Part shown: positions 1 to 64,000 of the stretch, piece by piece
How the letters are laid out: every line of letters begins with the position of its first letter
How positions within the stretch are numbered: position 1 is the stretch's first letter
From: Deltaproteobacteria bacterium
GTDB taxonomy: Bacteria > Desulfobacterota > Desulfobacteria > Desulfobacterales > Desulfosarcinaceae
Direction: 5' to 3'
Assembly: GCA_021824175.1 (NCBI GenBank)
Contig: JAKALP010000032.1
Coordinates: forward strand, 1-64,000
Length of the DNA stretch: 64,000 nt
Program-made: the position numbers and the translations under genes
The notes under the pieces: generated by a model
Database searches by the model: none
What the model saw: only the letters and a program-made list of their open reading frames with translations
Told to the model about the DNA's origin: nothing

Positions 1-59
1 GCGGCCAGAGCCACTTTGGCCTTGAATTCGGCATTATACTTTTTTCGTTTGTCGCTCAT
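1..59 (-). CDS. IS3-family transposase OrfA, N-terminal 19 codons (runs off window)
   Basis: Reading leftwards from an ATG at 59, the frame is open to the window edge and encodes MSDKRKKYNAEFKAKVALAA. This matches the usual start of OrfA, the small helix-turn-helix protein of IS3-family elements that binds the ends and supplies the N-terminal part of the OrfAB transposase. A Shine-Dalgarno AAGGAA lies 6 bases upstream. Only the first few percent of the element is in the window, so intactness cannot be judged. The assignment rests on the family-typical N-terminal motif (AEFKAKVALAA) plus the terminal sequence next to it. Confidence 0.8.
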   Translation of the reverse strand, partial: MSDKRKKYNAEFKAKVALA

Positions 60-121
60 GTCAGTTCCTTTCTGTTTAGGCCGACTTAGAGCTTAGCACA
101 TTGTCCTAATTTTGGGGTCCG
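1..121 (-). mobile_element. End of an IS3-family insertion sequence
   Basis: The 60 bases beyond the OrfA start contain, read on the minus strand, GGACCCCAAAATTAGGACA followed by the leader of OrfA. That placement and sequence are typical of the left terminal inverted repeat of IS3-type elements. The exact outer boundary (about 119-121) is estimated, because the other end and the target duplication are outside the window. Confidence 0.65.
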
Positions 122-560
122 CCGCCGAAGATAATGGCTGATGGGCACAACCGTTACCGTTTTTATTTCCAACACACCTGCATCAAGCCTCCTGATCATC
201 TTTCTTCATTTACCCGCTCCTATTCCATTAATTGCGATTGATTAGCTATTTTTACAGTATCGATAAATGTTAAATTCTTAAAGATCTTGTTCTCTTGATC
301 TTGTTCTCTTAATAATCGTCCAGCGTCCTCCCTTCTTTGTTAATAACCCATTTGGCATATCAACTTTACCGCTGAAAGCGACATTTAGCGATTCTCAGTA
401 ATTCTCACTAGACCTCGTTTCTTTCTCTCTTCGGACTGCGTCAAATTCTGCGGGGCACGTAATCAAGCATGGTTTTCATAAAATCCTCTGTAAAAGTACC
501 GCTCATTCTTGAACTCTACTTAATTTTAACATTAAATCACACAATAACTATTTTGAATTA
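122..560. other. Non-coding spacer between IS end and partition locus
   Basis: I see no gene here. The only structure noted is a perfect 14-bp tandem duplication (GATCTTGTTCTCTT, 283-296 and 297-310). Confidence 0.5.
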
Positions 561-569
561 TTGATAAAT

Positions 570-735
570 TTAATTTTATATGATATGATATGACATCATT
601 TTAAATGATATTCTATTATATCATTCGATATAATTTCATTGCAAATGATATCATTACAAATGATTTGACATAGTATTATTTAATATCATATGAATTGAAT
701 TCATATGATATCACTTGAAATCATTTTAAATTTTA
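570..735. repeat. AT-rich TGATAT repeat tract, probable partition centromere and operator
   Basis: About 165 bases of very AT-rich DNA carry many copies of TGATAT/ATATCA, often palindromic (AAATGATATCATT at 644-656; CATATGATATCA near 702-713), plus a direct repeat ATCATTTTAAAT at 595-606 and 720-731. The tract ends just before the Shine-Dalgarno of the ParA gene. In type Ib partition loci (ParF/ParG type) the centromere and the RHH-protein operator are short repeats in this position. A smaller patch of the same motif follows the second gene (about 1779-1800). The role is inferred from position and repetition. Confidence 0.6.
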
Positions 736-747
736 AGGGAGGGCAGT

Positions 748-1395
748 GTGATTATTCTAATTGCTTCCGAAAAAGGTGGGACAGGCAAGACAACCGTTGC
801 CACAAACTTAGCAGCAATGCGAGCGCAAAAAGGTGCTGAAATTTTGCTGATTGATACTGATCCGCAAGGATCAGCTTCTTATTGGAGCGGCGTGCGAGAC
901 GAAAGCCACAATCCACATCCGATTTATTGTACACAAAAATTTGGTTCAATCGACACCGAAGTGCGCAAACTAGCTTCTAAATTTCAGGACATTATCATTG
1001 ATGCCGGAGGCCGGGACTCCAAGGAGTTAAGAACAGCAACCCTCGTATCCCATAAACTCTATGTCCCGGTGCAATCATCCCAATTCGACATATGGTCCAT
1101 AGCCGAAATGGAACGGATTGTTGGCCGGGCGAAAGAGTTCAACCCAGAGCTATTAGCCAGAGTTCTAATCAATCGGGCTTCGCCGAATCCCCAGGTAAAG
1201 GAAACCGAAGAGGCGAGAGAAATCATGCAAGAACTTGAAGCAATTAAATTGTGCGACATTAAGTTGGTTGAGCGGATTGCCTTTAGGCGGGCAGCCAAGT
1301 TCGGTGTAGCCGTCAATGAGCTTAATGGCAAGGACCGTGATCCCAAAGCGATTGCCGAAATGTCTGCCCTTTATAAGGAGGTATTCAATGACTGA
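748..1395 (+). CDS. parA: ParA-family partition ATPase, small type Ib form
   Basis: The 215-residue protein begins with the deviant Walker A motif EKGGTGKTT (about residues 8-16), followed by [13 protein letters not shown] (Walker A' region) and an IIIDAGG Walker B-like segment near residue 82. Lacking the N-terminal DNA-binding domain of long ParA proteins, it resembles ParF/Soj-type ATPases that polymerise or form gradients on the nucleoid to segregate plasmids. The GTG start at 748 is chosen because AAGGGAGGG sits 5 bases upstream and the P-loop follows at once. It overlaps the next gene by 8 bases, so the two are almost certainly translated together. The repeat tract immediately upstream probably serves both as centromere and as operator. 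Confidence 0.93.
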
Positions 1396-1771
1396 TAAGC
1401 GAATGAGCCTAGTCCCCCCCCGCCCAAAAGCCGAAGATAAATTGAAGGCGTTTATTGAGGAACCAGACAAGAAAGTCCAACCGCCTGAACCAGCTCCACC
1501 GGTGGAACTCGCTATTACCCCAGAGCCCGAGCCAATCGCAGCCTTGCAGGCGGAACAAAAGAAAGCCGATAAAAGATCTCAATACCCATGGGAAGCAACA
1601 GGCGTCACCCCCCAAATTATAAAACCCTTTATTTTGCGCCTTAATCTGCCTACCAAGCTTAAGATTGAATACATTGTAAGACACTCGCTGGAGTACCGGA
1701 GTGTGCACGATTTTTGTTTGCAGGCAATCCTTAAACAGATGGATAAAGATTTAAAACGACTGGTAGCATAG
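1388..1771 (+). CDS. ParG/RHH-like partition partner protein
   Basis: This 127-residue protein starts at an ATG inside the end of the ParA gene, with a strong AAGGAGG 6 bases upstream (1375-1381). The frame is open further upstream, but that Shine-Dalgarno decides the start. The first 60 or so residues are proline-, glutamate- and lysine-rich and probably disordered. The C-terminal 50 residues ([20 protein letters not shown]...[17 protein letters not shown]) have the beta strand plus two helices expected of a ribbon-helix-helix DNA-binding domain. By position and architecture it is the centromere-binding partner of the ParA ATPase. I did not recognise a specific named family, so the role is inferred from the operon. 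Confidence 0.7.
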
Positions 1772-2173
1772 TAATACTATCATATGATATGATATCATAG
1801 TCCAATACTATAACATACTTAAATATAACTATTTTTTGAATGCTACGGTCATCGCGCCTCATAATCATCAAATAATAGAAACACTCTTTAAGCAACCCTG
1901 AAAAGACTTCTGGCTACGGTTTGCGTGTTGGGTATCAACAATGCGGAATTAGAACCACTCCAGCAGACCGTTCTAAAGGCGAGTAGAATAATGGGGTAGA
2001 GCGCCCGGTACATAGGGAAGAGGCAATGTTAATCTGGCTTACCTGACCAAAGAAGCTTGTTTTGAGAATCATATCCGAAGTCCTAATGTCGAAGCGACCA
2101 TTTCCTTTATAGAATCACTAATCCAAGCAAAGCGGTTTCTGTCCAAATCATAAAGTAATAAATTGGTGTTGTG
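1772..2173. other. Non-coding spacer after the partition operon
   Basis: About 400 bases without a supported gene. A short TGATATGATATCA patch at about 1782-1797 repeats the motif found upstream of the ParA gene and may be a secondary partition-protein site. Confidence 0.45.
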
Positions 2174-2705
2174 TCGGGTTCTCCGCGACCTATAGAGCCA
2201 ATGTACATCTTCGTCAAAATGGCGATGCTCATAAAATTGTTTAATTTCAATATAATATAACGGAAAAAAGTTGATTCAAGCAAGCCAAAAGCGGCTGAGG
2301 TTTCCTGCGACCGAACGCGCAAAACGTGCCATCTGGTTCGGGTTTTCTGCGACTGAACAGGCAAAATCTACCGTGCGATTCGGGTTTTCTGCGACCATAT
2401 ATGTAAAACATACCGTGCGAATCGGGTTTTCTGCGACCATTTGGTTCAAATCTTTAAATATAGTTTAATTGATTGAATGTAATAGTTTAGTGTAAAGGCA
2501 AAAGTCATGGGAGAGAAGAATTCGGCGCTCCCTATCAACAAACAATCGGGTTTTTAGCGACCTATAAGTAATTGAAAAGATGGAAGCTTAAAAAAATTTC
2601 AATATTTACCATGATAATATTTGGTTATGGTTAGCCGCAAATTATATAGATATATGGTGACCTTAATTATGCATTTTTTAAAGTTGATTCGGGTAATTTG
2701 CGACC
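2174..2705 (+). repeat. Forward iteron cluster of a plasmid replication origin
   Basis: Seven copies of a 17-bp element with consensus TCGGGTTTTCTGCGACC lie in the same orientation at 2174-2190, 2296-2312, 2338-2354, 2380-2396, 2422-2438, 2546-2562 and 2689-2705. The four from 2296 to 2438 are spaced exactly 42 bp apart (four helical turns) and the last two of those are perfect. Ends (TCGGGT and GCGACC) are conserved while the centre drifts. Such arrays are the initiator-binding iterons of theta-replicating plasmids, and an initiator gene follows at 3733. Confidence 0.88.
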
Positions 2706-2847
2706 GTTAACATAGGAGATCGTTTAAATCGCTACGGCCTTGCAAATCCGCCGCCACCTCTTTTAATCTGCAAACATATGACTTAACCGCAATATGGTGT
2801 TCCATTAATAGATTTAGACCCCTATTAACGGTAAAACGCCTTAATGA

Positions 2848-2871
2848 ATACCACCAGTGAACTGGTGGTAT
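2848..2871. repeat. Perfect 11-bp inverted repeat within the origin
   Basis: ATACCACCAGT is followed by a two-base spacer and its exact complement. It lies in the gap between iteron groups and shares the half-site CCA(C)CAGT/CCAGTGG type with the 20-bp palindrome at 3205. It may be an operator, recombination site or stem-loop; the function is not evident. Confidence 0.6.
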
Positions 2872-2878
2872 CATGATG

Positions 2879-2894
2879 CCCCCCTAAAGGGGGG
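2879..2894. repeat. GC hairpin (CCCCCC-TAAA-GGGGGG)
   Basis: Six C, four bases, six G, placed 7 bases after the preceding inverted repeat. No T-run follows on either side, so it is not a standard intrinsic terminator. Confidence 0.5.
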
Positions 2895-3204
2895 TCTCAG
2901 ATACTACGATAGCCTGATCGTATTCGGGGGCTATCAACTATGACCTTGCGTCGCATGCCCTTTTACGATCCTTATTGCTTTGATTCGGACAAATTGTTTT
3001 TCACAATCACGGCTCCCACCCCTTGCTCCGCACAGCCCATTACGCCTAATTTTGATAGCCAACTATGGGGTACTTACAATCCAGAACTGAATCTGATAAT
3101 CTGTTGAAACGTTCCATGAAATCTCCTTCATTGAGTAGCTGGCGCTTTCATTGTAGGAGATTTTATATTTCTCGGCACTAATCACTGGCACAGCCATTGT
3201 TCAT

Positions 3205-3224
3205 ACCACTGGCATGCCAGTGGT
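3205..3224. repeat. Perfect 20-bp palindrome in the origin region
   Basis: ACCACTGGCATGCCAGTGGT reads identically on both strands. It lies 30 bases before the next forward iteron (3256), in otherwise non-coding DNA. It could bind a dimeric regulator or a resolvase. Confidence 0.65.
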
Positions 3225-3255
3225 TTATTCCTTCGAATTAGTGAAAAATAGTTCA

Positions 3256-3339
3256 TCGGGTTTCTTGCGACCTGAAATTATTCTATGGCTTTACTTAGTA
3301 GGACCCTTTATTTTGAAAACCATCGGGTTTTTGGCGACC
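3256..3339 (+). repeat. Two further forward iterons
   Basis: TCGGGTTTCTTGCGACC (3256-3272) and TCGGGTTTTTGGCGACC (3323-3339) belong to the same family as the cluster at 2174-2705 and are the last in forward orientation before the array flips. Confidence 0.85.
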
Positions 3340-3484
3340 TTATTAATCGAAATACAATATTTAGTTGCAAAGGAGAAAATGGCTGCTATATCTGGTGTAG
3401 CTATTTTTATAAATGGTTGGCTTTTTTCTTTTAACGTTTTTTTAATATAGATTTTTTAAGTTAAGTTTAGCGTCGGAAACATAC

Positions 3485-3493
3485 TGATATAAT
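3485..3493 (+). promoter_or_regulatory. Extended -10 promoter element for the initiator gene
   Basis: TGATATAAT is a perfect extended -10 (TGnTATAAT). No good -35 is present at the right distance, which is tolerated by this promoter class. Transcription from here would run through the seven inverted iterons at 3512-3711 before the initiator gene, so initiator bound to those iterons could repress its own synthesis. Confidence 0.55.
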
Positions 3494-3511
3494 AATGTAA
3501 TTTTAAGTATT

Positions 3512-3711
3512 GGTCACCAAAAACCCGAAACTGGCCTCAGAAAACCCGATAGTTTTGCATTATTGGCCGCAGAGGACCCGAACCATGGTCACAGGAAACC
3601 CGAATAAATTCAACGAGGTCACAGGAAACCCGAACAAGGGAATTTGGTCGCAGGAAACCCGATTCAGCATGGCAACGAATGAATTATCGTTTGTGGTCGC
3701 AGGAAACCCGA
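3512..3711 (-). repeat. Inverted iteron cluster between rep promoter and rep gene
   Basis: Seven copies of the same 17-bp iteron in the opposite orientation (consensus GGTCGCAGGAAACCCGA) lie at 3512-3528, 3533-3549, 3565-3581, 3587-3603, 3617-3633, 3646-3662 and 3695-3711. Spacing is 21-49 bp, tighter than in the forward cluster. Their place between the promoter and start of the initiator gene suits an autoregulatory operator and may also take part in handcuffing with the forward array. Confidence 0.88.
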
Positions 3712-3732
3712 ATAGATTCTATGGAGGACGGG

Positions 3733-4884
3733 ATGAGTGAACATGCGCCGAGAGTGCCTGTCTCAAGTGATGTTCAGATATACGAGCTGACGCTGGCGGA
3801 ATTTCCACTGTTCATATTTTCATCTGCACCAAAAGAGGTAAAAGATAACCCATTCTATAAATACAAGGATCAGATCCGCGGGAAAGATGGACCAGTTGAG
3901 CGCGTGTGGACCTTATACCGGGATCCCAAGTATGGCTTTCCAAACGAATCTACTTTAAGTACGCTTTACGAAATTATACAGATTTGGAAAGAGCAAGGCT
4001 TTGCGAGTCCTTTGATTAATTTTGGCTCTTACGCCAATTTGATTCAACGCAAAGGACAAAAGGGTAGGCCAGGTCGAAAAGATTACGATCGCATTAAAAG
4101 GGATTTAGGGTGTTTGCGAGGGGTGCGCATCGAGGCGCAAAACGCATTCTGGGATGCCATGCGCCAGCAATATGTTGATAAGGATTTTAACCTTTTCAAC
4201 GAGATTACATCCTTTAAAGATGCTCCAAATTCTAGGAATAGCCGTGAAACGATCATTGAGGCAAGCCAGACCTTTTTCAAAAGTATTGTCGGCAGTATGT
4301 TCGTCACTGATGTGGACAGTGATAAATTTCATATGCTACCGCCATTAGCTCAACGCTTGGCAATCTATTTGAGCAAAATGTTTAAATTTCAAAAAGTCCA
4401 TAAGCGGGCAGTGTCCGAGCTGGCCAGTCAGTTACCCATCCACGCCAAATTGTATAAACACAAGAAGCAGACCCTGATACGAGCCTGTGATGCAATCATC
4501 GAAGCTAAGATAGATCTGCTTGAATCATTTTCCTTCGAGGAGATCACTAGACACCCAAAAAGTGAAAATATAGTCCTTTTTAGCGGTCGTCAAAAAAGTA
4601 TCAATGATAAGAATGCAAAGCCTCACAGCCAATTTCCAAAAGAATCCTTTGAAATCGATCAGGTGGTCGATGACATTCTCAGCGTTTGTAAAGACACTCG
4701 GAGCTTAGGCTTTTATCGGAAAGTCGCTTATTATATGCCAAAGGATGATATCTATCAGGCGATATCCGAAGTAAAAGAATTGGCTAGTTACAAAGACAGC
4801 GGCAACATCAATCTTGGTGCAGTATTTACCAACCGAATCAAAACCTTTGCTGATCAGCGAAAAATCGATGTTTTTAGGAAATAG
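3733..4884 (+). CDS. Plasmid replication initiator protein (RPA/RepA-like)
   Basis: The protein of 383 residues begins MSEHAPRVPV and soon carries IYELTLAEFPLFIFS, typical of the N-terminus of the replication initiator protein A family. There follows a long basic segment (about residues 100-145: LIQRKGQKGRPGRKDYDRIKRDLGCLRG) consistent with a winged-helix DNA-binding domain, and a second helical region to about residue 280. The reading frame is open from 3679, but GGAGG at 3723-3727 favours the ATG at 3733, and an earlier start would read through the last iteron. With 16 iterons directly upstream, it should bind them, melt the origin and recruit host helicase, while repressing its own promoter. 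The family name is from motif recognition only. Confidence 0.85.
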   Translation: MSEHAPRVPVSSDVQIYELTLAEFPLFIFSSAPKEVKDNPFYKYKDQIRGKDGPVERVWTLYRDPKYGFPNESTLSTLYEIIQIWKEQGFASPLINFGSYANLIQRKGQKGRPGRKDYDRIKRDLGCLRGVRIEAQNAFWDAMRQQYVDKDFNLFNEITSFKDAPNSRNSRETIIEASQTFFKSIVGSMFVTDVDSDKFHMLPPLAQRLAIYLSKMFKFQKVHKRAVSELASQLPIHAKLYKHKKQTLIRACDAIIEAKIDLLESFSFEEITRHPKSENIVLFSGRQKSINDKNAKPHSQFPKESFEIDQVVDDILSVCKDTRSLGFYRKVAYYMPKDDIYQAISEVKELASYKDSGNINLGAVFTNRIKTFADQRKIDVFRK

Positions 4885-5910
4885 TCCCTTCGGCAAATAA
4901 TCGCCTGGACGCTGCTGTAATTTTCAACCTCATCGTAGTTTTGTTGGAGCTTGCCATTTTCTTGGTCCTGATTCAATCATATCAGGCTTAAAGAGGGAGA
5001 TCTCGTATTCTGAGCGATAGTGTGTTGTGACCAAATTTAAATATCTTTGTGATCGCCAAACAAATGGAAAGGTATTATTTCAGCAGCTATATATAAAGGA
5101 TGGTTGAGTTCCCTTAATCAAGATTTAAGTGCAGCGAGTAGCAATCATCAATCCTTCAAATTATAATAAAGCCTTTCCGGTCCTGGAATAAGCATTACTA
5201 TATGAGTGCCCTGGCCAGAATCGTATGCTACTTGCCAGGTTATTGGATTTCAGACAAATCCGAAACTAAATTGCGCCGGCTTGTGGGGGTCGGCAGTCAG
5301 GCCGGTCCCCGGTTATGCAGCGAGCATTCGCAATTATTATATACGGTGATCGCCAAAAACTTCCGAAGATTATTTTAAAAAATCTACCTAATATGAATCG
5401 TGCAGCGTAACGAGTTCATCCAGGGTTCACAAAAATATTCCTTTGTTGTGTCTCTTTGACCTTCTGTTTCACATAACATAGTGAGCGCCACATGGATACT
5501 CGTCGGAAGGTTTGCAATCAGGAAGCTCGGGGCTCAAGAACTTTTTAATCGTTTGAGCTCCGGTTACCGAGGGAATCTGTTTCCTGCGCCGATTTCTAAG
5601 TGTCGACTTAAAGCATTGGCGACATCCATAACCATAACGCGATCGTCCAATCATTTGATAAATGCCGCTTCAGGAATTTTTGAATAGGTGAGATTGAATT
5701 CATGGTTTTCGAAGTGGTTATGTCGAGGCTTTTTGTAATCTTTGAGCGCAAAATTACGTTCTTGGCTGTTTGCTCTCGCGTTCGATCGCGGCTGGCCATA
5801 CAGTTGGGGCCAGTCGAATGGTGTGGCGCAATTCAATTCCGGACAGAATTCAGATACGTGTAGATGCCCGCTTTCATAAAAGGCCATGCCCGCCCTTATC
5901 CCCGCTTTCG
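4885..5910. other. Gene-poor spacer after the replication gene
   Basis: About 1 kb with only short, overlapping reading frames on both strands, none with a convincing start site or recognisable product. The phrase GTGATCGCCAAA occurs twice (near 5049 and 5347), possibly traces of an old mobile element. Confidence 0.45.
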
Positions 5911-6028
5911 TGCCCAGATTAAGTGACTCTATCTTTCCAGACATGCCCACATTATCTGACTCTATAAATCTGCTTATCCACAATAACTGATTTTATCGCC
6001 TCGGCGTGCCCACTTTATTTGACTTTAT
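5911..6028 (+). repeat. Three 22-bp direct repeats, possible transposon-end binding sites
   Basis: Units at 5911-5932, 5944-5965 and 6007-6028 share the pattern TGCCCA..TTA..TGACT(C/T)TAT. Offsets are 33 and 63 bp. Multiple short direct repeats of about 20 bp are the hallmark of Tn7/Tn5053/Mu-like transposon ends, where they bind the transposase. A TniB-type ATPase fragment lies 1.1 kb away (7093-7446), which supports but does not prove this reading. The third copy overlaps the end of the YhcG gene. Confidence 0.55.
5974..5982 (+). promoter_or_regulatory. Consensus DnaA box (TTATCCACA)
   Basis: A perfect match to the E. coli DnaA-box consensus. It is isolated, 1.1 kb past the initiator gene, so it may be chance or a secondary origin element. 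Confidence 0.35.
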
Positions 6029-7024
6029 CCGGATCATCGAGGGCACTCATTTCTTTTCTGAGTTCCTTTTCTAGTTGTTTAGCATCCGGAAGTTTGTCTT
6101 TTAACTCTGGCGGCAATTCCCGTGTTAACCGATATTCCGAGACCCCAACGGGTTTTTCATTACACCGAAGTGCATACTCGACTTCGAAATAGTCGCGCTC
6201 TGAACAGAGAATAATGCCAATGGAGGGTTTTCGTCTACTTCTCGGACAAAATCATCCAAGAGATTGAGATAGAAATTCATTTTACCCACATATTCCGGCT
6301 TGAATCGACCAGCTTTAAGCTCAAAAGCCACCAAGGCATGAAGGCGTCGATTATAAAACAAAAGATCAATGAAATACTCTTTGTTGTTGGCTACAATCCG
6401 ATATTGATTCCCGATAAAGGCGAAACCATAACCCAATTCTAGCATCACCGCCTTGATTTTTTCCACTATTCGGACTTCAAGCTGGACCTCCAGGATCGGT
6501 TCTGCCACGCCCAGCATATCGAGCATATACACGTCCTTCATGGCGTGATCGGCCTGTTCCGCCAAATGCACTGGAAGCGCTTTTTGGAAATTGTGTTGTT
6601 TGTCCGACAAATAGTGCCGTTCATAAGCTTTGGATTCAATTTGATGGAATAGAACGTTGCGGCTCCACCCCATATCTATGGTGGTTTGAAGATAATACCG
6701 CCTTGCTTTCTGGTCTTTCACCTTCGAAAGGATAACGAGGTTCTGTCCCCATGGAATTTCTCCAACAAGTTGTTGGAGATTCTCATCGTCCCTATATTCG
6801 AGGTAAAATTGTCTCATATACCAAAGATTTTGCACGGAAAACCCCGAGCGGCCAGAAAATGTATTGCGCAAATCTTGGGAAAGCTGCTCAACGACCGATT
6901 TACCCCACCCCAGTTGTTCCTGCTTTTCCGCGATTTCTTTTCCGATCCACCAATAGAGTTGGATCAGCTCTTTATTGGCGGCCTGGGCAACACGAATGCG
7001 ACTATTCCGGACGAGATCTTTCAC
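6015..7024 (-). pseudogene. YhcG/DUF1016-family PD-(D/E)XK nuclease, frameshifted near the C-terminus
   Basis: From a GTG at 7024 the protein shows the DUF1016 N-terminal domain (NKELIQLYWWIGKEI, LSQDLRNTF, FSVQNLWYMRQFYLEY, PWGQNLVILSKV) and the C-terminal nuclease domain (GNQYRI, YFIDLLFYNRRLHALVAFELKAGRFKPEYVGKMNFYLNLLDD). The frame then leaves the family consensus: after DENPP it ends at 6125 with an unrelated tail. One base away, at about 6219-6228 by the CCC/GGG run, the next frame continues perfectly as IGIILCSERDYFEVEYALR through KPVGVSEYRL to a TAA at 6015. This is a one-base loss or a sequencing error. The catalytic core is intact, so a truncated protein could still act. YhcG proteins occur in defence islands and on mobile elements; neighbours here suggest a transposon passenger. 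Confidence 0.88.
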
Positions 7025-7092
7025 ATCGTCCAGAATTTTAGGTAATGTCTTTGACTGATGGGTGCGCTATTCATTTAAGTTGTGCCCCACGA

Positions 7093-7446
7093 TTAAAGGA
7101 TTCCCAGTTTATGGATCTCCTTATTAAACTCATCGGTTTTTCCTGGCGATAATTGACCGCGAAGGTAGGAGCGAACATCACTGCGGCGGGCATTCAAGCG
7201 CTCGCAAAACACAGGGATGCTGTAGCCATGCCGAGCCAATTTCGGTTCAATAGTATATAGTTCCGGCGAAAGCACCATCTCTATGATTTCATAATCAATG
7301 GGTATTGATCCCGAATCGTATCCCTTTTCCAAGGCTTGTGTGAGGTAATGAGTAATCTGAAGCGGTGTGATCAATCGCTCGGCAAGCTGTTCCATAGCTT
7401 CCAGGGTGATGCTGTCGGTTGGCTTTAGGGGTTCTAAGCCGGAAGC
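7093..7446 (-). pseudogene. C-terminal fragment of a TniB/ExeA-like transposition ATPase
   Basis: About 118 codons read LEPLKPTDSITLEAMEQLAERLITPLQI..., then a segment with SPELYTIEPKLARHGYSI and SYLRGQLSPGKTDEF. This matches the far C-terminal end of the AAA ATPases that assist DDE transposases (TniB, GspA/ExeA-like). An in-frame TAG at 7447-7449 closes the frame upstream, and no P-loop or Walker B part is found in the adjoining DNA, so the first two thirds of the gene are gone. The ATG at 7395 is internal to the family alignment. It is probably the relic of the transposon that brought in the neighbouring YhcG gene. Confidence 0.72.
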
Positions 7447-7449
7447 CTA

Positions 7450-8820
7450 GAAAATTCCGATTGGTTGAGCAGTCATCTGTAAGGCACTGCTAAATATGTA
7501 TTTGTTGAAAACGACGAGAGCGAGCAGCCACAATGGTCGGGTCATATAACGCCCAAGTCGTGACCAAGATGTATGCTTTTTGCGTTTAAAAAAATGGTTA
7601 AGACTTTACTCAGCTCACTGTCACGGGATTTTATAGGGATTCCGGCTTACACCCCCGATATGGAGTTCCCATCGGGCAATCACTTCTTTGTATTGGGTTT
7701 TTCATTCGGATACGGCGATCTGACTTGAGTTTGGTGAGGACCCATCAACTTTAGATCGATCCCGAAACATTTTCCCTGATAATGGAGCTATGGGGGAGTC
7801 CTGTAATGGTATGCCCAGGAAAGCTTCGATAAGAACTGTCTTCCTTTGGTTAAATGATATTTCGAAGACACCGCGGGTTTGGATACCAACATGATAGGAA
7901 TCTTTAGCTCTTACTAAGAGGAAAAGCAGCAGACGGTGCAGCTGCAAATAATCAAAAGATGAACTGATGGGCAGGAAAATAGAAATGGCACGCTCTCATC
8001 CGGGGCTTCGCGTATAGGGGGGTTAAGACCAATGCGTGCAGTTTTCATATCCGAATGTACCAGGAATATTAGGTTTGTCTTCATCATTATGCACTCGATT
8101 ATCCCAGGCAAAACCTTTAGTGCAATTAAGAAACAATCTAGTTTCCCATCGATTTTTGCTTTGTGTTTCGTCTCGGGCAGTGTGTGAGGTACGTAGACCT
8201 AGATTTCTTCGAAGATAGCAGTCAAGTTCATAAGTTTAACCATAATGGAAGGGTAAAGCCTTTTTGAGCCATGATGTATGGCTAGGATAATGTCATTCAT
8301 GTGGCCACGGGGAGACCAACAATTATAAAAAATAAAGGGAAAATGGGCATTTTTTTTAATTTGAGTGGGGTTTTGGCCAGTTCAATAAAAAGATGTAAAA
8401 AAGTGGCAAAAAAGAGGCAAAAAAGGAGAAAAAACATCGGATTTGGCCACTCATTGGCCAAATTCTGGCCATTAAGTGGCCGAATTTACTCGGACCTTCG
8501 GGTTGTTAGTGACGCTATGGTCTTCTTCAAAGAATGGTCCCCTAAAAAACTTATAATTTTGTTTTGGTAACAAATACTTCTTTTGTTTTCGCGAACTATT
8601 GTTTGTCCCTGTTGAGAGCATTTCAGATAATAGTTGTCCCGTGGCATCGTTCTAATTTTTGTTTTAATTTCAACTGATTAAAAATAATTCCACGTTAAAA
8701 ACATATCAAGCTCCAATATTTTTGTCCCGTTTGTAATATTTAATAATTAGTAAAGCAATGAGTCTGTCCTCCTGATTTGGCCTTAACTGGCTTTCCAATA
8801 GGTATAGTGAAGCAATAGAA
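7450..8820. other. Long gene-poor stretch
   Basis: About 1.4 kb with short overlapping frames on both strands (up to 89 codons) that lack good ribosome-binding sites and have no recognisable motif. The one notable element is the TGGCC repeat cluster at 8440-8486. Confidence 0.45.
8440..8486. repeat. Imperfect inverted repeat built of TGGCC units
   Basis: The left arm 8440-8459 (ending CACTCATTGGCC) and right arm 8467-8486 (starting GGCCATTAAGTG) are complementary with about three mismatches around a 7-base loop, and contain four TGGCC units. More TGGCC copies lie at about 8301 and 8375. The cluster could be an operator or an old iteron set; no gene nearby fixes its role. Confidence 0.5.
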
Positions 8821-8833
8821 AAAGGAGGTGTTT

Positions 8834-9247
8834 GTGGCAAGTGATCGAGTGCAAGAATGGTTGGAGGACCGGATTCAATCAGAATGGGATTCGGGGAAAA
8901 AATACTCGGCCTCGCGAGCGCTGAATGATTTTATGCTCCGATTTAATATCAAGAGCCTGGGGCGACAAAAGAAGCGCGAGTACATCGCACTAATTCAACG
9001 CATCAAAGAGCGCATTAAAAAACGCAAGACCCGTAAGATTCAAATTCTTAAAACGGCTAGTCAAGATCTTAATGTCCCCGAACGAATGGTGAGCCGATGG
9101 GGAAGGGTGGGGTTATTGCGATTAGACAGCAAGAAATCCGTCGAAGCGGTTGTGCGTCTCGTGCGTGAGCGGGATTACTTTTTGGGGCAGCGGATGCGTC
9201 CTGAAGATATCCCGAGCAACGATAGTGAACCTTTATGGGGAAAATAA
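8834..9247 (+). CDS. Unknown basic protein of 137 residues
   Basis: Preceded by a consensus AAGGAGG (8822-8828). GTG codons exist at 8828 and 8834; the second has correct spacing (5 bases) and is preferred. The protein is highly charged: an acidic, tryptophan-bearing start (ASDRVQEWLEDRIQSEW), a very basic middle (RQKKREYIALIQRIKERIKKRKTRKIQILKTA), then LNVPERMVSRWGRVGLLRLDSK, which could form a small helix-turn-helix. No signal peptide or membrane segment is visible. I do not recognise the family. The strong ribosome-binding site and isolation on plasmid-like DNA suggest a real gene, perhaps DNA-binding. Confidence 0.65.
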   Translation: MASDRVQEWLEDRIQSEWDSGKKYSASRALNDFMLRFNIKSLGRQKKREYIALIQRIKERIKKRKTRKIQILKTASQDLNVPERMVSRWGRVGLLRLDSKKSVEAVVRLVRERDYFLGQRMRPEDIPSNDSEPLWGK

Positions 9248-9810
9248 AAAAGTGGGGGGCGTTGTGAAAAAAATTATTAGCGGATTCGTCTTTTCTCCTT
9301 ACTTCGCATTATGATGGTGTGGTCAAATCATAAAGTGCATTAAGTTATGCCGCTTTGAAGACAAGACTATTTTTAGTTCCTAATTTTTTGGTTTTCCTTA
9401 CCGTATCAGTTAGGCCATTGCGTTTCGCAAGTAATCGGTTCATTTTAGTTCAAAGCAAAACCCTGTTGTGGCCTTCGCGATTGTGATTGGTCTTTACCAT
9501 TAGTAATATTTGTTGGGGATACAGTTATATTTCGGGAGCAGAAAAATTTATGCTGGTGGCATTGCATTAAACACACTTGCCTGTAAAATATAGGTATTTG
9601 CCAGAGCTTGAGCTGATCTTAATAACTCAAGGGCTCAATCCACATACATAGCGGTATGCCCAAGTAGAGGAGGACTATCTGCGGGGTATCGGTATGAAAT
9701 CGGTTAGGGGAAGGGCAGGGTACCTTGATAAATATTTTGTATGTGTGACCGTATCTGTCACAACGATGAGGTAGTTTAAGGTAAGAATAGACCCTTGATC
9801 GGAGTGAAAG
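9248..9810. other. Non-coding spacer
   Basis: I see no supported gene, RNA or strong repeat in this stretch. Confidence 0.4.
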
Positions 9811-10089
9811 ATGCAAAATGCTTTACAGCTAAACTTATTCCCCGAAGTGATCGAATCCGCCCAACTTGTGGTACAAAACAGCCCGAGGGGCACCTTTTAT
9901 CGAATTTGGATCGAACAGAATGTCGGTATCTATTCGGTCTGCAAAGAAAGCGGCACTAAGGGCAAGGTGCTGGATCGTCGGTGTTGGCCGGTCGAAAATT
10001 TTGATCAGGCTGAAATGTTATTTAAGAAAATAGTAAAGGAAAAAACGGATCTAAACCGCAAATCTCCTCGAAAATACCGGTTGGCCTAA
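9811..10089 (+). CDS. WGR-domain protein
   Basis: A 92-residue protein starting at ATG with GGAG 8 bases upstream. Residues about 28-88 fit the WGR fold: TFYRIWIEQNVGIYSV, CKESGTKGKVLDRRCWPVENFDQAEMLFKKIVKEKTD, and a C-terminal RKSPRKYRLA. The domain takes its name from a Trp-Gly-Arg motif, which here is degenerate. WGR domains are found in PARP proteins, where they contact nucleic acid, and as small stand-alone proteins in bacteria, often on plasmids and integrative elements. The N-terminus (MQNALQLNLFPEV) resembles these plasmid-borne versions. A nucleic-acid-linked role is plausible but unproven; no partner gene is adjacent. Confidence 0.75.
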   Translation: MQNALQLNLFPEVIESAQLVVQNSPRGTFYRIWIEQNVGIYSVCKESGTKGKVLDRRCWPVENFDQAEMLFKKIVKEKTDLNRKSPRKYRLA

Positions 10090-10223
10090 TCACCGATATT
10101 GAATGCTATCATGCCCTTGTATTTTTAAATCGGTTCACTATAAAAAGGCCTCAACATAAGAGGGAAAACAGGCATATCTGGGGCGCTTTTCGCCTGAACC
10201 TTATAACGAATAGAGGTTTAACA

Positions 10224-10394
10224 TTGTCGAACAGCATGTTGTTAGCAAATCCGAAGAAGAAAGGCTCCTACACCATTCTTGTGCCAAAGGACTATTCTGT
10301 CCCTAAAGAAGGACTTGAAGAGCTGGTTCGCCAATTATTAAAGCCGAATAAAATTAAATGTTCTGTTTGTAAGAAAAAATTTATTAAGAAATAA
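10224..10394 (+). CDS. Small lysine-rich protein with a C-terminal CxxC
   Basis: A 56-codon frame begins at TTG 10224, 7 bases after a GAGG; the in-frame ATG at 10236 lacks a Shine-Dalgarno. The product has YTILVPKDYSVPKEGLEELVRQLL and ends KIKCSVCKKKFIKK. The Cys-x-x-Cys near the end could be half of a zinc site in a dimer. No family is recognised. The codon pattern and start site make it more likely real than chance, but evidence is thin. Confidence 0.5.
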   Translation: MSNSMLLANPKKKGSYTILVPKDYSVPKEGLEELVRQLLKPNKIKCSVCKKKFIKK

Positions 10395-10441
10395 ACGGGC
10401 AATGATTTCTATCTTCTGCGCATCCTTTTTTTTGATGATCC

Positions 10442-10540
10442 TTTGGACACCCGCCATTTGGAACTGTGTTTTGGACATCCGGCCCATCGATTGTCCATTT
10501 ATTGGCAATTTTTTGGGAAAATGAGTAGCAATTTTTTGGT
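10442..10540 (+). repeat. Cluster of short direct repeats
   Basis: TTTGGACA(C/T)CCG occurs at 10442 and 10470, and GCAATTTTTTGG at 10505-10516 and 10528-10539 (offset 23). The group may be the end of a decayed transposon. Confidence 0.35.
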
Positions 10541-10989
10541 CGTAGGATGCAAGTTTGTTATGATTTCTGTCCTAATTTTAGCAACCTTCTTCGAAAACGG
10601 ATAGATAGAAGGTTAAATGGATGGCCAAATAATGCCATGGATAAGAAATGGACGAATGACAGACATACCTGGTGAAGGCTGTAGGGGCAGCGGGAGGATA
10701 CAAGCTTGATTTTCAAAAATAAATAACTATTTGATGCATACAGCCGAACAATGTGCGGAAAACGTAGCATTTTGAAGGATGAGTCGGCGAATCGCTCATC
10801 AAGTCGCCCTTTTTAGCCATCGACCAAATCTCGGGTGATCGAAAAAACAATCGTCTGTTCAAATGGACGAGGAGGAGATAAAACCCCCAAGTTGACAAAT
10901 TGAAGGGGTTGGTGAGCCCAACTGGACAGTAATATAGAAAGGATGGGTTTTGACCTGTGTGTGTACGCGAAGCATGCGGTTTAGATCGG

Positions 10990-11960
10990 CTTGTTGATCT
11001 TAGCAAACAGGCACATCAGGAGACGATCGCTCCGGTTGTCCATATGGTGATCCGCAGTTGACTTTTCGACAGGTATACTTTCCAGTACAAGCAACAAGGC
11101 AAGGGGCAAATTGGGCATAGCATGGCGCTCATTTGGTCAACCGGCTGTCTGAAGGGCTGGGAAAACAGCTATGAGGTAATTTTTTTGCCGGGCCCCCTGG
11201 AATACTTCGAAAATTCAACATGACTCAAAAAAGATTTCGCAGACAGCGTCCGCGGAATTCGGACCTCACCATAAAGCCAATGGGGGTGCAAGAATCCCTG
11301 CTCATATCATTAATTATGTTTACGCTATTGGTAGGTGCGGCGATCAAGTCGGACTATTGACAGGATATCGTGGCATTCCTGCTCTAGTGATCCTCCTGCG
11401 GTTGGTCCTAACTGGCCACTCTTCTGGCCACCAACTATCCCAACGAGCGATTTTTTACGTGATTGAAGCCGCCAAGAATATCTGACGCGTGCGATAGCTG
11501 GAACGATAGAGCAATGTTCGCTTTACGAGCGACCTGCCCTTTGTCACAACAAGGAGGAGATCCGCAGGTTTGCCTATCAGGTCCTCGTGGTCGAGAAAGT
11601 CGCAGATTGCAGTAAGATCCTGCTGGTGATTGAATCAGTCATGATCGACCGCATAGAAATCTTCTTGCTCGAACTCAACAACCGGTTTCTCTTCGAATTC
11701 TGGCAAAAAAGCGCTTTATTTTTTCAGCGACCATTATTACCTTGATCTGGTCTTCTACAACCGGCTCCCATGCGGATATATCCTGACCTAAAACGGAACA
11801 AGCTCTTAACAGGGTTTGGGCGAGATGCAGATGCATGTAAACTACTTATTTTATATGGGGCGATGACGTACTGCGCACCTTCGGTATCATCCTAAGCTGT
11901 CTCCAGAACGATGTCATGGTGAAGCCGACCCCATTTAAAGCTGTGATCGTCTACCAATAT
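10990..11960 (+). pseudogene. Decayed second YhcG/DUF1016 gene
   Basis: No long frame survives, but fragments in successive plus-strand frames follow the DUF1016 order: DLSKQAHQETIAPVV (about 10997), RYTFQYKQQGKGQ (about 11068), AHLVNRLSEGLGKQL (about 11127), IEQCSLYERPAL and HNKEEIR (about 11503-11567), MIDRIEIFLLELNNRF (about 11640), YYLDLVFYNR (about 11737) and GEMQMHVNY (about 11818). These correspond to the family's helical N-domain, linker and nuclease core in the right sequence and spacing. Several frameshifts and stops separate them. The surviving text resembles a different YhcG subfamily from the copy at 6015-7024, so it is not a recent duplication of it. Limits are approximate. Confidence 0.72.
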
Positions 11961-12240
11961 TAGTAGCCCGCCAGCCCCTTTGGTAGAGGATAAGCCTGAC
12001 AGCTTATACTTTAGCCCTAAACAAATAATGGAGTTGATAGTGTTCCCTTGGCCGGGTGGCGCGGATTTTTTGGAAATACTGTTCTATTCTGTATAGTGCC
12101 GATGGAAAAAATCGCATTATAGGAAGAGGTCTCAATGTTGAGCTTTTTATGTCATCCTAAAGCTAACCGCACAAGAAGTTTGGGAAATTAAAATCTTCTG
12201 CCAAGCCAATGCTCCAAGAGCACTCCCCCTCTCCCCCGAT
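11961..12240. other. Non-coding spacer before the Fic gene
   Basis: No gene is supported here. It ends at the long hairpin at 12244-12292. Confidence 0.4.
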
Positions 12241-12243
12241 ATG

Positions 12244-12292
12244 AAACAGCCTGGGTCAAAAGTGCCAATGGCACTTTTCACCCAGGCTGTTT
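12244..12292. repeat. Near-perfect 24-bp inverted repeat with one-base loop
   Basis: Left arm 12244-12267 begins AAACAGCCTGGGT; right arm 12269-12292 is its complement with one mismatch. No T-run follows on either strand, so it is not an ordinary terminator. It could extrude as a cruciform or be a miniature element. Confidence 0.7.
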
Positions 12293-12344
12293 CTCTAGGA
12301 AAAAAACATAATCGGCAACCGGCCATAAAACCGGACAAATACTA

Positions 12345-12372
12345 TTGCAATATTTTATAAAATAGTTATAAT
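12345..12372 (+). promoter_or_regulatory. Sigma-70 promoter for the Fic gene
   Basis: TTGCAA (12345-12350) and a perfect TATAAT (12367-12372) are separated by 16 bp, 50 bases ahead of the Fic start codon. Confidence 0.7.
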
Positions 12373-12422
12373 TACAGTAAATTGAATCGGACATTCAACC
12401 GGACAAAAAGGACGCAACCACA

Positions 12423-13649
12423 ATGAAGGCCCAATCCAACTTGCCAAGCTTTGAGCCCGCCTTGCCAACAATGCGCCTTGGCGAAATCAAGGATCTCGCC
12501 CAGCAGGTCATTATCGCCTCCTCCACCCTGGAAGGAAGGATTGCTCCCGAAACCGCCAAGGCCCTGAGTGATCGGTTGCGGTTTTTGAACAGCTACCATT
12601 CCAACCTGATTGAAGGGCACAAGACCTCGATTTTGGACATCGAGGCTGCCATGCAAAAGGACTACTCAAAAGACCAGGACAGACGCTATGCGCAAGAGCT
12701 ATGCGCCGCCCATGTGCGAACCGAAAAGATGTTGATGGAAGAAATTCTGGCGACGCCCCCCAGCAACATCTGCGCTTTGGAGTTTATCGCCCGGATTCAT
12801 AGGGTGTTTTACGAACAGCTGCCCAAACGGCACCAATTCACTCACAGCCAGGGCGGGTTTACCAAATATTCGGTACTGCCGGGACAGCTGCGCGACGGCC
12901 ATATTTCCTTGGACGGCGGGCGCACGGCCCATGGACCGGAGGCCCGCCTATTGCCCGCAAAGTTCGATGAGTTCAGCAAAGTTTTCAATCCGGCCCATTT
13001 TCATGGCGATGAACGATTGATCGCCGTGGCCGCCAGTCACCACCGGCTTTTATGGCTCCATCCCTTTCGCGATGGCAACGGCAGGGTAGTGCGCCTTTTT
13101 TCCGGACTCTGCATGGCCCATATCGGAATCAACCGGGGCAACCTCTGGTCGCTGTCACGGGGCTTTTCCAGGGACAAGCAGTGGTATATGACCAACCTGC
13201 AATCGGCGGATTCGCCAACAAATGCAACCAAGGGGTTCGATCAAGCCTTTTATGCGGACTACTGCCTTTACTTCCTGGAAGTCTGCCTGGATCAAATCCA
13301 ATTCATGGACCAGATCCTGGGGCTCAACCGGATCGACGCCAGGATCGAAGGCTACATAAGAGACCGGGATAAAAAGCGCGGCGCCTTGGAACCCCTTGAC
13401 CCGCGCGCGGCCAAACTGCTCAAGGCATTATTTTTAATGGGCCAGGTCAAAAGGGGTGAGGCCAGATCCATAATGGGCATGGATGATCAGAGCGATCGCC
13501 ACGCGCGGCGCATCGTAAGCCAGCTGATCGCCGAAGGCCTGGTTTGCTCCGAATCCCATCGCGCCCCGCTGACCATCGGATTTCCCACAAAGGTGTTGCG
13601 CTATTACTTCCCGGATATCTTTGAGCCGTCAATCTTCGGAGAAGATTGA
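12423..13649 (+). CDS. Fic-domain protein (probable AMP transferase), class II
   Basis: The 408-residue protein carries the Fic signature HPFRDGNGRVVR (about residues 213-224), with the catalytic histidine, the metal-binding Asp, and the GNGR phosphate loop all intact. Near the N-terminus SNLIEG (60-65) matches the inhibitory helix motif (S/T)xxxE(G/N), whose glutamate blocks ATP binding, so this is a self-inhibited class II Fic protein. The C-terminal 100 residues (KLLKALFLMGQVKRGEARSIMGMDDQSDRHARRIVSQLIAEGLV) look like a winged helix-turn-helix. Fic enzymes transfer AMP to target Tyr, Ser or Thr hydroxyls. The gene has its own promoter and no antitoxin beside it, in line with intramolecular inhibition. 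Target unknown. Confidence 0.92.
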   Translation: MKAQSNLPSFEPALPTMRLGEIKDLAQQVIIASSTLEGRIAPETAKALSDRLRFLNSYHSNLIEGHKTSILDIEAAMQKDYSKDQDRRYAQELCAAHVRTEKMLMEEILATPPSNICALEFIARIHRVFYEQLPKRHQFTHSQGGFTKYSVLPGQLRDGHISLDGGRTAHGPEARLLPAKFDEFSKVFNPAHFHGDERLIAVAASHHRLLWLHPFRDGNGRVVRLFSGLCMAHIGINRGNLWSLSRGFSRDKQWYMTNLQSADSPTNATKGFDQAFYADYCLYFLEVCLDQIQFMDQILGLNRIDARIEGYIRDRDKKRGALEPLDPRAAKLLKALFLMGQVKRGEARSIMGMDDQSDRHARRIVSQLIAEGLVCSESHRAPLTIGFPTKVLRYYFPDIFEPSIFGED

Positions 13650-13858
13650 TTGTTTCGAAGCAATATCCTTCCTCCGGGGATCACGTCAGCAAGCATAGGG
13701 AAGCAGGGGGGCTGAACATAGTTTTCCCCGGCCTCGATGGTCGCGAAGGAGTCAGGCGGCTAAGGCAGTGCTGATCACAGCATAGATAAACGATGCATTA
13801 GTATGGTATACAGTACCCGGCATAACGCGGGCAAAGATAACAAGGAGGAAAACCACCC

Positions 13859-14209
13859 ATGGCAGTGATCGTCAAATACGTGATCGTAAGAAACGGCAAA
13901 GAGCTCGACCAGGTCTTTTCTGACAAAAAGGAAGCCGAAGCCCACGACAGCAAGCTGGAGGCGGCGGAGAAACTCAGCGTCTTGATCAAACAAGGCGATC
14001 TCAAGATCGACGCCACTGCCGAAACCATCGATGCCATCGCCTTTTTGCTCGCCGAAAATGCGCCGGAAGTATTGAAAATCCTAAAACCGGTCAAAGTGGC
14101 CAAGCCGGTCCAGAAACGGGCCGGCCGGAAGGCCCAGGCCGACTCCGAACCTGCCGCAAATAAAGAGAGCCAAAGCGCTCAGCCAAAAACCAAAAGCAAA
14201 GCCGCGTGA
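13859..14209 (+). CDS. yebG: YebG-family DNA-damage-inducible protein
   Basis: A 116-residue protein with perfect AAGGAGG 10 bases before its ATG. It aligns along its length with E. coli YebG: MAVIVKYVIVRNGKE at the start, SDKKEAEAHDSKLEAAEKLSVLI in the middle, FLLAENAPEVLKILKP later, and a charged, low-complexity tail. YebG is a small SOS-regulated protein of unclear biochemical role. Upstream (about 13805-13815) TATACAGTA matches one half of a LexA box but the other half is missing, so SOS control is not shown. A second, shorter YebG-like gene follows 10 bases later, presumably in the same transcript. Confidence 0.85.
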   Translation: MAVIVKYVIVRNGKELDQVFSDKKEAEAHDSKLEAAEKLSVLIKQGDLKIDATAETIDAIAFLLAENAPEVLKILKPVKVAKPVQKRAGRKAQADSEPAANKESQSAQPKTKSKAA

Positions 14210-14219
14210 TTGAGGCCCC

Positions 14220-14408
14220 ATGGTCACCAAGAGCGAGGCCGATGCCCATGATAAGGTTTTGGACGCAGCGTATGAGATCGCCGAGTTGATCCAGCGCTGC
14301 GGAGCCGTGGGTATTGATGAGCCGGATTTGGATGCGCTTGCATTGTATCTGGCTCAAAACGCATTCCTGGTAAGAGCCATTCTGCAAGCGGTAAGGCCTG
14401 GAAGATAA
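14220..14408 (+). CDS. Truncated YebG paralogue
   Basis: Sixty-two residues beginning VTKSEADAHDKVLDAAYEIAELIQ and continuing to LALYLAQNAFLVRAILQAVRPGR. This covers the middle and C-terminal parts of YebG but lacks the first strand-forming 20 residues (the VKYVIVRNG segment) and the charged tail. GAGG stands a few bases before the ATG. It lies in tandem behind a full YebG gene, so it is probably an unequal duplication product. It differs clearly in sequence from the full copy, so the duplication is not recent. Whether the shortened protein folds is unknown. Confidence 0.65.
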   Translation: MVTKSEADAHDKVLDAAYEIAELIQRCGAVGIDEPDLDALALYLAQNAFLVRAILQAVRPGR

Positions 14409-14571
14409 ATTGAAGGCGCGCGGGCAGGGCAGGGGAGGGAAGTCGCGGGCTTGGTGCTTTCCATATTCAACGATGACAATGAGTTGATCAAAAACCATGT
14501 TGCCCGTCTTCTTCTATCCCGGTAACATGCCGGCTGCCATACTCAACCCAACATGTCTGAAGGCCTGACTC

Positions 14572-14808
14572 TTGAATCAATTGATTGAATTGAAAGACAT
14601 TACCCAGCGGATTTGTACCCTCCGAGGAGTGAAGTTAATGCTCGACCGGGATCTGGCGGATCTTTATGGCGTTGAAACCCGCGTTTTGAATCAGGCGGTG
14701 CAGAGGCAGGTCAGACGCTTTCCCGACGATTTTATGTTTCAGCCAAGCAAAGGTGAGTTCGACAAATTGAAATCACAATTTGTGATCTCCAATTTTAAGA
14801 AATCATGA
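14572..14808 (+). CDS. Truncated ORF6N-domain protein
   Basis: The 78-residue frame starts at TTG (GAAGG 8 bases upstream) and reads [41 protein letters not shown], then [30 protein letters not shown]. This is the ORF6N DNA-binding domain of phage and mobile-element regulators. Family members normally continue with a YAFTEQGVAML segment and a further 80 or more residues, which are absent. Its stop overlaps the start of the HU gene by four bases (ATGA). The gene looks cut short by a fusion to the HU locus, though a stand-alone domain might still bind DNA. Confidence 0.8.
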
Positions 14809-15080
14809 ATAAAGCCGAACTGCTCCTGCAATTGGCTAAACAGCACGGGCTCTCAAAGGCCGAGGCCCGCAGGGCCGTCGATCTATTCTTTGATTCCATA
14901 ATCAATGCCCTGGCGAGGGGTGAACGGGTAGAAATTCGTGGGTTATGTGCGTTCAAGGTCAAAACCTACAAGAGCTACGCCGGACGCAATCCCAAGACGG
15001 GGCAGGCCGTAGATGTAGGTTCCAAAAAGCTGCCTTTTTTTAAGATGGGGACCGAACTGAAAGAACGGGTAGATCAATGA
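14805..15080 (+). CDS. HU/IHF-family DNA-bending protein
   Basis: Ninety-one residues, the usual size, with the standard features: [29 protein letters not shown] helices, a [33 protein letters not shown] core whose RNPKTG is the tip of the DNA-clasping arm, and a [16 protein letters not shown] end. The proline of the arm that intercalates into DNA is present. It cannot be told apart here as HU or IHF-beta. Overlap with the ORF6N gene suggests coupled translation; its own Shine-Dalgarno is weak. Encoded on this replicon it could assist initiation at the iteron origin, though this is inference. Confidence 0.9.
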
Positions 15081-15144
15081 AGCGCCCACCAATGGATTGC
15101 ATCAGCAAAACCTGAACAATGCCTAAAGTCAGCAATCCATTTAA

Positions 15145-15168
15145 GCCCCAAGGGGCGCCCCTTGGGGC
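15145..15168 (+). terminator. Perfect 24-bp GC palindrome after HU, terminator-like
   Basis: A loop-free palindrome (half-site GCCCCAAGGGGC) begins 64 bases after the HU stop. It can fold into a very stable hairpin but is followed by CTTCTCG rather than a T-run, so termination is likely but not certain. Confidence 0.5.
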
Positions 15169-15190
15169 CTTCTCGACGTGTAAAGGCATG

Positions 15191-15210
15191 GCATGCAGGC
15201 CGCTGCATGC
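15191..15210. repeat. GCATGCAG hairpin
   Basis: GCATGCAG, four bases, then CTGCATGC. It lies 22 bases after the larger palindrome and may act with it in ending transcription from the HU gene. Confidence 0.45.
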
Positions 15211-15990
15211 TGAAGCCAACCCAAAACATCCATATCGGTGCGTAGACTCATCCGAGATTATCGAATTTCGGGGCTTATGGGCGGTCTATGATTTGGTATC
15301 CCAACGCGATGAACAGTTTGAAATAAGCGGATAATTGCCCACGCAGATCAATTGCAAGAATTTTTACTCAAGCTAAAGATAATCCAGAGAAGTCGGCGTA
15401 GCTTTCTCTCCGTATTGTTGAACATTTTATATTTACAATGATTTTAAATGAATAGATGTATCTATACGTAAAATGGTACCGCAGAAAATAGGTGATAATT
15501 TCATCTTGCACATTAATTTAAGTTTTTATATGTAGTAATCCAACGGGCTACTATTATCCGCTTAAAATTTTTTTCTGCATTCATGTTGGTCGAGACCATT
15601 TGGCCGCTCCCAAATTGGAGCTCCAAAAGGATTTAGGTGCGCATTGCTCTGAAAGAGCCGAATGCTCCATTTGTTGGAGTGAGGGAGCATTGTGGAAGTT
15701 GGCAAAGCAAGGTGCGGCAGTGAAAATGATAGATATAGGTGTAGGTCGGCCCTAAAGGAGTCAGGTGGCTGAGAATCAAGGCAAACAGCCGTCTAAAGAA
15801 ATGCTCCTTTGATATTTTCAAACAACGACACGGATATCGACTGGCTGGATCAATCGGAACTGCTATCGCTAATGGAATATCGAGTGGTAAATGGAATTCA
15901 ATTTTGTTTTACTAAGGTTGTGTTAGAGATTTAATGGTTTTTCATTCAACCTGCCAAAACAAATCATTGGCGAAGCATCCGCGCAAGGCA
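15211..15990. other. Boundary spacer between accessory region and giant-gene locus
   Basis: No gene is supported. Base composition shifts from AT-rich to GC-rich after this stretch. The promoter of the giant gene should lie near its right end, but I could not pick a convincing -35/-10 pair. Confidence 0.4.
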
Positions 15991-16082
15991 TAGCGCCGGA
16001 TTGGAAACATAGGCTGGATTAAATCTTATTCCAGTTGCCCAATGACCGGATTGACCCCAAAGGTGAGTCAATCCGGTTTTTT
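15991..16082 (+). promoter_or_regulatory. Structured leader with competing stems ahead of the giant gene
   Basis: CCGGATTG occurs at 15996-16003 and again at 16046-16053; both are complementary to the single CAATCCGG at 16069-16076. Pairing of the second copy forms an intrinsic terminator (below); pairing of the first would prevent it. A small stem CTGGA/TCCAG (16014-16018, 16030-16034) lies between. Mutually exclusive pairings of this kind are typical of attenuators and riboswitches. It matches no riboswitch class I know. Confidence 0.4.
16045..16082 (+). terminator. Intrinsic terminator hairpin in the leader
   Basis: ACCGGATTGAC (16045-16055) pairs exactly with GTCAATCCGGT (16067-16077), followed by six T. 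No plus-strand gene ends just upstream, so it probably acts inside the leader of the giant gene. Confidence 0.7.
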
Positions 16083-16200
16083 AATTTTCTCTACCGTTTT
16101 AGAAACCAGCTATGCGGCGACTGAGAAGAAGACCTTGAAGAAGGGTTTAGGCAATTGGTGCATTTACAACCTTGGCAGTAGAAGCAGAAGGGAGTTGGGC

Positions 16201-16299
16201 GTGAAGACTTTCAGCCCCAGAGGAGATCTGAGACGGAGTACTATAACAGTATTCTTAATTGCCACCCTCATGTTGCTCTTTTGCATGACGGCTTACGCG
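16201..16299 (+). other. Sec signal peptide of the giant protein
   Basis: Basic start (KTFSPRGDLRR), a hydrophobic stretch (TVFLIATLMLLFCMT) and an AYA cleavage site give a standard signal peptidase I signal of 33 residues. Confidence 0.85.
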
Positions 16300-19200
16300 G
16301 ATGTCAATATCGACATCCGTTCCGCAGGAGCACTGAGCACGGAGAATCAAGTCAGTTATGTGGTGGCGGTGGAGGATTGCTCAAACGTAACTTCCGTAAG
16401 CATCTTTGCTGGTGATACGACTTTAAAAGTATCCGCCTCGGATATGGTCCATATACCAGGTTCTACCAGCGGTTATTCTTATCAGTTCAATGCGCAAGGC
16501 TCTGGGCGGTTTAGTCCGCAAGTGATGCTCACTTTTAGTGATGGCACTTCGCAAACCCATGCCGAAACATTTCAAATTGAGAAAAATCCGCCCAAATTAT
16601 CCTTTAAAGAAATTCGGTTTGCCAATATCGATAATCGGCAACATCTGATCGTCTCGGCGACTGTTCATGAAGATACGGATATCCAATATGTGGGATTTAA
16701 TGCCATAGGATTGAGGGCATCGGATTTGCGGGCCGCCGCCGGCGTCGTTGATCACGCGCGAAAAAATGCTTTTGCGGTCACCGACGGAACGCAAAAAGTA
16801 TATCCGATAATTAACGGGCAACAAGAATTTAGTTTGGTGTTGCCGGTTTTGCAAAACTTGGACGCCGCCGCCATCGCCCACGACGGTGTAGTGCTGTTGG
16901 ATATCGTAGCTGTCGATGCTTCCGGGAACCAAGACTCCATATCCCAGATTTCTTTCACCGGCGAAGATGTGGTCGAAGAAGCGTCGGATCTCCAAGTTAA
17001 TCCCTCCAGAATCATTTTTACCAATTTGCTGGAAACCGTAAAATTGATTCCTTCGGTGCAATTTCAATTCCGGGGGCGCACTCCCATATTTGGATTGGAC
17101 AGCGGCATTCGATTTCAGAGCTCCAATCCGGATGTGCTTACCGTTACAGATGAGGGGGTTGCCTATCTTAATCGGGCTCCTGAAACGGGCCAGGAAAGTA
17201 TTTCAATCACAGTGAGTTATCCGGCATTGGCCCCCGTAACAATACCAGTCCAAATTGATTTAAATAAACAGCTCGTCTCATTAAGAGCCACAGGGCTCAA
17301 TGCGCAAGGGCAATGGGTTATAGAGAAGTTGAATACCTGGTTACCACTGCCCACCCCCATCATTGCAATTTTCAGCGATAATACCGAAAGCGAAATCAGC
17401 GAGCAGTTCCCCCTGGAGTACATTCTGGATGCCGATGCAAAAGGAGTGGTCGAAGCCGACCCCAAGAAAGGAATTCTTAGCCACGCCCTCATCACGGAGT
17501 CTGTTCCCGCTCATTTAACCGTGCGTTTGAAAAATCAGCCGATGATTCAAACCACCATACCCGTGGTCGCTCATGATGCCATCCCAGAAATCGATTTTAG
17601 TCTCCCCGCAACGGTTATACTTGGACAGAATATAGAAATAACCGCCAATGCATCGGACGACGTGGGCGTCAAGCAGGTACAGTTTTTCATGGACGGTGCC
17701 TTGGTCGGGATCAGGGAAAAGGCACCTTTTACCCTCGGCATCCAAACCAACGATGCGTTGCTCGGGAAGATAATCAAATTTCATGTAGTGGTCACCGATA
17801 CGGCCGGCCAACAGAATTCAACCCAAGAAAAATCAACCCAGGTGGTCGCGGAGCAGAGCGCGAACATACCGGATATGACGGTAGACCTGCCGCTTGAGAT
17901 GCAACGCTGCGTGGAAGGCAGTCCCGTGCGTTTCCAAGTCAGCACACCTGTCGCGGGGCAGGGCAGCAGCAGCGGTATCCAGTATGTCGAATTTTATCTG
18001 GACGGCAAGCGCATCGGAGAGGCTTATTTTCCATTATACATCCCAGTCGGATTGGTCACGAAGGAAGCCTGGCGGTTGGATCAGTTGATCGAATCCACCA
18101 GCACGGACGAGACGACCAGAGCCTTTTATGCTGTAGTCTATATGAATGGGGGCGGCAAAGGACAAACTAAATCTCGCCTTATTCGTGTAATTGCCAATCA
18201 GCCTCCCACAGTGACAATCATCGCCCCTAAACCCGGCGATTCCTTTTGTGCCGGCCAGGTTGCCAATGTTTCCATTGCGCTGGCGGATGACACTCTTAAC
18301 GCTGGCACCCTGGCCGAATTGATGCTCAATGGGGAGAAGATCGGACAATTCTATTATCTCGACCGGGAGATGAAGGATGCCCCCATTAGTACCATAGAGG
18401 TTATCGGCCCCGGCCGGACCTCCCATCTTTTTCAAGTCCCCATCTCCGAGGAGCTGGTCGGCACCACCATGAATTTGCAGGCCGTTTCGACCGACTTTCA
18501 TGGGCTGACTTCGCATTCGGAAGTATTGAAGGTACCGGTGCGCGCTGATCAGCCTCCACAAATCGCCATCACCTATCCCACGCCGGGCGCAGCTTTTATT
18601 TCCGGAATGCCCGTTGAAATTCGTGCGCAAGCCACAGATGACGTCGGCGTTCAGTCCGTGGAGTTCTTCGTGGATAATCGCATCGTGGGATCAGACACGG
18701 TCGCACCATTTACTTTCAATTACGAAACTACCCCTGATCTATCCTCCGAACAGAGCGTTCAAATTTATGCTGTAGCCACGGATACCAAAGGCCAGAAGGG
18801 CAGGAGCGCGGATGTCCTGATCACCTTGGGCAAGGACGAACAGCCGCCGGTCGTGAATATCGTATCGCCGCCAGCGACCTCAACCGAAGGCGGGGAGACG
18901 CTGGCCGAAGTGGTGGAAAACAGTGAGGTGGTGTTAAAGGCCTCCGGTTACGATAACGTGTCAGTGGACCATTTAATTCTTCGGGGGGTGGCCAAGCAAG
19001 GGAATACTTACATCTTAACCGGTAATACTGCTCAAGATATTCTTACCGGCGCAGATTTCGCGCCACAGTCCATCCCAGGGGCCCTGCGCGCTTTTTCTTC
19101 CATTAAGCTGATAAAAGTACCTCATTTTTCCAATGCTTCCGGTGTTACTCATGATCGCTACCCCGTAGAAGTCACGGCCACCGACGGGACTGGTAATTCT

Positions 19201-22200
19201 TCGACGGCCGCCATGGTGATCGCCGTCGGCAGAGACAATCCGCCATCCGTTGTAGCAGCACGAACCGACCGCGAGACCTATCTTCCCGCGGATGTAGTGA
19301 CGCTGAATGTGCAGGCAAAGGACGATTTGGGTGTCAGTGCCGTGAAAGTCAGCTATTTCATTGACGGGCAATTGCGCCATGACTTGGATGCCCACAAAGG
19401 AGTTCTTCCCGACGCCAACGGCCAAATACCGGTAACGGATATTAACAGTTTGGATTTCGTCCCAGGGCCGAATATACAAGCTCAATTCACACTCGATTTG
19501 CAAGCATTGGGCCTGTCCAACGCCCCGCACAGCATACGCGCCGAGATTGTGGCGGTGGACAACCGCAATCAGCGTTCCGACGGCAACGGTCCCTTTATCC
19601 ATGAAGTTAGCGTGGTGGCCGACAACAATCCGCCCGCGGCCGGCATTTATGACCCCGTTCAGGGAAGCAATCTGTACCGCAATGACTTGATAACCGTCCA
19701 GTATAAGGCGCAGGACGAATCCAAAGTCGCTCAAATCCGGGTCAGCGCCAACGGCACGCAAGTCCACTCCCGGACCTTTTCAGCGGGAACCGTTACCGGT
19801 AGTTTTTCTTATACAGTCCCCGCCACAGGCGAAGAGCTGCTGCTCGCATTGACGGCAACGGATAACTTCGGCAACTCCTTCACCACCAATTGGCGCTACC
19901 CCATTCTGGGAGATGAACCGCCCGTTATCTCTATCCGCGCGCCGGCGCCCGGGTCGAAACTGGTCGAAGGAGAAGCATTTACCGTCAGCGCTTCCGTAAC
20001 GGACAACCGAGCCGTCAAGGAAGCGGAATTTTTTATAAAGCAAAACGAGGCCGTCCTTTTTTCCAAGAAATTTGACAGCACTGAAGTCGCCAATGCCCAA
20101 AAGGCAGGCGCATACCTGTCGGTGGGCATGCATGTACCCCATCGGCCTGAAGATGCTGCAACGATTTTGAAAATCGGCGTGCGAGCCAGCGATTTCTCCA
20201 ACCTGGAGTCTGAAGCTTTAGTTGAACTGGAGATTTTGGACGACCTGGAACCGCCCACGGTCACCATGGAGGAGCCAGCCGCTGCCTTTTCCGTGATCCC
20301 GACCACCACCTTCAATGTCAAGGGAGAAGGCTCGGATAATATCTATGTGGGCAACATCGTCCCGATCCTGATCGACGACCAGGGTCAGGAGTCGCAGTTG
20401 CCCTGGCAGAATCTCTCTCTGCGAAACTATGTTCAGACCATCACGGCGCCCAATCCCAATTCTTTTGGTTCCGTTGTAGCGGCTCAACGGGTCGTGGCCA
20501 AGTTCGACGGCCGCATTACCTTGCCCGAGTCCTATTTTCAGCAAATCGGAAAGACGTATCAACTGGTGCTCAAGGCGCAAGACAATGGCATTAACGAGGG
20601 CCGATCGAATGGGGTGCCCTTAACCATTCAAGGCGATACGGAAAAGCCGGTTATCGAATTCGAAAAATTGCCAGACACCGTGTTCGAAGAGCAGGATTTA
20701 TACTTCAGTGTTCGGATTGTGGATAACATCAAACTGAGTTCCTGCAAGATTTACCTTGAAAACACACCCAATCAGCCTTTGACCGAGCGGACGAATATAA
20801 ACACGGCGGAGATCAAGCTGGGTGAGGACCTGGTCGTACCGGCCTATAATCCTGTCAATCCGGAAAGCAATCGTTTCACTATCGTCGCGGAAGCCCAGGA
20901 CAGCTCGGGCAACACAGCTCGCAAAACGAAAATTATCAATGTGTCGGCGGACCGGGCGCCTATCTTGGGCGTCACAAACGAAGTACCGGAAAGTCCCTTG
21001 CTCCGGGGCGGACTCGCTTACTGTCTTGTTACGATCGACGATGACTTCGTGTCGCAAGAGCCCGTCTGGTTCTTCCCTTTGTATACTTCATTGGGCGGAT
21101 TCGAAGAAGAAGGCACACGCAACCCCATGGGGCAGGTGCTTGAGGTAGAAAATGGAGACCAGATCCTCCGGACACCCTATATTGAATTTAATTATCCCGA
21201 AGCCGCCGGCCTGCCGGGCCAATTGACCTTGCGCGGCAAACCCTACCTGGAAGCCACCAATGACGGCAAACTGCGCGTATGGCCGCTGGCCGAGATCGGA
21301 GCATTTCTTCTTAAACTCGATTTGGGCGCCCAATTCAGCGTCAGATATCGCATGTCCATTTATAAAGCCAATCCATGCGATGCCATGACCGAAGAAGAAA
21401 TCCTTCAAGATCCGAATGGTCTGGATTTGCAGGCGTATTCGCAGGATTCGGAGATCATGGCGCTGGATATCGAGCCCGAAGTCATGAATGGCAGCGGCCA
21501 GATCATTGCTACTTGGGTTGATCATATCCATGTCGATATTCGTGGGCTTCAGCACGCCGGCAGTTTCGAGAAGAATAAAATGAAGTTCTCCGTGCCGGGT
21601 TACGTGCCGGTCACTGTTTTTATAAGAGAAACGAGCGCTACGCCGAAACAAGCCATGATCAGCTCACAGCCGGCTGCTCATGCCTTGGCGAATCAGGACG
21701 GCATTGGATCTCTGACTTTTGTGCCTTCCCAGCGCGACATCGAGGGCATCAGTATTCTGGCCCATGGCGTGGATCGCTTTTCGGCGCGGCGCGGGCCGGT
21801 ACCCCTTAAAGTGCTTTCCAACCGCCGCTTGACCGTCGATGCCGAATCGCCACAGCTTTCAATTCTTTCGCCCTCCAACGGGACCCAAGTCACTGCTTTG
21901 CAGCGTTTCAACATCGGCGTGCAGGTTTCGGATAACAGCGAGGGGATAAAATCGCTCAAGCTCTACGAGAACAAGAATACCTTGATCCGTGAATCGACCG
22001 GAAGTTTCAAGGTGGAGAAATACTCCTTCAGCTATCAGGTGCCGCGGGGATACCGCGGCGGAGAGCTTGAATTAATGGTGGTAGCTGAAGATTACAGCAG
22101 CAACGCGCAATCGCAGGTAGTAAATTTGGTGGTCCAGCCCAATGAACCGCCGCAACTGACCTACACTCAATTGGTTACCGCCGGCGGGCTGAAGCGCATC

Positions 22201-25200
22201 ACGGCGCCCGAGCGCCTTAATTACGGCGAGTTCTGGGTCAGGACCGGCGATCATTTCGTGCTGGATGTAAGACTCGACGATGATGCGGGATTGGTAAACT
22301 ATGTCATCTATCGCGTAGCGCGCAACACGAACCGCATCGAAGTGTTCCGCAAGGATCTGGAACAGCCGGAATGCCCGACTGCGCTGGTCGTGTCTAGAAC
22401 CGTGTCGGCCGATATCCTCTTCGACCAGGTGGAACCCGCGGAATATGAAGCCGTCGTCACTGATAATTTCGGCAATACGACCACGCGAACGTTCCTAGTG
22501 CACCCGCAATCCAATATGACACCGCAAATCCGGATTACTGTTCCGGCCCAGGATCAGTATATCGCGGCTGGCACTTTTACGATCATGGTCGGGCTGGTCG
22601 CTACGGATGATCGACCCCTTGCCCAAAGCAATATCGAAATATACGCCAATAACCAAAGGCTATCGATGCTTAGCGGCAAGGTAGTGAACGCGACCGATGA
22701 AGTTGGTGGCCACGCCGTGGTGCAACAGGCTTTTGAATCGATGTATGACAGCATCGAATCGGATTACAGCGTGGATATGGCCGATGATTATGGCCGCATC
22801 GACAGCCCTTATGCCCTTAAATCCGCCTATGTCATGAATGTCCCCAGCGGGTTGATCCGTAACAATGAGACTGTGGAGATCGTCGCGGTTGTCAAGGATT
22901 CGGAAGGCGCGGTGGGGCGTCATCGGATAACCTTCTTTGGCGCTGCCGACGAAATCAAGCCAGAGGTGGCGGTGATAAGCCCGGAAATCGGCTATGGTCC
23001 CCCGGAAGCTTCTGACCTCACCTTGGCCTTCAGAGCCTTTGATAATGTCAAGGTCGCCCAAGTGGACCTTTACGCGGCCTATGGCGCCCGCGACAGCGCA
23101 GGTAATTATTATCGAACCGGTTTTGGTACTCCCCTTCGGACCGAAAGCAATATTGAAGCCCGTGATTTTGAGCCGATCACGACCCTGAACATCGATACTC
23201 CCGAATACCGGCAACTAATTCATGTCGATCGCATCGCAAATATCGCGGCTCTAATCAGCGCTCAAAATCCGAGTTTTGTATTCAACGAAAACGCCCGCTT
23301 CGATCGCTGGATTAGATTGGTCGCGCGCGATGCCGCCGGAAATGCGCGCGAGCGCGAAATCAGCTATCCCGTCAAGATCGACGAAAGGCCGGTGGTGGAT
23401 ATCATCGCCCCCTTGAACGGCGCCAAAGTCGTGGAGCAAAGCGCCATGATCGTCAATGTGAACAGCTTTGACGATGTGGGAATCCAGTCTTTGCGCTTAA
23501 TTGGCACCCATGGCACCAACGCCACTCCCGTATATAATGTTTTGCTCCGTCAACCGCCTTACCAGTTCCAGGTGACTTTGCCGGCCTTTGATCCTGAACA
23601 TCCGGCTGAAAACATTTACTACCTGCATGTCGAAGCCATCGATACCTATGGCGCGGCCTTTGGTGATCTGGACAAGCATCGCGCCACCGAAGATATCAGC
23701 GTCGAAATCGTGCAAGACCAGCCGCCCACCGTCGCCATCGGGTTGCCCAAGAATAACGATACGACCATTGAAGGCGCCTATATGCTAGTACAAGTCAATG
23801 CGGTGGACGACGTTGGCATTGATCGGGTGGCGTTGAAAGTGGATGGACTGGTCGATGGCGGTCGCGTATTTACGGACACAGCGTTTCCCTATGAATTTTT
23901 AGTGCCCATACCTTTTGGCCAGGCCGGCAAGGATCTCACATTAAGCGCCATCGCAACCGAAATCCGTTTGGCCGGTCAACCGCGCTCGGTGAATACATTG
24001 GCACCGGTGGTAGTGCACGTCGAAAAGGACGTCGATGGGCCGACCATCGTTGTTCTGGCGCCTCCTCTGGTGGACGCAACGGTAGTAGAAAAACGGTCGA
24101 TCAGCTTTGCCGCCGAGGTCAGCGACAATGTACGCGTCAGCTCTCTGCGAATCGATTTACTAGTGGATAAAAACAGTGAACAGGTCTATCAGCGGGTCAT
24201 GTTGGAAGCACCCTACCAGGGAAGTATTCCGGTGGGCACGATCGATAGCTATACCCAGGACAATTTAGACCAACTTTATATGCTGATGCGCTTCGTCGCC
24301 GTAGACGGCGCCGGAAACCAGACGGTCGTGACGCGACCGGTGACTCTGATACGCAACCAGCCTCCGCAAGTCACGAAAATTCAAATCCTCGATTCCCATG
24401 GGAATAATATCGGTGACTCGGTTACGACCATTACCGAAGGACGTGAAATCGTCGTCAGCGTCATTGCCAACGACCCGGAAGTTGGCGTGGACAACGTCAC
24501 TCTTTACAAGGCGATGGGCGCGATCAATAGCAGTACGGTTTATACGGAAGCAGGTCAGGATGAAACCGCGCCATTCCAATATCACCTGAGCATCCCGCAA
24601 GGCCATGTGGGCGAATCCATCAGTTTCAAGGCCCAGGCCAGGGACATGGACGGGTACCTCTCCAATTCCAACCTGACCCGCACCTTGACGATTGTCGCCG
24701 ATCAGCCGCCCACGGCAACCATCATCAAACCGGATAACAATGAATCGGTGATTATCGAAGGCCAGGATATCGATGTCTTCGTGGAAGCCATTGATGATCT
24801 CGGCGACGATGGGATCGACCGGGTGGTTTTCTATCTCAATGATGTGCCTGTTCAGACCGAATACAACTCCTATGGCGAAATCGCCAATTCCACAGCCCAG
24901 GAGCATGTCTATCGAGCCTTGATCACGCCGCCCGAAGGAGTCCAAGGGTTTGCCATTTATGCCGTGGCCTATGACATCATGGGGCATTCGGGACGTTCCC
25001 AGACCGTGCGCGTCGGCAAAATCAAAGACACCGTAGCGCCCAAACTTTCAGTCCTTTACCCTATGGACGGTGAAATATTGACGGCCGCCGAGCGTTTCCG
25101 CGCCATGGTGGCGGTAGAAGATATTGGTTCTGAAGCGGATCGTCATGTCTTCATGCATTTTATCCGAGAGTACCAATCGGTAGCGGACGGAAGCTGGACA

Positions 25201-28200
25201 ACCATTGCGGAAAAAGAAGTCGAACTCTTCCGCGATGATCAGCCAGACGTCAAACCGAGCAGCGATCCGAATAATTTCTACTACATCTATTGGCATGATT
25301 TCGTTGATGGGACTATTCTTACACGCACCGGGCAGCGAAACGAACGCGTGCGTCTCCAATCAAGGGTAGTAACCCCCAATCACACCACGACAAAAGAGAC
25401 TTTCCATGAAATCGGCCTGCCGATTGCCGAAAGACGCTTCTTCTCGCCTTCGGGGGACGAGAATGAGAAGTACCTCGCCAATACTGTCTATTACACCGCC
25501 GTGGATCAATTCCACGGCCCTGGAAAAACCGGGGCCATGGTGGCCAGCTGGGCTTCCTACGACCCCATGCTGCTTGAACCCGATCTTGGCAACCCATACC
25601 AGGTGCCGAGTTATTCACGCTCGGGCCTCTTCATCGCCGATGATATCAGCGATCCCGACACGGCCATGGCCGATGATTATGGGCGTCGGTATGTCTACAG
25701 CCAACTGATGGCCGGCGCTTCTGAAATGTTCAGCGGCACGATCACCGAAATCTATGCTGATGCCGACTTTGTTTTGGCCGCCAAGGCCGGCCAGTTAGAA
25801 TCCTCAACCGCATTGGAGCAGGGCTTTGCGTCGCGATTGAAGTCCGCGATCATGCAGGACCCGGAAACCGGTGGGCTATACCTGGATAATGCCAATGGCG
25901 AGCTGCTGATCTACACGGTTCGCAACGGCGATGGCCAAATGGGGCTTCCCTACCTGCTGCGCGGCCACGTGGATATGCCCTATCCCGAAGCGTTCGGCCT
26001 GGCCCGCCAGGATGATCTGGTGCTGGTAGCCAACGGCAACGGCGGGGTCCAGGTGATGGATATCAGCAATCTGGCGGCCCCCTATCATGTGGGCTATATC
26101 AAACCCAATGGCTATGCCCGGGACGTGGCCATCAAGGATCGCTTCGCATTCATCGCGGCTTCCCATGAAGGACTGGTCGTGGCGGATCTGGCTGATCCCG
26201 CCATGCCCATCGTGGCCACCCTGGATACGCTCGGTGTGGCCAACCGGCTTCACATCGAAGGCGCACGGGCCTATGTGACCGATATGGCCGGCGACGGAAT
26301 GGTCTCGCAATTGAATATCATCAATATCGCCGATCCTTATCATCCCTACTTGGAGCGTGTCGTACCCCTCAAACCGGCCAGGCCGGACCTGGTCCCGGAT
26401 GGGGCCTATGATGTCACCACCGCTGGCGGCAAGGCCTTTGTGTCGGTGCATTACTCTGATCAGGAAGACAAGCCGGCTCAATCCGTGGTGGAGATGATCG
26501 ATTTGGCCCAATTGGCGGACGGCCGCGTGGATGCCACGGTGCCCATTATGATTCATCGCCAGGCCACCGCGGATGATTTCGCCTGCCGTGGTTTGAAGGT
26601 GGCCCGCGGGGGGTTGCAAGTGGCCGCCGGCAAGCAAGGGATTGCACGAATAGACCTGCCCGCCCTGACGGTATTGCAACACGAACCGGCTTCTTCCGAA
26701 AAAGATGTATCGCCGCTGCTGGAGAAGATCACCATCGAACTCTCCCATGTGCTCGAAGACAACGTGGTATTGAGTGATTATGTGCACGTGAATGTGCTTG
26801 ATGCGAGGATGGGCGAAGAGGTTACAAACCTTTTTGACATTGGTTTTGCGATGCGCAACGGCCAGCCCGCCCGTAGATTCATTGAGCTGACCCGCAAGAG
26901 CAATGCTACCCTGGATGTGAACACCGAATACTTCGTCACCATCAATCGCGGCTTGGAGCCTATGAATGGCTTGCCGCTGGCAAGCGATTACTCCTTTGGC
27001 TTTGCCACGGCCGCCAGCGCCGACATGGCCCCTGATATCCAGGCAGTCACACCGGCCACCGGCAGCATTGAGGGGGGCACTCCCATCGCGGTGACCGGGA
27101 AGAATTTCGGCAACAACCCCACGCTCTATCTCGGCGGCCAGAAGTTGGTCATCGACAAATACGTGACCGCGGCGGCTTCCGGAGCCGCCTTTGACCGCAT
27201 CGAGGCCAAGACCTACCCCAATTACGCCGGACCGGCTGCGGTCAAGGTGGTCACGGCCAGCGGCCTGCAGGATGAAGTCATCGGCGCGTTCACTTATGTC
27301 GATATTTTGAAGATCTCCTTTATCAATCCGCCGGTGGTGCGCGCCTCCCAGGCCGGCCAGGGCGACCGCGTGGAAGTGATCGGCTATGGCTTCCATGACG
27401 GTGTGAAGCTCCGGGCCTACAAGAGCGGCCAGCCGGCCCAGTACATCGAAACAGCGGTGGATAATGATCGTTTGACCCTTTACAGCTCCGAGAAGATGAT
27501 TTGGGTCGTGCCCGATTTCGGACAGGCGTTCCGCGGTTTTGTGGATGTGGAAGTTGTAGATAACAACGGCCGAAGGGACCTTGTGCCCAACGGGTTGTTC
27601 TATGGCCGTTTGCGGGTGGATCGGGAATTTGTGCCAGAAAGATCGTTCAGTGCCGAAGAAATTGATCATCTTAAGGGTGATGGCCCGGACCGCTGGTACT
27701 ACTATCCCGACCCCATGAAACTCCCGCCCGGCCTCATCATGGATATGACCGCTGACACACAGCTGGGTCTTCTTTATGTGCTCGGAAAAGGCGAGGGCGC
27801 AGGGGAGGTAGATATTAATTCTCCTGAACTCTATTCCGCTTACACCGCGCCCGGCTGGATATCCCTGATCAAGTACCAACGCAATGCCCTGCAGCAAGCC
27901 GCGCCCATGCACGCCCTGGGCTACTACAACCTGTCCCAGGATCTGGTGCCCCAGTGCATGGTGCTGGGAACTTCCCATCTGTATGTGGCGGCCGCGGGCA
28001 AGCATTATGAATCGTTCGATACCCCTTATGAGGACCAGCGGGTGATTCTGGTTTATGATCGTGAAAACCGTATGCCCGGCCAAGGCGGCGTGGAACAGCC
28101 TGCAGGCAAGGACCGGGATGTGATCTACAGCCTGCCGCTGGACTTCAAGGATGTACCCACGGCCCTGGCCACCAGCGAAAAGCTGCTTTTTGCTTCCAAT

Positions 28201-31200
28201 GCCAATGAAGGCGTGGCGGTCATCAGCCTGGCCGATCCGGCCCGGCCGTCAGTAATTCGCATCCTGCGCACGGCGCGCGTAAACGGGGCCGAAGTCGCAT
28301 TGAAACCGGATCGGATCCATGTGGATGGTCATATTCTCTATGTGGTGCGCTACCCTTCAGAGATACCAGGACAACTCTACGGCACCTGGCTATTTGATTT
28401 GACCAAACCTTCATTGCCCCAGGTGGGCTATGAAAAAATGGGCGGCCCGGCCAGTGCCATGGGGGCTACCCGTCAAATGGCCTATCGTAAAATCGCCGAG
28501 CCCAAGGACCCATTGGCCGGGATGTTCGGCGAATCAGACAGCGAAACCACCCAGAGCGTTCTTGATATTTATGATTTGAGCCGGCCCGAAAACCTGCGGT
28601 TAAAGGGCACCTATGACCCGCGCGGATTCACACTCAGCGCAGGCAACCCCATCAGCTCCTTTGCCCAGCCGACCATCGCGGGTATCTTCAGTGCCGTACT
28701 GATTAACCCTGCATCAGGCTACCCAGAGTCTCCACCAGGTCATGCTCCTGGGATTGGTTACTTCTCTATCTTCGACGCCTCCCGGCCCGAGGAGATTTCC
28801 CTTTTGGACGCCATTCGGGTCAATTACCCCAGCCCAGAATGGATGCGGGTTCTGGGCGCCAAACTTTTCAATGACGGCGTGCTGGCGGGCGCCACCTTGA
28901 CCCGCCTATGGCTCATCGACACCCTGACCTTGGATCTGGTCAGCAGCGAACCGGCCAACGGCGCCGTGGGCGTTCCCCGCAACGCTCCTGTTGTATTGAA
29001 CTTCAACCTGCCGCTGGAAGCGCCGGACGGCGAGAGCTTGCAAGAGTGGTTGGCGCCCTATCTTTCCCTGGTTTTGGATGACGGCACTGAAAACGGCCAG
29101 CCGGTGGCAATCAATATGGCCTTGGATGCCAATGATCCCCGTCGTCTGGTGCTGACCCATTCAAGTGCTCTTGCCGCCGATGGCAACTACAAAGTTGTCC
29201 TTAAAGGCGATATCGCCAGCCGCCGCACCTTGGGGCTGTTTGATCACACCATTCGTTTCAAGGCCGGCAGCAGCAACCAGTTGCCGCCGCAAATCGTTTC
29301 CGTTGAACCGCCCATGGTCTTGACCACCGGCGGCCAGGTGACGGTGGCCTTGCGGAATGCCGAGTCGCCGGTCTTTGCGGTGAGCGGGCAGAATGCGCCG
29401 GTGGCGTCGTCCCAAATCGATCCGGTCAACACCGAAATTATCCGTTTCACTATCAATGTGCCGGCGGCCATGGCAGGTCCGGCTTTGCTGGAAGTCATTA
29501 ACGCCAGCGGCGGCCGTGATGAGCTGCTCGGTGGGATTCTATATGTCGAGCCGCTGCATTTGGATTCCGTCCAGCCGGCCCAGGGATCGGTCAATGGAGG
29601 CACGCAAGTAAAGATAATCGGCCGGGGCTTCCGGCCCGGATTGTCACGCGTGCAGGTTTTCTTCGGCGGCATTCCGGTGGCACAGGAGCATATCAAGCTG
29701 CTCGATGCCCAAACCCTGTGGGTAATTACGCCGCCCGGCCGTATCGGATTGGCGGATGTCACTGTTACCCTCGACAGCGGCCAGAGCGCCACCCTGGAAA
29801 AGGCCTACGATTACCAGCAACCAATTCAGATGAATATCAAGGCTGCCGGCCGGCGCATCTACGACATGACCCTGGACCCCACTGGTGTCTATCTGGTGGT
29901 GGCGGCTGGAGAAGCCGGGGTGCAGATCTACAATGTCGATGCCTCCACTTATACCAGCGGTACGGTCAACCCCGATGAATTGCTTGATGTCAAAGGCGCC
30001 ATGGTGGCCTCGGTGCATCTGCCCGGCGGGTATTACGCCCTGGGCGTGGCCACTTACTTTGAGCGCAACATGGATCGTGTTTTGGTCACGGCGGGCCGTC
30101 CGGGAGATCCGGACAGCGGCCGGCTGTTTATCATCGGTTTTGATTCCACCAACATCGCCGGTTCATCAATTATCACCGAACTGCCGTTGAATAGCGCCTT
30201 TGGCCGGGGCATCGAGGCCGGCAACAGCCGGGCTGTTCTCGCCATGGCCGACCAGGGCCTGGGGATAGTGGATATTCATCTACAGACCAAAGCCTACCTC
30301 ACCGGCAACCAAGTGCTTCCCAATGGCCACAGCGCCTTGGATGTGACCCAGGTTCCCACCCAGCCGGGCGCGGCGGATCTCTATGCCGTGACCTCCGGCC
30401 ATTTCGACATCAGCAAGAACCTGCTGGTGGACTCCCGCGACAGCAATAGCGGCAGCTTCTATCTCATCGCGCACAGCGCCCAAAGCGGATTTAAAATTAT
30501 GGGCAGCGTTCCCGTGCCGGCCTCGCGCGTGGTGGTGGATGCCGGTTATGCTTATTTGGCATCAGGAGATAACGGCCTGGTGATCGTGGATATCTCCAAT
30601 CCAGCCGATCCCCGCATCGTTACTCGTGTCAACACCATCGGCTTTGTCTACGATGTGAGCATCAAAGGGCGCATGGTCTATCTGGCCCAAGGCAAAAAGG
30701 GCATCACCACGGTGGATGTCACCGATCCGCGCCACCCCATCGTCAGCAGGGGCATGGAAGCTTTCGATGACAACAGCATCGAAGTGGTGCTGGCCGGCAA
30801 TTACTCGGCCATCAGCGGCGGCACCGGCGCCACCGCGATAATACAGGTCACGCCCGATGTGGTCTTGAAGATCTTTCTGGTGGAACCGATCAATGGCATT
30901 CTGGATCAGGATGCCGAAGGCCGGCTGCTCATCCGGCTGCGTTTCAACAAGGCCATTGACCTGTGGCCCGCCAATCTCAATTACTTCCAGGCCTCCGGTC
31001 CAGGCGGCCGGTCTCTCAACGCCCAGGTCCAGATCGTCAATAACGACGCCATCCTGATCTTGCCGAGCAACCAGGGGCTGCAAGTGGGCGATGCGGTGAC
31101 CGTGCTGGCCAGAGCCGGCGTGCAATCCATCAAACCCGTTACGCAAAATGTGCACATCGTGCTCTACACTTTGGCCCAGGACCAGCGTTTTGTATTTAGC

Positions 31201-34200
31201 TATCGCGGCGACCGGCCGGACAATATCAAGATTGAGGCGGTGGTGCCGCGCCGCATCCCGCTAAATAGCAGTGAAGCGGTGACCATCTCCAGCCTGGGCA
31301 TCCCCTTGGATGCCGGCCGGGTGAAAGTGTTTGTCAGCGAACTTCAGATTCCGGTGAGCGGCATCGAGTCCAACGACGATCAAGAGGCCAGCGCCATTAT
31401 CACGGCCCAGGTGCCGGCCATATCCCACGCCGGACAATACGATGTGACGGTGCAGGTGGAAAAAGATGGTCTGTGGCAGTCAGCGACCTTGGCGGGCGGG
31501 CTGATGGTGGATGCCCCCATCCGGTTTGAGAGTTTGACCCCCATGTGGGGCCCCACGGATGGCGGCACCCTGGTCACCATCTTCGGCCAAGGGTTTGAAC
31601 CCGGCAATACGGTTATGGAGGGGCTCAAGGTGCGCATCGGCGATGTGCCGGTGAAGAATATCCATGTGCTCTCCACCGAGAGGATGGAGGTGATCACCCC
31701 CGGCGGCCGGGTGGGCCGTAATGATGTTTTCGGTCAGGATCGTTACGGCAACCAAACCGCGCTCTCGGGCGACAATGGTTTTGGCTATGGTTTGAAATTC
31801 AAGGCCAGCCAAAGCGTAGAGTTTTCGCCCACGGATATCCATGTGGATCAAGAGACCGGCGTGGCCGTCACCAACGGTGGACCACATTTTTGGGAAGTTA
31901 AATATAGAGGCAAATATATTCAGGACAGCTATCGCGCCGCCACCTTTGATTTGCAGGATCCCAACCAACCCCAGTTGGTGGGTGGCGCCAATGTGGCTAC
32001 CAGCGATGATCGCGGCAAAGGGGTCATGGAGTGGGCTTATAATCAGTTGGTTCATAATAGGCCCTTTGTGCCGCCTTATAATTTCCACTCGGAAAGAGTG
32101 CTCCCAGTCACAGAAATGGACGGCGCGGTGGCCCGTAAGCATCTGTATGTGGCCAATGGCAGCGACGGCGTGGCTTGCCTTAATTTCGACGAACAGAACG
32201 GATTGCAGTTCATTTCCCATGCCCTGGAGGAGAGCGAGGATCTGCAGGTGGGCGCCATCGCCAAGTCCGGTTACACGGTCTATGCGGCCCGCACCGGTGG
32301 CTTTGAGGGAGAACCGCCAAAGGGGCAGGTGGAAAAGGTCAATTTCCGCGTATTCAGCGATCCCATGGCCACCGGCACCCTGGACGATGCTTATGGCACC
32401 GCCATCAAGGGGAGCAGCGCCATGCGACTGGACCACGAGTGGCTTTATGCCGCCGGCTATCGTTCAATAATATATGGATGCGGTGTGGACCTGAATCGAG
32501 GCGTCTGCGGCAGAAACTCTCCGGATTTCGTCGGTAGTCCTCCTGCGAGGATTTCTACTGATACGGTGGTCGCCTTCAATCTCTTCGACCCGGTGATCCG
32601 GCGCGAATACCAAGTGCCGGGCAGTGTCCACGACATTATCTCCTATGGCGATTTTCTCATCGTGGCCATGGGCGAATCGGGTTTCGTCATCATGAACAAG
32701 GAGCGTCCCGAAAACCAGGTCACGATCCAAATCGACGATCAGTTGCAACCCAATCCCGGTCCGGTCCATGGGCTCCGCCTGCTGGGCAATCTGCTTTTCG
32801 TAGCAGCGGAAAAGGGCGGGGTGGTGGTTTATAGTCTCGAAGATCCTCTGGCGCCCCATGTGGTTTCAGCAGGCAATGAAGAGCAGGTCCAGTCCCTCGA
32901 TTACTTCAAGGATCGCTTGATCGGCGTTAACAGCTACCACAATCAGCCAAACAACGTGCCCCAGGGGGTGGTCGACCGCCGCAACAGCCAATTGTTTGTC
33001 TTCGACCTGCCCGGCGCCGTGGTGGCCGGCACTATGCCGGAAGAAAACCAGTATATCGCGGAAAACGAACCCTATCAGGTCACTTTCAACGAGTATGTCA
33101 CTCTGGCCTCTTTGCAGCAATCGGGCGCCGTCATCATCACGCGCCAGGATACCGGCGAGGCCGTGGTCGCCACTATAACGGCTATACAGCCGCTCAATGG
33201 GGCTTCCGATCGTTTTGCCATCGCCTTTGCACGCCAGGAAGGTGTCGCTTATCAAATTCGCATCAACGATGCCCGCAACCTGCGCTCAGGCAAATTATGG
33301 GCGCCCTTTGTGGGACACCTCAAGGCGGCCTCTATCGGCGCAGTGCGGCCAGTAATTAATGAAGTCGAGAAAGGTGTTTTCCACTATGGCGACCATCCCG
33401 CCATCACCATTAAGGGCAGCGGCTTCCGCAACGATCCCGCCCTCGCGGTCTATGTGGATCGACACCCCGTCAGCTACAACTGGATCGACGCCAGCACGCT
33501 GCAATTGCCGGCCGGCAGCATCGAGATGCTGCCCATCGATGCCGGAGACCATGATATCTGGGTGGTGGATCATGAATTCATCGCCGGCATGCCCGGCGCC
33601 ATCATAATGGGTGAAGCACTGCCCGGCGCCAAATTTAAATTGTCTTCGGACAATGGGCCGCCGGAGGGCGGAGACGTGATTCAGATCACCGCCAGCCAAC
33701 CAGTGATTCTGCCAGGCACCAAGGTGGTGCTGCGCAACCGTTACAACCATGAAATTCGCACCATCGAGGTCTCCCTGGGTGAATATGTCTCCGACCTCTG
33801 GGATGACGCCATGAGCCTCACCAGCTTCAAGTTCAGGGTGCCCGGCGTGGTCACCCCCGAAATCTATGATGTCTTCCTGGATATCAATGGCGAAGAAGTA
33901 TTGGTGGGCAAATACTCCTATGAGATGGATGATGGCCGGGGCATCAACCTTCCCAACTATCCGCCCATGAAGATCGGCGCGGCCGAGACCCGCGGCGACA
34001 CCATGTTCATCGGCGTCAGGGACGGTCAAGGGCCCACCGAAACCAACCGCTTCCTGATGAAATACGGCCTGGAGATCTACGACATCGCCATTTGGGATCG
34101 GCCCATCCGGCTCTCCCAGATTCCCATGGACCAGCCGGTCACCGGCCTTGTGACCTACCAAGATGTGGCTTATCTGGCCGCCGGCAGCAACGGGCTGGTG

Positions 34201-37200
34201 GTGGTGGATATCTCCGACCTCACCCAGCCATTGGTGCTGGGCAACTTCGGCGTTCCCGGCCACAAAGCCATGGATGTGGCCCTGAATCGCAATCACGGCG
34301 TGTTGGCCATGGCCGTGGCCGACGAACTGGGCACCGGTTTTATCCGCTTTTTCGATGTCAATGACCCCGAGCTCGATCCGCCCGTAGGGTATGCGGTCAT
34401 CAGTTTCAACAAGGATGACCTGATCGGTCAGCCCCTGGATATCCAGTGGCAGGATGATCAGCTCTTCGTTCTGCTTCGCAGGGGAGGGGAGCTTTATCTC
34501 GTTATTTTTGATCATTTGAATGGCGCCGTGACTCATACCATCCAGAAGGTGGAGCGCGGTGACCTCGCTGAGCGCAGCAACAGTATTCTTCCCCAAGTTT
34601 CAATGATGGTCCAGCATGGTCAAATTGCCATCACCACGGACCAGAACTATCTCGTGCTGCAGCCCGGCCCAAATGGGGGCTATCAGACCATCTACTGGGA
34701 AGATATCGACCCGGTCGCGGTCGGCACGACTGAACTTATTTCTCACCAGGGGGCCATATTCGTTGGCGATCCCCAAGGAGTGACCGATACCCCGACGCCG
34801 GATCTGGCCATTACGGACATTGATCCGCCCTTTGGCACGGACCTCACGCCGGGCGAGACCGTGCGCATTCAGTTCAACCAGCTCATGGATACCGGCCCCG
34901 CAACCTTGTCCGCGGCCATCCATCTGCAAGACGCCCAGGGCACGGATCTGCCGGCCGGCAGCTATACGCTCAGCGGCATCAATACCCTGGCCGGTGGTTA
35001 CGTGGATGTGACCCTGGCCCAGGATTTAACTTACAACGGCGCGGCGCGGCTGATCATCGGGACCGGGCTGGTAGCATTGAACCATCATCATCTCGTGGCC
35101 GCTGCCCAAGGCGATTACCAGGTTACAGCCGGCATCCGGCCGATGGTAAAAGCCGTGCTGCGTATGGTGCAAGGTCAGCCCACGCGTCACTACTTCCATG
35201 GCGACGGCACCGAGATCGGCGTCATTCAGGGACAGCGCTTCGGGACCGACCCGGCCGCCCTCACGATTATGATAGGCGACACTCTGGTGCCGGCCGCCAA
35301 CCTGATCAGTGTCACAGACACGCTGATCCAGTTCAGGATGCCTAAAATCGATGTGAGCCTGCAGGCAGCGGGGTTGACCGTCAGCGTGACGCGCAACGGC
35401 GTTACCGGCAGCCTTGCCGGAGCCGTGGTCATTCAGCCCACGGTGATCTTGCAGGATCTGGACCCCAATATCGGACCACCCCAGGGCGGTAATTTCGTGG
35501 ATCTGTACGGCGTAGCCTTCAGCCCCCATGTCATCGTCAAGTTCGGCGGCACCGTTGCCGGCGACTTGCGGCTGCGCAACGCCAGCCAAATGCAAGTGCG
35601 GGTGCCTTCGGGCAGCTTCGGTTATGTCGATGTGACCGTAGAGAGTATTCTCTTCCCGGGTGAACTCAGTACTCTATCCCAAGGCTATTTCTACGCCAAC
35701 CGTGAAACCGGTTCCGTGGACCTGAATAAAAGCGGGTACAATTTTTCGCCGGTATCCGATCTGCTCGTCAGAGATCAAATTCTTTACGCCATCACCGGCG
35801 GCAGTTATCAGGCCCTTTATCGCAGCGGCGAATCGGTAACATGTACGACCGGCACCCAGGGACAACTGGTGGTGGCCGATATCTCCGACCCGGTTCATCC
35901 GGAGATGATCAATAAGCAGATCTCCGATCAAGAGAAACCCTTCCATCTGGATATCTCCTTGCCTCCAGCGGGATTTACTTCCCTGGCACTGGAAGAAAAT
36001 AATTTACTGCTCGTGGGCGGGGACCGACTCTACCATCTGGATGTCACTTTGGCCGCCGATCCTTTGGTGCTGGCCGAAATCCCCTTGCCCGGCACGGCAC
36101 GAGCCGTGGCCGCCCGCAACGGCCTGGTCTATGTCACCACCGAGGCCGGCTTGAGCATCTTCCAAATCCCCGATGACCGCCGCATTCGCGAGCGTCTGAT
36201 GCTCGACGCGGAAAAGTTGGGTGGCGCGCCCGATCAGATGACCTTCGGCGAGAATTTGCTGTGGATTACTTTGCCCTCGGCCGAAAGAATCGTGGCCTTG
36301 GATTTGGTTGCCGGCCGCTTCGATATCGTGCGCAGTTTTCTTACCCGGGATGCCAATGGCAATCCCATTGTGCCCCAGGAGATGATCGTCCGGGATGATC
36401 TGCTGCTGGTCTCCAGCGGCCATGCCGGTACAGTGGTCGCCTTCGCCGCGCAATCCAACGGCACCTACACGCCTGTGGCCCAGGTAGCCCTGACCTATTT
36501 GATCTCCGCCGGCGAGATCCACGCGGGGCGCATGGCCTTGCGGGGCCAGACCCTCTATGTGGCCGCCGGTGAAGGGGATGTGCAGGTATTCGATATCAGC
36601 GCGTGGCTGGATAACCGTTTTACCGAACCGGTCACCCTGCAGAATTACTACGCCGTGCCCGGCGCCGTGCGCAGCATCTCCCTGGGCCGCGGTGCAATCT
36701 ATGCCGGCACGGCCCATGTGTATGTGAATGGCAAGCCGGCGGAAAACCCGTTGAACGACGGCACTCAGGCATCGGGTTGCGCCGGAAGTCTCGACACCCT
36801 GGTGGACAAATACCTGACCATCGTGGAGCAGGTTCCCCAGCCCCGCGGTATATTGCCGGCCGACAAACCCGTGGAAATCCAGTTCAACCGAATCGTCGAT
36901 CCAGTGCAATTGATTGAACAAGGCTCTTCGCTGTTTGAAGTCACCCTAAACGGCGTACCGGTGCAAGGCTATGTCTATAGCCAGGTCAACAACACCGGCA
37001 CTCGACTCTTCTTCCGTCCGGCCCAGCCCTTCATAGGGCAGACGGAGTATGCCGTGCGGCTCTCTTCGGCCATCTCCGATCTGCAAGGCCAGACCCTGCG
37101 GCGCGACTATCGCTTCCGCTTCAGCGCCGAAGCGCATCGGCAACCTGTTATCAAGCGCATCGAGCCAGTGGCCGGTTCCTGGCGCGGAGGCACGCAGATT

Positions 37201-40200
37201 ATTCTGCGGGGCGAGAATTTTGACGCCGCAACCACGATCACCATTGGAGGAAGAAGCGTGCCCGCGGCGGATATCACCAGCCGCTCCGACACCGAACTGA
37301 CTTTTATCCTGCCGGCCCTGGAGCAATCGCCCGAAGAGAATTTGCTGGTGGGCGTCACCGTGGCCAATGGTCGCTTGACCCACTTCCAGGATGCCATGTT
37401 CACCTATGTGGCCGACCCGGTCATAGACGCCATCGGAAGTTTTGAACTTCTCGCTAGTAAATTCGATTCTACTGCCAAGCGTTTCTTGTTCAATGCCGGC
37501 GAGCGCGCCGCGGTGCGCGGCAAAGGATTGAGTCTGGACACCCAGCTTACCGTCAACGGCAAGCCGGCCCAACAGGTCACCATGCCGGACGCGCACACGT
37601 TGAGCTTCGTCATCCCCAACGATACCGTAGGGCCGCTGATCGTGGCCGTCAGCAATATGGGCCGTTTCACCGATAGCCCGGTGGACCGCGTGATCAATCA
37701 AGAGCTGGTGGTGCAGATGCAGGCGACCCAGCAGCTGTCCGGCGACTATCCGTACGTGGCCCGAAGCGGAGATCTCTTGCTGCTGGCCGGCGGTCAAAAA
37801 GCAACGCTCGCCACCACCCGCGACAGTGCTACACCAGTAGTACTGGCTGAGATCCAGGTGGGCGGCCAAATCCGCGGCGCAGCCCTGTCCGGCGGATACG
37901 CCGTCTTCTGCGTGGGCAGCCCCCAGGCGCTGGTCGTTTATGACATCGTCAATGTGTATGCGCCCAAGCTGGTCAATCGCATTGCCAACTCCAGCAATGT
38001 CAGCCACGACCGCTTGTTGCTGGTCGATGATGTATTCGTCACCAAGGACAGCACTACCCTGCGCATGGGGCACGTGCGTGGCATGGGCTGGCAAGAGTTG
38101 GCCTTGAGCGCTGTCGATATCGCCGCCGATGACCGCTATCTCTATGTGCTGACCGGCAATTCGATTCAGGTGCGGCCCATCGCCGATTGGCAGACCCAAG
38201 CCTTGACGCAGGTTCAGTTCCACAATCTGGTGGGGCCGGCACGCTTGAAGATTTCGGCCCAGCGGCTGTTGGCGATCGGCGCCGGCGCGGTGGAAGCGTA
38301 TCTGACCGGTGAAATAGAAAGCACCGGGCACATGGAAAAACTGGGAGTATATAACAATTCCGGCCTGATCGACGCTGCCATGAGCGGAGAATTATTGGCG
38401 GTACTGGCGGGCGATGGCATCAACCGCTCGCTGAATTTGCTGGACGTCAACCAACCCCAGCCATATGCGACTGCTTTGAGCGTCGAGCATAAAGTTGAAA
38501 TACGCGCCGACAGTTGGGTCAGGAGCAATAACAACATCAACCTGTCCGGCGACTTGCTCGAACTGTTCGGGTCGTCCTCCTATTGCAACCTTGAGATTCC
38601 CATCCCCAACACCCTCGCCACGCTGCCGCTGCGCCATCTCACCGATGGAGACGAGCCCGTGGCCTTGCAAGTGGGCGGATATGCTTCCGGCTGGCAGAAT
38701 GTGATTCTGGAAGTACATCGGGATCTGGATAACGCTAATCTGCCCGGCTCCAGCCGGTTGATCGGCAATCAACTCCAGTTCCAGATTCTTGGCGATGCTT
38801 ATGAAACCAGTCAGACCTATGCCCTGAATCTATTCAATCCTCCGGCTGATGTGGTCGACGGCGGATCGTTGACCCACGACCTGCCCTGGTATCTGCGCGG
38901 TGCCCCGCTGTTCGGCGTGGCGCCCATGAAGGTGACCGCGCTCACACCGGCCCTGACCGTCACGGGCCGGGCCACGCAATTCGCCATTCTAGGCACGGGC
39001 TTGGATCAAGCCACGGGCGTTACCTTGGGGACCGTCACTTTGTCACCCTCCCAATGGACCATTAACGCCGATGGCACCGAATTGGCCTTTACGGCCCAAT
39101 TCAACACGCCCGGGATTCATACGCTGGCCGTCGCCCAGAACGGTTCAGCCCAATACCTGCCCGCCGCCCTGGTGGTGGATCAGGCCCTGACCATCACCAA
39201 TGTCAGCAGCGATAACAGCCGCGGCAGCAATCGCGTCAGCGACACCGGCGGCACCCATATCTTGATCCAGGGAACCGGCTTCAACGGCATGCTGGAAGTG
39301 CATTGGTTTGAAGCCAATGCTGGCTATGCGCCCAATAGCGCCAATATGGTTACCCATACCGTGGACAGCCAGGGCATTCGATTCACCACCCCGCCCTGCG
39401 AGCCCGGCAAACAGTATCAGATCGTGATCTCTAAACCCCTGACCAATGAACAGGTGACCGCTCCGACGCTACTGTCGGCCGTGGATGATACCGCGCCCAA
39501 ATTGATCAGATACCAGAGTATGACCCAGCTGCTGCCATTGCGCCTGGAATTCAGCGAGCCGGTAACGGCCACGGGGTTCAATGTCTCTGTGCAGCGCTAT
39601 GATTACAGCAATGCGCCCAGCGAGATAGTGTCGGCTAACTTTGACCTCGTCAGCAGCGGCAAGATCGTGGAACTGCACCTTAAGACCGGTTATTCCCTGG
39701 ACAACAACCGCGTCTACACCATTCAAATCCAGGGCTTGGCCGATCTGAACGGCAACCAGGCCGTTTCCGGATCGGGCTTCTTGACCAACGGCAACTATGA
39801 GCAGAAGCTGACCACCAGCGACACCCTGCCCCCGAGAGAGCTGCAGCTGATCCGTCAGTCCGACAATGCGCTGGTGACTCCAGCCATGGTATTGACCCGC
39901 GGCCGGGCCTACGTGTTTGTTCCAGCGGCCATCGATAACATGACGGTGGCCAATTTGATCAACTACGAAGTACGCATCTCCACCGACAGCGGGCTGACCT
40001 TTGGCGCACCAATTGATATGCGATTTAAGAAGATCCCCCTGGAGGTTAAGGAAGCAGACCAGGGCATCGCCATCCGGGTCCGCGCCATTGATGCAGTTGG
40101 CCTGTGGAGTGAAAAACGCTTCGATATAGCGGTGGCTGACCCGCAGCTGACCATCGGACCGCTATATACTGAGCCGGCGGCCGTGGAAGAGCTGACCCAA

Positions 40201-43200
40201 GCCGTGATTCATTTCAACGTCGGCGGCGATGCCGACATGATCAAGGCTGCGCGAATGCGGGTCTTGGACCGTATCTTCCCGGCCCAATTGGCCATCAACG
40301 GCAGCAGCGCCACCATCTCCTTAACCTATCTGAACCCGCGTCTGAGCGAGATGACCGGCGATCAAGTGCCCGTGCGCCTCTACTTGGATTATGGTTTTGC
40401 CGCCACCACGTATACGGATGACGGTTATGTCCTGCATAAGGACATTACTCCGCCCACCGTGGCCATCGTGGCGCCGGAAAATGGCGCCTCCGTACCCATG
40501 GGCGAAGTCACCCATGTATTGATCCAATCCTTTGATCGTTATGGTATCGACCGGGTGGAAGTGTCGGTCAACGCCGGGGCTTTCCAACTCCTGGCCAATC
40601 CCAACCGCTTTGACTTCACGCCGCAAGATCTTAATCCGGTCACTATCACCGCCCGGGCCGTGGACAGCAACGGCAATGTCAGCGTTGCCGGCCCCAACAG
40701 CAGCATTACGGTTCAGCCCTATGATCCCCAACAAGCCGAACCGCGCATCGACATCATCGCACCGGCCGACGGCAGCGCCTTCCATGAAAAAGAAACCGTT
40801 GCCCTGGAACTTATGCTGCGCAACACCACCAGCGCCCAACTCTTCATGGACGTGGGCGGCAATGAAAGCAACAGCCTCAATCCAGCACCGCTGACCGTCA
40901 ACCGCGGGGCCAATGATCCTGAACGGTTTGCCCTGAACGTCCAATTGCCCGCCGTGGATGGCAACATCGTGGTGGTTTTGCGGCTCACCGCGGGTGGATT
41001 GACCGCCCGCCGCTTCATCAATGTCAAGGATGACAACGGCATTGATCAGCAGCCCCAGGTCTCCATTTTGCCCGCCGCGACCATCTTGTCCGGCACCCAG
41101 CTCTGGATCAAGGCCGCGCCGCCCGCGCAAATGGATGATTTCTCCGATACCTCTTCCGTGACGGTCCGCGACCCGGCGCCCACCGTGGTCGGTCAATTTG
41201 CCATGGATAACATGGCCCACTCCGTGGCGATTGGCTCAAGCGGCGCTGCCGTGGAAGTCGAGGCCGTGCTGCGGGATCGTTCCGGGAATGCCCACAGCCA
41301 GACCCAGACCCTGAGTAAAATGGCTTATCTGGGCGATAGCTCGACGTCGATATACAGCCCGGCTTCGCCGGCCGCGGTCACCGGCCCCGTGGTGGCCGTA
41401 CCCGGCTTGACCCAGGCCGGCTCATTGGTGATGGCCGTCAACATCCGCGAGGGTGGCTGGCAGTTGCGCACGGCGGAAGCGGTGCTGGACAGTGGCTCCA
41501 GCGGTGAAATCACCCAGCTGCACTTTACCGGCACCGGTGTCTTGGCCGAACTCCAGGAAGCAAACGGAAGCACCATCGTCTTCTGGCCCATCGAAAATGG
41601 ACAGCTGGGCAGCCATGTGCTGCGTCCTCTGGATGGAGACCTGCTTGGCGGAACCGGTAACACCATCTTTGTTCGCCACGGGGCGCTATACGACGGCTAC
41701 CTTATCGCCGGCAGTGATTTTGTACCTGTGGCGGGCCTCATGCTCAATGAGGAGCCGCTGGCCACCACAGTTGATGCGGACCGCCTCTTCGTGCTCACGG
41801 CCGCGGGATTGCACTGCCTGACGCTCCAAAGCCAGAACCATCCGCAGCTGGCCGAGGAGTTCTTCACGGCCCTGGCCTCTGGCAGCGGTCTATCCGTGTC
41901 CGACGATCAGATAGCCGTATTCAAGGGAACGAGCATGCACCGCTACCGGCTGTTGGATGAAAACGGCACCGTGCAAGACATGGGGACCTTGGATGCCGGC
42001 GGCACCATCCGTACCGGGGTGTTTGACGGTGAATTGCTATGGGTCCTGGCCGATGGACCTTACGCGGATCTGACCTGGCAAGCCTACCTGAACAACCAAC
42101 TGGTAGCTTTGCGCCGCAGCGGCGCCGACGCCATCGTGTTTGCCGATAACCGTTTATATGAACGATTAGCCGATGGATCGATCCACACGACTCCCATCAT
42201 CGCCACACAAGTCAACACCGCTTTTGCACCTGCACTGATCGAATCCCCGGCCGGCGTGCTGGTGGAAGACTTGGTTTCCAGCAACACCCTGGGCGGCGAC
42301 ACCATTGCCTTCTCCAATGGCAGCGGGCAAATTTTGGCCGCCCAGGCGATCTGGCGTAATCAGCAACGCAACTGGTTCCTCCCCAGGGTCGCCTTGGGCT
42401 CTGGCCCCATTCATGTGGTGCGGACCGATCGCGGCGGGCACGTGGATAGTATTAATTTAACCCGCAATGAAAGCTTGCTCTCCCAGTTCGACGCCATCAC
42501 CCCCGAGAACCAGGCGGTCTATGCCAAGGGCGCCTATATCCCGGCCCATATCACGTTAAGCGCTCAGGCGCGCATTGCCCAAGCCAGCAGCCAATTGGAT
42601 GGCCTGGCTAGCCGCATGGCTTTTGATGACGGTCCATCCGGTTTTGCTTTCCTGCAGCTGCCCGCCACGGCCGACAGCGCCCAGGTCGGCTTGACTTTGC
42701 AGGGGACTCTGGTGGCGGATAGCCAGGTGACCTTGATCGATAACAACACCGGCATGGAAACCGTGCGCATCCTGCAACCGGCTTCCAATCAGGGGTTTAC
42801 CGAAGGCGACGCGCTTCCCGTTGAATACAGCATCGCCCATACCAATCCCGAACCTTTGAATTACACTGAAATCGCATTGCTGGACTTCAACCAGAACGTG
42901 ATCAGCCGCGTATTGACCAATGCTCTCAGCGGCCGGGCCGAACTGCAACTGCCTACCGTAGAGGCCTGGGAGAATTACTTCGTGCGCGTGCGGGCTTACT
43001 TTGGTCCCACCTACGCCTATGCCCAGCAACAGGTCGGCATCCGGCTCTTCCCCCAGCACCAATTGCCTGCCTTGACCATCTCCGGCGTGGGCGACCGCAT
43101 CCTGCGCGGTTCGAAGCTCAATTGCACGATCACCACGGCTCTGACCGCGGAACTGAGCGCCAGCTTGTCGGTATTCAATGATGCCAATCAACTGCTGGAC

Positions 43201-46200
43201 TCCGGCGCCACCCAGGTGAGCCTGACGGTTCCACAAGGCACTGCTTCCTTGCGTATCGTGGCCCAATTGTCCGATCACCTGGGCAACACACGCAGCATCG
43301 AGCAACTGGTCCAGGTCATCGATACCCTATCGCTTGGCGGCAGCCAATCCCGCTCCTTCCAGGCGGCCCTGGCCGATGTCGGCAAGGCCTGGTTCGCGCA
43401 TTCCAGAACCCTTTATGACATCAACGATCAGGCGCTCGTTACCCTTGAAGCGCGCATCACCGCGTTGGATCATCTGGCCGATCGTCTGGTCGTGGCCCTT
43501 GAAGGCATCGGTATTGTGGTACTTGATCCGGCCGACAACTACAGAATCCTGAGCAACCTGCCGGTCAGCGACACCATCAGCCAGCTTAGAGTCTCCGATA
43601 ACCGGTTGCTGGCCCTGGTCGGCAGCCAACTGCGCGCATACACCATTTCCGGCAATGCCATCGAGCCGCTCAAAACCATCACGCTCAACGGCCCGGTGCG
43701 CGACATCCAGGCCCGCGCCAGCGGTTTTGCCATCGTGACCCAGGCTGAATTGGCCATCGTGGATCAAAACATGACGGTCACTCAGCGCCTGGCGGGCGCC
43801 TTCATGGCCATGGCTCAATATGGCGGCTATCTATTCGTCACTGACATCAATGGCCGGCTGCACGTAGTATCCGGCAGCTTGACCCAGAGTCAGAGCTATG
43901 AGTTAAGCGCCCCCGCCGAACGGCTGCTGCCCCTGCAAGGGGATTTGGCCGCCATCAGCGCCGACGGCGTCTTGCGAATCATCGACATCCGCGATCCATC
44001 CCGGCCCACCATGATCGGGACCTTCGAACTGGATTATCAAGGGCCGGTGCTTCAGAGCATCATTGCCGGCGGACAGCTCTTCATCGGCGGCGATGACGGC
44101 CCGGTCATCCATTTGCAGCGCGATACCATTACGCCTTTGCAGCGCTACCAATCCGAGCGCGCCCGCGGCAACATCACCGGCCTGGCCGCTGTCGATGGCC
44201 GCTTTGTGGCCGCCGCCGAGCAATACGGCGCCATTATTCTGGATCACCAGGCCAGCGGCGGGTGGCAAGAGCAGGTCTACCCTTCGGCCTTCAGTGTGGC
44301 CACCCGGGCCGTGGAGGCGGCCAACGGCATCTATTACCTGATGCAATCCGATTCAAACCGGATTCTGGCCCTGACGCCCCAAGGCAACGGCAAGTTCAAA
44401 GAGCAGATCGTGCTCAAGGGCGCCAATTTCAGCCGCCTGGCGATCACCGGCGATCGGGTGGTGGCCGCGGCCGGCGATACCCTCTATTTGGCTCTCCTGA
44501 GCAACCCCAGCGTAACCGGCGTTGTCCCAGTCAGCACCGGCAACCCCATCGAAGCTTTGGCCGTGGCCGGTGACAGCCTGATCGTTGCCACCTCCGGCGG
44601 TACCGTATTCCGGGTGGATGCCGGTGCTTTGCCCATCGATCCGACCAGGGTGCGCATCAGCTCCATTCTCAACACGGCCCAGCCCGTGCGCCGCATGGCC
44701 TGCGACAACGACTACCTCTATTATGCCATGGGGTCCGTGGTTCATCGTCTGCGCTTGAGCGATGCCGATGACCAGTTCCTGGATCTGGGTCAGACCATTG
44801 ATGCTCTATCGGTCAGCCCAGGCCGTTTATGGATAGCCCGGGGCAACCAGGTGACCAGCTACAACACCCATCAGTGGAGCGCATCCGCCCAAACCACCCT
44901 GACCATGGACCACGCGGTCACCGCGCTGGCGAGCGACATTGATCAGTTGGCCATTGCCATGGGCGCTTTTGGCTTAAAGCTTTATCAACTCTCCATGTCC
45001 CAGGTCAGTGCCAGTCCGGCCCTGGTTCAGCCCACGGCGAACACCGTCTATGTGCAGAACCAGCAGATCAAATTGAATCCCTGGCAAACCGCCGGTATCA
45101 ATGCCGTACGATATCTTATCAACGGCGAAACCGTGGCCGTGCGCACCAGTGCACCCTTCAGCGCCGGCGTGCCCGTGCCGGCCGACCTGCGCAATGGCCA
45201 GCCCTTTGAAGTGGTGGCCAGCGTGGAGACGGTCTGGGGCGAGCAATTTACTTCCGCCGCCCGCCGACTCATGCTCCAGGGCGAAGGATTGCCCGCCAAC
45301 CCGTTCAGCGTGGAGCTGCAGATCGACGGCCAGTTCCTGCCCCGGCCCCTTGAACTGCGCGCCTTTATCCACGACAGCACCCAGGCCATCGCCCAGGTGG
45401 AGTTTTACTACAGTGCGACGGCCAGTGGTCCTTTCCAGCTCATCGGCAAGCATTACGGGCCCGAGTATGTGATCTACCGTGATTTCGGCGCCGAAACCAA
45501 CGGCCACTACATCAAGGTCCGGGCTGTCGACGTTTACGGCAACATCGCCGATGCGGGGCCCTATCCATTCATGCGGCTTTCCGATCCGTTCAAGCCCAAT
45601 GCGGCTTTCAGCCTGGAAGGAGATGTGATCAACAACCAACCCGTGGCCGGGCACCCCTTTACCGTGGTCGTGAATGTCAATGACACCTCCAGCGGCTCGG
45701 GCGTGGAGCTGGCCCTGTTGAGGCGGGATGACATGATCGTGGCGGCTGCCTTTGCCGATGGCCAGTTGCGTTACAATGAAACTGCCCCGGCCGCCGGGCA
45801 GACATTCAATTATAGTATCTACGTGCGCGACCGTGCCATGAACGAGCGCACGGTGACCCAAAGCTACACGGCCCTGGCCGATGCGCCGCCGAGTATCGCC
45901 CTGGTCACCGCACCCACATCCATCCGTGAACAAGAACGCTTCAATGTAAGGGTGCGCGCCAACGACGACATGCGGCTGCAACGCATTGATCTGCGTTGGA
46001 ACGGCCTGGTGACCAGCCGCACCATTGATCCACCCAGCAATAGCGCGGATACCACCATAGCCATCGCCGACATTCGTGGTCAGCGCTTGGGCCAGGCGGT
46101 GGACGAGTCCCTCTCGGTTGCCGTCTTCGACAGCCTGAACCAGCAGGCCACCCAGAACCGCACCATAACCGTGCGGCCCAACACAGCGCCTAATGCGACG

Positions 46201-48816
46201 TTGTTGAATATCACCACACCGGCCAACAGCTTCTTTAACACCTACGTGCCGGTCACAATTCAGGGGCTTGAAAACGCCGACGACGGACCCTTAAGCGAAC
46301 TGACGGTCACCTTAATCGATATTACCTCTGGTTCTCCCAAGGAGATCCGGCGACTGACCACTTACAATGATATCCTGTATACTAGTCTGCTATCACCCAA
46401 GGATGATCAGTATGGTTCCCAGTTCCGCTTCTTCGTCAGACTGACCGACAGCCTGGCCCAGAGCAGTGACAGCGCGGTTCAAAGCATCAATTTGACCCGA
46501 GTGCCCAACCTGATCCGATTTGACACTTTGGGCACAAGCGGTCTGAACCCCACCATGGTGCAAGCCGGCACAGATGCCTTGCTGCAAGTGCTGGTGCTGG
46601 ACTCCGCGGCCAAACCTGTACCGGCCCAGAACATCAACTTTAAAATCGTTGCCGGTTCTTCCGGCGTAAATACACCTTTAGGCAGCGCCACGACCGCCGC
46701 GGACGGAACTGCCCGCATCAATTTCAGCACCCAGCGTCAGGCCGGCGATTACCGCATCCAGGCCACTATTCAAAACTACAGCGGCGTTACCGCGGTGCAC
46801 AATCTGCAAGTGCAGACCGGCGACATCGCCCGCGTTGATATCGCCAACCTGGCGCCGGTGCCAGCCGGCGGTGTGGCCACCCTGCAAATCAGCGCCAAAG
46901 ACAGCGGCGGCAACATCGTCACGGCAGCTAACGAAGAGTTGTTGGCCATCCGTATCCCCCACAACGGCTTCAACTTCGGCTTTGCCTCCAACGTGCGCTT
47001 CGAACCACTGCCGGTTGGCGAGCAAGCCTTCATCTCCCTGGTCAACGGTCAAGCCGCCGTGGAGGTCGGGGTGGCCGAGACCGCGGGTGCCTACAGCGCT
47101 GAGATCAGCTTCATCGACCCTCTCCACATCGTTCCGGTCTATTACGACCATGACGGCCTTGCCGCGACAGCGCCCATTGCCGTCAATACGATCCCAATCC
47201 AAGTGCTATGCGAACAAGCCGACCATCTGAATCTGACTCTGATGGGAACAACCAACCGCTTGTACGGCGACCCGAATCTGCTGGAGGCGGGCGAAACCGC
47301 CACGGTTGCCGTGAATGTGAAGGATAAATTCGGCAATACCGTCACGACCATGAAGAACAGCAACGGCCAGTCAATGGATGCCAATTTCAGCGCGACCATA
47401 ACTTTATCCGGCCAAGCCCGCAGCAATGGAGCTTCCAGCCCCTTGAACCTTAATATTGTGCGCGGCGCGGCTCAATTCCCGGTCAGCGACGATTCGGCCG
47501 AGACCGTGACCGTGGCGGTGGCCAACATCAGTCCGGTGCCTTCGGGCTTTAACTCCAGCGACCGGCTGACCTTGAATTTCCAGAACATGGCGCCTTACAT
47601 CACTCAGGCCGCCTTTGGCAAAGCGCACAACGACCTGCGCTCGCCCATGATCTTTACCTACACCCAGGCTATTGAGGCTGCCGGCAATTCCGCCCCGCTG
47701 GCCATCACCCTGGACGGCCAGGCCGTGGCCGGTAACTTTACTGCATCTGGCGCCACCGTCACCTTCGTGCCAGATCAGCCTATAGCGCTTAATCGGCCCT
47801 ACAATTACTCCACGGCTGGTTCCATTTTGCGAAGCGTTTCGACACAACGGCCGGTGGCGGTTCAGCAGAGTACTTTGCAAAGTCCATTGGCCGCCATTGA
47901 TCCCGACGGCGCTCTGTACGCGCTGCAGGGCCGGTCAAATGCTGTAGACCTGCTCTTCGGCCCCGGCGTGGCGAGCGAAGCCATCGGCAACGGTACCATT
48001 ACTATCCAAGGCAGCAGCCATTCCCTGAACTGGGAAACCGGCCACTATTCCATGCCTGATCTGGCCCTGCCCGATGGCACGGAAGTAACCGTTTCCGTGG
48101 CCGGCTATTATGGCGGAGATGAAAACGGGGTTCCGGCTACCGTAGCAAATACAGCGACATTATTGGCCTTGGTGCCCAGCGCCGATTTTGACGGCGACGG
48201 CCTGACCAATGAGTATGAAGTGGCTCTCGGCCTGGATCCCACCAACCCTGATTCGGACGGAGATGGGATTTCCGATGCCAACGAAGACCCGGACAACGAT
48301 GGTTTGACCAATGCCCAGGAAGCGGCCGCCGGCACCAATGCGCTCAGCGCCGACAGCGATGAGGATGGTTTGCCCGACGGCGACGAGCTTCACCTCTATG
48401 GCACTGATCCTTTGAACGCCGACAGCGACGGTGATGGCCTCGCCGATGGCCTGGAAATCGCCACCGCCAATGATCCAAACAATGCCATTATTGCCGATAT
48501 TCAAGATTGGGTGACGGCTCTGAGCGTCACACCCGATACTGTCGCTCTGACCTTCACCAGCGGTATTGAACAGCAAGTACAGCTGCACGTTATGGCGACC
48601 GTGAGCGTGGCTGGCGTCAATTATGAAATCGATGTAACCGAAGGACGTTTCGGCACAACCTACACCACCAGCGACAGCGCCGTTGCCCAGCTTCAAGCCG
48701 ACGGTAATTACCGCGTAACCGGCGCGGGCAATGCCGCGTTGACCGCCACCTTGAACGGCATCAGCGCCACCTGTGCGCTTTCCGTGGAAGCAGGCATCCA
48801 GACCGAAGTCCCCTAG
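16201..48816 (+). CDS. Giant secreted multidomain protein (10,871 residues), ends at in-frame TAG
   Basis: The frame is open from 16042, but AAGGGAG at 16188-16194 and a signal peptide starting VKTFSPRGDLRR fix the start at GTG 16201. Sec cleavage is expected after residue 33 (CMTAYA/DVN). Domains in order, in nucleotides: about twenty Ig-like domains with TDDVGV-type motifs (about 17.5-25.5 kb); seven modules of LVIVD-type beta propeller, Big_5, TIG, TIG (25.9-39.5 kb); more Ig-like domains; two larger propellers (about 41.4-42.5 and 43.3-45.0 kb); Ig-like and invasin-like domains (45.0-47.6 kb); TSP3 calcium repeats (48.18-48.48 kb); a Big_2-like domain. No membrane anchor, sorting signal or enzyme domain is seen. 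Sequence continues in the same frame after the TAG. An adhesive or matrix role is inferred from domain types. Confidence 0.9.
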   Translation: MKTFSPRGDLRRSTITVFLIATLMLLFCMTAYADVNIDIRSAGALSTENQVSYVVAVEDCSNVTSVSIFAGDTTLKVSASDMVHIPGSTSGYSYQFNAQGSGRFSPQVMLTFSDGTSQTHAETFQIEKNPPKLSFKEIRFANIDNRQHLIVSATVHEDTDIQYVGFNAIGLRASDLRAAAGVVDHARKNAFAVTDGTQKVYPIINGQQEFSLVLPVLQNLDAAAIAHDGVVLLDIVAVDASGNQDSISQISFTGEDVVEEASDLQVNPSRIIFTNLLETVKLIPSVQFQFRGRTPIFGLDSGIRFQSSNPDVLTVTDEGVAYLNRAPETGQESISITVSYPALAPVTIPVQIDLNKQLVSLRATGLNAQGQWVIEKLNTWLPLPTPIIAIFSDNTESEISEQFPLEYILDADAKGVVEADPKKGILSHALITESVPAHLTVRLKNQPMIQTTIPVVAHDAIPEIDFSLPATVILGQNIEITANASDDVGVKQVQFFMDGALVGIREKAPFTLGIQTNDALLGKIIKFHVVVTDTAGQQNSTQEKSTQVVAEQSANIPDMTVDLPLEMQRCVEGSPVRFQVSTPVAGQGSSSGIQYVEFYLDGKRIGEAYFPLYIPVGLVTKEAWRLDQLIESTSTDETTRAFYAVVYMNGGGKGQTKSRLIRVIANQPPTVTIIAPKPGDSFCAGQVANVSIALADDTLNAGTLAELMLNGEKIGQFYYLDREMKDAPISTIEVIGPGRTSHLFQVPISEELVGTTMNLQAVSTDFHGLTSHSEVLKVPVRADQPPQIAITYPTPGAAFISGMPVEIRAQATDDVGVQSVEFFVDNRIVGSDTVAPFTFNYETTPDLSSEQSVQIYAVATDTKGQKGRSADVLITLGKDEQPPVVNIVSPPATSTEGGETLAEVVENSEVVLKASGYDNVSVDHLILRGVAKQGNTYILTGNTAQDILTGADFAPQSIPGALRAFSSIKLIKVPHFSNASGVTHDRYPVEVTATDGTGNSSTAAMVIAVGRDNPPSVVAARTDRETYLPADVVTLNVQAKDDLGVSAVKVSYFIDGQLRHDLDAHKGVLPDANGQIPVTDINSLDFVPGPNIQAQFTLDLQALGLSNAPHSIRAEIVAVDNRNQRSDGNGPFIHEVSVVADNNPPAAGIYDPVQGSNLYRNDLITVQYKAQDESKVAQIRVSANGTQVHSRTFSAGTVTGSFSYTVPATGEELLLALTATDNFGNSFTTNWRYPILGDEPPVISIRAPAPGSKLVEGEAFTVSASVTDNRAVKEAEFFIKQNEAVLFSKKFDSTEVANAQKAGAYLSVGMHVPHRPEDAATILKIGVRASDFSNLESEALVELEILDDLEPPTVTMEEPAAAFSVIPTTTFNVKGEGSDNIYVGNIVPILIDDQGQESQLPWQNLSLRNYVQTITAPNPNSFGSVVAAQRVVAKFDGRITLPESYFQQIGKTYQLVLKAQDNGINEGRSNGVPLTIQGDTEKPVIEFEKLPDTVFEEQDLYFSVRIVDNIKLSSCKIYLENTPNQPLTERTNINTAEIKLGEDLVVPAYNPVNPESNRFTIVAEAQDSSGNTARKTKIINVSADRAPILGVTNEVPESPLLRGGLAYCLVTIDDDFVSQEPVWFFPLYTSLGGFEEEGTRNPMGQVLEVENGDQILRTPYIEFNYPEAAGLPGQLTLRGKPYLEATNDGKLRVWPLAEIGAFLLKLDLGAQFSVRYRMSIYKANPCDAMTEEEILQDPNGLDLQAYSQDSEIMALDIEPEVMNGSGQIIATWVDHIHVDIRGLQHAGSFEKNKMKFSVPGYVPVTVFIRETSATPKQAMISSQPAAHALANQDGIGSLTFVPSQRDIEGISILAHGVDRFSARRGPVPLKVLSNRRLTVDAESPQLSILSPSNGTQVTALQRFNIGVQVSDNSEGIKSLKLYENKNTLIRESTGSFKVEKYSFSYQVPRGYRGGELELMVVAEDYSSNAQSQVVNLVVQPNEPPQLTYTQLVTAGGLKRITAPERLNYGEFWVRTGDHFVLDVRLDDDAGLVNYVIYRVARNTNRIEVFRKDLEQPECPTALVVSRTVSADILFDQVEPAEYEAVVTDNFGNTTTRTFLVHPQSNMTPQIRITVPAQDQYIAAGTFTIMVGLVATDDRPLAQSNIEIYANNQRLSMLSGKVVNATDEVGGHAVVQQAFESMYDSIESDYSVDMADDYGRIDSPYALKSAYVMNVPSGLIRNNETVEIVAVVKDSEGAVGRHRITFFGAADEIKPEVAVISPEIGYGPPEASDLTLAFRAFDNVKVAQVDLYAAYGARDSAGNYYRTGFGTPLRTESNIEARDFEPITTLNIDTPEYRQLIHVDRIANIAALISAQNPSFVFNENARFDRWIRLVARDAAGNAREREISYPVKIDERPVVDIIAPLNGAKVVEQSAMIVNVNSFDDVGIQSLRLIGTHGTNATPVYNVLLRQPPYQFQVTLPAFDPEHPAENIYYLHVEAIDTYGAAFGDLDKHRATEDISVEIVQDQPPTVAIGLPKNNDTTIEGAYMLVQVNAVDDVGIDRVALKVDGLVDGGRVFTDTAFPYEFLVPIPFGQAGKDLTLSAIATEIRLAGQPRSVNTLAPVVVHVEKDVDGPTIVVLAPPLVDATVVEKRSISFAAEVSDNVRVSSLRIDLLVDKNSEQVYQRVMLEAPYQGSIPVGTIDSYTQDNLDQLYMLMRFVAVDGAGNQTVVTRPVTLIRNQPPQVTKIQILDSHGNNIGDSVTTITEGREIVVSVIANDPEVGVDNVTLYKAMGAINSSTVYTEAGQDETAPFQYHLSIPQGHVGESISFKAQARDMDGYLSNSNLTRTLTIVADQPPTATIIKPDNNESVIIEGQDIDVFVEAIDDLGDDGIDRVVFYLNDVPVQTEYNSYGEIANSTAQEHVYRALITPPEGVQGFAIYAVAYDIMGHSGRSQTVRVGKIKDTVAPKLSVLYPMDGEILTAAERFRAMVAVEDIGSEADRHVFMHFIREYQSVADGSWTTIAEKEVELFRDDQPDVKPSSDPNNFYYIYWHDFVDGTILTRTGQRNERVRLQSRVVTPNHTTTKETFHEIGLPIAERRFFSPSGDENEKYLANTVYYTAVDQFHGPGKTGAMVASWASYDPMLLEPDLGNPYQVPSYSRSGLFIADDISDPDTAMADDYGRRYVYSQLMAGASEMFSGTITEIYADADFVLAAKAGQLESSTALEQGFASRLKSAIMQDPETGGLYLDNANGELLIYTVRNGDGQMGLPYLLRGHVDMPYPEAFGLARQDDLVLVANGNGGVQVMDISNLAAPYHVGYIKPNGYARDVAIKDRFAFIAASHEGLVVADLADPAMPIVATLDTLGVANRLHIEGARAYVTDMAGDGMVSQLNIINIADPYHPYLERVVPLKPARPDLVPDGAYDVTTAGGKAFVSVHYSDQEDKPAQSVVEMIDLAQLADGRVDATVPIMIHRQATADDFACRGLKVARGGLQVAAGKQGIARIDLPALTVLQHEPASSEKDVSPLLEKITIELSHVLEDNVVLSDYVHVNVLDARMGEEVTNLFDIGFAMRNGQPARRFIELTRKSNATLDVNTEYFVTINRGLEPMNGLPLASDYSFGFATAASADMAPDIQAVTPATGSIEGGTPIAVTGKNFGNNPTLYLGGQKLVIDKYVTAAASGAAFDRIEAKTYPNYAGPAAVKVVTASGLQDEVIGAFTYVDILKISFINPPVVRASQAGQGDRVEVIGYGFHDGVKLRAYKSGQPAQYIETAVDNDRLTLYSSEKMIWVVPDFGQAFRGFVDVEVVDNNGRRDLVPNGLFYGRLRVDREFVPERSFSAEEIDHLKGDGPDRWYYYPDPMKLPPGLIMDMTADTQLGLLYVLGKGEGAGEVDINSPELYSAYTAPGWISLIKYQRNALQQAAPMHALGYYNLSQDLVPQCMVLGTSHLYVAAAGKHYESFDTPYEDQRVILVYDRENRMPGQGGVEQPAGKDRDVIYSLPLDFKDVPTALATSEKLLFASNANEGVAVISLADPARPSVIRILRTARVNGAEVALKPDRIHVDGHILYVVRYPSEIPGQLYGTWLFDLTKPSLPQVGYEKMGGPASAMGATRQMAYRKIAEPKDPLAGMFGESDSETTQSVLDIYDLSRPENLRLKGTYDPRGFTLSAGNPISSFAQPTIAGIFSAVLINPASGYPESPPGHAPGIGYFSIFDASRPEEISLLDAIRVNYPSPEWMRVLGAKLFNDGVLAGATLTRLWLIDTLTLDLVSSEPANGAVGVPRNAPVVLNFNLPLEAPDGESLQEWLAPYLSLVLDDGTENGQPVAINMALDANDPRRLVLTHSSALAADGNYKVVLKGDIASRRTLGLFDHTIRFKAGSSNQLPPQIVSVEPPMVLTTGGQVTVALRNAESPVFAVSGQNAPVASSQIDPVNTEIIRFTINVPAAMAGPALLEVINASGGRDELLGGILYVEPLHLDSVQPAQGSVNGGTQVKIIGRGFRPGLSRVQVFFGGIPVAQEHIKLLDAQTLWVITPPGRIGLADVTVTLDSGQSATLEKAYDYQQPIQMNIKAAGRRIYDMTLDPTGVYLVVAAGEAGVQIYNVDASTYTSGTVNPDELLDVKGAMVASVHLPGGYYALGVATYFERNMDRVLVTAGRPGDPDSGRLFIIGFDSTNIAGSSIITELPLNSAFGRGIEAGNSRAVLAMADQGLGIVDIHLQTKAYLTGNQVLPNGHSALDVTQVPTQPGAADLYAVTSGHFDISKNLLVDSRDSNSGSFYLIAHSAQSGFKIMGSVPVPASRVVVDAGYAYLASGDNGLVIVDISNPADPRIVTRVNTIGFVYDVSIKGRMVYLAQGKKGITTVDVTDPRHPIVSRGMEAFDDNSIEVVLAGNYSAISGGTGATAIIQVTPDVVLKIFLVEPINGILDQDAEGRLLIRLRFNKAIDLWPANLNYFQASGPGGRSLNAQVQIVNNDAILILPSNQGLQVGDAVTVLARAGVQSIKPVTQNVHIVLYTLAQDQRFVFSYRGDRPDNIKIEAVVPRRIPLNSSEAVTISSLGIPLDAGRVKVFVSELQIPVSGIESNDDQEASAIITAQVPAISHAGQYDVTVQVEKDGLWQSATLAGGLMVDAPIRFESLTPMWGPTDGGTLVTIFGQGFEPGNTVMEGLKVRIGDVPVKNIHVLSTERMEVITPGGRVGRNDVFGQDRYGNQTALSGDNGFGYGLKFKASQSVEFSPTDIHVDQETGVAVTNGGPHFWEVKYRGKYIQDSYRAATFDLQDPNQPQLVGGANVATSDDRGKGVMEWAYNQLVHNRPFVPPYNFHSERVLPVTEMDGAVARKHLYVANGSDGVACLNFDEQNGLQFISHALEESEDLQVGAIAKSGYTVYAARTGGFEGEPPKGQVEKVNFRVFSDPMATGTLDDAYGTAIKGSSAMRLDHEWLYAAGYRSIIYGCGVDLNRGVCGRNSPDFVGSPPARISTDTVVAFNLFDPVIRREYQVPGSVHDIISYGDFLIVAMGESGFVIMNKERPENQVTIQIDDQLQPNPGPVHGLRLLGNLLFVAAEKGGVVVYSLEDPLAPHVVSAGNEEQVQSLDYFKDRLIGVNSYHNQPNNVPQGVVDRRNSQLFVFDLPGAVVAGTMPEENQYIAENEPYQVTFNEYVTLASLQQSGAVIITRQDTGEAVVATITAIQPLNGASDRFAIAFARQEGVAYQIRINDARNLRSGKLWAPFVGHLKAASIGAVRPVINEVEKGVFHYGDHPAITIKGSGFRNDPALAVYVDRHPVSYNWIDASTLQLPAGSIEMLPIDAGDHDIWVVDHEFIAGMPGAIIMGEALPGAKFKLSSDNGPPEGGDVIQITASQPVILPGTKVVLRNRYNHEIRTIEVSLGEYVSDLWDDAMSLTSFKFRVPGVVTPEIYDVFLDINGEEVLVGKYSYEMDDGRGINLPNYPPMKIGAAETRGDTMFIGVRDGQGPTETNRFLMKYGLEIYDIAIWDRPIRLSQIPMDQPVTGLVTYQDVAYLAAGSNGLVVVDISDLTQPLVLGNFGVPGHKAMDVALNRNHGVLAMAVADELGTGFIRFFDVNDPELDPPVGYAVISFNKDDLIGQPLDIQWQDDQLFVLLRRGGELYLVIFDHLNGAVTHTIQKVERGDLAERSNSILPQVSMMVQHGQIAITTDQNYLVLQPGPNGGYQTIYWEDIDPVAVGTTELISHQGAIFVGDPQGVTDTPTPDLAITDIDPPFGTDLTPGETVRIQFNQLMDTGPATLSAAIHLQDAQGTDLPAGSYTLSGINTLAGGYVDVTLAQDLTYNGAARLIIGTGLVALNHHHLVAAAQGDYQVTAGIRPMVKAVLRMVQGQPTRHYFHGDGTEIGVIQGQRFGTDPAALTIMIGDTLVPAANLISVTDTLIQFRMPKIDVSLQAAGLTVSVTRNGVTGSLAGAVVIQPTVILQDLDPNIGPPQGGNFVDLYGVAFSPHVIVKFGGTVAGDLRLRNASQMQVRVPSGSFGYVDVTVESILFPGELSTLSQGYFYANRETGSVDLNKSGYNFSPVSDLLVRDQILYAITGGSYQALYRSGESVTCTTGTQGQLVVADISDPVHPEMINKQISDQEKPFHLDISLPPAGFTSLALEENNLLLVGGDRLYHLDVTLAADPLVLAEIPLPGTARAVAARNGLVYVTTEAGLSIFQIPDDRRIRERLMLDAEKLGGAPDQMTFGENLLWITLPSAERIVALDLVAGRFDIVRSFLTRDANGNPIVPQEMIVRDDLLLVSSGHAGTVVAFAAQSNGTYTPVAQVALTYLISAGEIHAGRMALRGQTLYVAAGEGDVQVFDISAWLDNRFTEPVTLQNYYAVPGAVRSISLGRGAIYAGTAHVYVNGKPAENPLNDGTQASGCAGSLDTLVDKYLTIVEQVPQPRGILPADKPVEIQFNRIVDPVQLIEQGSSLFEVTLNGVPVQGYVYSQVNNTGTRLFFRPAQPFIGQTEYAVRLSSAISDLQGQTLRRDYRFRFSAEAHRQPVIKRIEPVAGSWRGGTQIILRGENFDAATTITIGGRSVPAADITSRSDTELTFILPALEQSPEENLLVGVTVANGRLTHFQDAMFTYVADPVIDAIGSFELLASKFDSTAKRFLFNAGERAAVRGKGLSLDTQLTVNGKPAQQVTMPDAHTLSFVIPNDTVGPLIVAVSNMGRFTDSPVDRVINQELVVQMQATQQLSGDYPYVARSGDLLLLAGGQKATLATTRDSATPVVLAEIQVGGQIRGAALSGGYAVFCVGSPQALVVYDIVNVYAPKLVNRIANSSNVSHDRLLLVDDVFVTKDSTTLRMGHVRGMGWQELALSAVDIAADDRYLYVLTGNSIQVRPIADWQTQALTQVQFHNLVGPARLKISAQRLLAIGAGAVEAYLTGEIESTGHMEKLGVYNNSGLIDAAMSGELLAVLAGDGINRSLNLLDVNQPQPYATALSVEHKVEIRADSWVRSNNNINLSGDLLELFGSSSYCNLEIPIPNTLATLPLRHLTDGDEPVALQVGGYASGWQNVILEVHRDLDNANLPGSSRLIGNQLQFQILGDAYETSQTYALNLFNPPADVVDGGSLTHDLPWYLRGAPLFGVAPMKVTALTPALTVTGRATQFAILGTGLDQATGVTLGTVTLSPSQWTINADGTELAFTAQFNTPGIHTLAVAQNGSAQYLPAALVVDQALTITNVSSDNSRGSNRVSDTGGTHILIQGTGFNGMLEVHWFEANAGYAPNSANMVTHTVDSQGIRFTTPPCEPGKQYQIVISKPLTNEQVTAPTLLSAVDDTAPKLIRYQSMTQLLPLRLEFSEPVTATGFNVSVQRYDYSNAPSEIVSANFDLVSSGKIVELHLKTGYSLDNNRVYTIQIQGLADLNGNQAVSGSGFLTNGNYEQKLTTSDTLPPRELQLIRQSDNALVTPAMVLTRGRAYVFVPAAIDNMTVANLINYEVRISTDSGLTFGAPIDMRFKKIPLEVKEADQGIAIRVRAIDAVGLWSEKRFDIAVADPQLTIGPLYTEPAAVEELTQAVIHFNVGGDADMIKAARMRVLDRIFPAQLAINGSSATISLTYLNPRLSEMTGDQVPVRLYLDYGFAATTYTDDGYVLHKDITPPTVAIVAPENGASVPMGEVTHVLIQSFDRYGIDRVEVSVNAGAFQLLANPNRFDFTPQDLNPVTITARAVDSNGNVSVAGPNSSITVQPYDPQQAEPRIDIIAPADGSAFHEKETVALELMLRNTTSAQLFMDVGGNESNSLNPAPLTVNRGANDPERFALNVQLPAVDGNIVVVLRLTAGGLTARRFINVKDDNGIDQQPQVSILPAATILSGTQLWIKAAPPAQMDDFSDTSSVTVRDPAPTVVGQFAMDNMAHSVAIGSSGAAVEVEAVLRDRSGNAHSQTQTLSKMAYLGDSSTSIYSPASPAAVTGPVVAVPGLTQAGSLVMAVNIREGGWQLRTAEAVLDSGSSGEITQLHFTGTGVLAELQEANGSTIVFWPIENGQLGSHVLRPLDGDLLGGTGNTIFVRHGALYDGYLIAGSDFVPVAGLMLNEEPLATTVDADRLFVLTAAGLHCLTLQSQNHPQLAEEFFTALASGSGLSVSDDQIAVFKGTSMHRYRLLDENGTVQDMGTLDAGGTIRTGVFDGELLWVLADGPYADLTWQAYLNNQLVALRRSGADAIVFADNRLYERLADGSIHTTPIIATQVNTAFAPALIESPAGVLVEDLVSSNTLGGDTIAFSNGSGQILAAQAIWRNQQRNWFLPRVALGSGPIHVVRTDRGGHVDSINLTRNESLLSQFDAITPENQAVYAKGAYIPAHITLSAQARIAQASSQLDGLASRMAFDDGPSGFAFLQLPATADSAQVGLTLQGTLVADSQVTLIDNNTGMETVRILQPASNQGFTEGDALPVEYSIAHTNPEPLNYTEIALLDFNQNVISRVLTNALSGRAELQLPTVEAWENYFVRVRAYFGPTYAYAQQQVGIRLFPQHQLPALTISGVGDRILRGSKLNCTITTALTAELSASLSVFNDANQLLDSGATQVSLTVPQGTASLRIVAQLSDHLGNTRSIEQLVQVIDTLSLGGSQSRSFQAALADVGKAWFAHSRTLYDINDQALVTLEARITALDHLADRLVVALEGIGIVVLDPADNYRILSNLPVSDTISQLRVSDNRLLALVGSQLRAYTISGNAIEPLKTITLNGPVRDIQARASGFAIVTQAELAIVDQNMTVTQRLAGAFMAMAQYGGYLFVTDINGRLHVVSGSLTQSQSYELSAPAERLLPLQGDLAAISADGVLRIIDIRDPSRPTMIGTFELDYQGPVLQSIIAGGQLFIGGDDGPVIHLQRDTITPLQRYQSERARGNITGLAAVDGRFVAAAEQYGAIILDHQASGGWQEQVYPSAFSVATRAVEAANGIYYLMQSDSNRILALTPQGNGKFKEQIVLKGANFSRLAITGDRVVAAAGDTLYLALLSNPSVTGVVPVSTGNPIEALAVAGDSLIVATSGGTVFRVDAGALPIDPTRVRISSILNTAQPVRRMACDNDYLYYAMGSVVHRLRLSDADDQFLDLGQTIDALSVSPGRLWIARGNQVTSYNTHQWSASAQTTLTMDHAVTALASDIDQLAIAMGAFGLKLYQLSMSQVSASPALVQPTANTVYVQNQQIKLNPWQTAGINAVRYLINGETVAVRTSAPFSAGVPVPADLRNGQPFEVVASVETVWGEQFTSAARRLMLQGEGLPANPFSVELQIDGQFLPRPLELRAFIHDSTQAIAQVEFYYSATASGPFQLIGKHYGPEYVIYRDFGAETNGHYIKVRAVDVYGNIADAGPYPFMRLSDPFKPNAAFSLEGDVINNQPVAGHPFTVVVNVNDTSSGSGVELALLRRDDMIVAAAFADGQLRYNETAPAAGQTFNYSIYVRDRAMNERTVTQSYTALADAPPSIALVTAPTSIREQERFNVRVRANDDMRLQRIDLRWNGLVTSRTIDPPSNSADTTIAIADIRGQRLGQAVDESLSVAVFDSLNQQATQNRTITVRPNTAPNATLLNITTPANSFFNTYVPVTIQGLENADDGPLSELTVTLIDITSGSPKEIRRLTTYNDILYTSLLSPKDDQYGSQFRFFVRLTDSLAQSSDSAVQSINLTRVPNLIRFDTLGTSGLNPTMVQAGTDALLQVLVLDSAAKPVPAQNINFKIVAGSSGVNTPLGSATTAADGTARINFSTQRQAGDYRIQATIQNYSGVTAVHNLQVQTGDIARVDIANLAPVPAGGVATLQISAKDSGGNIVTAANEELLAIRIPHNGFNFGFASNVRFEPLPVGEQAFISLVNGQAAVEVGVAETAGAYSAEISFIDPLHIVPVYYDHDGLAATAPIAVNTIPIQVLCEQADHLNLTLMGTTNRLYGDPNLLEAGETATVAVNVKDKFGNTVTTMKNSNGQSMDANFSATITLSGQARSNGASSPLNLNIVRGAAQFPVSDDSAETVTVAVANISPVPSGFNSSDRLTLNFQNMAPYITQAAFGKAHNDLRSPMIFTYTQAIEAAGNSAPLAITLDGQAVAGNFTASGATVTFVPDQPIALNRPYNYSTAGSILRSVSTQRPVAVQQSTLQSPLAAIDPDGALYALQGRSNAVDLLFGPGVASEAIGNGTITIQGSSHSLNWETGHYSMPDLALPDGTEVTVSVAGYYGGDENGVPATVANTATLLALVPSADFDGDGLTNEYEVALGLDPTNPDSDGDGISDANEDPDNDGLTNAQEAAAGTNALSADSDEDGLPDGDELHLYGTDPLNADSDGDGLADGLEIATANDPNNAIIADIQDWVTALSVTPDTVALTFTSGIEQQVQLHVMATVSVAGVNYEIDVTEGRFGTTYTTSDSAVAQLQADGNYRVTGAGNAALTATLNGISATCALSVEAGIQTEVP
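17560..25500 (+). repeat. Array of about twenty Ig-like domains
   Basis: Domains of roughly 100-130 residues each open with a PP-x-(V/I) segment and hold a DD/DN-x-G-(V/I) motif before a strand such as SVEFFVDNRIVG. They resemble bacterial Ig-like domain families of the Big_7 type. The copies have diverged a good deal from each other, so the array is old rather than recently amplified. Confidence 0.75.
25900..39480 (+). repeat. Seven successive propeller/Big_5/TIG/TIG modules
   Basis: Modules begin near 25.9, 27.7, 29.8, 31.8, 33.96, 35.7 and 37.7 kb, about 2 kb each. Each starts with blades bearing LVIVDISNPADP-like text (LVIVD repeat), then a Big_5-like Ig domain (for example SSEPANGAVGVPRNAPVVL), then two TIG domains (for example SVQPAQGSVNGGTQVKIIG and LTPMWGPTDGGTLVTIFG). 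Order is the same in all seven, with some TIG copies weak (modules 2, 3, 6). Confidence 0.75.
48184..48483 (+). repeat. Thrombospondin type 3 calcium-binding repeats
   Basis: About 100 residues with DFDGDGLTNEYE, NPDSDGDGISDANED, SDEDGLPDGDE and DSDGDGLADGLE. The spaced aspartates form calcium loops, so this part of the protein should be stabilised by calcium outside the cell. Confidence 0.9.
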
Positions 48817-51800
48817 TTGCGCTTGTTGCCCACCACCCCGGCCCAGCAACTCTTCAGCGGTTCCGATGGCGCGGTGGTGTTCCTGGAAGTGGTCAGTGAA
48901 ATGTCCATCCGGATCCGTTCGGTCAGCGTGGACGGTGCCCAGATACCCCTCTACCTGTTGCGGAATGCCCATCCGCACAGCGATCCGGTCTATGCCGAGG
49001 TCGTAGATGGATATGATAACTTCAGCTTTTCACCTCAATCGGGCGATTGCGCACCATCGGATTCTTATTGCGCCAATTACTTCAGACGCTTCAACCTGAT
49101 CCGCATTACCTTCCAAGGAGCGGTGCCGGAGAACGTCCAGGGCCAGGTGGCTGTTGAGGTAGCCACCGTGGATTCCGACAACAACAATGAAGTAATAGAA
49201 GTTAAGAATTTGATGACGACCCTGCCGGTATCCCCAGATCCCCAGCCCACGGTTCAGATCGATGCCGGCCTGCCCAGTGTGATCAACCGATCAGTGGGGC
49301 AAGCCCTGGAAGTCCCGGTCACTGTCACCGATGCGGCCTTTAACCGTATCGAGGTTCAATATCTGCTCGACGGTGAACCCCTGGCTCAGCAGATCCAACC
49401 GCCATATCCCATGTTGGATCCGGGCATCGAACAGCAGTCCCAGGCAAAATACGTCGCCAAAGCTGCCGAGGGCTATGGCGAGGGCGGTTATGCGGAATGG
49501 TCCCGCTTTGTCATATCCGTGGGCACGGCCGGAAATTACCATTTAAGACTGGGCGGCTCCAATGCCCATGCACTGATCTTCCCCATGGACGCCTACGGGC
49601 GGATCATCTGGAACCCGGTGCAGGAGTTAGACCTATATGCGGATTCGGATCAGACCTTTGAGCTGGCCGCGGGCTGGTATGTGCTTTCCCTGGCGGTGAG
49701 CTTCGACGGCTACTTCGACTACTCTGCAAGCGCTCATCAGCAGTATTCCGAACCCTATGGCACTTCGGATGCGGGGATTGAAGGCCGAACTTACACTTTG
49801 AATTTTGAAAGCGATTTGGGTGATCCCGGCCGCGCCGCGCCGTTACTCACTGCGGCCTTTATACGGTTTGAGCCGCGTTTGAAGGTCGATCGTTCCATGG
49901 GATATCAGGCCCTGGGGAACGCCTATGTAATCAAAGAGAGTGATGTGGGCAGCCATGCTCTCTCCATTCGCGCGATTGAACATACTGCGACGGGCGAGCG
50001 CCAATATACGGTAGGCGCCTATACTTTGAATGTGTCGGCAGCCTCCTGTGTGCCAGGCACCCTGGAGCTGGTATATCCCGGCATAGGCCAGCCTCTCTAC
50101 ATTTCCGAACTCGGTCGAACCATGGGCGGCGACTCTTCCAACCAAAGGGACATCACATTGAAAGCCGATGCCCCTGGTGGTGTTGCTTCGATTGAATGGC
50201 TCAATGCGCCATCCATTGGTAACATATGCCCCATTTACTACTCGAATTACTATAGCTGCATATCGCAGGGTTCAGTGATTGCGAGCAACTCTCCGGTGCC
50301 AGCGCGCCTCGAGACCGCCGATCAAATCCATTTTGCCCTGACCAATACCGCGGCCTATCTGGCAATGCTCAAGACTGGCATGAATGAGCTGCGCTTTAGG
50401 ATTACCACCAACTGCGGACAGGTGAGCGAACAGGTGTTCATGGTGGATATCCAGGAGGATCCTGGAGCCGAAATCGAACTGACTTCCGGTCAGCCGGACC
50501 TGACACTCGCGCTTGGCGAAAGCCGCACACTCCCTGTCACGGTGACCGATGCCGGCCGCAACGTGATGGCTGTGGGCGCCTTAATGACGCCCTTGGGCTG
50601 GACCATGCCGAACCAAGGGGAAGGTGAGGGCTCGGGAGCAAATCAGGGTACGCTAAATACTTATTCAGACTATTTATACCCCCTCGTCACGGGAGATAAT
50701 ATTAATTTGGGCCTTAGAGTCTTAGCGGACAGCATGTCGACCAGTGGCAGTTCCGGTGGAAATGGTGGCGGCGGCGGTGGAATGCCTGTCTCTGTGCCGC
50801 CCGAATTGATCGACCCAAATGCCATACGCACCATGGTGGCAATGCTCTCACCGTCTTCGGCCTGGGCCTTTGCCATCGGCTCCGGTACCACTGATGGCAT
50901 AAATGTCTCTCAGTGGCGCCTGTGGCAGGCGGATAGCGATAGTTTCGTTTACCAACTGCCTGTCACATTGCCCATGAGCGTATATAATTTTGGCGATTAT
51001 GAATTGCACCTGGTGACGGTCGAAACCAACGGCAGGGTTACCATCGGCGCTCCGATTCCGATGCATCTGCGGGGCAATGTTTTGCCGCCTGCTATCACGC
51101 TTGAAAACCCGATGGCCCTGCCGGCGGCGGGCAACAATTTTTCGGTCAAGTTCCAGGCCTGGAAAAACGGTGGGGCCATCAGCCGGGTGACCTTAACCGC
51201 CACCGGTGCGGTGGCTGCAGGGAGTACGCAAGCCGAAATACAGGGCAATGGCCAATCCTCCATGGATAGCTATTTCGAGTTGACTGTCGCACAGGGCGCC
51301 CAGCCCGGTGATGTGATCGATATCACCGTGACCGCCTTCGATGATCGCGGCAATTCGGATGAAGCAACCATGCAAGTGAGTGTAGGCACCCTTGAGCAGT
51401 GGACCGTGGAAGTGACGGGCGACACTTATGCCAGCAATGATATGTTCTTCCGGCCGGTCGTGGTGCGAAGTGGCGGTATTTTGCGTTGCCAATGGGAAGC
51501 CCCAATGCTCGATTCCCTGGTGGTGGAAGCCGGGGGTCAGGTGATCGTGAATAGTTACAATGTTCCGGAGCTGAGAGTAAACACCGCCCTGCGCCTTGAC
51601 ACTGGCGGCGTGCTGAGCATTGAGCCCAGCTATTTGGACAGCAAATCTAACCCTGGTGGTGGTGCTCATGGCGGTGATGCCAGTAATCCTCTTTCCTTGA
51701 GAGCGTTCGGAGATTTTCGCCATCCAAACACTATTGGAGGCAGTGCCTACGGATATCCGCACTATTATTGTTCTTGGTATAGTTGTTATACAATTTATGA

Positions 51801-54800
51801 CCACATCAACGGTGGCGGTGCCATGCGCATCGAGGCCCCGCAGCTGATCGTCAACGGCACCATTCAAGCCAATGGCCAAAGCCTGACGGCAGCCCAATCC
51901 CGCTATAGTGGCGGTTATGGCGGCGGTGGCGCCGGAGGTTCCCTCGCAATCGATGCCGGCGATCTTTCCGGAACTGGAACCATCCAGGCCAATGGCGGCG
52001 ATGTATTCAACGCTGAACAAGGCTCGGGTGCCGGCGGCCGCATCGCCGTGTACTATAACACTTACAATGGAGGGGCCCAGGATGCCTCATCCGGCCTGCA
52101 TTTGGAGGCCTTGGCCGGCCAGGCGTCCACTGATGCGACGCACAGCGGGGCAGGGACGGTATTCCTCAAACGGCCCGATCAACTCTATGGCGATCTTCTG
52201 CTGGATGCCGGCGGCCGGTTCAGTGATACCTCCCAGACCACCTTGCGATCCGTGGGGCGTTGGACCATTGGGGCCATTGCCCCCGTGGCCGGCACGTCCG
52301 ATCGATACCGTGTTGATCTTCTTGGCACGCCCAACTTTGAAATACCCGATGTCAATGACAGCAAAACCTTCCCAGGTCTGCGCGGACTCCAAGTGCGCTT
52401 GAACGCTAACGATCCCCTTGCGCCGCTTTATCCGGTGGTAGATAACGGCGCCAACTACCTGATCGTGCAAGCCGGCCAGAACATCTCTTCAAACGTCGGC
52501 AACGACCTCATCGGGGTGATCCGCCTGGATAAACTTCAGATTTCAGAAGGAGTCCACCTGGCGGTCAAAGACACCATTCATGCAGATGAAAACCTCATCG
52601 AAGATCCGGACAGCTTGGCACTGGTGGATGATATTTACAGCCCCAACCAATATCATGTGGGTGCGCTCAACCTCAGCGATTCAAACCAGGTCTATCTCGG
52701 CGACCTCTATGCCGATAGCCTGAATTTGAGCAACAGCAAGGTGCGCGTTACCGGCCAGACAGTAATCACCGGCAATGTCTCTCTAAGCGCCGGCGCAACT
52801 TTGGCTGCTACCACGGTCGCCATCAATGGACAGCTGATACTCAACAATGCCAGCTTGAGCGTGGATCAGTTGAGCGGCATCACCGCTCTTTCCTTGACCA
52901 ACAGCAATTTGCATGTCGCTTCGGCCCAGATAACCGTTCCCTCCTCGGTTTCCATGACCAATAGCATTTTTTCCCTGGCCCAGGGGCGCTTGGCCATCAA
53001 TGGCGATCTCGAACTCATTGGCGGCTCCCTAAGCGTGCCGGACCTGGCCGTCAGCGGCCAATGGACCATCCAAGGCGCCCAGGTCCAGGTAGCACAGTTG
53101 GCATTGGGGGCCAATCTCGTGATGGCCGGCGGCAGCTTGACCATTGCCAATGGTCCGCTTCAGATCCCCGGCAACGTCCAACTGAGCGATGTTGGTGTTT
53201 TCAACGCGCCGGATCTATCCATTGGTGGCCAATTGACCATGACCGGCGGCGCGCAGCTTACCACGGGCAGCATCGATGTGGCCCAGGCCGGAGTGGTCAA
53301 CAATGCTGCCATTACTACCGTCCATTTTGGGGTCCAGCAGGATTTGAGCCTGGAAAACAATGCAATCCTCACGGTACAGACTACTACGGGAATGGCTTCT
53401 CAGGCGCTTGAGTTGAGTGTGGGCCAAGCGCTGCGGGTTCAAACCGGCGCGGTTATTGATGCCAATGGTAAGGGCTATCTGGCCCAACACACCTGGAACA
53501 ACGCGCCATACACCAACACCTATACCGGTGGCAGCCATGGTGGGATCGGCGGGCTACATCCAGATACGAATTGGGACCATTACATTGCGCTGCCGTCTTA
53601 TGGGGATTTCTATCATCCTGCTTATCCGGGCAGCGGCGGCAACAACTCTGTTGGCGGCGGGGTCATCCATATTGATGCGGCCGCTCTTTTTCTCGATGGC
53701 GGCATCATCCGTGCGAACGGAACCCCCTACCAATATGGCAGCGATTCGGGCGCGGGCGGCAGTATTGATCTGCATACGGGCTTGATTGAAGCCGTAGGCA
53801 GCGCCAACCGCATCGAAGCCAATGGCGGTGGTGATTGGAGCCAATCCATCGACCATACCGGCGCCGGCGGCAGAGTAAGAATCCGTTATGCTCAGAACAA
53901 TGGCCTGAATTGGCAATATGTCACAGCGCGGGCCGGAGCATCTTCTTCCTCCTACGCCAACTTCGGCAGCGCTGGTACTGTGTTGATCCACCAACTCAAC
54001 CAGTACCCGGTACTTAAAGTGGTCAGTTACGATCCCCAGGCCGGCCGCAGCATTACTTCCACCATGACCACGAATCTGGAAGTCTTCGGGCAACAAGTTA
54101 TTGCGGCCGTTGAAGTCTTGCCGAATCAGCGCTGGGGCATCGATGTGCAGGACTCCCTGGATGCGGACAAGAATTATGTCGGCTACCTCATCGATCTGGA
54201 TGCGGACGATTTTGAGGGCCCCTATTACGAAGTCGTGGCGGTTGAAGGCAGCCATCGCCTGATCGTTCAAACCAGCGACGATTTAAGCGCCGTTGTAGGC
54301 AACACGTTGGCTGGCGCCCACCGGTTCGAAAGAGTGGAAGTGACCGGTTCGCGGGTCGATTTCGGCCAGGATCGGGTCATTGTGGATGATTTGGCCGATA
54401 TCCAGGCATCGACGGACAGCCAGATACGTATCAATATGCCTTCGAATCTGATCACTCAGATGGTGGACACCAACCCCGTGGGCGCCTGGACTATCCTTGG
54501 CGATCATTCTCTCTCAACGTTGACCCTGGATGGCTATGACCTCAATGTGGCCAGATTGCACATTACCGGTGATTTGAATGTCGGCAATACTGCCGCCCTG
54601 TCCGCAGAGCTTGTTGATGTAAACAACATCATGATGCAAAACGGCATCATCAGTGCTCATCAAATGGATGTGGCCGGAGATCTCTCCGTGCTTGCCGGCT
54701 CCTCTCTCACGGCGGCAACGATCAATGCCGGCGATATCATGATGCAAAGCAGTACGGCTACTGTTCAGCAGATCCATGTCACTGGCAATTTGTCCATGGC

Positions 54801-55953
54801 CGGTTCGGTCATTACTTCGCCGGCTTGCACTGCCACCCAATGCTTCCCATTGACCATCGATGTGACCGAGTTGTTCTCGGTTCATTCCGGGTCAGCCATC
54901 GATGTGAGCGGCAAGGGGTATGTGGCCCAACAAACAGTCAATAATACCAATTATAGCTCAAGCAATGCAGCTGGAAGCCATGCAGGCCAAGGAGGCTCAT
55001 CGTCCGGGCAGCTTGTGGCCTATGGTGATTACCAGCATCCGTCTTTCCCGGGTGCTGGCAGTTCCTATAAATGTTATTCTTGTTACCCCAATATAGCGGG
55101 TTATGCGGGAGGTGGTGTAGTAACGATTATTGCTGAGCGTATAGAAATAAACCAAGGCTCGATACTGGCAAATGGGCAATACAATGCGCAAGATCAATAT
55201 TTCCCCACCGGTGCAGGCGGCAGCATTAATATCCAAACCAATACCATTGCACAAAGCGGCAGCGGCAACCGCATCGAGGCTAATGGTGGCGGCAGTTGGA
55301 CCAATACGGCTTCCGTAGGTTACACAGGCGGTGGTGGACGCATCCGCGTTCAATATAATATCGCCACAGGGTTCTCTTTAGCCTCTTCAGTGGCCTGTGG
55401 CGGACCTTCCCCCTATTCCAGCAGTTACGTAAATTATATGGGCAGTGCCGGAACCGTCTTTCTCCAGGCCGGCAATGTTGCACATTTAAAGATCTCCAAT
55501 ACCGACTCCATCAACAGCAGTAACCTGCGATCCTCCGCAAGGACCCCTATGGAGGTCATTGGTCACCACCCCATTACCGCCGTGACCCTGCAGCAAGGTT
55601 ATAGCGATCGCTGGGTGATCACTACCAGTGACACTCTGGCAGCCGACAAAAACTACATAGGCTATCTGGTGGACCTGAATGCTTCTGAATTTTTGAGCCC
55701 GCACTATCCCATCGTGGGCCAGGTCAACGCTAATCAGTTGGTTGTACAAACTAACGATAACCTGGCGGCCGCCAATCTGGTGGGCAACTACTTTATCGGC
55801 GTGCACAACTTGGAGACGTTGACCGTGCAGAGCTGGACCACCGCCGATTTCGGGTGGGATCGCGTGATCGTGAACAATACCGCCGGATCGATCTACGATA
55901 CCACCAGCAACATCATTTCCGGCGATGGCAGCGTGCTGCCGACAAAACAATAG
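48817..55953 (+). CDS. C-terminal continuation of the giant protein after the TAG (2,378 codons)
   Basis: This frame is contiguous and in phase with the preceding giant gene, separated only by TAG 48814-48816. It opens with a TTG, has no Shine-Dalgarno and no signal peptide, so it is unlikely to be an independent gene; either the TAG is read through or this part is lost. Content: Ig-like domains (49.2-51.4 kb); three glycine-rich units with GGGGAGGS and GAGGRI motifs (51.64-52.06, 53.46-53.90, 54.90-55.36 kb), each followed by a GSAGTV segment and a DADKNYVGYLIDL-like domain; and stretches of short strand repeats (LSNSKVRVTGQTVITGN type; 52.66-53.3, 54.5-54.8 kb) suggesting a beta helix. The C-terminus (DGSVLPTKQ) has no recognised anchor or autotransporter barrel. 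Confidence 0.85.
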   Translation: MRLLPTTPAQQLFSGSDGAVVFLEVVSEMSIRIRSVSVDGAQIPLYLLRNAHPHSDPVYAEVVDGYDNFSFSPQSGDCAPSDSYCANYFRRFNLIRITFQGAVPENVQGQVAVEVATVDSDNNNEVIEVKNLMTTLPVSPDPQPTVQIDAGLPSVINRSVGQALEVPVTVTDAAFNRIEVQYLLDGEPLAQQIQPPYPMLDPGIEQQSQAKYVAKAAEGYGEGGYAEWSRFVISVGTAGNYHLRLGGSNAHALIFPMDAYGRIIWNPVQELDLYADSDQTFELAAGWYVLSLAVSFDGYFDYSASAHQQYSEPYGTSDAGIEGRTYTLNFESDLGDPGRAAPLLTAAFIRFEPRLKVDRSMGYQALGNAYVIKESDVGSHALSIRAIEHTATGERQYTVGAYTLNVSAASCVPGTLELVYPGIGQPLYISELGRTMGGDSSNQRDITLKADAPGGVASIEWLNAPSIGNICPIYYSNYYSCISQGSVIASNSPVPARLETADQIHFALTNTAAYLAMLKTGMNELRFRITTNCGQVSEQVFMVDIQEDPGAEIELTSGQPDLTLALGESRTLPVTVTDAGRNVMAVGALMTPLGWTMPNQGEGEGSGANQGTLNTYSDYLYPLVTGDNINLGLRVLADSMSTSGSSGGNGGGGGGMPVSVPPELIDPNAIRTMVAMLSPSSAWAFAIGSGTTDGINVSQWRLWQADSDSFVYQLPVTLPMSVYNFGDYELHLVTVETNGRVTIGAPIPMHLRGNVLPPAITLENPMALPAAGNNFSVKFQAWKNGGAISRVTLTATGAVAAGSTQAEIQGNGQSSMDSYFELTVAQGAQPGDVIDITVTAFDDRGNSDEATMQVSVGTLEQWTVEVTGDTYASNDMFFRPVVVRSGGILRCQWEAPMLDSLVVEAGGQVIVNSYNVPELRVNTALRLDTGGVLSIEPSYLDSKSNPGGGAHGGDASNPLSLRAFGDFRHPNTIGGSAYGYPHYYCSWYSCYTIYDHINGGGAMRIEAPQLIVNGTIQANGQSLTAAQSRYSGGYGGGGAGGSLAIDAGDLSGTGTIQANGGDVFNAEQGSGAGGRIAVYYNTYNGGAQDASSGLHLEALAGQASTDATHSGAGTVFLKRPDQLYGDLLLDAGGRFSDTSQTTLRSVGRWTIGAIAPVAGTSDRYRVDLLGTPNFEIPDVNDSKTFPGLRGLQVRLNANDPLAPLYPVVDNGANYLIVQAGQNISSNVGNDLIGVIRLDKLQISEGVHLAVKDTIHADENLIEDPDSLALVDDIYSPNQYHVGALNLSDSNQVYLGDLYADSLNLSNSKVRVTGQTVITGNVSLSAGATLAATTVAINGQLILNNASLSVDQLSGITALSLTNSNLHVASAQITVPSSVSMTNSIFSLAQGRLAINGDLELIGGSLSVPDLAVSGQWTIQGAQVQVAQLALGANLVMAGGSLTIANGPLQIPGNVQLSDVGVFNAPDLSIGGQLTMTGGAQLTTGSIDVAQAGVVNNAAITTVHFGVQQDLSLENNAILTVQTTTGMASQALELSVGQALRVQTGAVIDANGKGYLAQHTWNNAPYTNTYTGGSHGGIGGLHPDTNWDHYIALPSYGDFYHPAYPGSGGNNSVGGGVIHIDAAALFLDGGIIRANGTPYQYGSDSGAGGSIDLHTGLIEAVGSANRIEANGGGDWSQSIDHTGAGGRVRIRYAQNNGLNWQYVTARAGASSSSYANFGSAGTVLIHQLNQYPVLKVVSYDPQAGRSITSTMTTNLEVFGQQVIAAVEVLPNQRWGIDVQDSLDADKNYVGYLIDLDADDFEGPYYEVVAVEGSHRLIVQTSDDLSAVVGNTLAGAHRFERVEVTGSRVDFGQDRVIVDDLADIQASTDSQIRINMPSNLITQMVDTNPVGAWTILGDHSLSTLTLDGYDLNVARLHITGDLNVGNTAALSAELVDVNNIMMQNGIISAHQMDVAGDLSVLAGSSLTAATINAGDIMMQSSTATVQQIHVTGNLSMAGSVITSPACTATQCFPLTIDVTELFSVHSGSAIDVSGKGYVAQQTVNNTNYSSSNAAGSHAGQGGSSSGQLVAYGDYQHPSFPGAGSSYKCYSCYPNIAGYAGGGVVTIIAERIEINQGSILANGQYNAQDQYFPTGAGGSINIQTNTIAQSGSGNRIEANGGGSWTNTASVGYTGGGGRIRVQYNIATGFSLASSVACGGPSPYSSSYVNYMGSAGTVFLQAGNVAHLKISNTDSINSSNLRSSARTPMEVIGHHPITAVTLQQGYSDRWVITTSDTLAADKNYIGYLVDLNASEFLSPHYPIVGQVNANQLVVQTNDNLAAANLVGNYFIGVHNLETLTVQSWTTADFGWDRVIVNNTAGSIYDTTSNIISGDGSVLPTKQ
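51640..55360 (+). repeat. Three glycine-rich repeat units in the C-terminal part
   Basis: Each unit has the order: ANGKGYLAQ-like text (weak in the first), a GG-rich loop, YGD(F/Y)xHP, GGG(V/A) plus a hydrophobic strand with (L/I)xANG, GAGGSI, IEANGG, GAGGR(I/V). Unit starts are about 51.64, 53.46 and 54.90 kb. Cysteine pairs are inserted in the first and third (CSWYSC, CYSC). Confidence 0.75.
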
Positions 55954-56211
55954 AAGAAGATGAAAGTTAATGTTTTTTGCGATTAGATATATTCAGATGG
56001 GCTATTAAGAAAGTATATGTCGTACAGGGGCACAAAACCACGAAGGATGATCGGGGGCAGTTTTGAATTGAAGTGAATTGAAGAATTCTTTCCTCAGCGT
56101 CTTGGCGACCGGGCGGGAGAAAATGCAAGGTTAATCGGGCAAAGATCCAAAACCACAAAGAATAGGGCAGGGGACTTTGCGGCAAGTAATATAGATAAGG
56201 AGACATAGCAA
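55954..56211. other. Spacer between the giant gene and the foldase genes
   Basis: No gene. The text near 56090 (TTCCTCAGCGTCTTGGCG) resembles a common dispersed bacterial non-coding repeat, weakly. AAGGAG at 56197-56202 serves the next gene. Confidence 0.4.
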
Positions 56212-57018
56212 ATGCGTTACATCATGATTTTATTATTGGTTTTAGGTATTTCGGGTTGCGGCAAAAAAGATGAGAAAATTGCATCGGTGGGCGGCAAGGC
56301 CGTCAGCCAGTCCGAATTCGACGCCTATTTGAAATTCAAGCGTTTAAACGCCAAGGACGACAAGCAGCGGGGCGCCTTGCTCGACCAATATCTCGATCGG
56401 GCCGCCTTGGCCGCGGCCATTGAAAAGAGCGATGTGCTGGATCAGGCGTCAATAAAGACCGAATTGGAAGAATTTCGCAAGGAGATGCTGATCAGTCGCT
56501 ATTTCGAAAAGTATTTGCAGGATAAGGTCAGCGACGAGGCCGTGCAGAATTACTACAACACCCACACATCCGATTGGGAAGAAACCCAGGTGCATGTGGC
56601 CCATATCCTGATCCGCACCAACCCCAAGATGAGTGAGCTCGAACGCAAGGCGAAGCTTACCACCGCCCAGGAGATCTACTCCAAAATCCGCGGTGGCAAA
56701 GATTTCGGCAAGATGGCCGAGCAGTTCAGCGAAGACAAGGTGTCGGCCAAAAGCGGCGGGGACCTGGGGTGGGTCAAGCAGGGCGGTATCGACCCCAATT
56801 TTTCCAAGATCGCCTTTGAAACCAAGGAGGGCGAACTCTCCGAACCGTTCGAAACCCCCTTTGGCTACCATGTGATCAAGGTCATTGAAGCGCCGCGCAC
56901 CATTAAACGCTCCTTTGAAACCGCGGCCGGCGAAATCCGGTATCGTTTGAAGAATGAAGCCAAGAAAGCCGAGCTGGATCGTCTCAAAGGAAACGTCAAG
57001 GTCGAAAAGAAGAAGTAA
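56212..57018 (+). CDS. PpiC-type peptidyl-prolyl isomerase lipoprotein
   Basis: A 268-residue protein with AAGGAG 9 bases before its ATG. The N-terminus is a lipoprotein signal (MRYIMILLLVLGISGC; Cys16 would be lipidated), so it acts in the periplasm anchored to a membrane. Residues about 25-115 form the SurA_N-like helical chaperone part. Residues about 127-227 are a complete parvulin domain: HVAHILIRT, FGKMAEQFSED, SGGDLGWVKQG, FETPFGYHVIKV. Such proteins catalyse proline isomerisation and hold unfolded exported proteins. It lies 258 bases after a very large secreted-protein gene and before another, so a dedicated client relationship is likely but inferred. Confidence 0.92.
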   Translation: MRYIMILLLVLGISGCGKKDEKIASVGGKAVSQSEFDAYLKFKRLNAKDDKQRGALLDQYLDRAALAAAIEKSDVLDQASIKTELEEFRKEMLISRYFEKYLQDKVSDEAVQNYYNTHTSDWEETQVHVAHILIRTNPKMSELERKAKLTTAQEIYSKIRGGKDFGKMAEQFSEDKVSAKSGGDLGWVKQGGIDPNFSKIAFETKEGELSEPFETPFGYHVIKVIEAPRTIKRSFETAAGEIRYRLKNEAKKAELDRLKGNVKVEKKK

Positions 57019-57036
57019 TAAAAAGGAATCGATGCG

Positions 57037-57972
57037 ATGTGTATTGCAACCCAACAAGCAGTTTGCCGACCGGAGTTCGATTTCCGAGCGGCCCGCCGGC
57101 CAGAGGGCAGGGCAGGGGAGCTCACTCGAACTTTGAAGGGCCTCATGGTTCTTCTTTTCGTGTTCTCGGTACTTGCCTGCGGCAATCGGGGCACCAAAGG
57201 ATCAGCCGGCGAAGATAAAGTGCTGGCCCGCATCAACGGCAGCGCCATTACCCAGCTTGATCTGAATTTGTCCATCGAGAGCACCCTGGGTTCCCAGGGC
57301 GGCGCGATGCTGGATGATAAGGGCCGGCATAGTCTTTTGGAAAGCCTGGTGGCGGCCCGGGCCATCGCCCAGGTCCAGGAAAAGGCATTGAGCCCCGAGC
57401 AGAATAAAGCCTTGGAGAAGAAAGTGGCCGCCTATCGGGAGCAGTTGCTGGTCAAAATGTATCTGGCCAAGAACACCCAAAGCGAACCGGTGACCCAGCA
57501 AATGGTGCAGGAGTATTATGACGGCCATTTGGAGCAATTCGGCGGCGCCACGGTCCGGGCCTTTGAAATGATCACCACCCAGGGCGCCATGACCGATGCG
57601 GTCCGCGATCAGTTGCTCAGCGCCATGACCGATGCTTCCAAGATCAGCGATTGGCCCGCCGCGGTTGAGCGCTTGAAGAAAAAGGGGGTTCCGGCCGTCT
57701 ACAGCAAAGCCTCGTCCGATGTAAAGATTTTGGAACCCAAGCTGCGTGAAATCATTGCCAAGTTATCCGCCGGGCAAACGTCGGACCCGACCTTCATCAG
57801 CGGACAGTTCTACATTGTCCGAGTCACCGGCGATACAAGGATCGCCGCGCGGCCGTTGAATGAAGTAAGTTCCGAAATCCGTAAAATACTTCTGCCCGTG
57901 CAGTTGAAAAAAGCAACCAAACAGGCCTCCGATCAGGTGTTGGGAAAAGCAAAGGTGGAATACACTAAATGA
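57037..57972 (+). CDS. SurA/EpsD-like foldase lipoprotein with degenerate PPIase domain
   Basis: The frame from ATG 57037 gives 311 residues, but a lipoprotein signal (MVLLFVFSVLACGN) begins only at ATG 57145, 36 codons in. The first 36 codons are arginine-rich and contain a 16-bp sequence found elsewhere in the window, so the true start may be 57145 or TTG 57133. After the lipidated Cys the protein has VLARINGSAITQLDLNLSIE and long helices, as in SurA N-domains, then a PpiC-like C-terminal part (EIIAKLSAGQTSDPTFISGQFYIVRVTGD) lacking the usual HILI and GGDLGW motifs. It resembles EpsD-type exopolysaccharide-locus foldases. It sits 18 bases after the first foldase and overlaps the next giant gene by ATGA, so the three are one operon. 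Confidence 0.8.
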   Translation: MCIATQQAVCRPEFDFRAARRPEGRAGELTRTLKGLMVLLFVFSVLACGNRGTKGSAGEDKVLARINGSAITQLDLNLSIESTLGSQGGAMLDDKGRHSLLESLVAARAIAQVQEKALSPEQNKALEKKVAAYREQLLVKMYLAKNTQSEPVTQQMVQEYYDGHLEQFGGATVRAFEMITTQGAMTDAVRDQLLSAMTDASKISDWPAAVERLKKKGVPAVYSKASSDVKILEPKLREIIAKLSAGQTSDPTFISGQFYIVRVTGDTRIAARPLNEVSSEIRKILLPVQLKKATKQASDQVLGKAKVEYTK

Positions 57973-60900
57973 ACACGACCGCATCAGGAACCGGACATCT
58001 TCCCACTGTTGGAATTCAATCGCCTGTGACGCTGACCCGCAGATCCCACGGTTTGATCTACAGGATTTGCAACTGCCTTGCCGGCGCCCTGACCTGCGGC
58101 CTCCTGTCGCTGCTGATTGCTTCCGCAGCGCTGGCCGCCAATCTCACCATCCAAGTCAAGGATCAGGATAACGCCCCTTACGCCGGTATTAAGGTTTACG
58201 CTTACACCCAAGCGGGTTCCTACACCGGTCGCACGGCCACCACCGATACCGGGGGAATCGCGGCATTCGGCGATGTCAGCCAGTTCAGCGCCGGCAATTA
58301 CAAATTCAAAGCAGTATTGCTGGGCCATGATTTCTACCTGGAAAATGTGGCCTTGCCCGCCACCACCCAAGCCAGCATCGTGATTCCCAAGGCCAATGTC
58401 ACCATCAGCGTGAGATCCGCCGGGCTTGCGGCCGCCGGCGTCAAAGTCTATCTCTACACGGGTGCCGGTTCCTATCTTTCCGTCAATGCCACCGCCGACA
58501 GCCAGGGCCAGGTCGTCTTCGCGCTGCCCGTGGGCGGCGTCTTTGATTTCCGCGCCGATGTTCTGGGCACCCAATATTGGAAAGATAATTACACCGTGCT
58601 CAGCGGCGCCAATGCCGTGACCCTGGATGCCGGCGGCGGGCGTCTGAGCGTCACGCTGCAAAAAGCCGCCGGTCAACCCATGGGCATGGTCCCTCTTTAT
58701 CTTTTCAATAACAGCGGCACCTACCTTGGCAAACAGGTGAACACCGATCTTTCCGGCAACGGCGTGTTCGATGTCCCCAGCGGCACCTACCGCATTCGGG
58801 CCGACTACCTGGGCTATCAGATTTTTAGCGCCAGCACTCCGGTCAGCGCCAATACATCGCTGACCTTTGAAATCCCCCATAAAGACATCACCATCACCGT
58901 CAACGGGCAGGAAGGAAGTCCCGCGCCCATTGTTGGCGCCAAAATCTATCTCTTCACCAAAGCGGGCGCCTATGTCGCCCAAAGCCAGACCGCGGATGCC
59001 GCCGGCCAGGTGCGCTTCAATCTGCCGGATCAGGAGTATCGGGTGCGGGCCGATTACATGACGCTTCAAATCATGTCCGATCCCTTCCGGTTTCAGGATT
59101 TTACCTTCTCCATTCCCATGGCCGAAGCCGAAGTCAGCGTCGTCCGGGGCAACCTGCCGCTTGCCAACGTACCGGTTTATCTCTTTTCAGCCAGCAACGC
59201 TTTCACCGGCACCACCATTACTACCGACGCCAGCGGCAAAGCCCTTTTCCGGATGCCGGCCTCCACCACGCCCATTGCCACAACACCGGCCGTTTCATGG
59301 CGATTCCGGGCCGATTACCAGACCAATCAATACTTCACCGATTATCTTCCTCTGCCGGCGGGAGTGCGCACGCCCGTTGAGCTTTCCACCGGCGGCGGCA
59401 CCCTCTCGTTTAACGTATTTCTCTCAAAGAACGGCACCGAACCCTTGCCGGGCGTCAACTGCTATGTGTTCAACGCCATCACCGGAGCCTATACCGGGCT
59501 GAACAGCGCCACCAACAGCGAGGGCAAAGTCGTTTTCGATCTGCCCGCCGGCCGATATCAAATCCGGGTGGATTATCTGGGCTATCAGTTCCTCAGCGGC
59601 ACCTACGAAATCACCACGGCCGCCACCGAAGTATTCGCCATACCCCATCAGCCGGTGCAGATCACGGTCAACGGCCTCTTTGACACCCCAGAGCCGATAC
59701 AGGGCGTCTCCGTCTACCTGTTCAATGCCAGCGAGCAGTATTTGTCCCAGACCGTTGTCACCGACGCCCAGGGGCATGTCCAATTCAATCTGCCTGAAAA
59801 AGAGTATAAGGTGCGCGTCGATTACCTGGGGCAGCAGATCATGTCCGGGGCGTTTGTCGGCCAGGGACCCAATACCGTCGTAAACATTCCCATGGCCGAA
59901 GCCCAGGTGCGCGTTACGGGCGCCGGCCACGGTCTGCCCAATGCCACGGTTTATGTTTACAGCGCCTCCCAGAGCTATCTCAATGTCAGCGGCACCACCG
60001 ATGCCGACGGCCGCGTCGATTTCCGGCTTCCGGCCGGCACCTATACCTTCCGTACCAAGTACCTGGGCCACACTTACGAAAGCACCAATAACGCCCTGGC
60101 GGCCCAGGCCGCCCAACCCATAGAAATCGCCACCGGCGGCGGCGCGTTTACCTTTACTCTTCTCCAAGGCGCAGATCAGCCCCTGGCCAACACCAAGTGC
60201 TACCTCTTCAACAGTGCCCAAGATCAATATCTGAACATGTGGGCCATTACCAACGAGCAAGGCCAGCTGAGCTTGGAACTCTCCGACGGCACCTTCACCA
60301 TCCGCGCCGACCATCTGGGGTATCAATTCTTTTCCAGTGCGTTCCAAGTGCCCCAGACCATGAGCCACACTTTCACTATCCCCCATCAAGCCATACCAGT
60401 GGCCATCAACGGCGTGCTGGACGACACGCCAATGCCTCTGCCGGAAGTAAAGACTTACCTCTTCAGCGCCGCTGAATCCTACCTGGGGCTCAGCCAGATC
60501 ACCGACAGCCACGGCATCGTCACTTACAATTTGCCCGATAAGGAATATAAAGTGCGCGCCGACTACCTGGGCTATCAGTTCATGTCCTTGGCGTTTAAAA
60601 GCGCGCCGGCGACCCTATCCATCCCCATGGTCCACGCCCAGGTCAATGTCCTGGGCATCGGCCAGCCCCTGCCGGGCGTCAAAGTGTATGTGTTCACCCC
60701 GTCGGGCAGTTATATCGGCATGAACGGCGTCACCGACGCCCAAGGCGCGGTTTCCTTTGATCTGCCGGCCAAAAGCTACAAATTCCGGGCCGATTACCAG
60801 GGCAGCCAGTTCATGAGCGATGCCTTGGCCCTGACCGTCGGGCAACCCAACACCGTGACCATCGACACCGGCGGCGGCGTCTTCGGGCTGCGGGTGGAGA

Positions 60901-63900
60901 AAGATCCCGCCAACCCCCTGGCCGGCCTGCCTTGCTATGTCTACTCGGGCGCTAACAGCTACCTGGGGCTCTTCGGCACCACCGACGCCCAGGGTCGCGT
61001 CACCTTCAATCTGGCCAACGGGCAGTATCGCTTTAAGGTCAAGTATGCGGGCTATGATTTCATGATCGAGGGCGTCAATGTGCCCCAGACGCTCTCCCAA
61101 ACCTTGACCATCGGCCATCAGCGCCGCCACATCTTTGTCCAGGGCATCAATCCGGGACCCGCGCCCCTGGTCGGCCAGACGGTCTACGTCTTCAAAGGCG
61201 ATGGGACCTATATCAACCAGTCGGCCGTCACCGATGCGGAAGGCCATGTCTTCTTCGATCTTCCCGCCAACGATTATAAAGCCAAGGTGACCTACAAAGG
61301 CATCACCTACTGGACCGATATTCTGAACCCCTACGGCAACCTGCTGCGCATCAATCTCGGCACCGGATCCGTGCTGCCTCCTATCCAGAACCTGGCCGCG
61401 GCCATCAACGCCGGCAATCAAATCGTGCTCACCTGGACAGCGCCCGCCAACACCAACGGCCTGACGCTGGCCGGCTACCATGTCTACCGCCGCCAGGTAT
61501 GCCAACCCGGCTTCGAACGCATCACTACCACGCCGCTCACCGCCGCCACATTTACCGATGGCAACATCACGCCCACCGGCACCTACGCCTATTACGTGAC
61601 CGCGGTGACCGACTCCGGCGTTGAGGGTTACGCCAGCAACGTGGCCGCCGTAGAGTTCGGCGGCAGCCTCAACGATGACAACACCACCGGCATCACCAAT
61701 CTGAGCGCCTCCTGGAACCAGGGCGTGGCCACCTTGAACTGGACGGCCGTGCAAGGCTGCGCCTATCAAATTTACCGCGGCCCGGCCCCCGGCAGCCTGG
61801 TCCCCTTGCAACGCAGCACCAGCGCGGTTTTTACAGACACTGGCGCCAATCGGGATCAACCCTGGTATTACCAGGTGGCCACCGTCAAAACCCTGTGCGA
61901 TCCGGCCAGCGGCCAGCCAATCGATAAAATCGGCCCGTTCTCGGCCCTCGTGACCCTGGCCCCTCTGCAATCTCCCGGCACGGTCACCACCAACCTGAGC
62001 ATCAACGGCAACGGCGATTACATCATCGCCACCGGCGCCGGCCAAGGCTACATCTTGGAAGGCGGCTACAGCGGCTATAACGGCCAGGTGATCGTCACCG
62101 CCACCCTCGGCGGCCAGACCGTGACCGGCACGGCCAGCGACGGCCACTTCAGCATCACCCTGCCCACGCCCGGCAATTGGCAGATCGTCATCAGCGAGCC
62201 CGACGGCTGGCCCAGCACCACCCTGGAGACCGCCTGGCAGATCGACGACCAGCCCCCGACGCTCACCGTGGACGGCGCCGCGACCCGCACCACCAGCGAC
62301 AGCATGATCACCATCACCGGATTGGCCGAGGACCGGCAGTCGGCCCTGCTGGGAGTCCGTATCACCTCGGACCGTTACCCCGGCACCACCTTCGGCACCA
62401 CCCTGGCCAGCCTGGGCAACTTCAGCGGCCAAGTACCCCTGAAGACCGGCGACAATCACCTGACCGTCACCGCCCTGGATGTCCATAACAACGGCGCCTC
62501 CCAGTCCATCACCGTCACCCAGACTCTGACCACGCTGCCGGTCGTCCAGATTATCAGCCCGGCCGACGGCAGCACCGTGACCACCGCGCGCGTCAGCGTC
62601 ACAGGCACCGTGCGCTCGACCCTGGCGCCCGATAAAATCCGGCTGGTGCTCGGCAATCAGATTGATTTTCCCAGCGGCGCCAATGGAGACTATGCTTTTT
62701 CTTTCGATGGCGTCACCCTGGCCGAAGGGGCCAACATCATCACGGTGCGGGCTGAAACCGCCTATGGCAATGTCAGCGCCCAAGCCACCGTGCAGTACGC
62801 CACCACGGCCGCCAACGAAACAGCCACCAAACCCCAGATCGAAGTCTACGCTCCGCTGCCCGACAGCTACCTGAGCGCCAATCCCATGGTCACCGGTCTG
62901 GCGCGCAGCGAACTGGGCATCAAATCGGTCACCGTCAACGGCCAGTCCGCCCAAACCACTGGTCTGGGCACGGCTTATACCTCATTCCAGGCCGGTTTGA
63001 CCTTTGGCGGCAGTGAATCCCAGGCCACCATCACCATCACGGCCACGGACCTGGCCAACCACAGCAATACTCTGAGTTACAAGGTCTATCAGGACGGCAC
63101 GCCGCCGGTCATCACGCTCAACAGCCCCGTGCAGCTGCCGCCGACGGTCAACAGCACCACCCAAAGCCCCTATGCCATCAGCGGCCGGATCACCGATCTT
63201 CATCTGGCCGGCGCCACCATCAACGACCAGCCCATCTCGCTGGCACCCGCGGGCCAGGCCGGAACCTACACCTTCAGCGCCGTATTGCCGCTGACCTACG
63301 GCAACGACCAGCGCATCGTGCTGGCGGCGCGTGACTTTGCCGGCAACCGCACCAGCACCGAGTGGATCGTGCGCCTGGACAACAATCTGACCATCGAAGT
63401 GATCGCCCCCCGCGACGGCGCCCAGCTCCAAGGCCAGGGCAGTTCCATCTCCGTGACGGTCACCGCGCGGATTTCCGGCGCCCAGGCCGGGGATGTCTTC
63501 AAAGTGGCCCTGGATGGCGGCGCGCCCCAAACCATGAGCCGTTCCGGCGCCGTGGGCAACTACACGTTAAGCTTGGCCGCGGCCCAGGCCGATCACAGCC
63601 TGAACATCAGCGTGGAAAATAGCTCCGGCACCGTATTGTCCTCCACCAGCACCAGCTTCAGCGTCTCGAACATGAACAGCGTGCCCCTGGCCGTGGAGAG
63701 CCAAAAACCGGACAACGGCGCCACGGGCGTCGAACCCAACGATTTTATCGCCTTGTACTTCAACAAGGCCATCGACCCGGCCTTGTTGCAGATTCAAGTG
63801 CAGGAGACCGCCCACGGCCAAACCTATGCTTCCCAGGCCGGCGGCGCCGATATCACCCAGTTGAGCAAAGTAAATCTCATCGAAGTCAGCCGCGACCTCG

Positions 63901-64000
63901 TACCCGTGCCCGGCGGCGTCTCCCATTTCCCGGCCAACCGCATGGCCGCCTTCTACCCCAGCCGCGACATCGCCTACGGCGCCGCCGTCTATGTGACCGC
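57969..64000 (+). CDS. Second giant secreted repeat protein (runs off window)
   Basis: The start ATG overlaps the previous stop (ATGA). The frame stays open for 2,010 codons to the window edge. Residues 1-56 form a long Sec signal ending in IASAALA. Thirteen related domains of about 82 residues follow (58.14-61.35 kb), each with VYLF...SYL, TD..G.V.F.LP and YRVRADYLGYQ motifs, like small carboxypeptidase-regulatory/PEGA-type beta sandwiches. Then come two fibronectin type III-like domains (61.38-61.95 kb, GYHVYRR and YQIYRG) and several Ig-like domains with PPxITL and DNxGA motifs, and at the edge a Big_5-like domain (SQKPDNGATGVEPNDFIALYFNKAID). A matrix or adhesin role is inferred from architecture and neighbours. 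Confidence 0.88.
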   Translation, partial: MNTTASGTGHLPTVGIQSPVTLTRRSHGLIYRICNCLAGALTCGLLSLLIASAALAANLTIQVKDQDNAPYAGIKVYAYTQAGSYTGRTATTDTGGIAAFGDVSQFSAGNYKFKAVLLGHDFYLENVALPATTQASIVIPKANVTISVRSAGLAAAGVKVYLYTGAGSYLSVNATADSQGQVVFALPVGGVFDFRADVLGTQYWKDNYTVLSGANAVTLDAGGGRLSVTLQKAAGQPMGMVPLYLFNNSGTYLGKQVNTDLSGNGVFDVPSGTYRIRADYLGYQIFSASTPVSANTSLTFEIPHKDITITVNGQEGSPAPIVGAKIYLFTKAGAYVAQSQTADAAGQVRFNLPDQEYRVRADYMTLQIMSDPFRFQDFTFSIPMAEAEVSVVRGNLPLANVPVYLFSASNAFTGTTITTDASGKALFRMPASTTPIATTPAVSWRFRADYQTNQYFTDYLPLPAGVRTPVELSTGGGTLSFNVFLSKNGTEPLPGVNCYVFNAITGAYTGLNSATNSEGKVVFDLPAGRYQIRVDYLGYQFLSGTYEITTAATEVFAIPHQPVQITVNGLFDTPEPIQGVSVYLFNASEQYLSQTVVTDAQGHVQFNLPEKEYKVRVDYLGQQIMSGAFVGQGPNTVVNIPMAEAQVRVTGAGHGLPNATVYVYSASQSYLNVSGTTDADGRVDFRLPAGTYTFRTKYLGHTYESTNNALAAQAAQPIEIATGGGAFTFTLLQGADQPLANTKCYLFNSAQDQYLNMWAITNEQGQLSLELSDGTFTIRADHLGYQFFSSAFQVPQTMSHTFTIPHQAIPVAINGVLDDTPMPLPEVKTYLFSAAESYLGLSQITDSHGIVTYNLPDKEYKVRADYLGYQFMSLAFKSAPATLSIPMVHAQVNVLGIGQPLPGVKVYVFTPSGSYIGMNGVTDAQGAVSFDLPAKSYKFRADYQGSQFMSDALALTVGQPNTVTIDTGGGVFGLRVEKDPANPLAGLPCYVYSGANSYLGLFGTTDAQGRVTFNLANGQYRFKVKYAGYDFMIEGVNVPQTLSQTLTIGHQRRHIFVQGINPGPAPLVGQTVYVFKGDGTYINQSAVTDAEGHVFFDLPANDYKAKVTYKGITYWTDILNPYGNLLRINLGTGSVLPPIQNLAAAINAGNQIVLTWTAPANTNGLTLAGYHVYRRQVCQPGFERITTTPLTAATFTDGNITPTGTYAYYVTAVTDSGVEGYASNVAAVEFGGSLNDDNTTGITNLSASWNQGVATLNWTAVQGCAYQIYRGPAPGSLVPLQRSTSAVFTDTGANRDQPWYYQVATVKTLCDPASGQPIDKIGPFSALVTLAPLQSPGTVTTNLSINGNGDYIIATGAGQGYILEGGYSGYNGQVIVTATLGGQTVTGTASDGHFSITLPTPGNWQIVISEPDGWPSTTLETAWQIDDQPPTLTVDGAATRTTSDSMITITGLAEDRQSALLGVRITSDRYPGTTFGTTLASLGNFSGQVPLKTGDNHLTVTALDVHNNGASQSITVTQTLTTLPVVQIISPADGSTVTTARVSVTGTVRSTLAPDKIRLVLGNQIDFPSGANGDYAFSFDGVTLAEGANIITVRAETAYGNVSAQATVQYATTAANETATKPQIEVYAPLPDSYLSANPMVTGLARSELGIKSVTVNGQSAQTTGLGTAYTSFQAGLTFGGSESQATITITATDLANHSNTLSYKVYQDGTPPVITLNSPVQLPPTVNSTTQSPYAISGRITDLHLAGATINDQPISLAPAGQAGTYTFSAVLPLTYGNDQRIVLAARDFAGNRTSTEWIVRLDNNLTIEVIAPRDGAQLQGQGSSISVTVTARISGAQAGDVFKVALDGGAPQTMSRSGAVGNYTLSLAAAQADHSLNISVENSSGTVLSSTSTSFSVSNMNSVPLAVESQKPDNGATGVEPNDFIALYFNKAIDPALLQIQVQETAHGQTYASQAGGADITQLSKVNLIEVSRDLVPVPGGVSHFPANRMAAFYPSRDIAYGAAVYVT
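58140..61350 (+). repeat. Thirteen 82-residue domains in a three-step higher-order repeat
   Basis: Domains alternate by their linker: type A (TGGG/AGGG, at about 58630, 59390, 60131, 60870), type B (IPHK/IPHQ/IGHQ, at about 58881, 59642, 60379, 61112) and type C (IPKA/IPMA/IPMV, at about 58390, 59114, 59890, 60624). Like types are 733-776 bases apart, so the array is an A-B-C supermodule repeated about four times. Confidence 0.8.

Follow-up and report, generated by a model that had tools for sequence, protein, structure and literature searches.

The 13 tandem domains near the N-terminus of giant protein 2, encoded in the 64,000-nucleotide stretch of DNA analysed here (the window), probably make up a stalk module, rod-like and organised as a super-repeat of three domains, an old and diverged copy with a length set by recombination. 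Computation establishes the order of the domains, their three lineages, the wide conservation of both and a 729-bp duplication in some relatives; a stalk function is suggested by likeness to other rods.

Giant protein 2 is the product of an ORF at 57969-64865 (2299 aa), which is complete on the contig and passes the window end at 64000. Its N-terminus contains a hydrophobic stretch that appears signal-like as judged by eye, and this feature together with the domain types suggests that the protein is probably exposed at the cell surface. The first-pass annotation had described 13 domains of ~82 residues at 58140-61350, with three linker types recurring in fixed order at a period near 740 bases. 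We find 13 CarboxypepD_reg/transthyretin-like domains at 58140-61367, each of 80-90 residues (mean 82.8, 1076 aa in total). D2-D12 can be assigned to three classes that follow one another strictly as A-B-C, and the three A-B-C units measure ~730, 774 and 735 bp, in agreement with the period first noted. Class A domains end in GG/G, class B domains in IPH (in one case IGH) and class C domains in IPM, and the outer ends of the array differ from all of these. The features are as follows.

57969..64000 in the window, + strand: giant protein 2; hydrophobic N-terminal stretch, then the 13-domain array, then fn3/Big/Glucodextran_B-type domains
58140..58394, + strand: D1, cap; B-like by one labelling, without clear class by another; ends IPK
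58395..58637, + strand: D2, class A, subtype coming after a B-like domain; ends GG/G
58638..58883, + strand: D3, class B; ends IPH
58884..59126, + strand: D4, class C; ends IPM
59127..59396, + strand: D5, class A; ends GG/G; ~10-residue insertion (low-confidence loop)
59397..59651, + strand: D6, class B; ends IPH
59652..59900, + strand: D7, class C; ends IPM
59901..60140, + strand: D8, class A; ends GG/G
60141..60389, + strand: D9, class B; ends IPH
60390..60635, + strand: D10, class C; ends IPM
60636..60875, + strand: D11, class A; ends GG/G
60876..61121, + strand: D12, class B; ends IGH
61122..61367, + strand: D13, terminal, C position; class ambiguous (HMM weakly B, core-only A, profile in context C); ends LGTG
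61368..64000 in the window, + strand: Ig/fn3/Big-type part downstream of the array

D13 could not be recognised as a clean C/A hybrid: HMM scores for its two halves were similar in all three classes (A 29.9, B 31.7 and C 32.0 bits for the N half; A 14.4, B 16.9 and C 15.4 bits for the C half). The downstream Ig/fn3/Big-type part has a relative in one other genome, G014, among the 60 searched (own included). This match spans only residues 578-877 of the 877 searched, and G014 gave no match to the array. NCBIfam returned nothing above its cut-offs for giant protein 2.

The array domains are members of the CarboxypepD_reg family with a predicted transthyretin-like beta-sandwich fold. Giant protein 2 matches PF13620 in 11 stretches with 203.3 bits (gathering cut-off 32.3; E 5.5e-61), and the modelled fold superimposes on the transthyretin-like domain of human carboxypeptidase D (5aq0) with Z 11.7 and 2.1 A over 79 residues, and on 3e8v with Z 12.5 and 1.9 A over 78 residues. 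An AlphaFold model of D8-D11 (A-B-C-A) reached pLDDT 97.5 and pTM 0.86, and in this four-domain model the three linkers are predicted to differ: a break at GGG, a break at PH and a continuous strand. The model of all 13 domains has a pTM of only 0.36, with no confident prediction of whole-rod shape. Within it, each of the three C-to-A junctions is a single 16-residue strand (321-336, 579-594 and 824-839), all four A-to-B junctions show a 3-residue break, and the junctions after D3, D6, D9 and D12 show a 2-residue break in every case.

If the array was amplified in units of three, as first proposed, domains three apart should be more alike than neighbours. In the pairwise matrix of the 13 window domains, mean identity was 36.4% at lag 3 (10 pairs) versus 31.1% at lag 1 (12 pairs), with 31.3% at lag 2 (11 pairs) and 35.7% at lag 6 (7 pairs). 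The refuting outcome named in the first-pass annotation thus did not arise, and the observation is confirmed. The difference in score between same-class and other-class pairs was equalled in none of 20000 label shuffles, and the corresponding difference in identity in 28 of 20000. All 11 domains from D2 to D12 score best with a partner of their own class, exactly three positions away in nine of them; by raw identity the best partner is of the same class for 9/11, the exceptions being D6 and D12. D1 and D13 lie outside this pattern. The class signal of the window array sits mostly in the linkers, where same-class identity is 31.2% against 13.2% for other-class pairs (D2-D12; 4/20000 shuffles). 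Core columns of the same domains give 40.6% against 36.8% (308/20000 shuffles), and over all 13 domains core identity at lag 3 (38.2%) is barely above that at lag 1 (37.7%). In the domain cores the class signal becomes plain only once relatives are added.

A scan of the genome collection with the window array as sole query found no relative, and a scan with an alignment as query found 35 loci. Loci L002 (the window's own array), L024-L068 and L070-L077 were segmented into domains. After removal of L051, L053, L055 and L056 (duplicates of L025, L026, L030 and L027, respectively) and of arrays with fewer than four domains or with gaps, the sample comprised 42 arrays and 422 domains, mainly from Desulfobacterota with some other Gram-negative lineages. 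HMM class labels, seeded from the window domains, gave 116 AB, 111 BC, 112 CA, 39 BA, one BB and one AC junction, and no AA, CC or CB junction in the 42 arrays. The grammar is slightly less clean under core-only labels (AB 114, CA 111, BC 110, BA 39, AC 2, BB 2, AA 1, CB 1). Core-only labels taken from five nearest neighbours outside a domain's own array match the HMM labels in 418/422 domains, and the nearest neighbour in another array is of the same class for 153/155 A, 153/154 B and 113/113 C domains. Moreover, a tree of the 422 domains built without labels requires three class changes, the minimum being two, and sets class C apart by a branch with support 99; a tree from core columns alone requires six. 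By sequence, the classes represent three lineages of paralogues. Given the near-grammatical order and the few class changes on the tree, the super-repeat is therefore ancient and not the product of a recent local amplification. The pattern in the window itself is inherited and old: only 2/11 of D3-D13 have their nearest tree neighbour within their own array, and for the other nine it lies in other genomes. Of 27 arrays compared, lag 3 gives the highest mean similarity in most of the unbroken ones, and domains three apart are up to 98% identical in fresh arrays. We found 100 A-B-C-A segments and aligned 99, excluding that of L060, which comes from a bin labelled archaeal; a 13-domain alignment (A3) comprises 14 rows, of which 13 come from relatives whose capped arrays are unbroken and in many cases shorter than that of the window.

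The proposal in the first-pass annotation that a unit of three domains was amplified is supported by the label-free tree and by DNA-level duplications in relatives. In blastn self-comparisons, five relatives show tandem copies offset by exactly 729 bp that are 81-92% identical across ~1.07-1.2 kb; a further array gave a short match.

L024: 729-bp offset, 87% over 1101 bp
L034: 729-bp offset, 91% over 1076 bp
L036: 729-bp offset, 92% over 1070 bp
L037: 729-bp offset, 87% over 1209 bp
L038: 729-bp offset, 81% over 1068 bp
L035: short match, 86% over 221 bp

L065 showed a two-domain (480-bp) match. Single-domain tandem duplication was rejected: among the examined arrays of at least five domains, none had a one-domain-offset match of at least 100 bp and at least 75% identity. 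At the same thresholds the window array gave no self-match. Tandem Repeats Finder, which covers periods of at most 500 and would miss a 729-bp unit, returned nothing for the window.

Array length seems to change mostly by three domains at once. We counted by hand the 30 arrays lying inside their contigs, leaving aside those at locus ends (L042, L043, L062, L065, L070, L073, L074 and L075), the split L047 and the short or cut loci L060, L071 and L072 (12/42 in all). Ten capped unbroken arrays have 11 or 14 domains, eight BCA-type arrays have 9, seven phase-broken arrays have 10, 13 or 16, and 5/30 fit none of these series. The phase-broken arrays belong to one group of relatives with a five-domain duplication that places B directly before A (12 internal BA junctions), and their similarity is maximal at lag 5 instead of lag 3. 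Hence a period of three is not obligatory, and duplication is not confined to units of three. The first-pass annotation suggested that the period might match a helical or trimeric arrangement of the fibre; tolerance of the break speaks against a register of three kept strictly along the whole fibre.

These observations can be accommodated in a model in which the array provides the stalk of a protein that is secreted or located at the surface, and is made of one transthyretin-like fold in three ancient paralogous lineages that follow each other in fixed sequence. A short rigid linker particular to each boundary would join the domains (A-GGG-B, B-IPH-C and C-IPM-A, of which the third is predicted to be a continuous beta strand). 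Homologous recombination would pair domains of the same class at a distance of one unit, since adjacent domains belong to different classes and are too dissimilar to serve as partners, and copy number would shift as a result; the A-B-C order would thereby be kept and the rod altered in steps of three domains. By analogy, such a rod may fix how far from the cell, and in which orientation, the other domains of the protein are held. The window array would represent an old copy in which the grammar has been kept while homogenisation of the copies has ended.

Several alternatives were weighed against this model. We give next to no credence to chance or reader bias, that is, to short linker motifs picked out of an otherwise featureless repeat: the core-only lag-3 excess in the window is indeed weak, but the shuffles, the label-free tree and the identical grammar of 41 other arrays refute it. 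A three-domain gene segment amplified recently and locally in the window's lineage would also produce the lag-3 similarity, and such events are present in relatives; however, same-class domains of the window (D2-D12) average only 38.1% identity, and the tree placements and the lack of DNA-level repeats described above make this origin highly improbable. Less easily set aside, though still rather unlikely in our judgement, is that structural selection and not duplication mechanics keeps the order, with a partner, a multimer or a screw geometry needing the same face every three domains and arrays in other orders being removed. In its favour, three distinct predicted junctions recur with period three, class identity survives although most window pairs are only ~20-50% identical, and class specificity within the window domains is greatest in the linkers. 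Against it, one group of relatives has kept the phase break, with lengths of 10, 13 and 16, so that the period of three need not run unbroken. We know of no partner or multimer for the array, and both processes may act together. A slightly less probable idea is that A-B-C is a geometric code, in which three fixed junctions give one screw turn per three domains and thereby align equivalent faces along the rod. The rod would then be a molecular ruler, or a track along which a partner, or else a second and third copy, could dock; unequal recombination would usually add whole turns, and the five-domain duplication would introduce a kink or shift the rod to another face.

The neighbouring genes raise a further candidate role: the array would be a substrate scaffold, cross-linked or trimmed by a transglutaminase-like enzyme anchored in the membrane, and the repeat would set the spacing of the side chains that react. 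Of 20 capped arrays with at least 500 upstream bases, 17 are immediately preceded by a transglutaminase-like gene on the same strand (gap -42 to 331 bases); this holds for 0/11 uncapped arrays. All nine upstream proteins tested contain Pfam Transglut_core, and Cys-His-Asp columns, which we take to be the triad, are invariant in 16/16 aligned proteins. Many transglutaminase-superfamily proteins are proteases or amidases. Gln (299/409) and Lys (262/409) are frequent at fixed columns of the relatives' domains, but neither column is invariant. Furthermore, the window array has no transglutaminase-like gene within ~10 kb upstream, and one transglutaminase-like query run without a positive control gave no match in the window's own genome. 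We regard this role as improbable, and continue to favour the recombining stalk. Multihaem cytochromes beside the array were also considered and rejected; among the loci scanned, CxxCH motifs occurred in two neighbour frames of L049 only.

Overall, the array family provides a clear bacterial super-repeat with nearly strict grammar in 42 arrays, of a kind best known from titin and nebulin, and our searches of an open-licence library of papers brought up no earlier report of the A-B-C pattern. Since fresh and very old arrays share the same order, order-keeping by block duplication, recombination and structural selection becomes directly testable, and short A-B-C pieces are of a size suited to expression and structure solution. 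Among CarboxypepD_reg (PF13620)/transthyretin-like domains, compared here together with SpaA- and Cna B-type rods, the array has its place by Pfam family and by fold, but an A/B/C order is outside that family's definition. Isopeptide bonds of SpaA/Cna B-type domains involve a conserved Lys, Asn and Glu/Asp. The 409 relative domains have one Lys column (64%), two Asp columns (70% and 95%) and one Gln column above half, and no Asn or Glu column above half, so that no Lys-Asn isopeptide pair stood out.

In titin, the A-band super-repeats (D- and C-zone) are tandem beta-sandwich domains in which super-repeat position predicts similarity and three main linker types are periodically distributed; growth by recursive super-repeat duplication is inferred, and an 11-domain super-repeat is named in the reference list (PMC10665226). 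The array likewise combines position-linked similarity with periodic linker types. Titin differs in being eukaryotic and in having Ig and FnIII domains in longer units, whereas the array is bacterial, with one transthyretin-like fold in units of three. For nebulin, with its seven-domain unit, and for domain repeats generally, block expansion and similarity peaks at a fixed lag are described in a study that also puts the repeat-protein fraction much higher in eukaryotes than in prokaryotes (PMC1553488). The array resembles nebulin in expanding by several domains per step, although the domain families differ. As in these proteins, similarity peaks at a fixed lag above one (lags 3 and 6 in the window) and lineages and linkers are position-specific, as seen in the three-change tree and in junction sequences by class; the likeness is one of way of working and not of homology. 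SasG/Aap E-G5 rods and other Periscope proteins are bacterial surface tandem rods of variable copy number with short rigid linkers or close contacts, and homologous recombination has been proposed to cause the variation (PMC9704523). E-G5 is likewise a repeat unit of more than one domain. SasG/Aap have two domain kinds, occur in staphylococci and show high repeat identity, whereas the A-B-C arrays consist of a single fold in three classes, occur in Desulfobacterota and several other Gram-negative lineages, and in most cases have diverged repeats. The high identity typical of Periscope proteins is absent from the window, where repeats are mostly 20-50% identical, and the 729-bp units of the five relatives are 81-92% identical in DNA. 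The titin super-repeats and the SasG/Aap E-G5 rods are the closest analogues of the array.

The second giant protein is encoded by a complete frame, of which the last 865 bases lie past the window end on the same contig (64968 bases).

57969-64865, + strand: frame of giant protein 2, 2299 residues
N-terminus: hydrophobic stretch, judged by eye
58140-61367: array of thirteen domains, after the hydrophobic N-terminus
Post-array part: about 1160 residues, with matches to fn3, Glucodextran_B, Big_7 and Big_5

Two peptidyl-prolyl isomerase-like genes (56212-57972) lie directly upstream, the second overlapping the giant gene start by four bases. The frame of the first giant protein (16042-48813, 10924 aa) ends at a single TAG (48814-48816), past which it is open for 2378 aa more (48817-55950), a stretch with no Pfam match; the TAG may be a nonsense change, an assembly error or a site of read-through. 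Upstream of the giant genes are a Fic-domain protein (12423-13649), a DUF1016/YhcG-type nuclease (6125-7024) and a ParA-like ATPase (748-1395).

Judged by its sequence, the array is one of CarboxypepD_reg domains. The thirteen domains (D1-D13) proposed in the first-pass annotation are real, each being of 80-90 residues, and the fixed order of linkers that it described is upheld. D2-D12 read A-B-C-A-B-C-A-B-C-A-B, with GG|G after class A, IPH after B (once IGH) and IPM after C. Domains three apart had been expected to be most alike, and mean identity at lags 1-6 (domains one to six apart) was 31.1, 31.3, 36.4, 28.9, 30.4 and 35.7%, highest at lag 3. By alignment score, all 11 inner domains (D2-D12) found their best partner within their own class, and the difference between classes was equalled by 0 of 20000 label shuffles for score and 28 of 20000 for identity. 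In the window's array the class signal lies mostly in the linker columns, core columns alone being weak (308 of 20000 shuffles). The order noticed in the sequence is thus confirmed, and was noticed where the signal is strongest. In relatives, 379 of 409 domains keep the tryptophan of the QFW motif, whereas 11 of the 13 window domains have F, M, L, Y or E in its place.

Matches were found in 11 of 60 genomes searched, including the window's own; eight others carry arrays, and two (G042 and G054) gave weak single hits only. A sample of the phylum yielded 10 positive genomes of 395, again including the window's own (E up to 1e-10). A scan of named genomes found 35 loci with titles mainly from Deltaproteobacteria/Desulfobacterales; others came from a Thiotrichaceae bin, Candidatus Thiomargarita nelsonii, a Nitrospirae bin and a bin labelled archaeal, with a weak match in a Saprospiraceae bin. 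The array in the archaeal-labelled bin (L060) reads A-B-C-A; its contig is short, and contamination or transfer may account for it.

Domains were segmented and labelled with HMMs begun from the window's own classes and rebuilt in rounds. Across 42 arrays, which together have 422 domains, junction counts were AB 116, BC 111, CA 112, BA 39, BB 1 and AC 1. The sole BB junction is D12-D13 of the window. The sole AC junction is in L065, a weak array that lies at a locus end; it has a GGG-type linker sequence, which makes the C label there doubtful. Of the BA junctions, 27 come directly after the cap domain that opens the array, and the other 12 lie further inside. In L047 (5268-7774) the array is divided between two frames that overlap, the first with B-C-A-B-C-A and the second with B-C-A, a sign of a possible frameshift.

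Because the window's own classes had served as the starting point of the labelling, we ran tests independent of linkers and of the array itself. With core columns only, and neighbours taken only from other arrays, labels were recovered for 418 of 422 domains, and the junctions became AB 114, CA 111, BC 110, BA 39, AC 2, BB 2, AA 1 and CB 1. On a FastTree built from the 422 domains without labels, the three-class label shows 3 changes where 2 is the minimum, and a single branch, of support 99, separates class C from the rest. A label with five states, namely cap, A after B-like, A, B and C, shows 10 changes, compared with 234.5 when shuffled. Core columns alone gave 6 and 15 changes, respectively. 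Finer branching is unreliable, because the tree has only 84 columns and 186 of its 419 inner branches are open.

DNA duplicated at a 729-bp offset, corresponding to three domains, was found in five arrays of relatives; four of these tracts begin inside a domain, the fifth close to the end of one.

Tracts duplicated at a 729-bp offset
L024: 87%, 1101 bp
L034: 91%, 1076 bp
L036: 92%, 1070 bp
L037: 87%, 1209 bp
L038: 81%, 1068 bp

A shorter tract with this spacing occurs in L035 (86%, 221 bp), and in L072 there is a tract at 717 bp (77%, 103 bp). Hits also occurred at 480 bp, or two domains (L065), and at 1728 bp (L044); no hit at a one-domain offset was found in the arrays examined at thresholds of at least 100 bp and at least 75%. 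Lengths were hand-counted from the class strings of the 30 arrays contained within their loci. Capped unbroken arrays, which open B-A-B-C, have 11 or 14 domains (10 arrays), uncapped BCA-type arrays 9 (8 arrays), and phase-broken arrays, with an internal B-to-A step, 10, 13 or 16 (7 arrays); the remaining five, which belong to no such series, have 8, 8, 11, 5 and the window's 13.

The phase-broken arrays are best read as products of a five-domain duplication. Domains 2-6 of L044 match 7-11 at 81, 67, 68, 72 and 57%, each being the best same-class partner. In the other broken arrays compared, the mean again peaks at lag 5 (equalled by lag 8 in L027), several containing single domains that favour another partner; the pattern is not clear in the two eight-domain arrays. 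A five-domain block (2-6 like 7-11) breaking the three-domain phase was noted in L044, L025, L027, L028, L030, L058 and L059. Together with the 729-bp tracts, these duplications indicate that three domains are the usual duplication unit, and that others occur.

The suggested amplification of a three-domain unit is therefore supported by the duplications in relatives, but in the window it is ancient rather than recent. Only 2 of 11 window domains (D3-D13) have their nearest tree neighbour within their own array, compared with 7 of 8 in each of L034, L036 and L038 and 8 of 8 in L037. The window array is not fresh, and its A-B-C grammar is inherited.

An AlphaFold model of D8-D11 (99 aligned segments; pLDDT 97.5, pTM 0.86) predicts a transthyretin-like fold. 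The model of all thirteen domains (14 aligned sequences) has pLDDT 86.3 and pTM 0.36, so that its overall path is unreliable. In this model each of the three C-to-A junctions is one strand of 16 residues, all four A-to-B junctions have a three-residue break at GGG, and all four junctions after D3, D6, D9 and D12 have a two-residue break at PH or GH. The predicted junctions thus repeat by class, in agreement with three kinds of connection. These might add up to a screw of three; the helical or trimeric fibre proposed in the first-pass annotation is a conjecture.

Capped and uncapped BCA arrays are the two dominant architectures. Capped arrays are mostly C-terminal, in proteins of about 1600-2500 residues, and a transglutaminase-like gene lies directly upstream of 17 of the 20 with at least 500 upstream bases (L025, L027-L031, L039-L042, L044, L046, L048, L052, L058, L059 and L061), as against 0 of 11 uncapped arrays, the HMM having been made from 16 of the 17 genes, which match by construction. 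Transglut_core was found by Pfam in all nine upstream proteins tested, and 16 of 16 aligned proteins have the Cys, His and Asp columns without variation. Rhodanese-like genes lie near the arrays of L025, L028, L030, L052 and L059. The capped exceptions are L063, L065 and the window; in the window's locus (L002) no transglutaminase-like gene occurs in the roughly 10 kb covered upstream of the array. Uncapped arrays either follow the N-terminus directly or form the end of a smaller protein; in the two N-terminal cases tested, genes that match SpvB/FG-GAP/TcdB-middle (L024) or RHS (L038) lie downstream.

The window architecture is atypical, its array being capped yet N-terminal, and a stretch of the protein's C-terminal part was found in one other genome only of the 60 searched, one without an array match. 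From these settings, the array looks like a portable module.

The array most likely serves as a stalk, in a protein that we infer to be located at the surface. Since domains of one class are alike whereas adjacent domains are not, homologous recombination would pair units one period apart, adding or removing three domains, and such steps would be self-sustaining. Selection on three distinct junctions may also be at work. In working, the array would be like several known systems, to which we claim no homology. The titin A-band has three main linker types, periodic in super-repeats, with recursive duplication inferred (PMC10665226); nebulin grows by sevens, and duplication of several domains is common in domain repeats (PMC1553488); and SasG and Aap consist of E-G5 units in variable copy number (PMC9704523).
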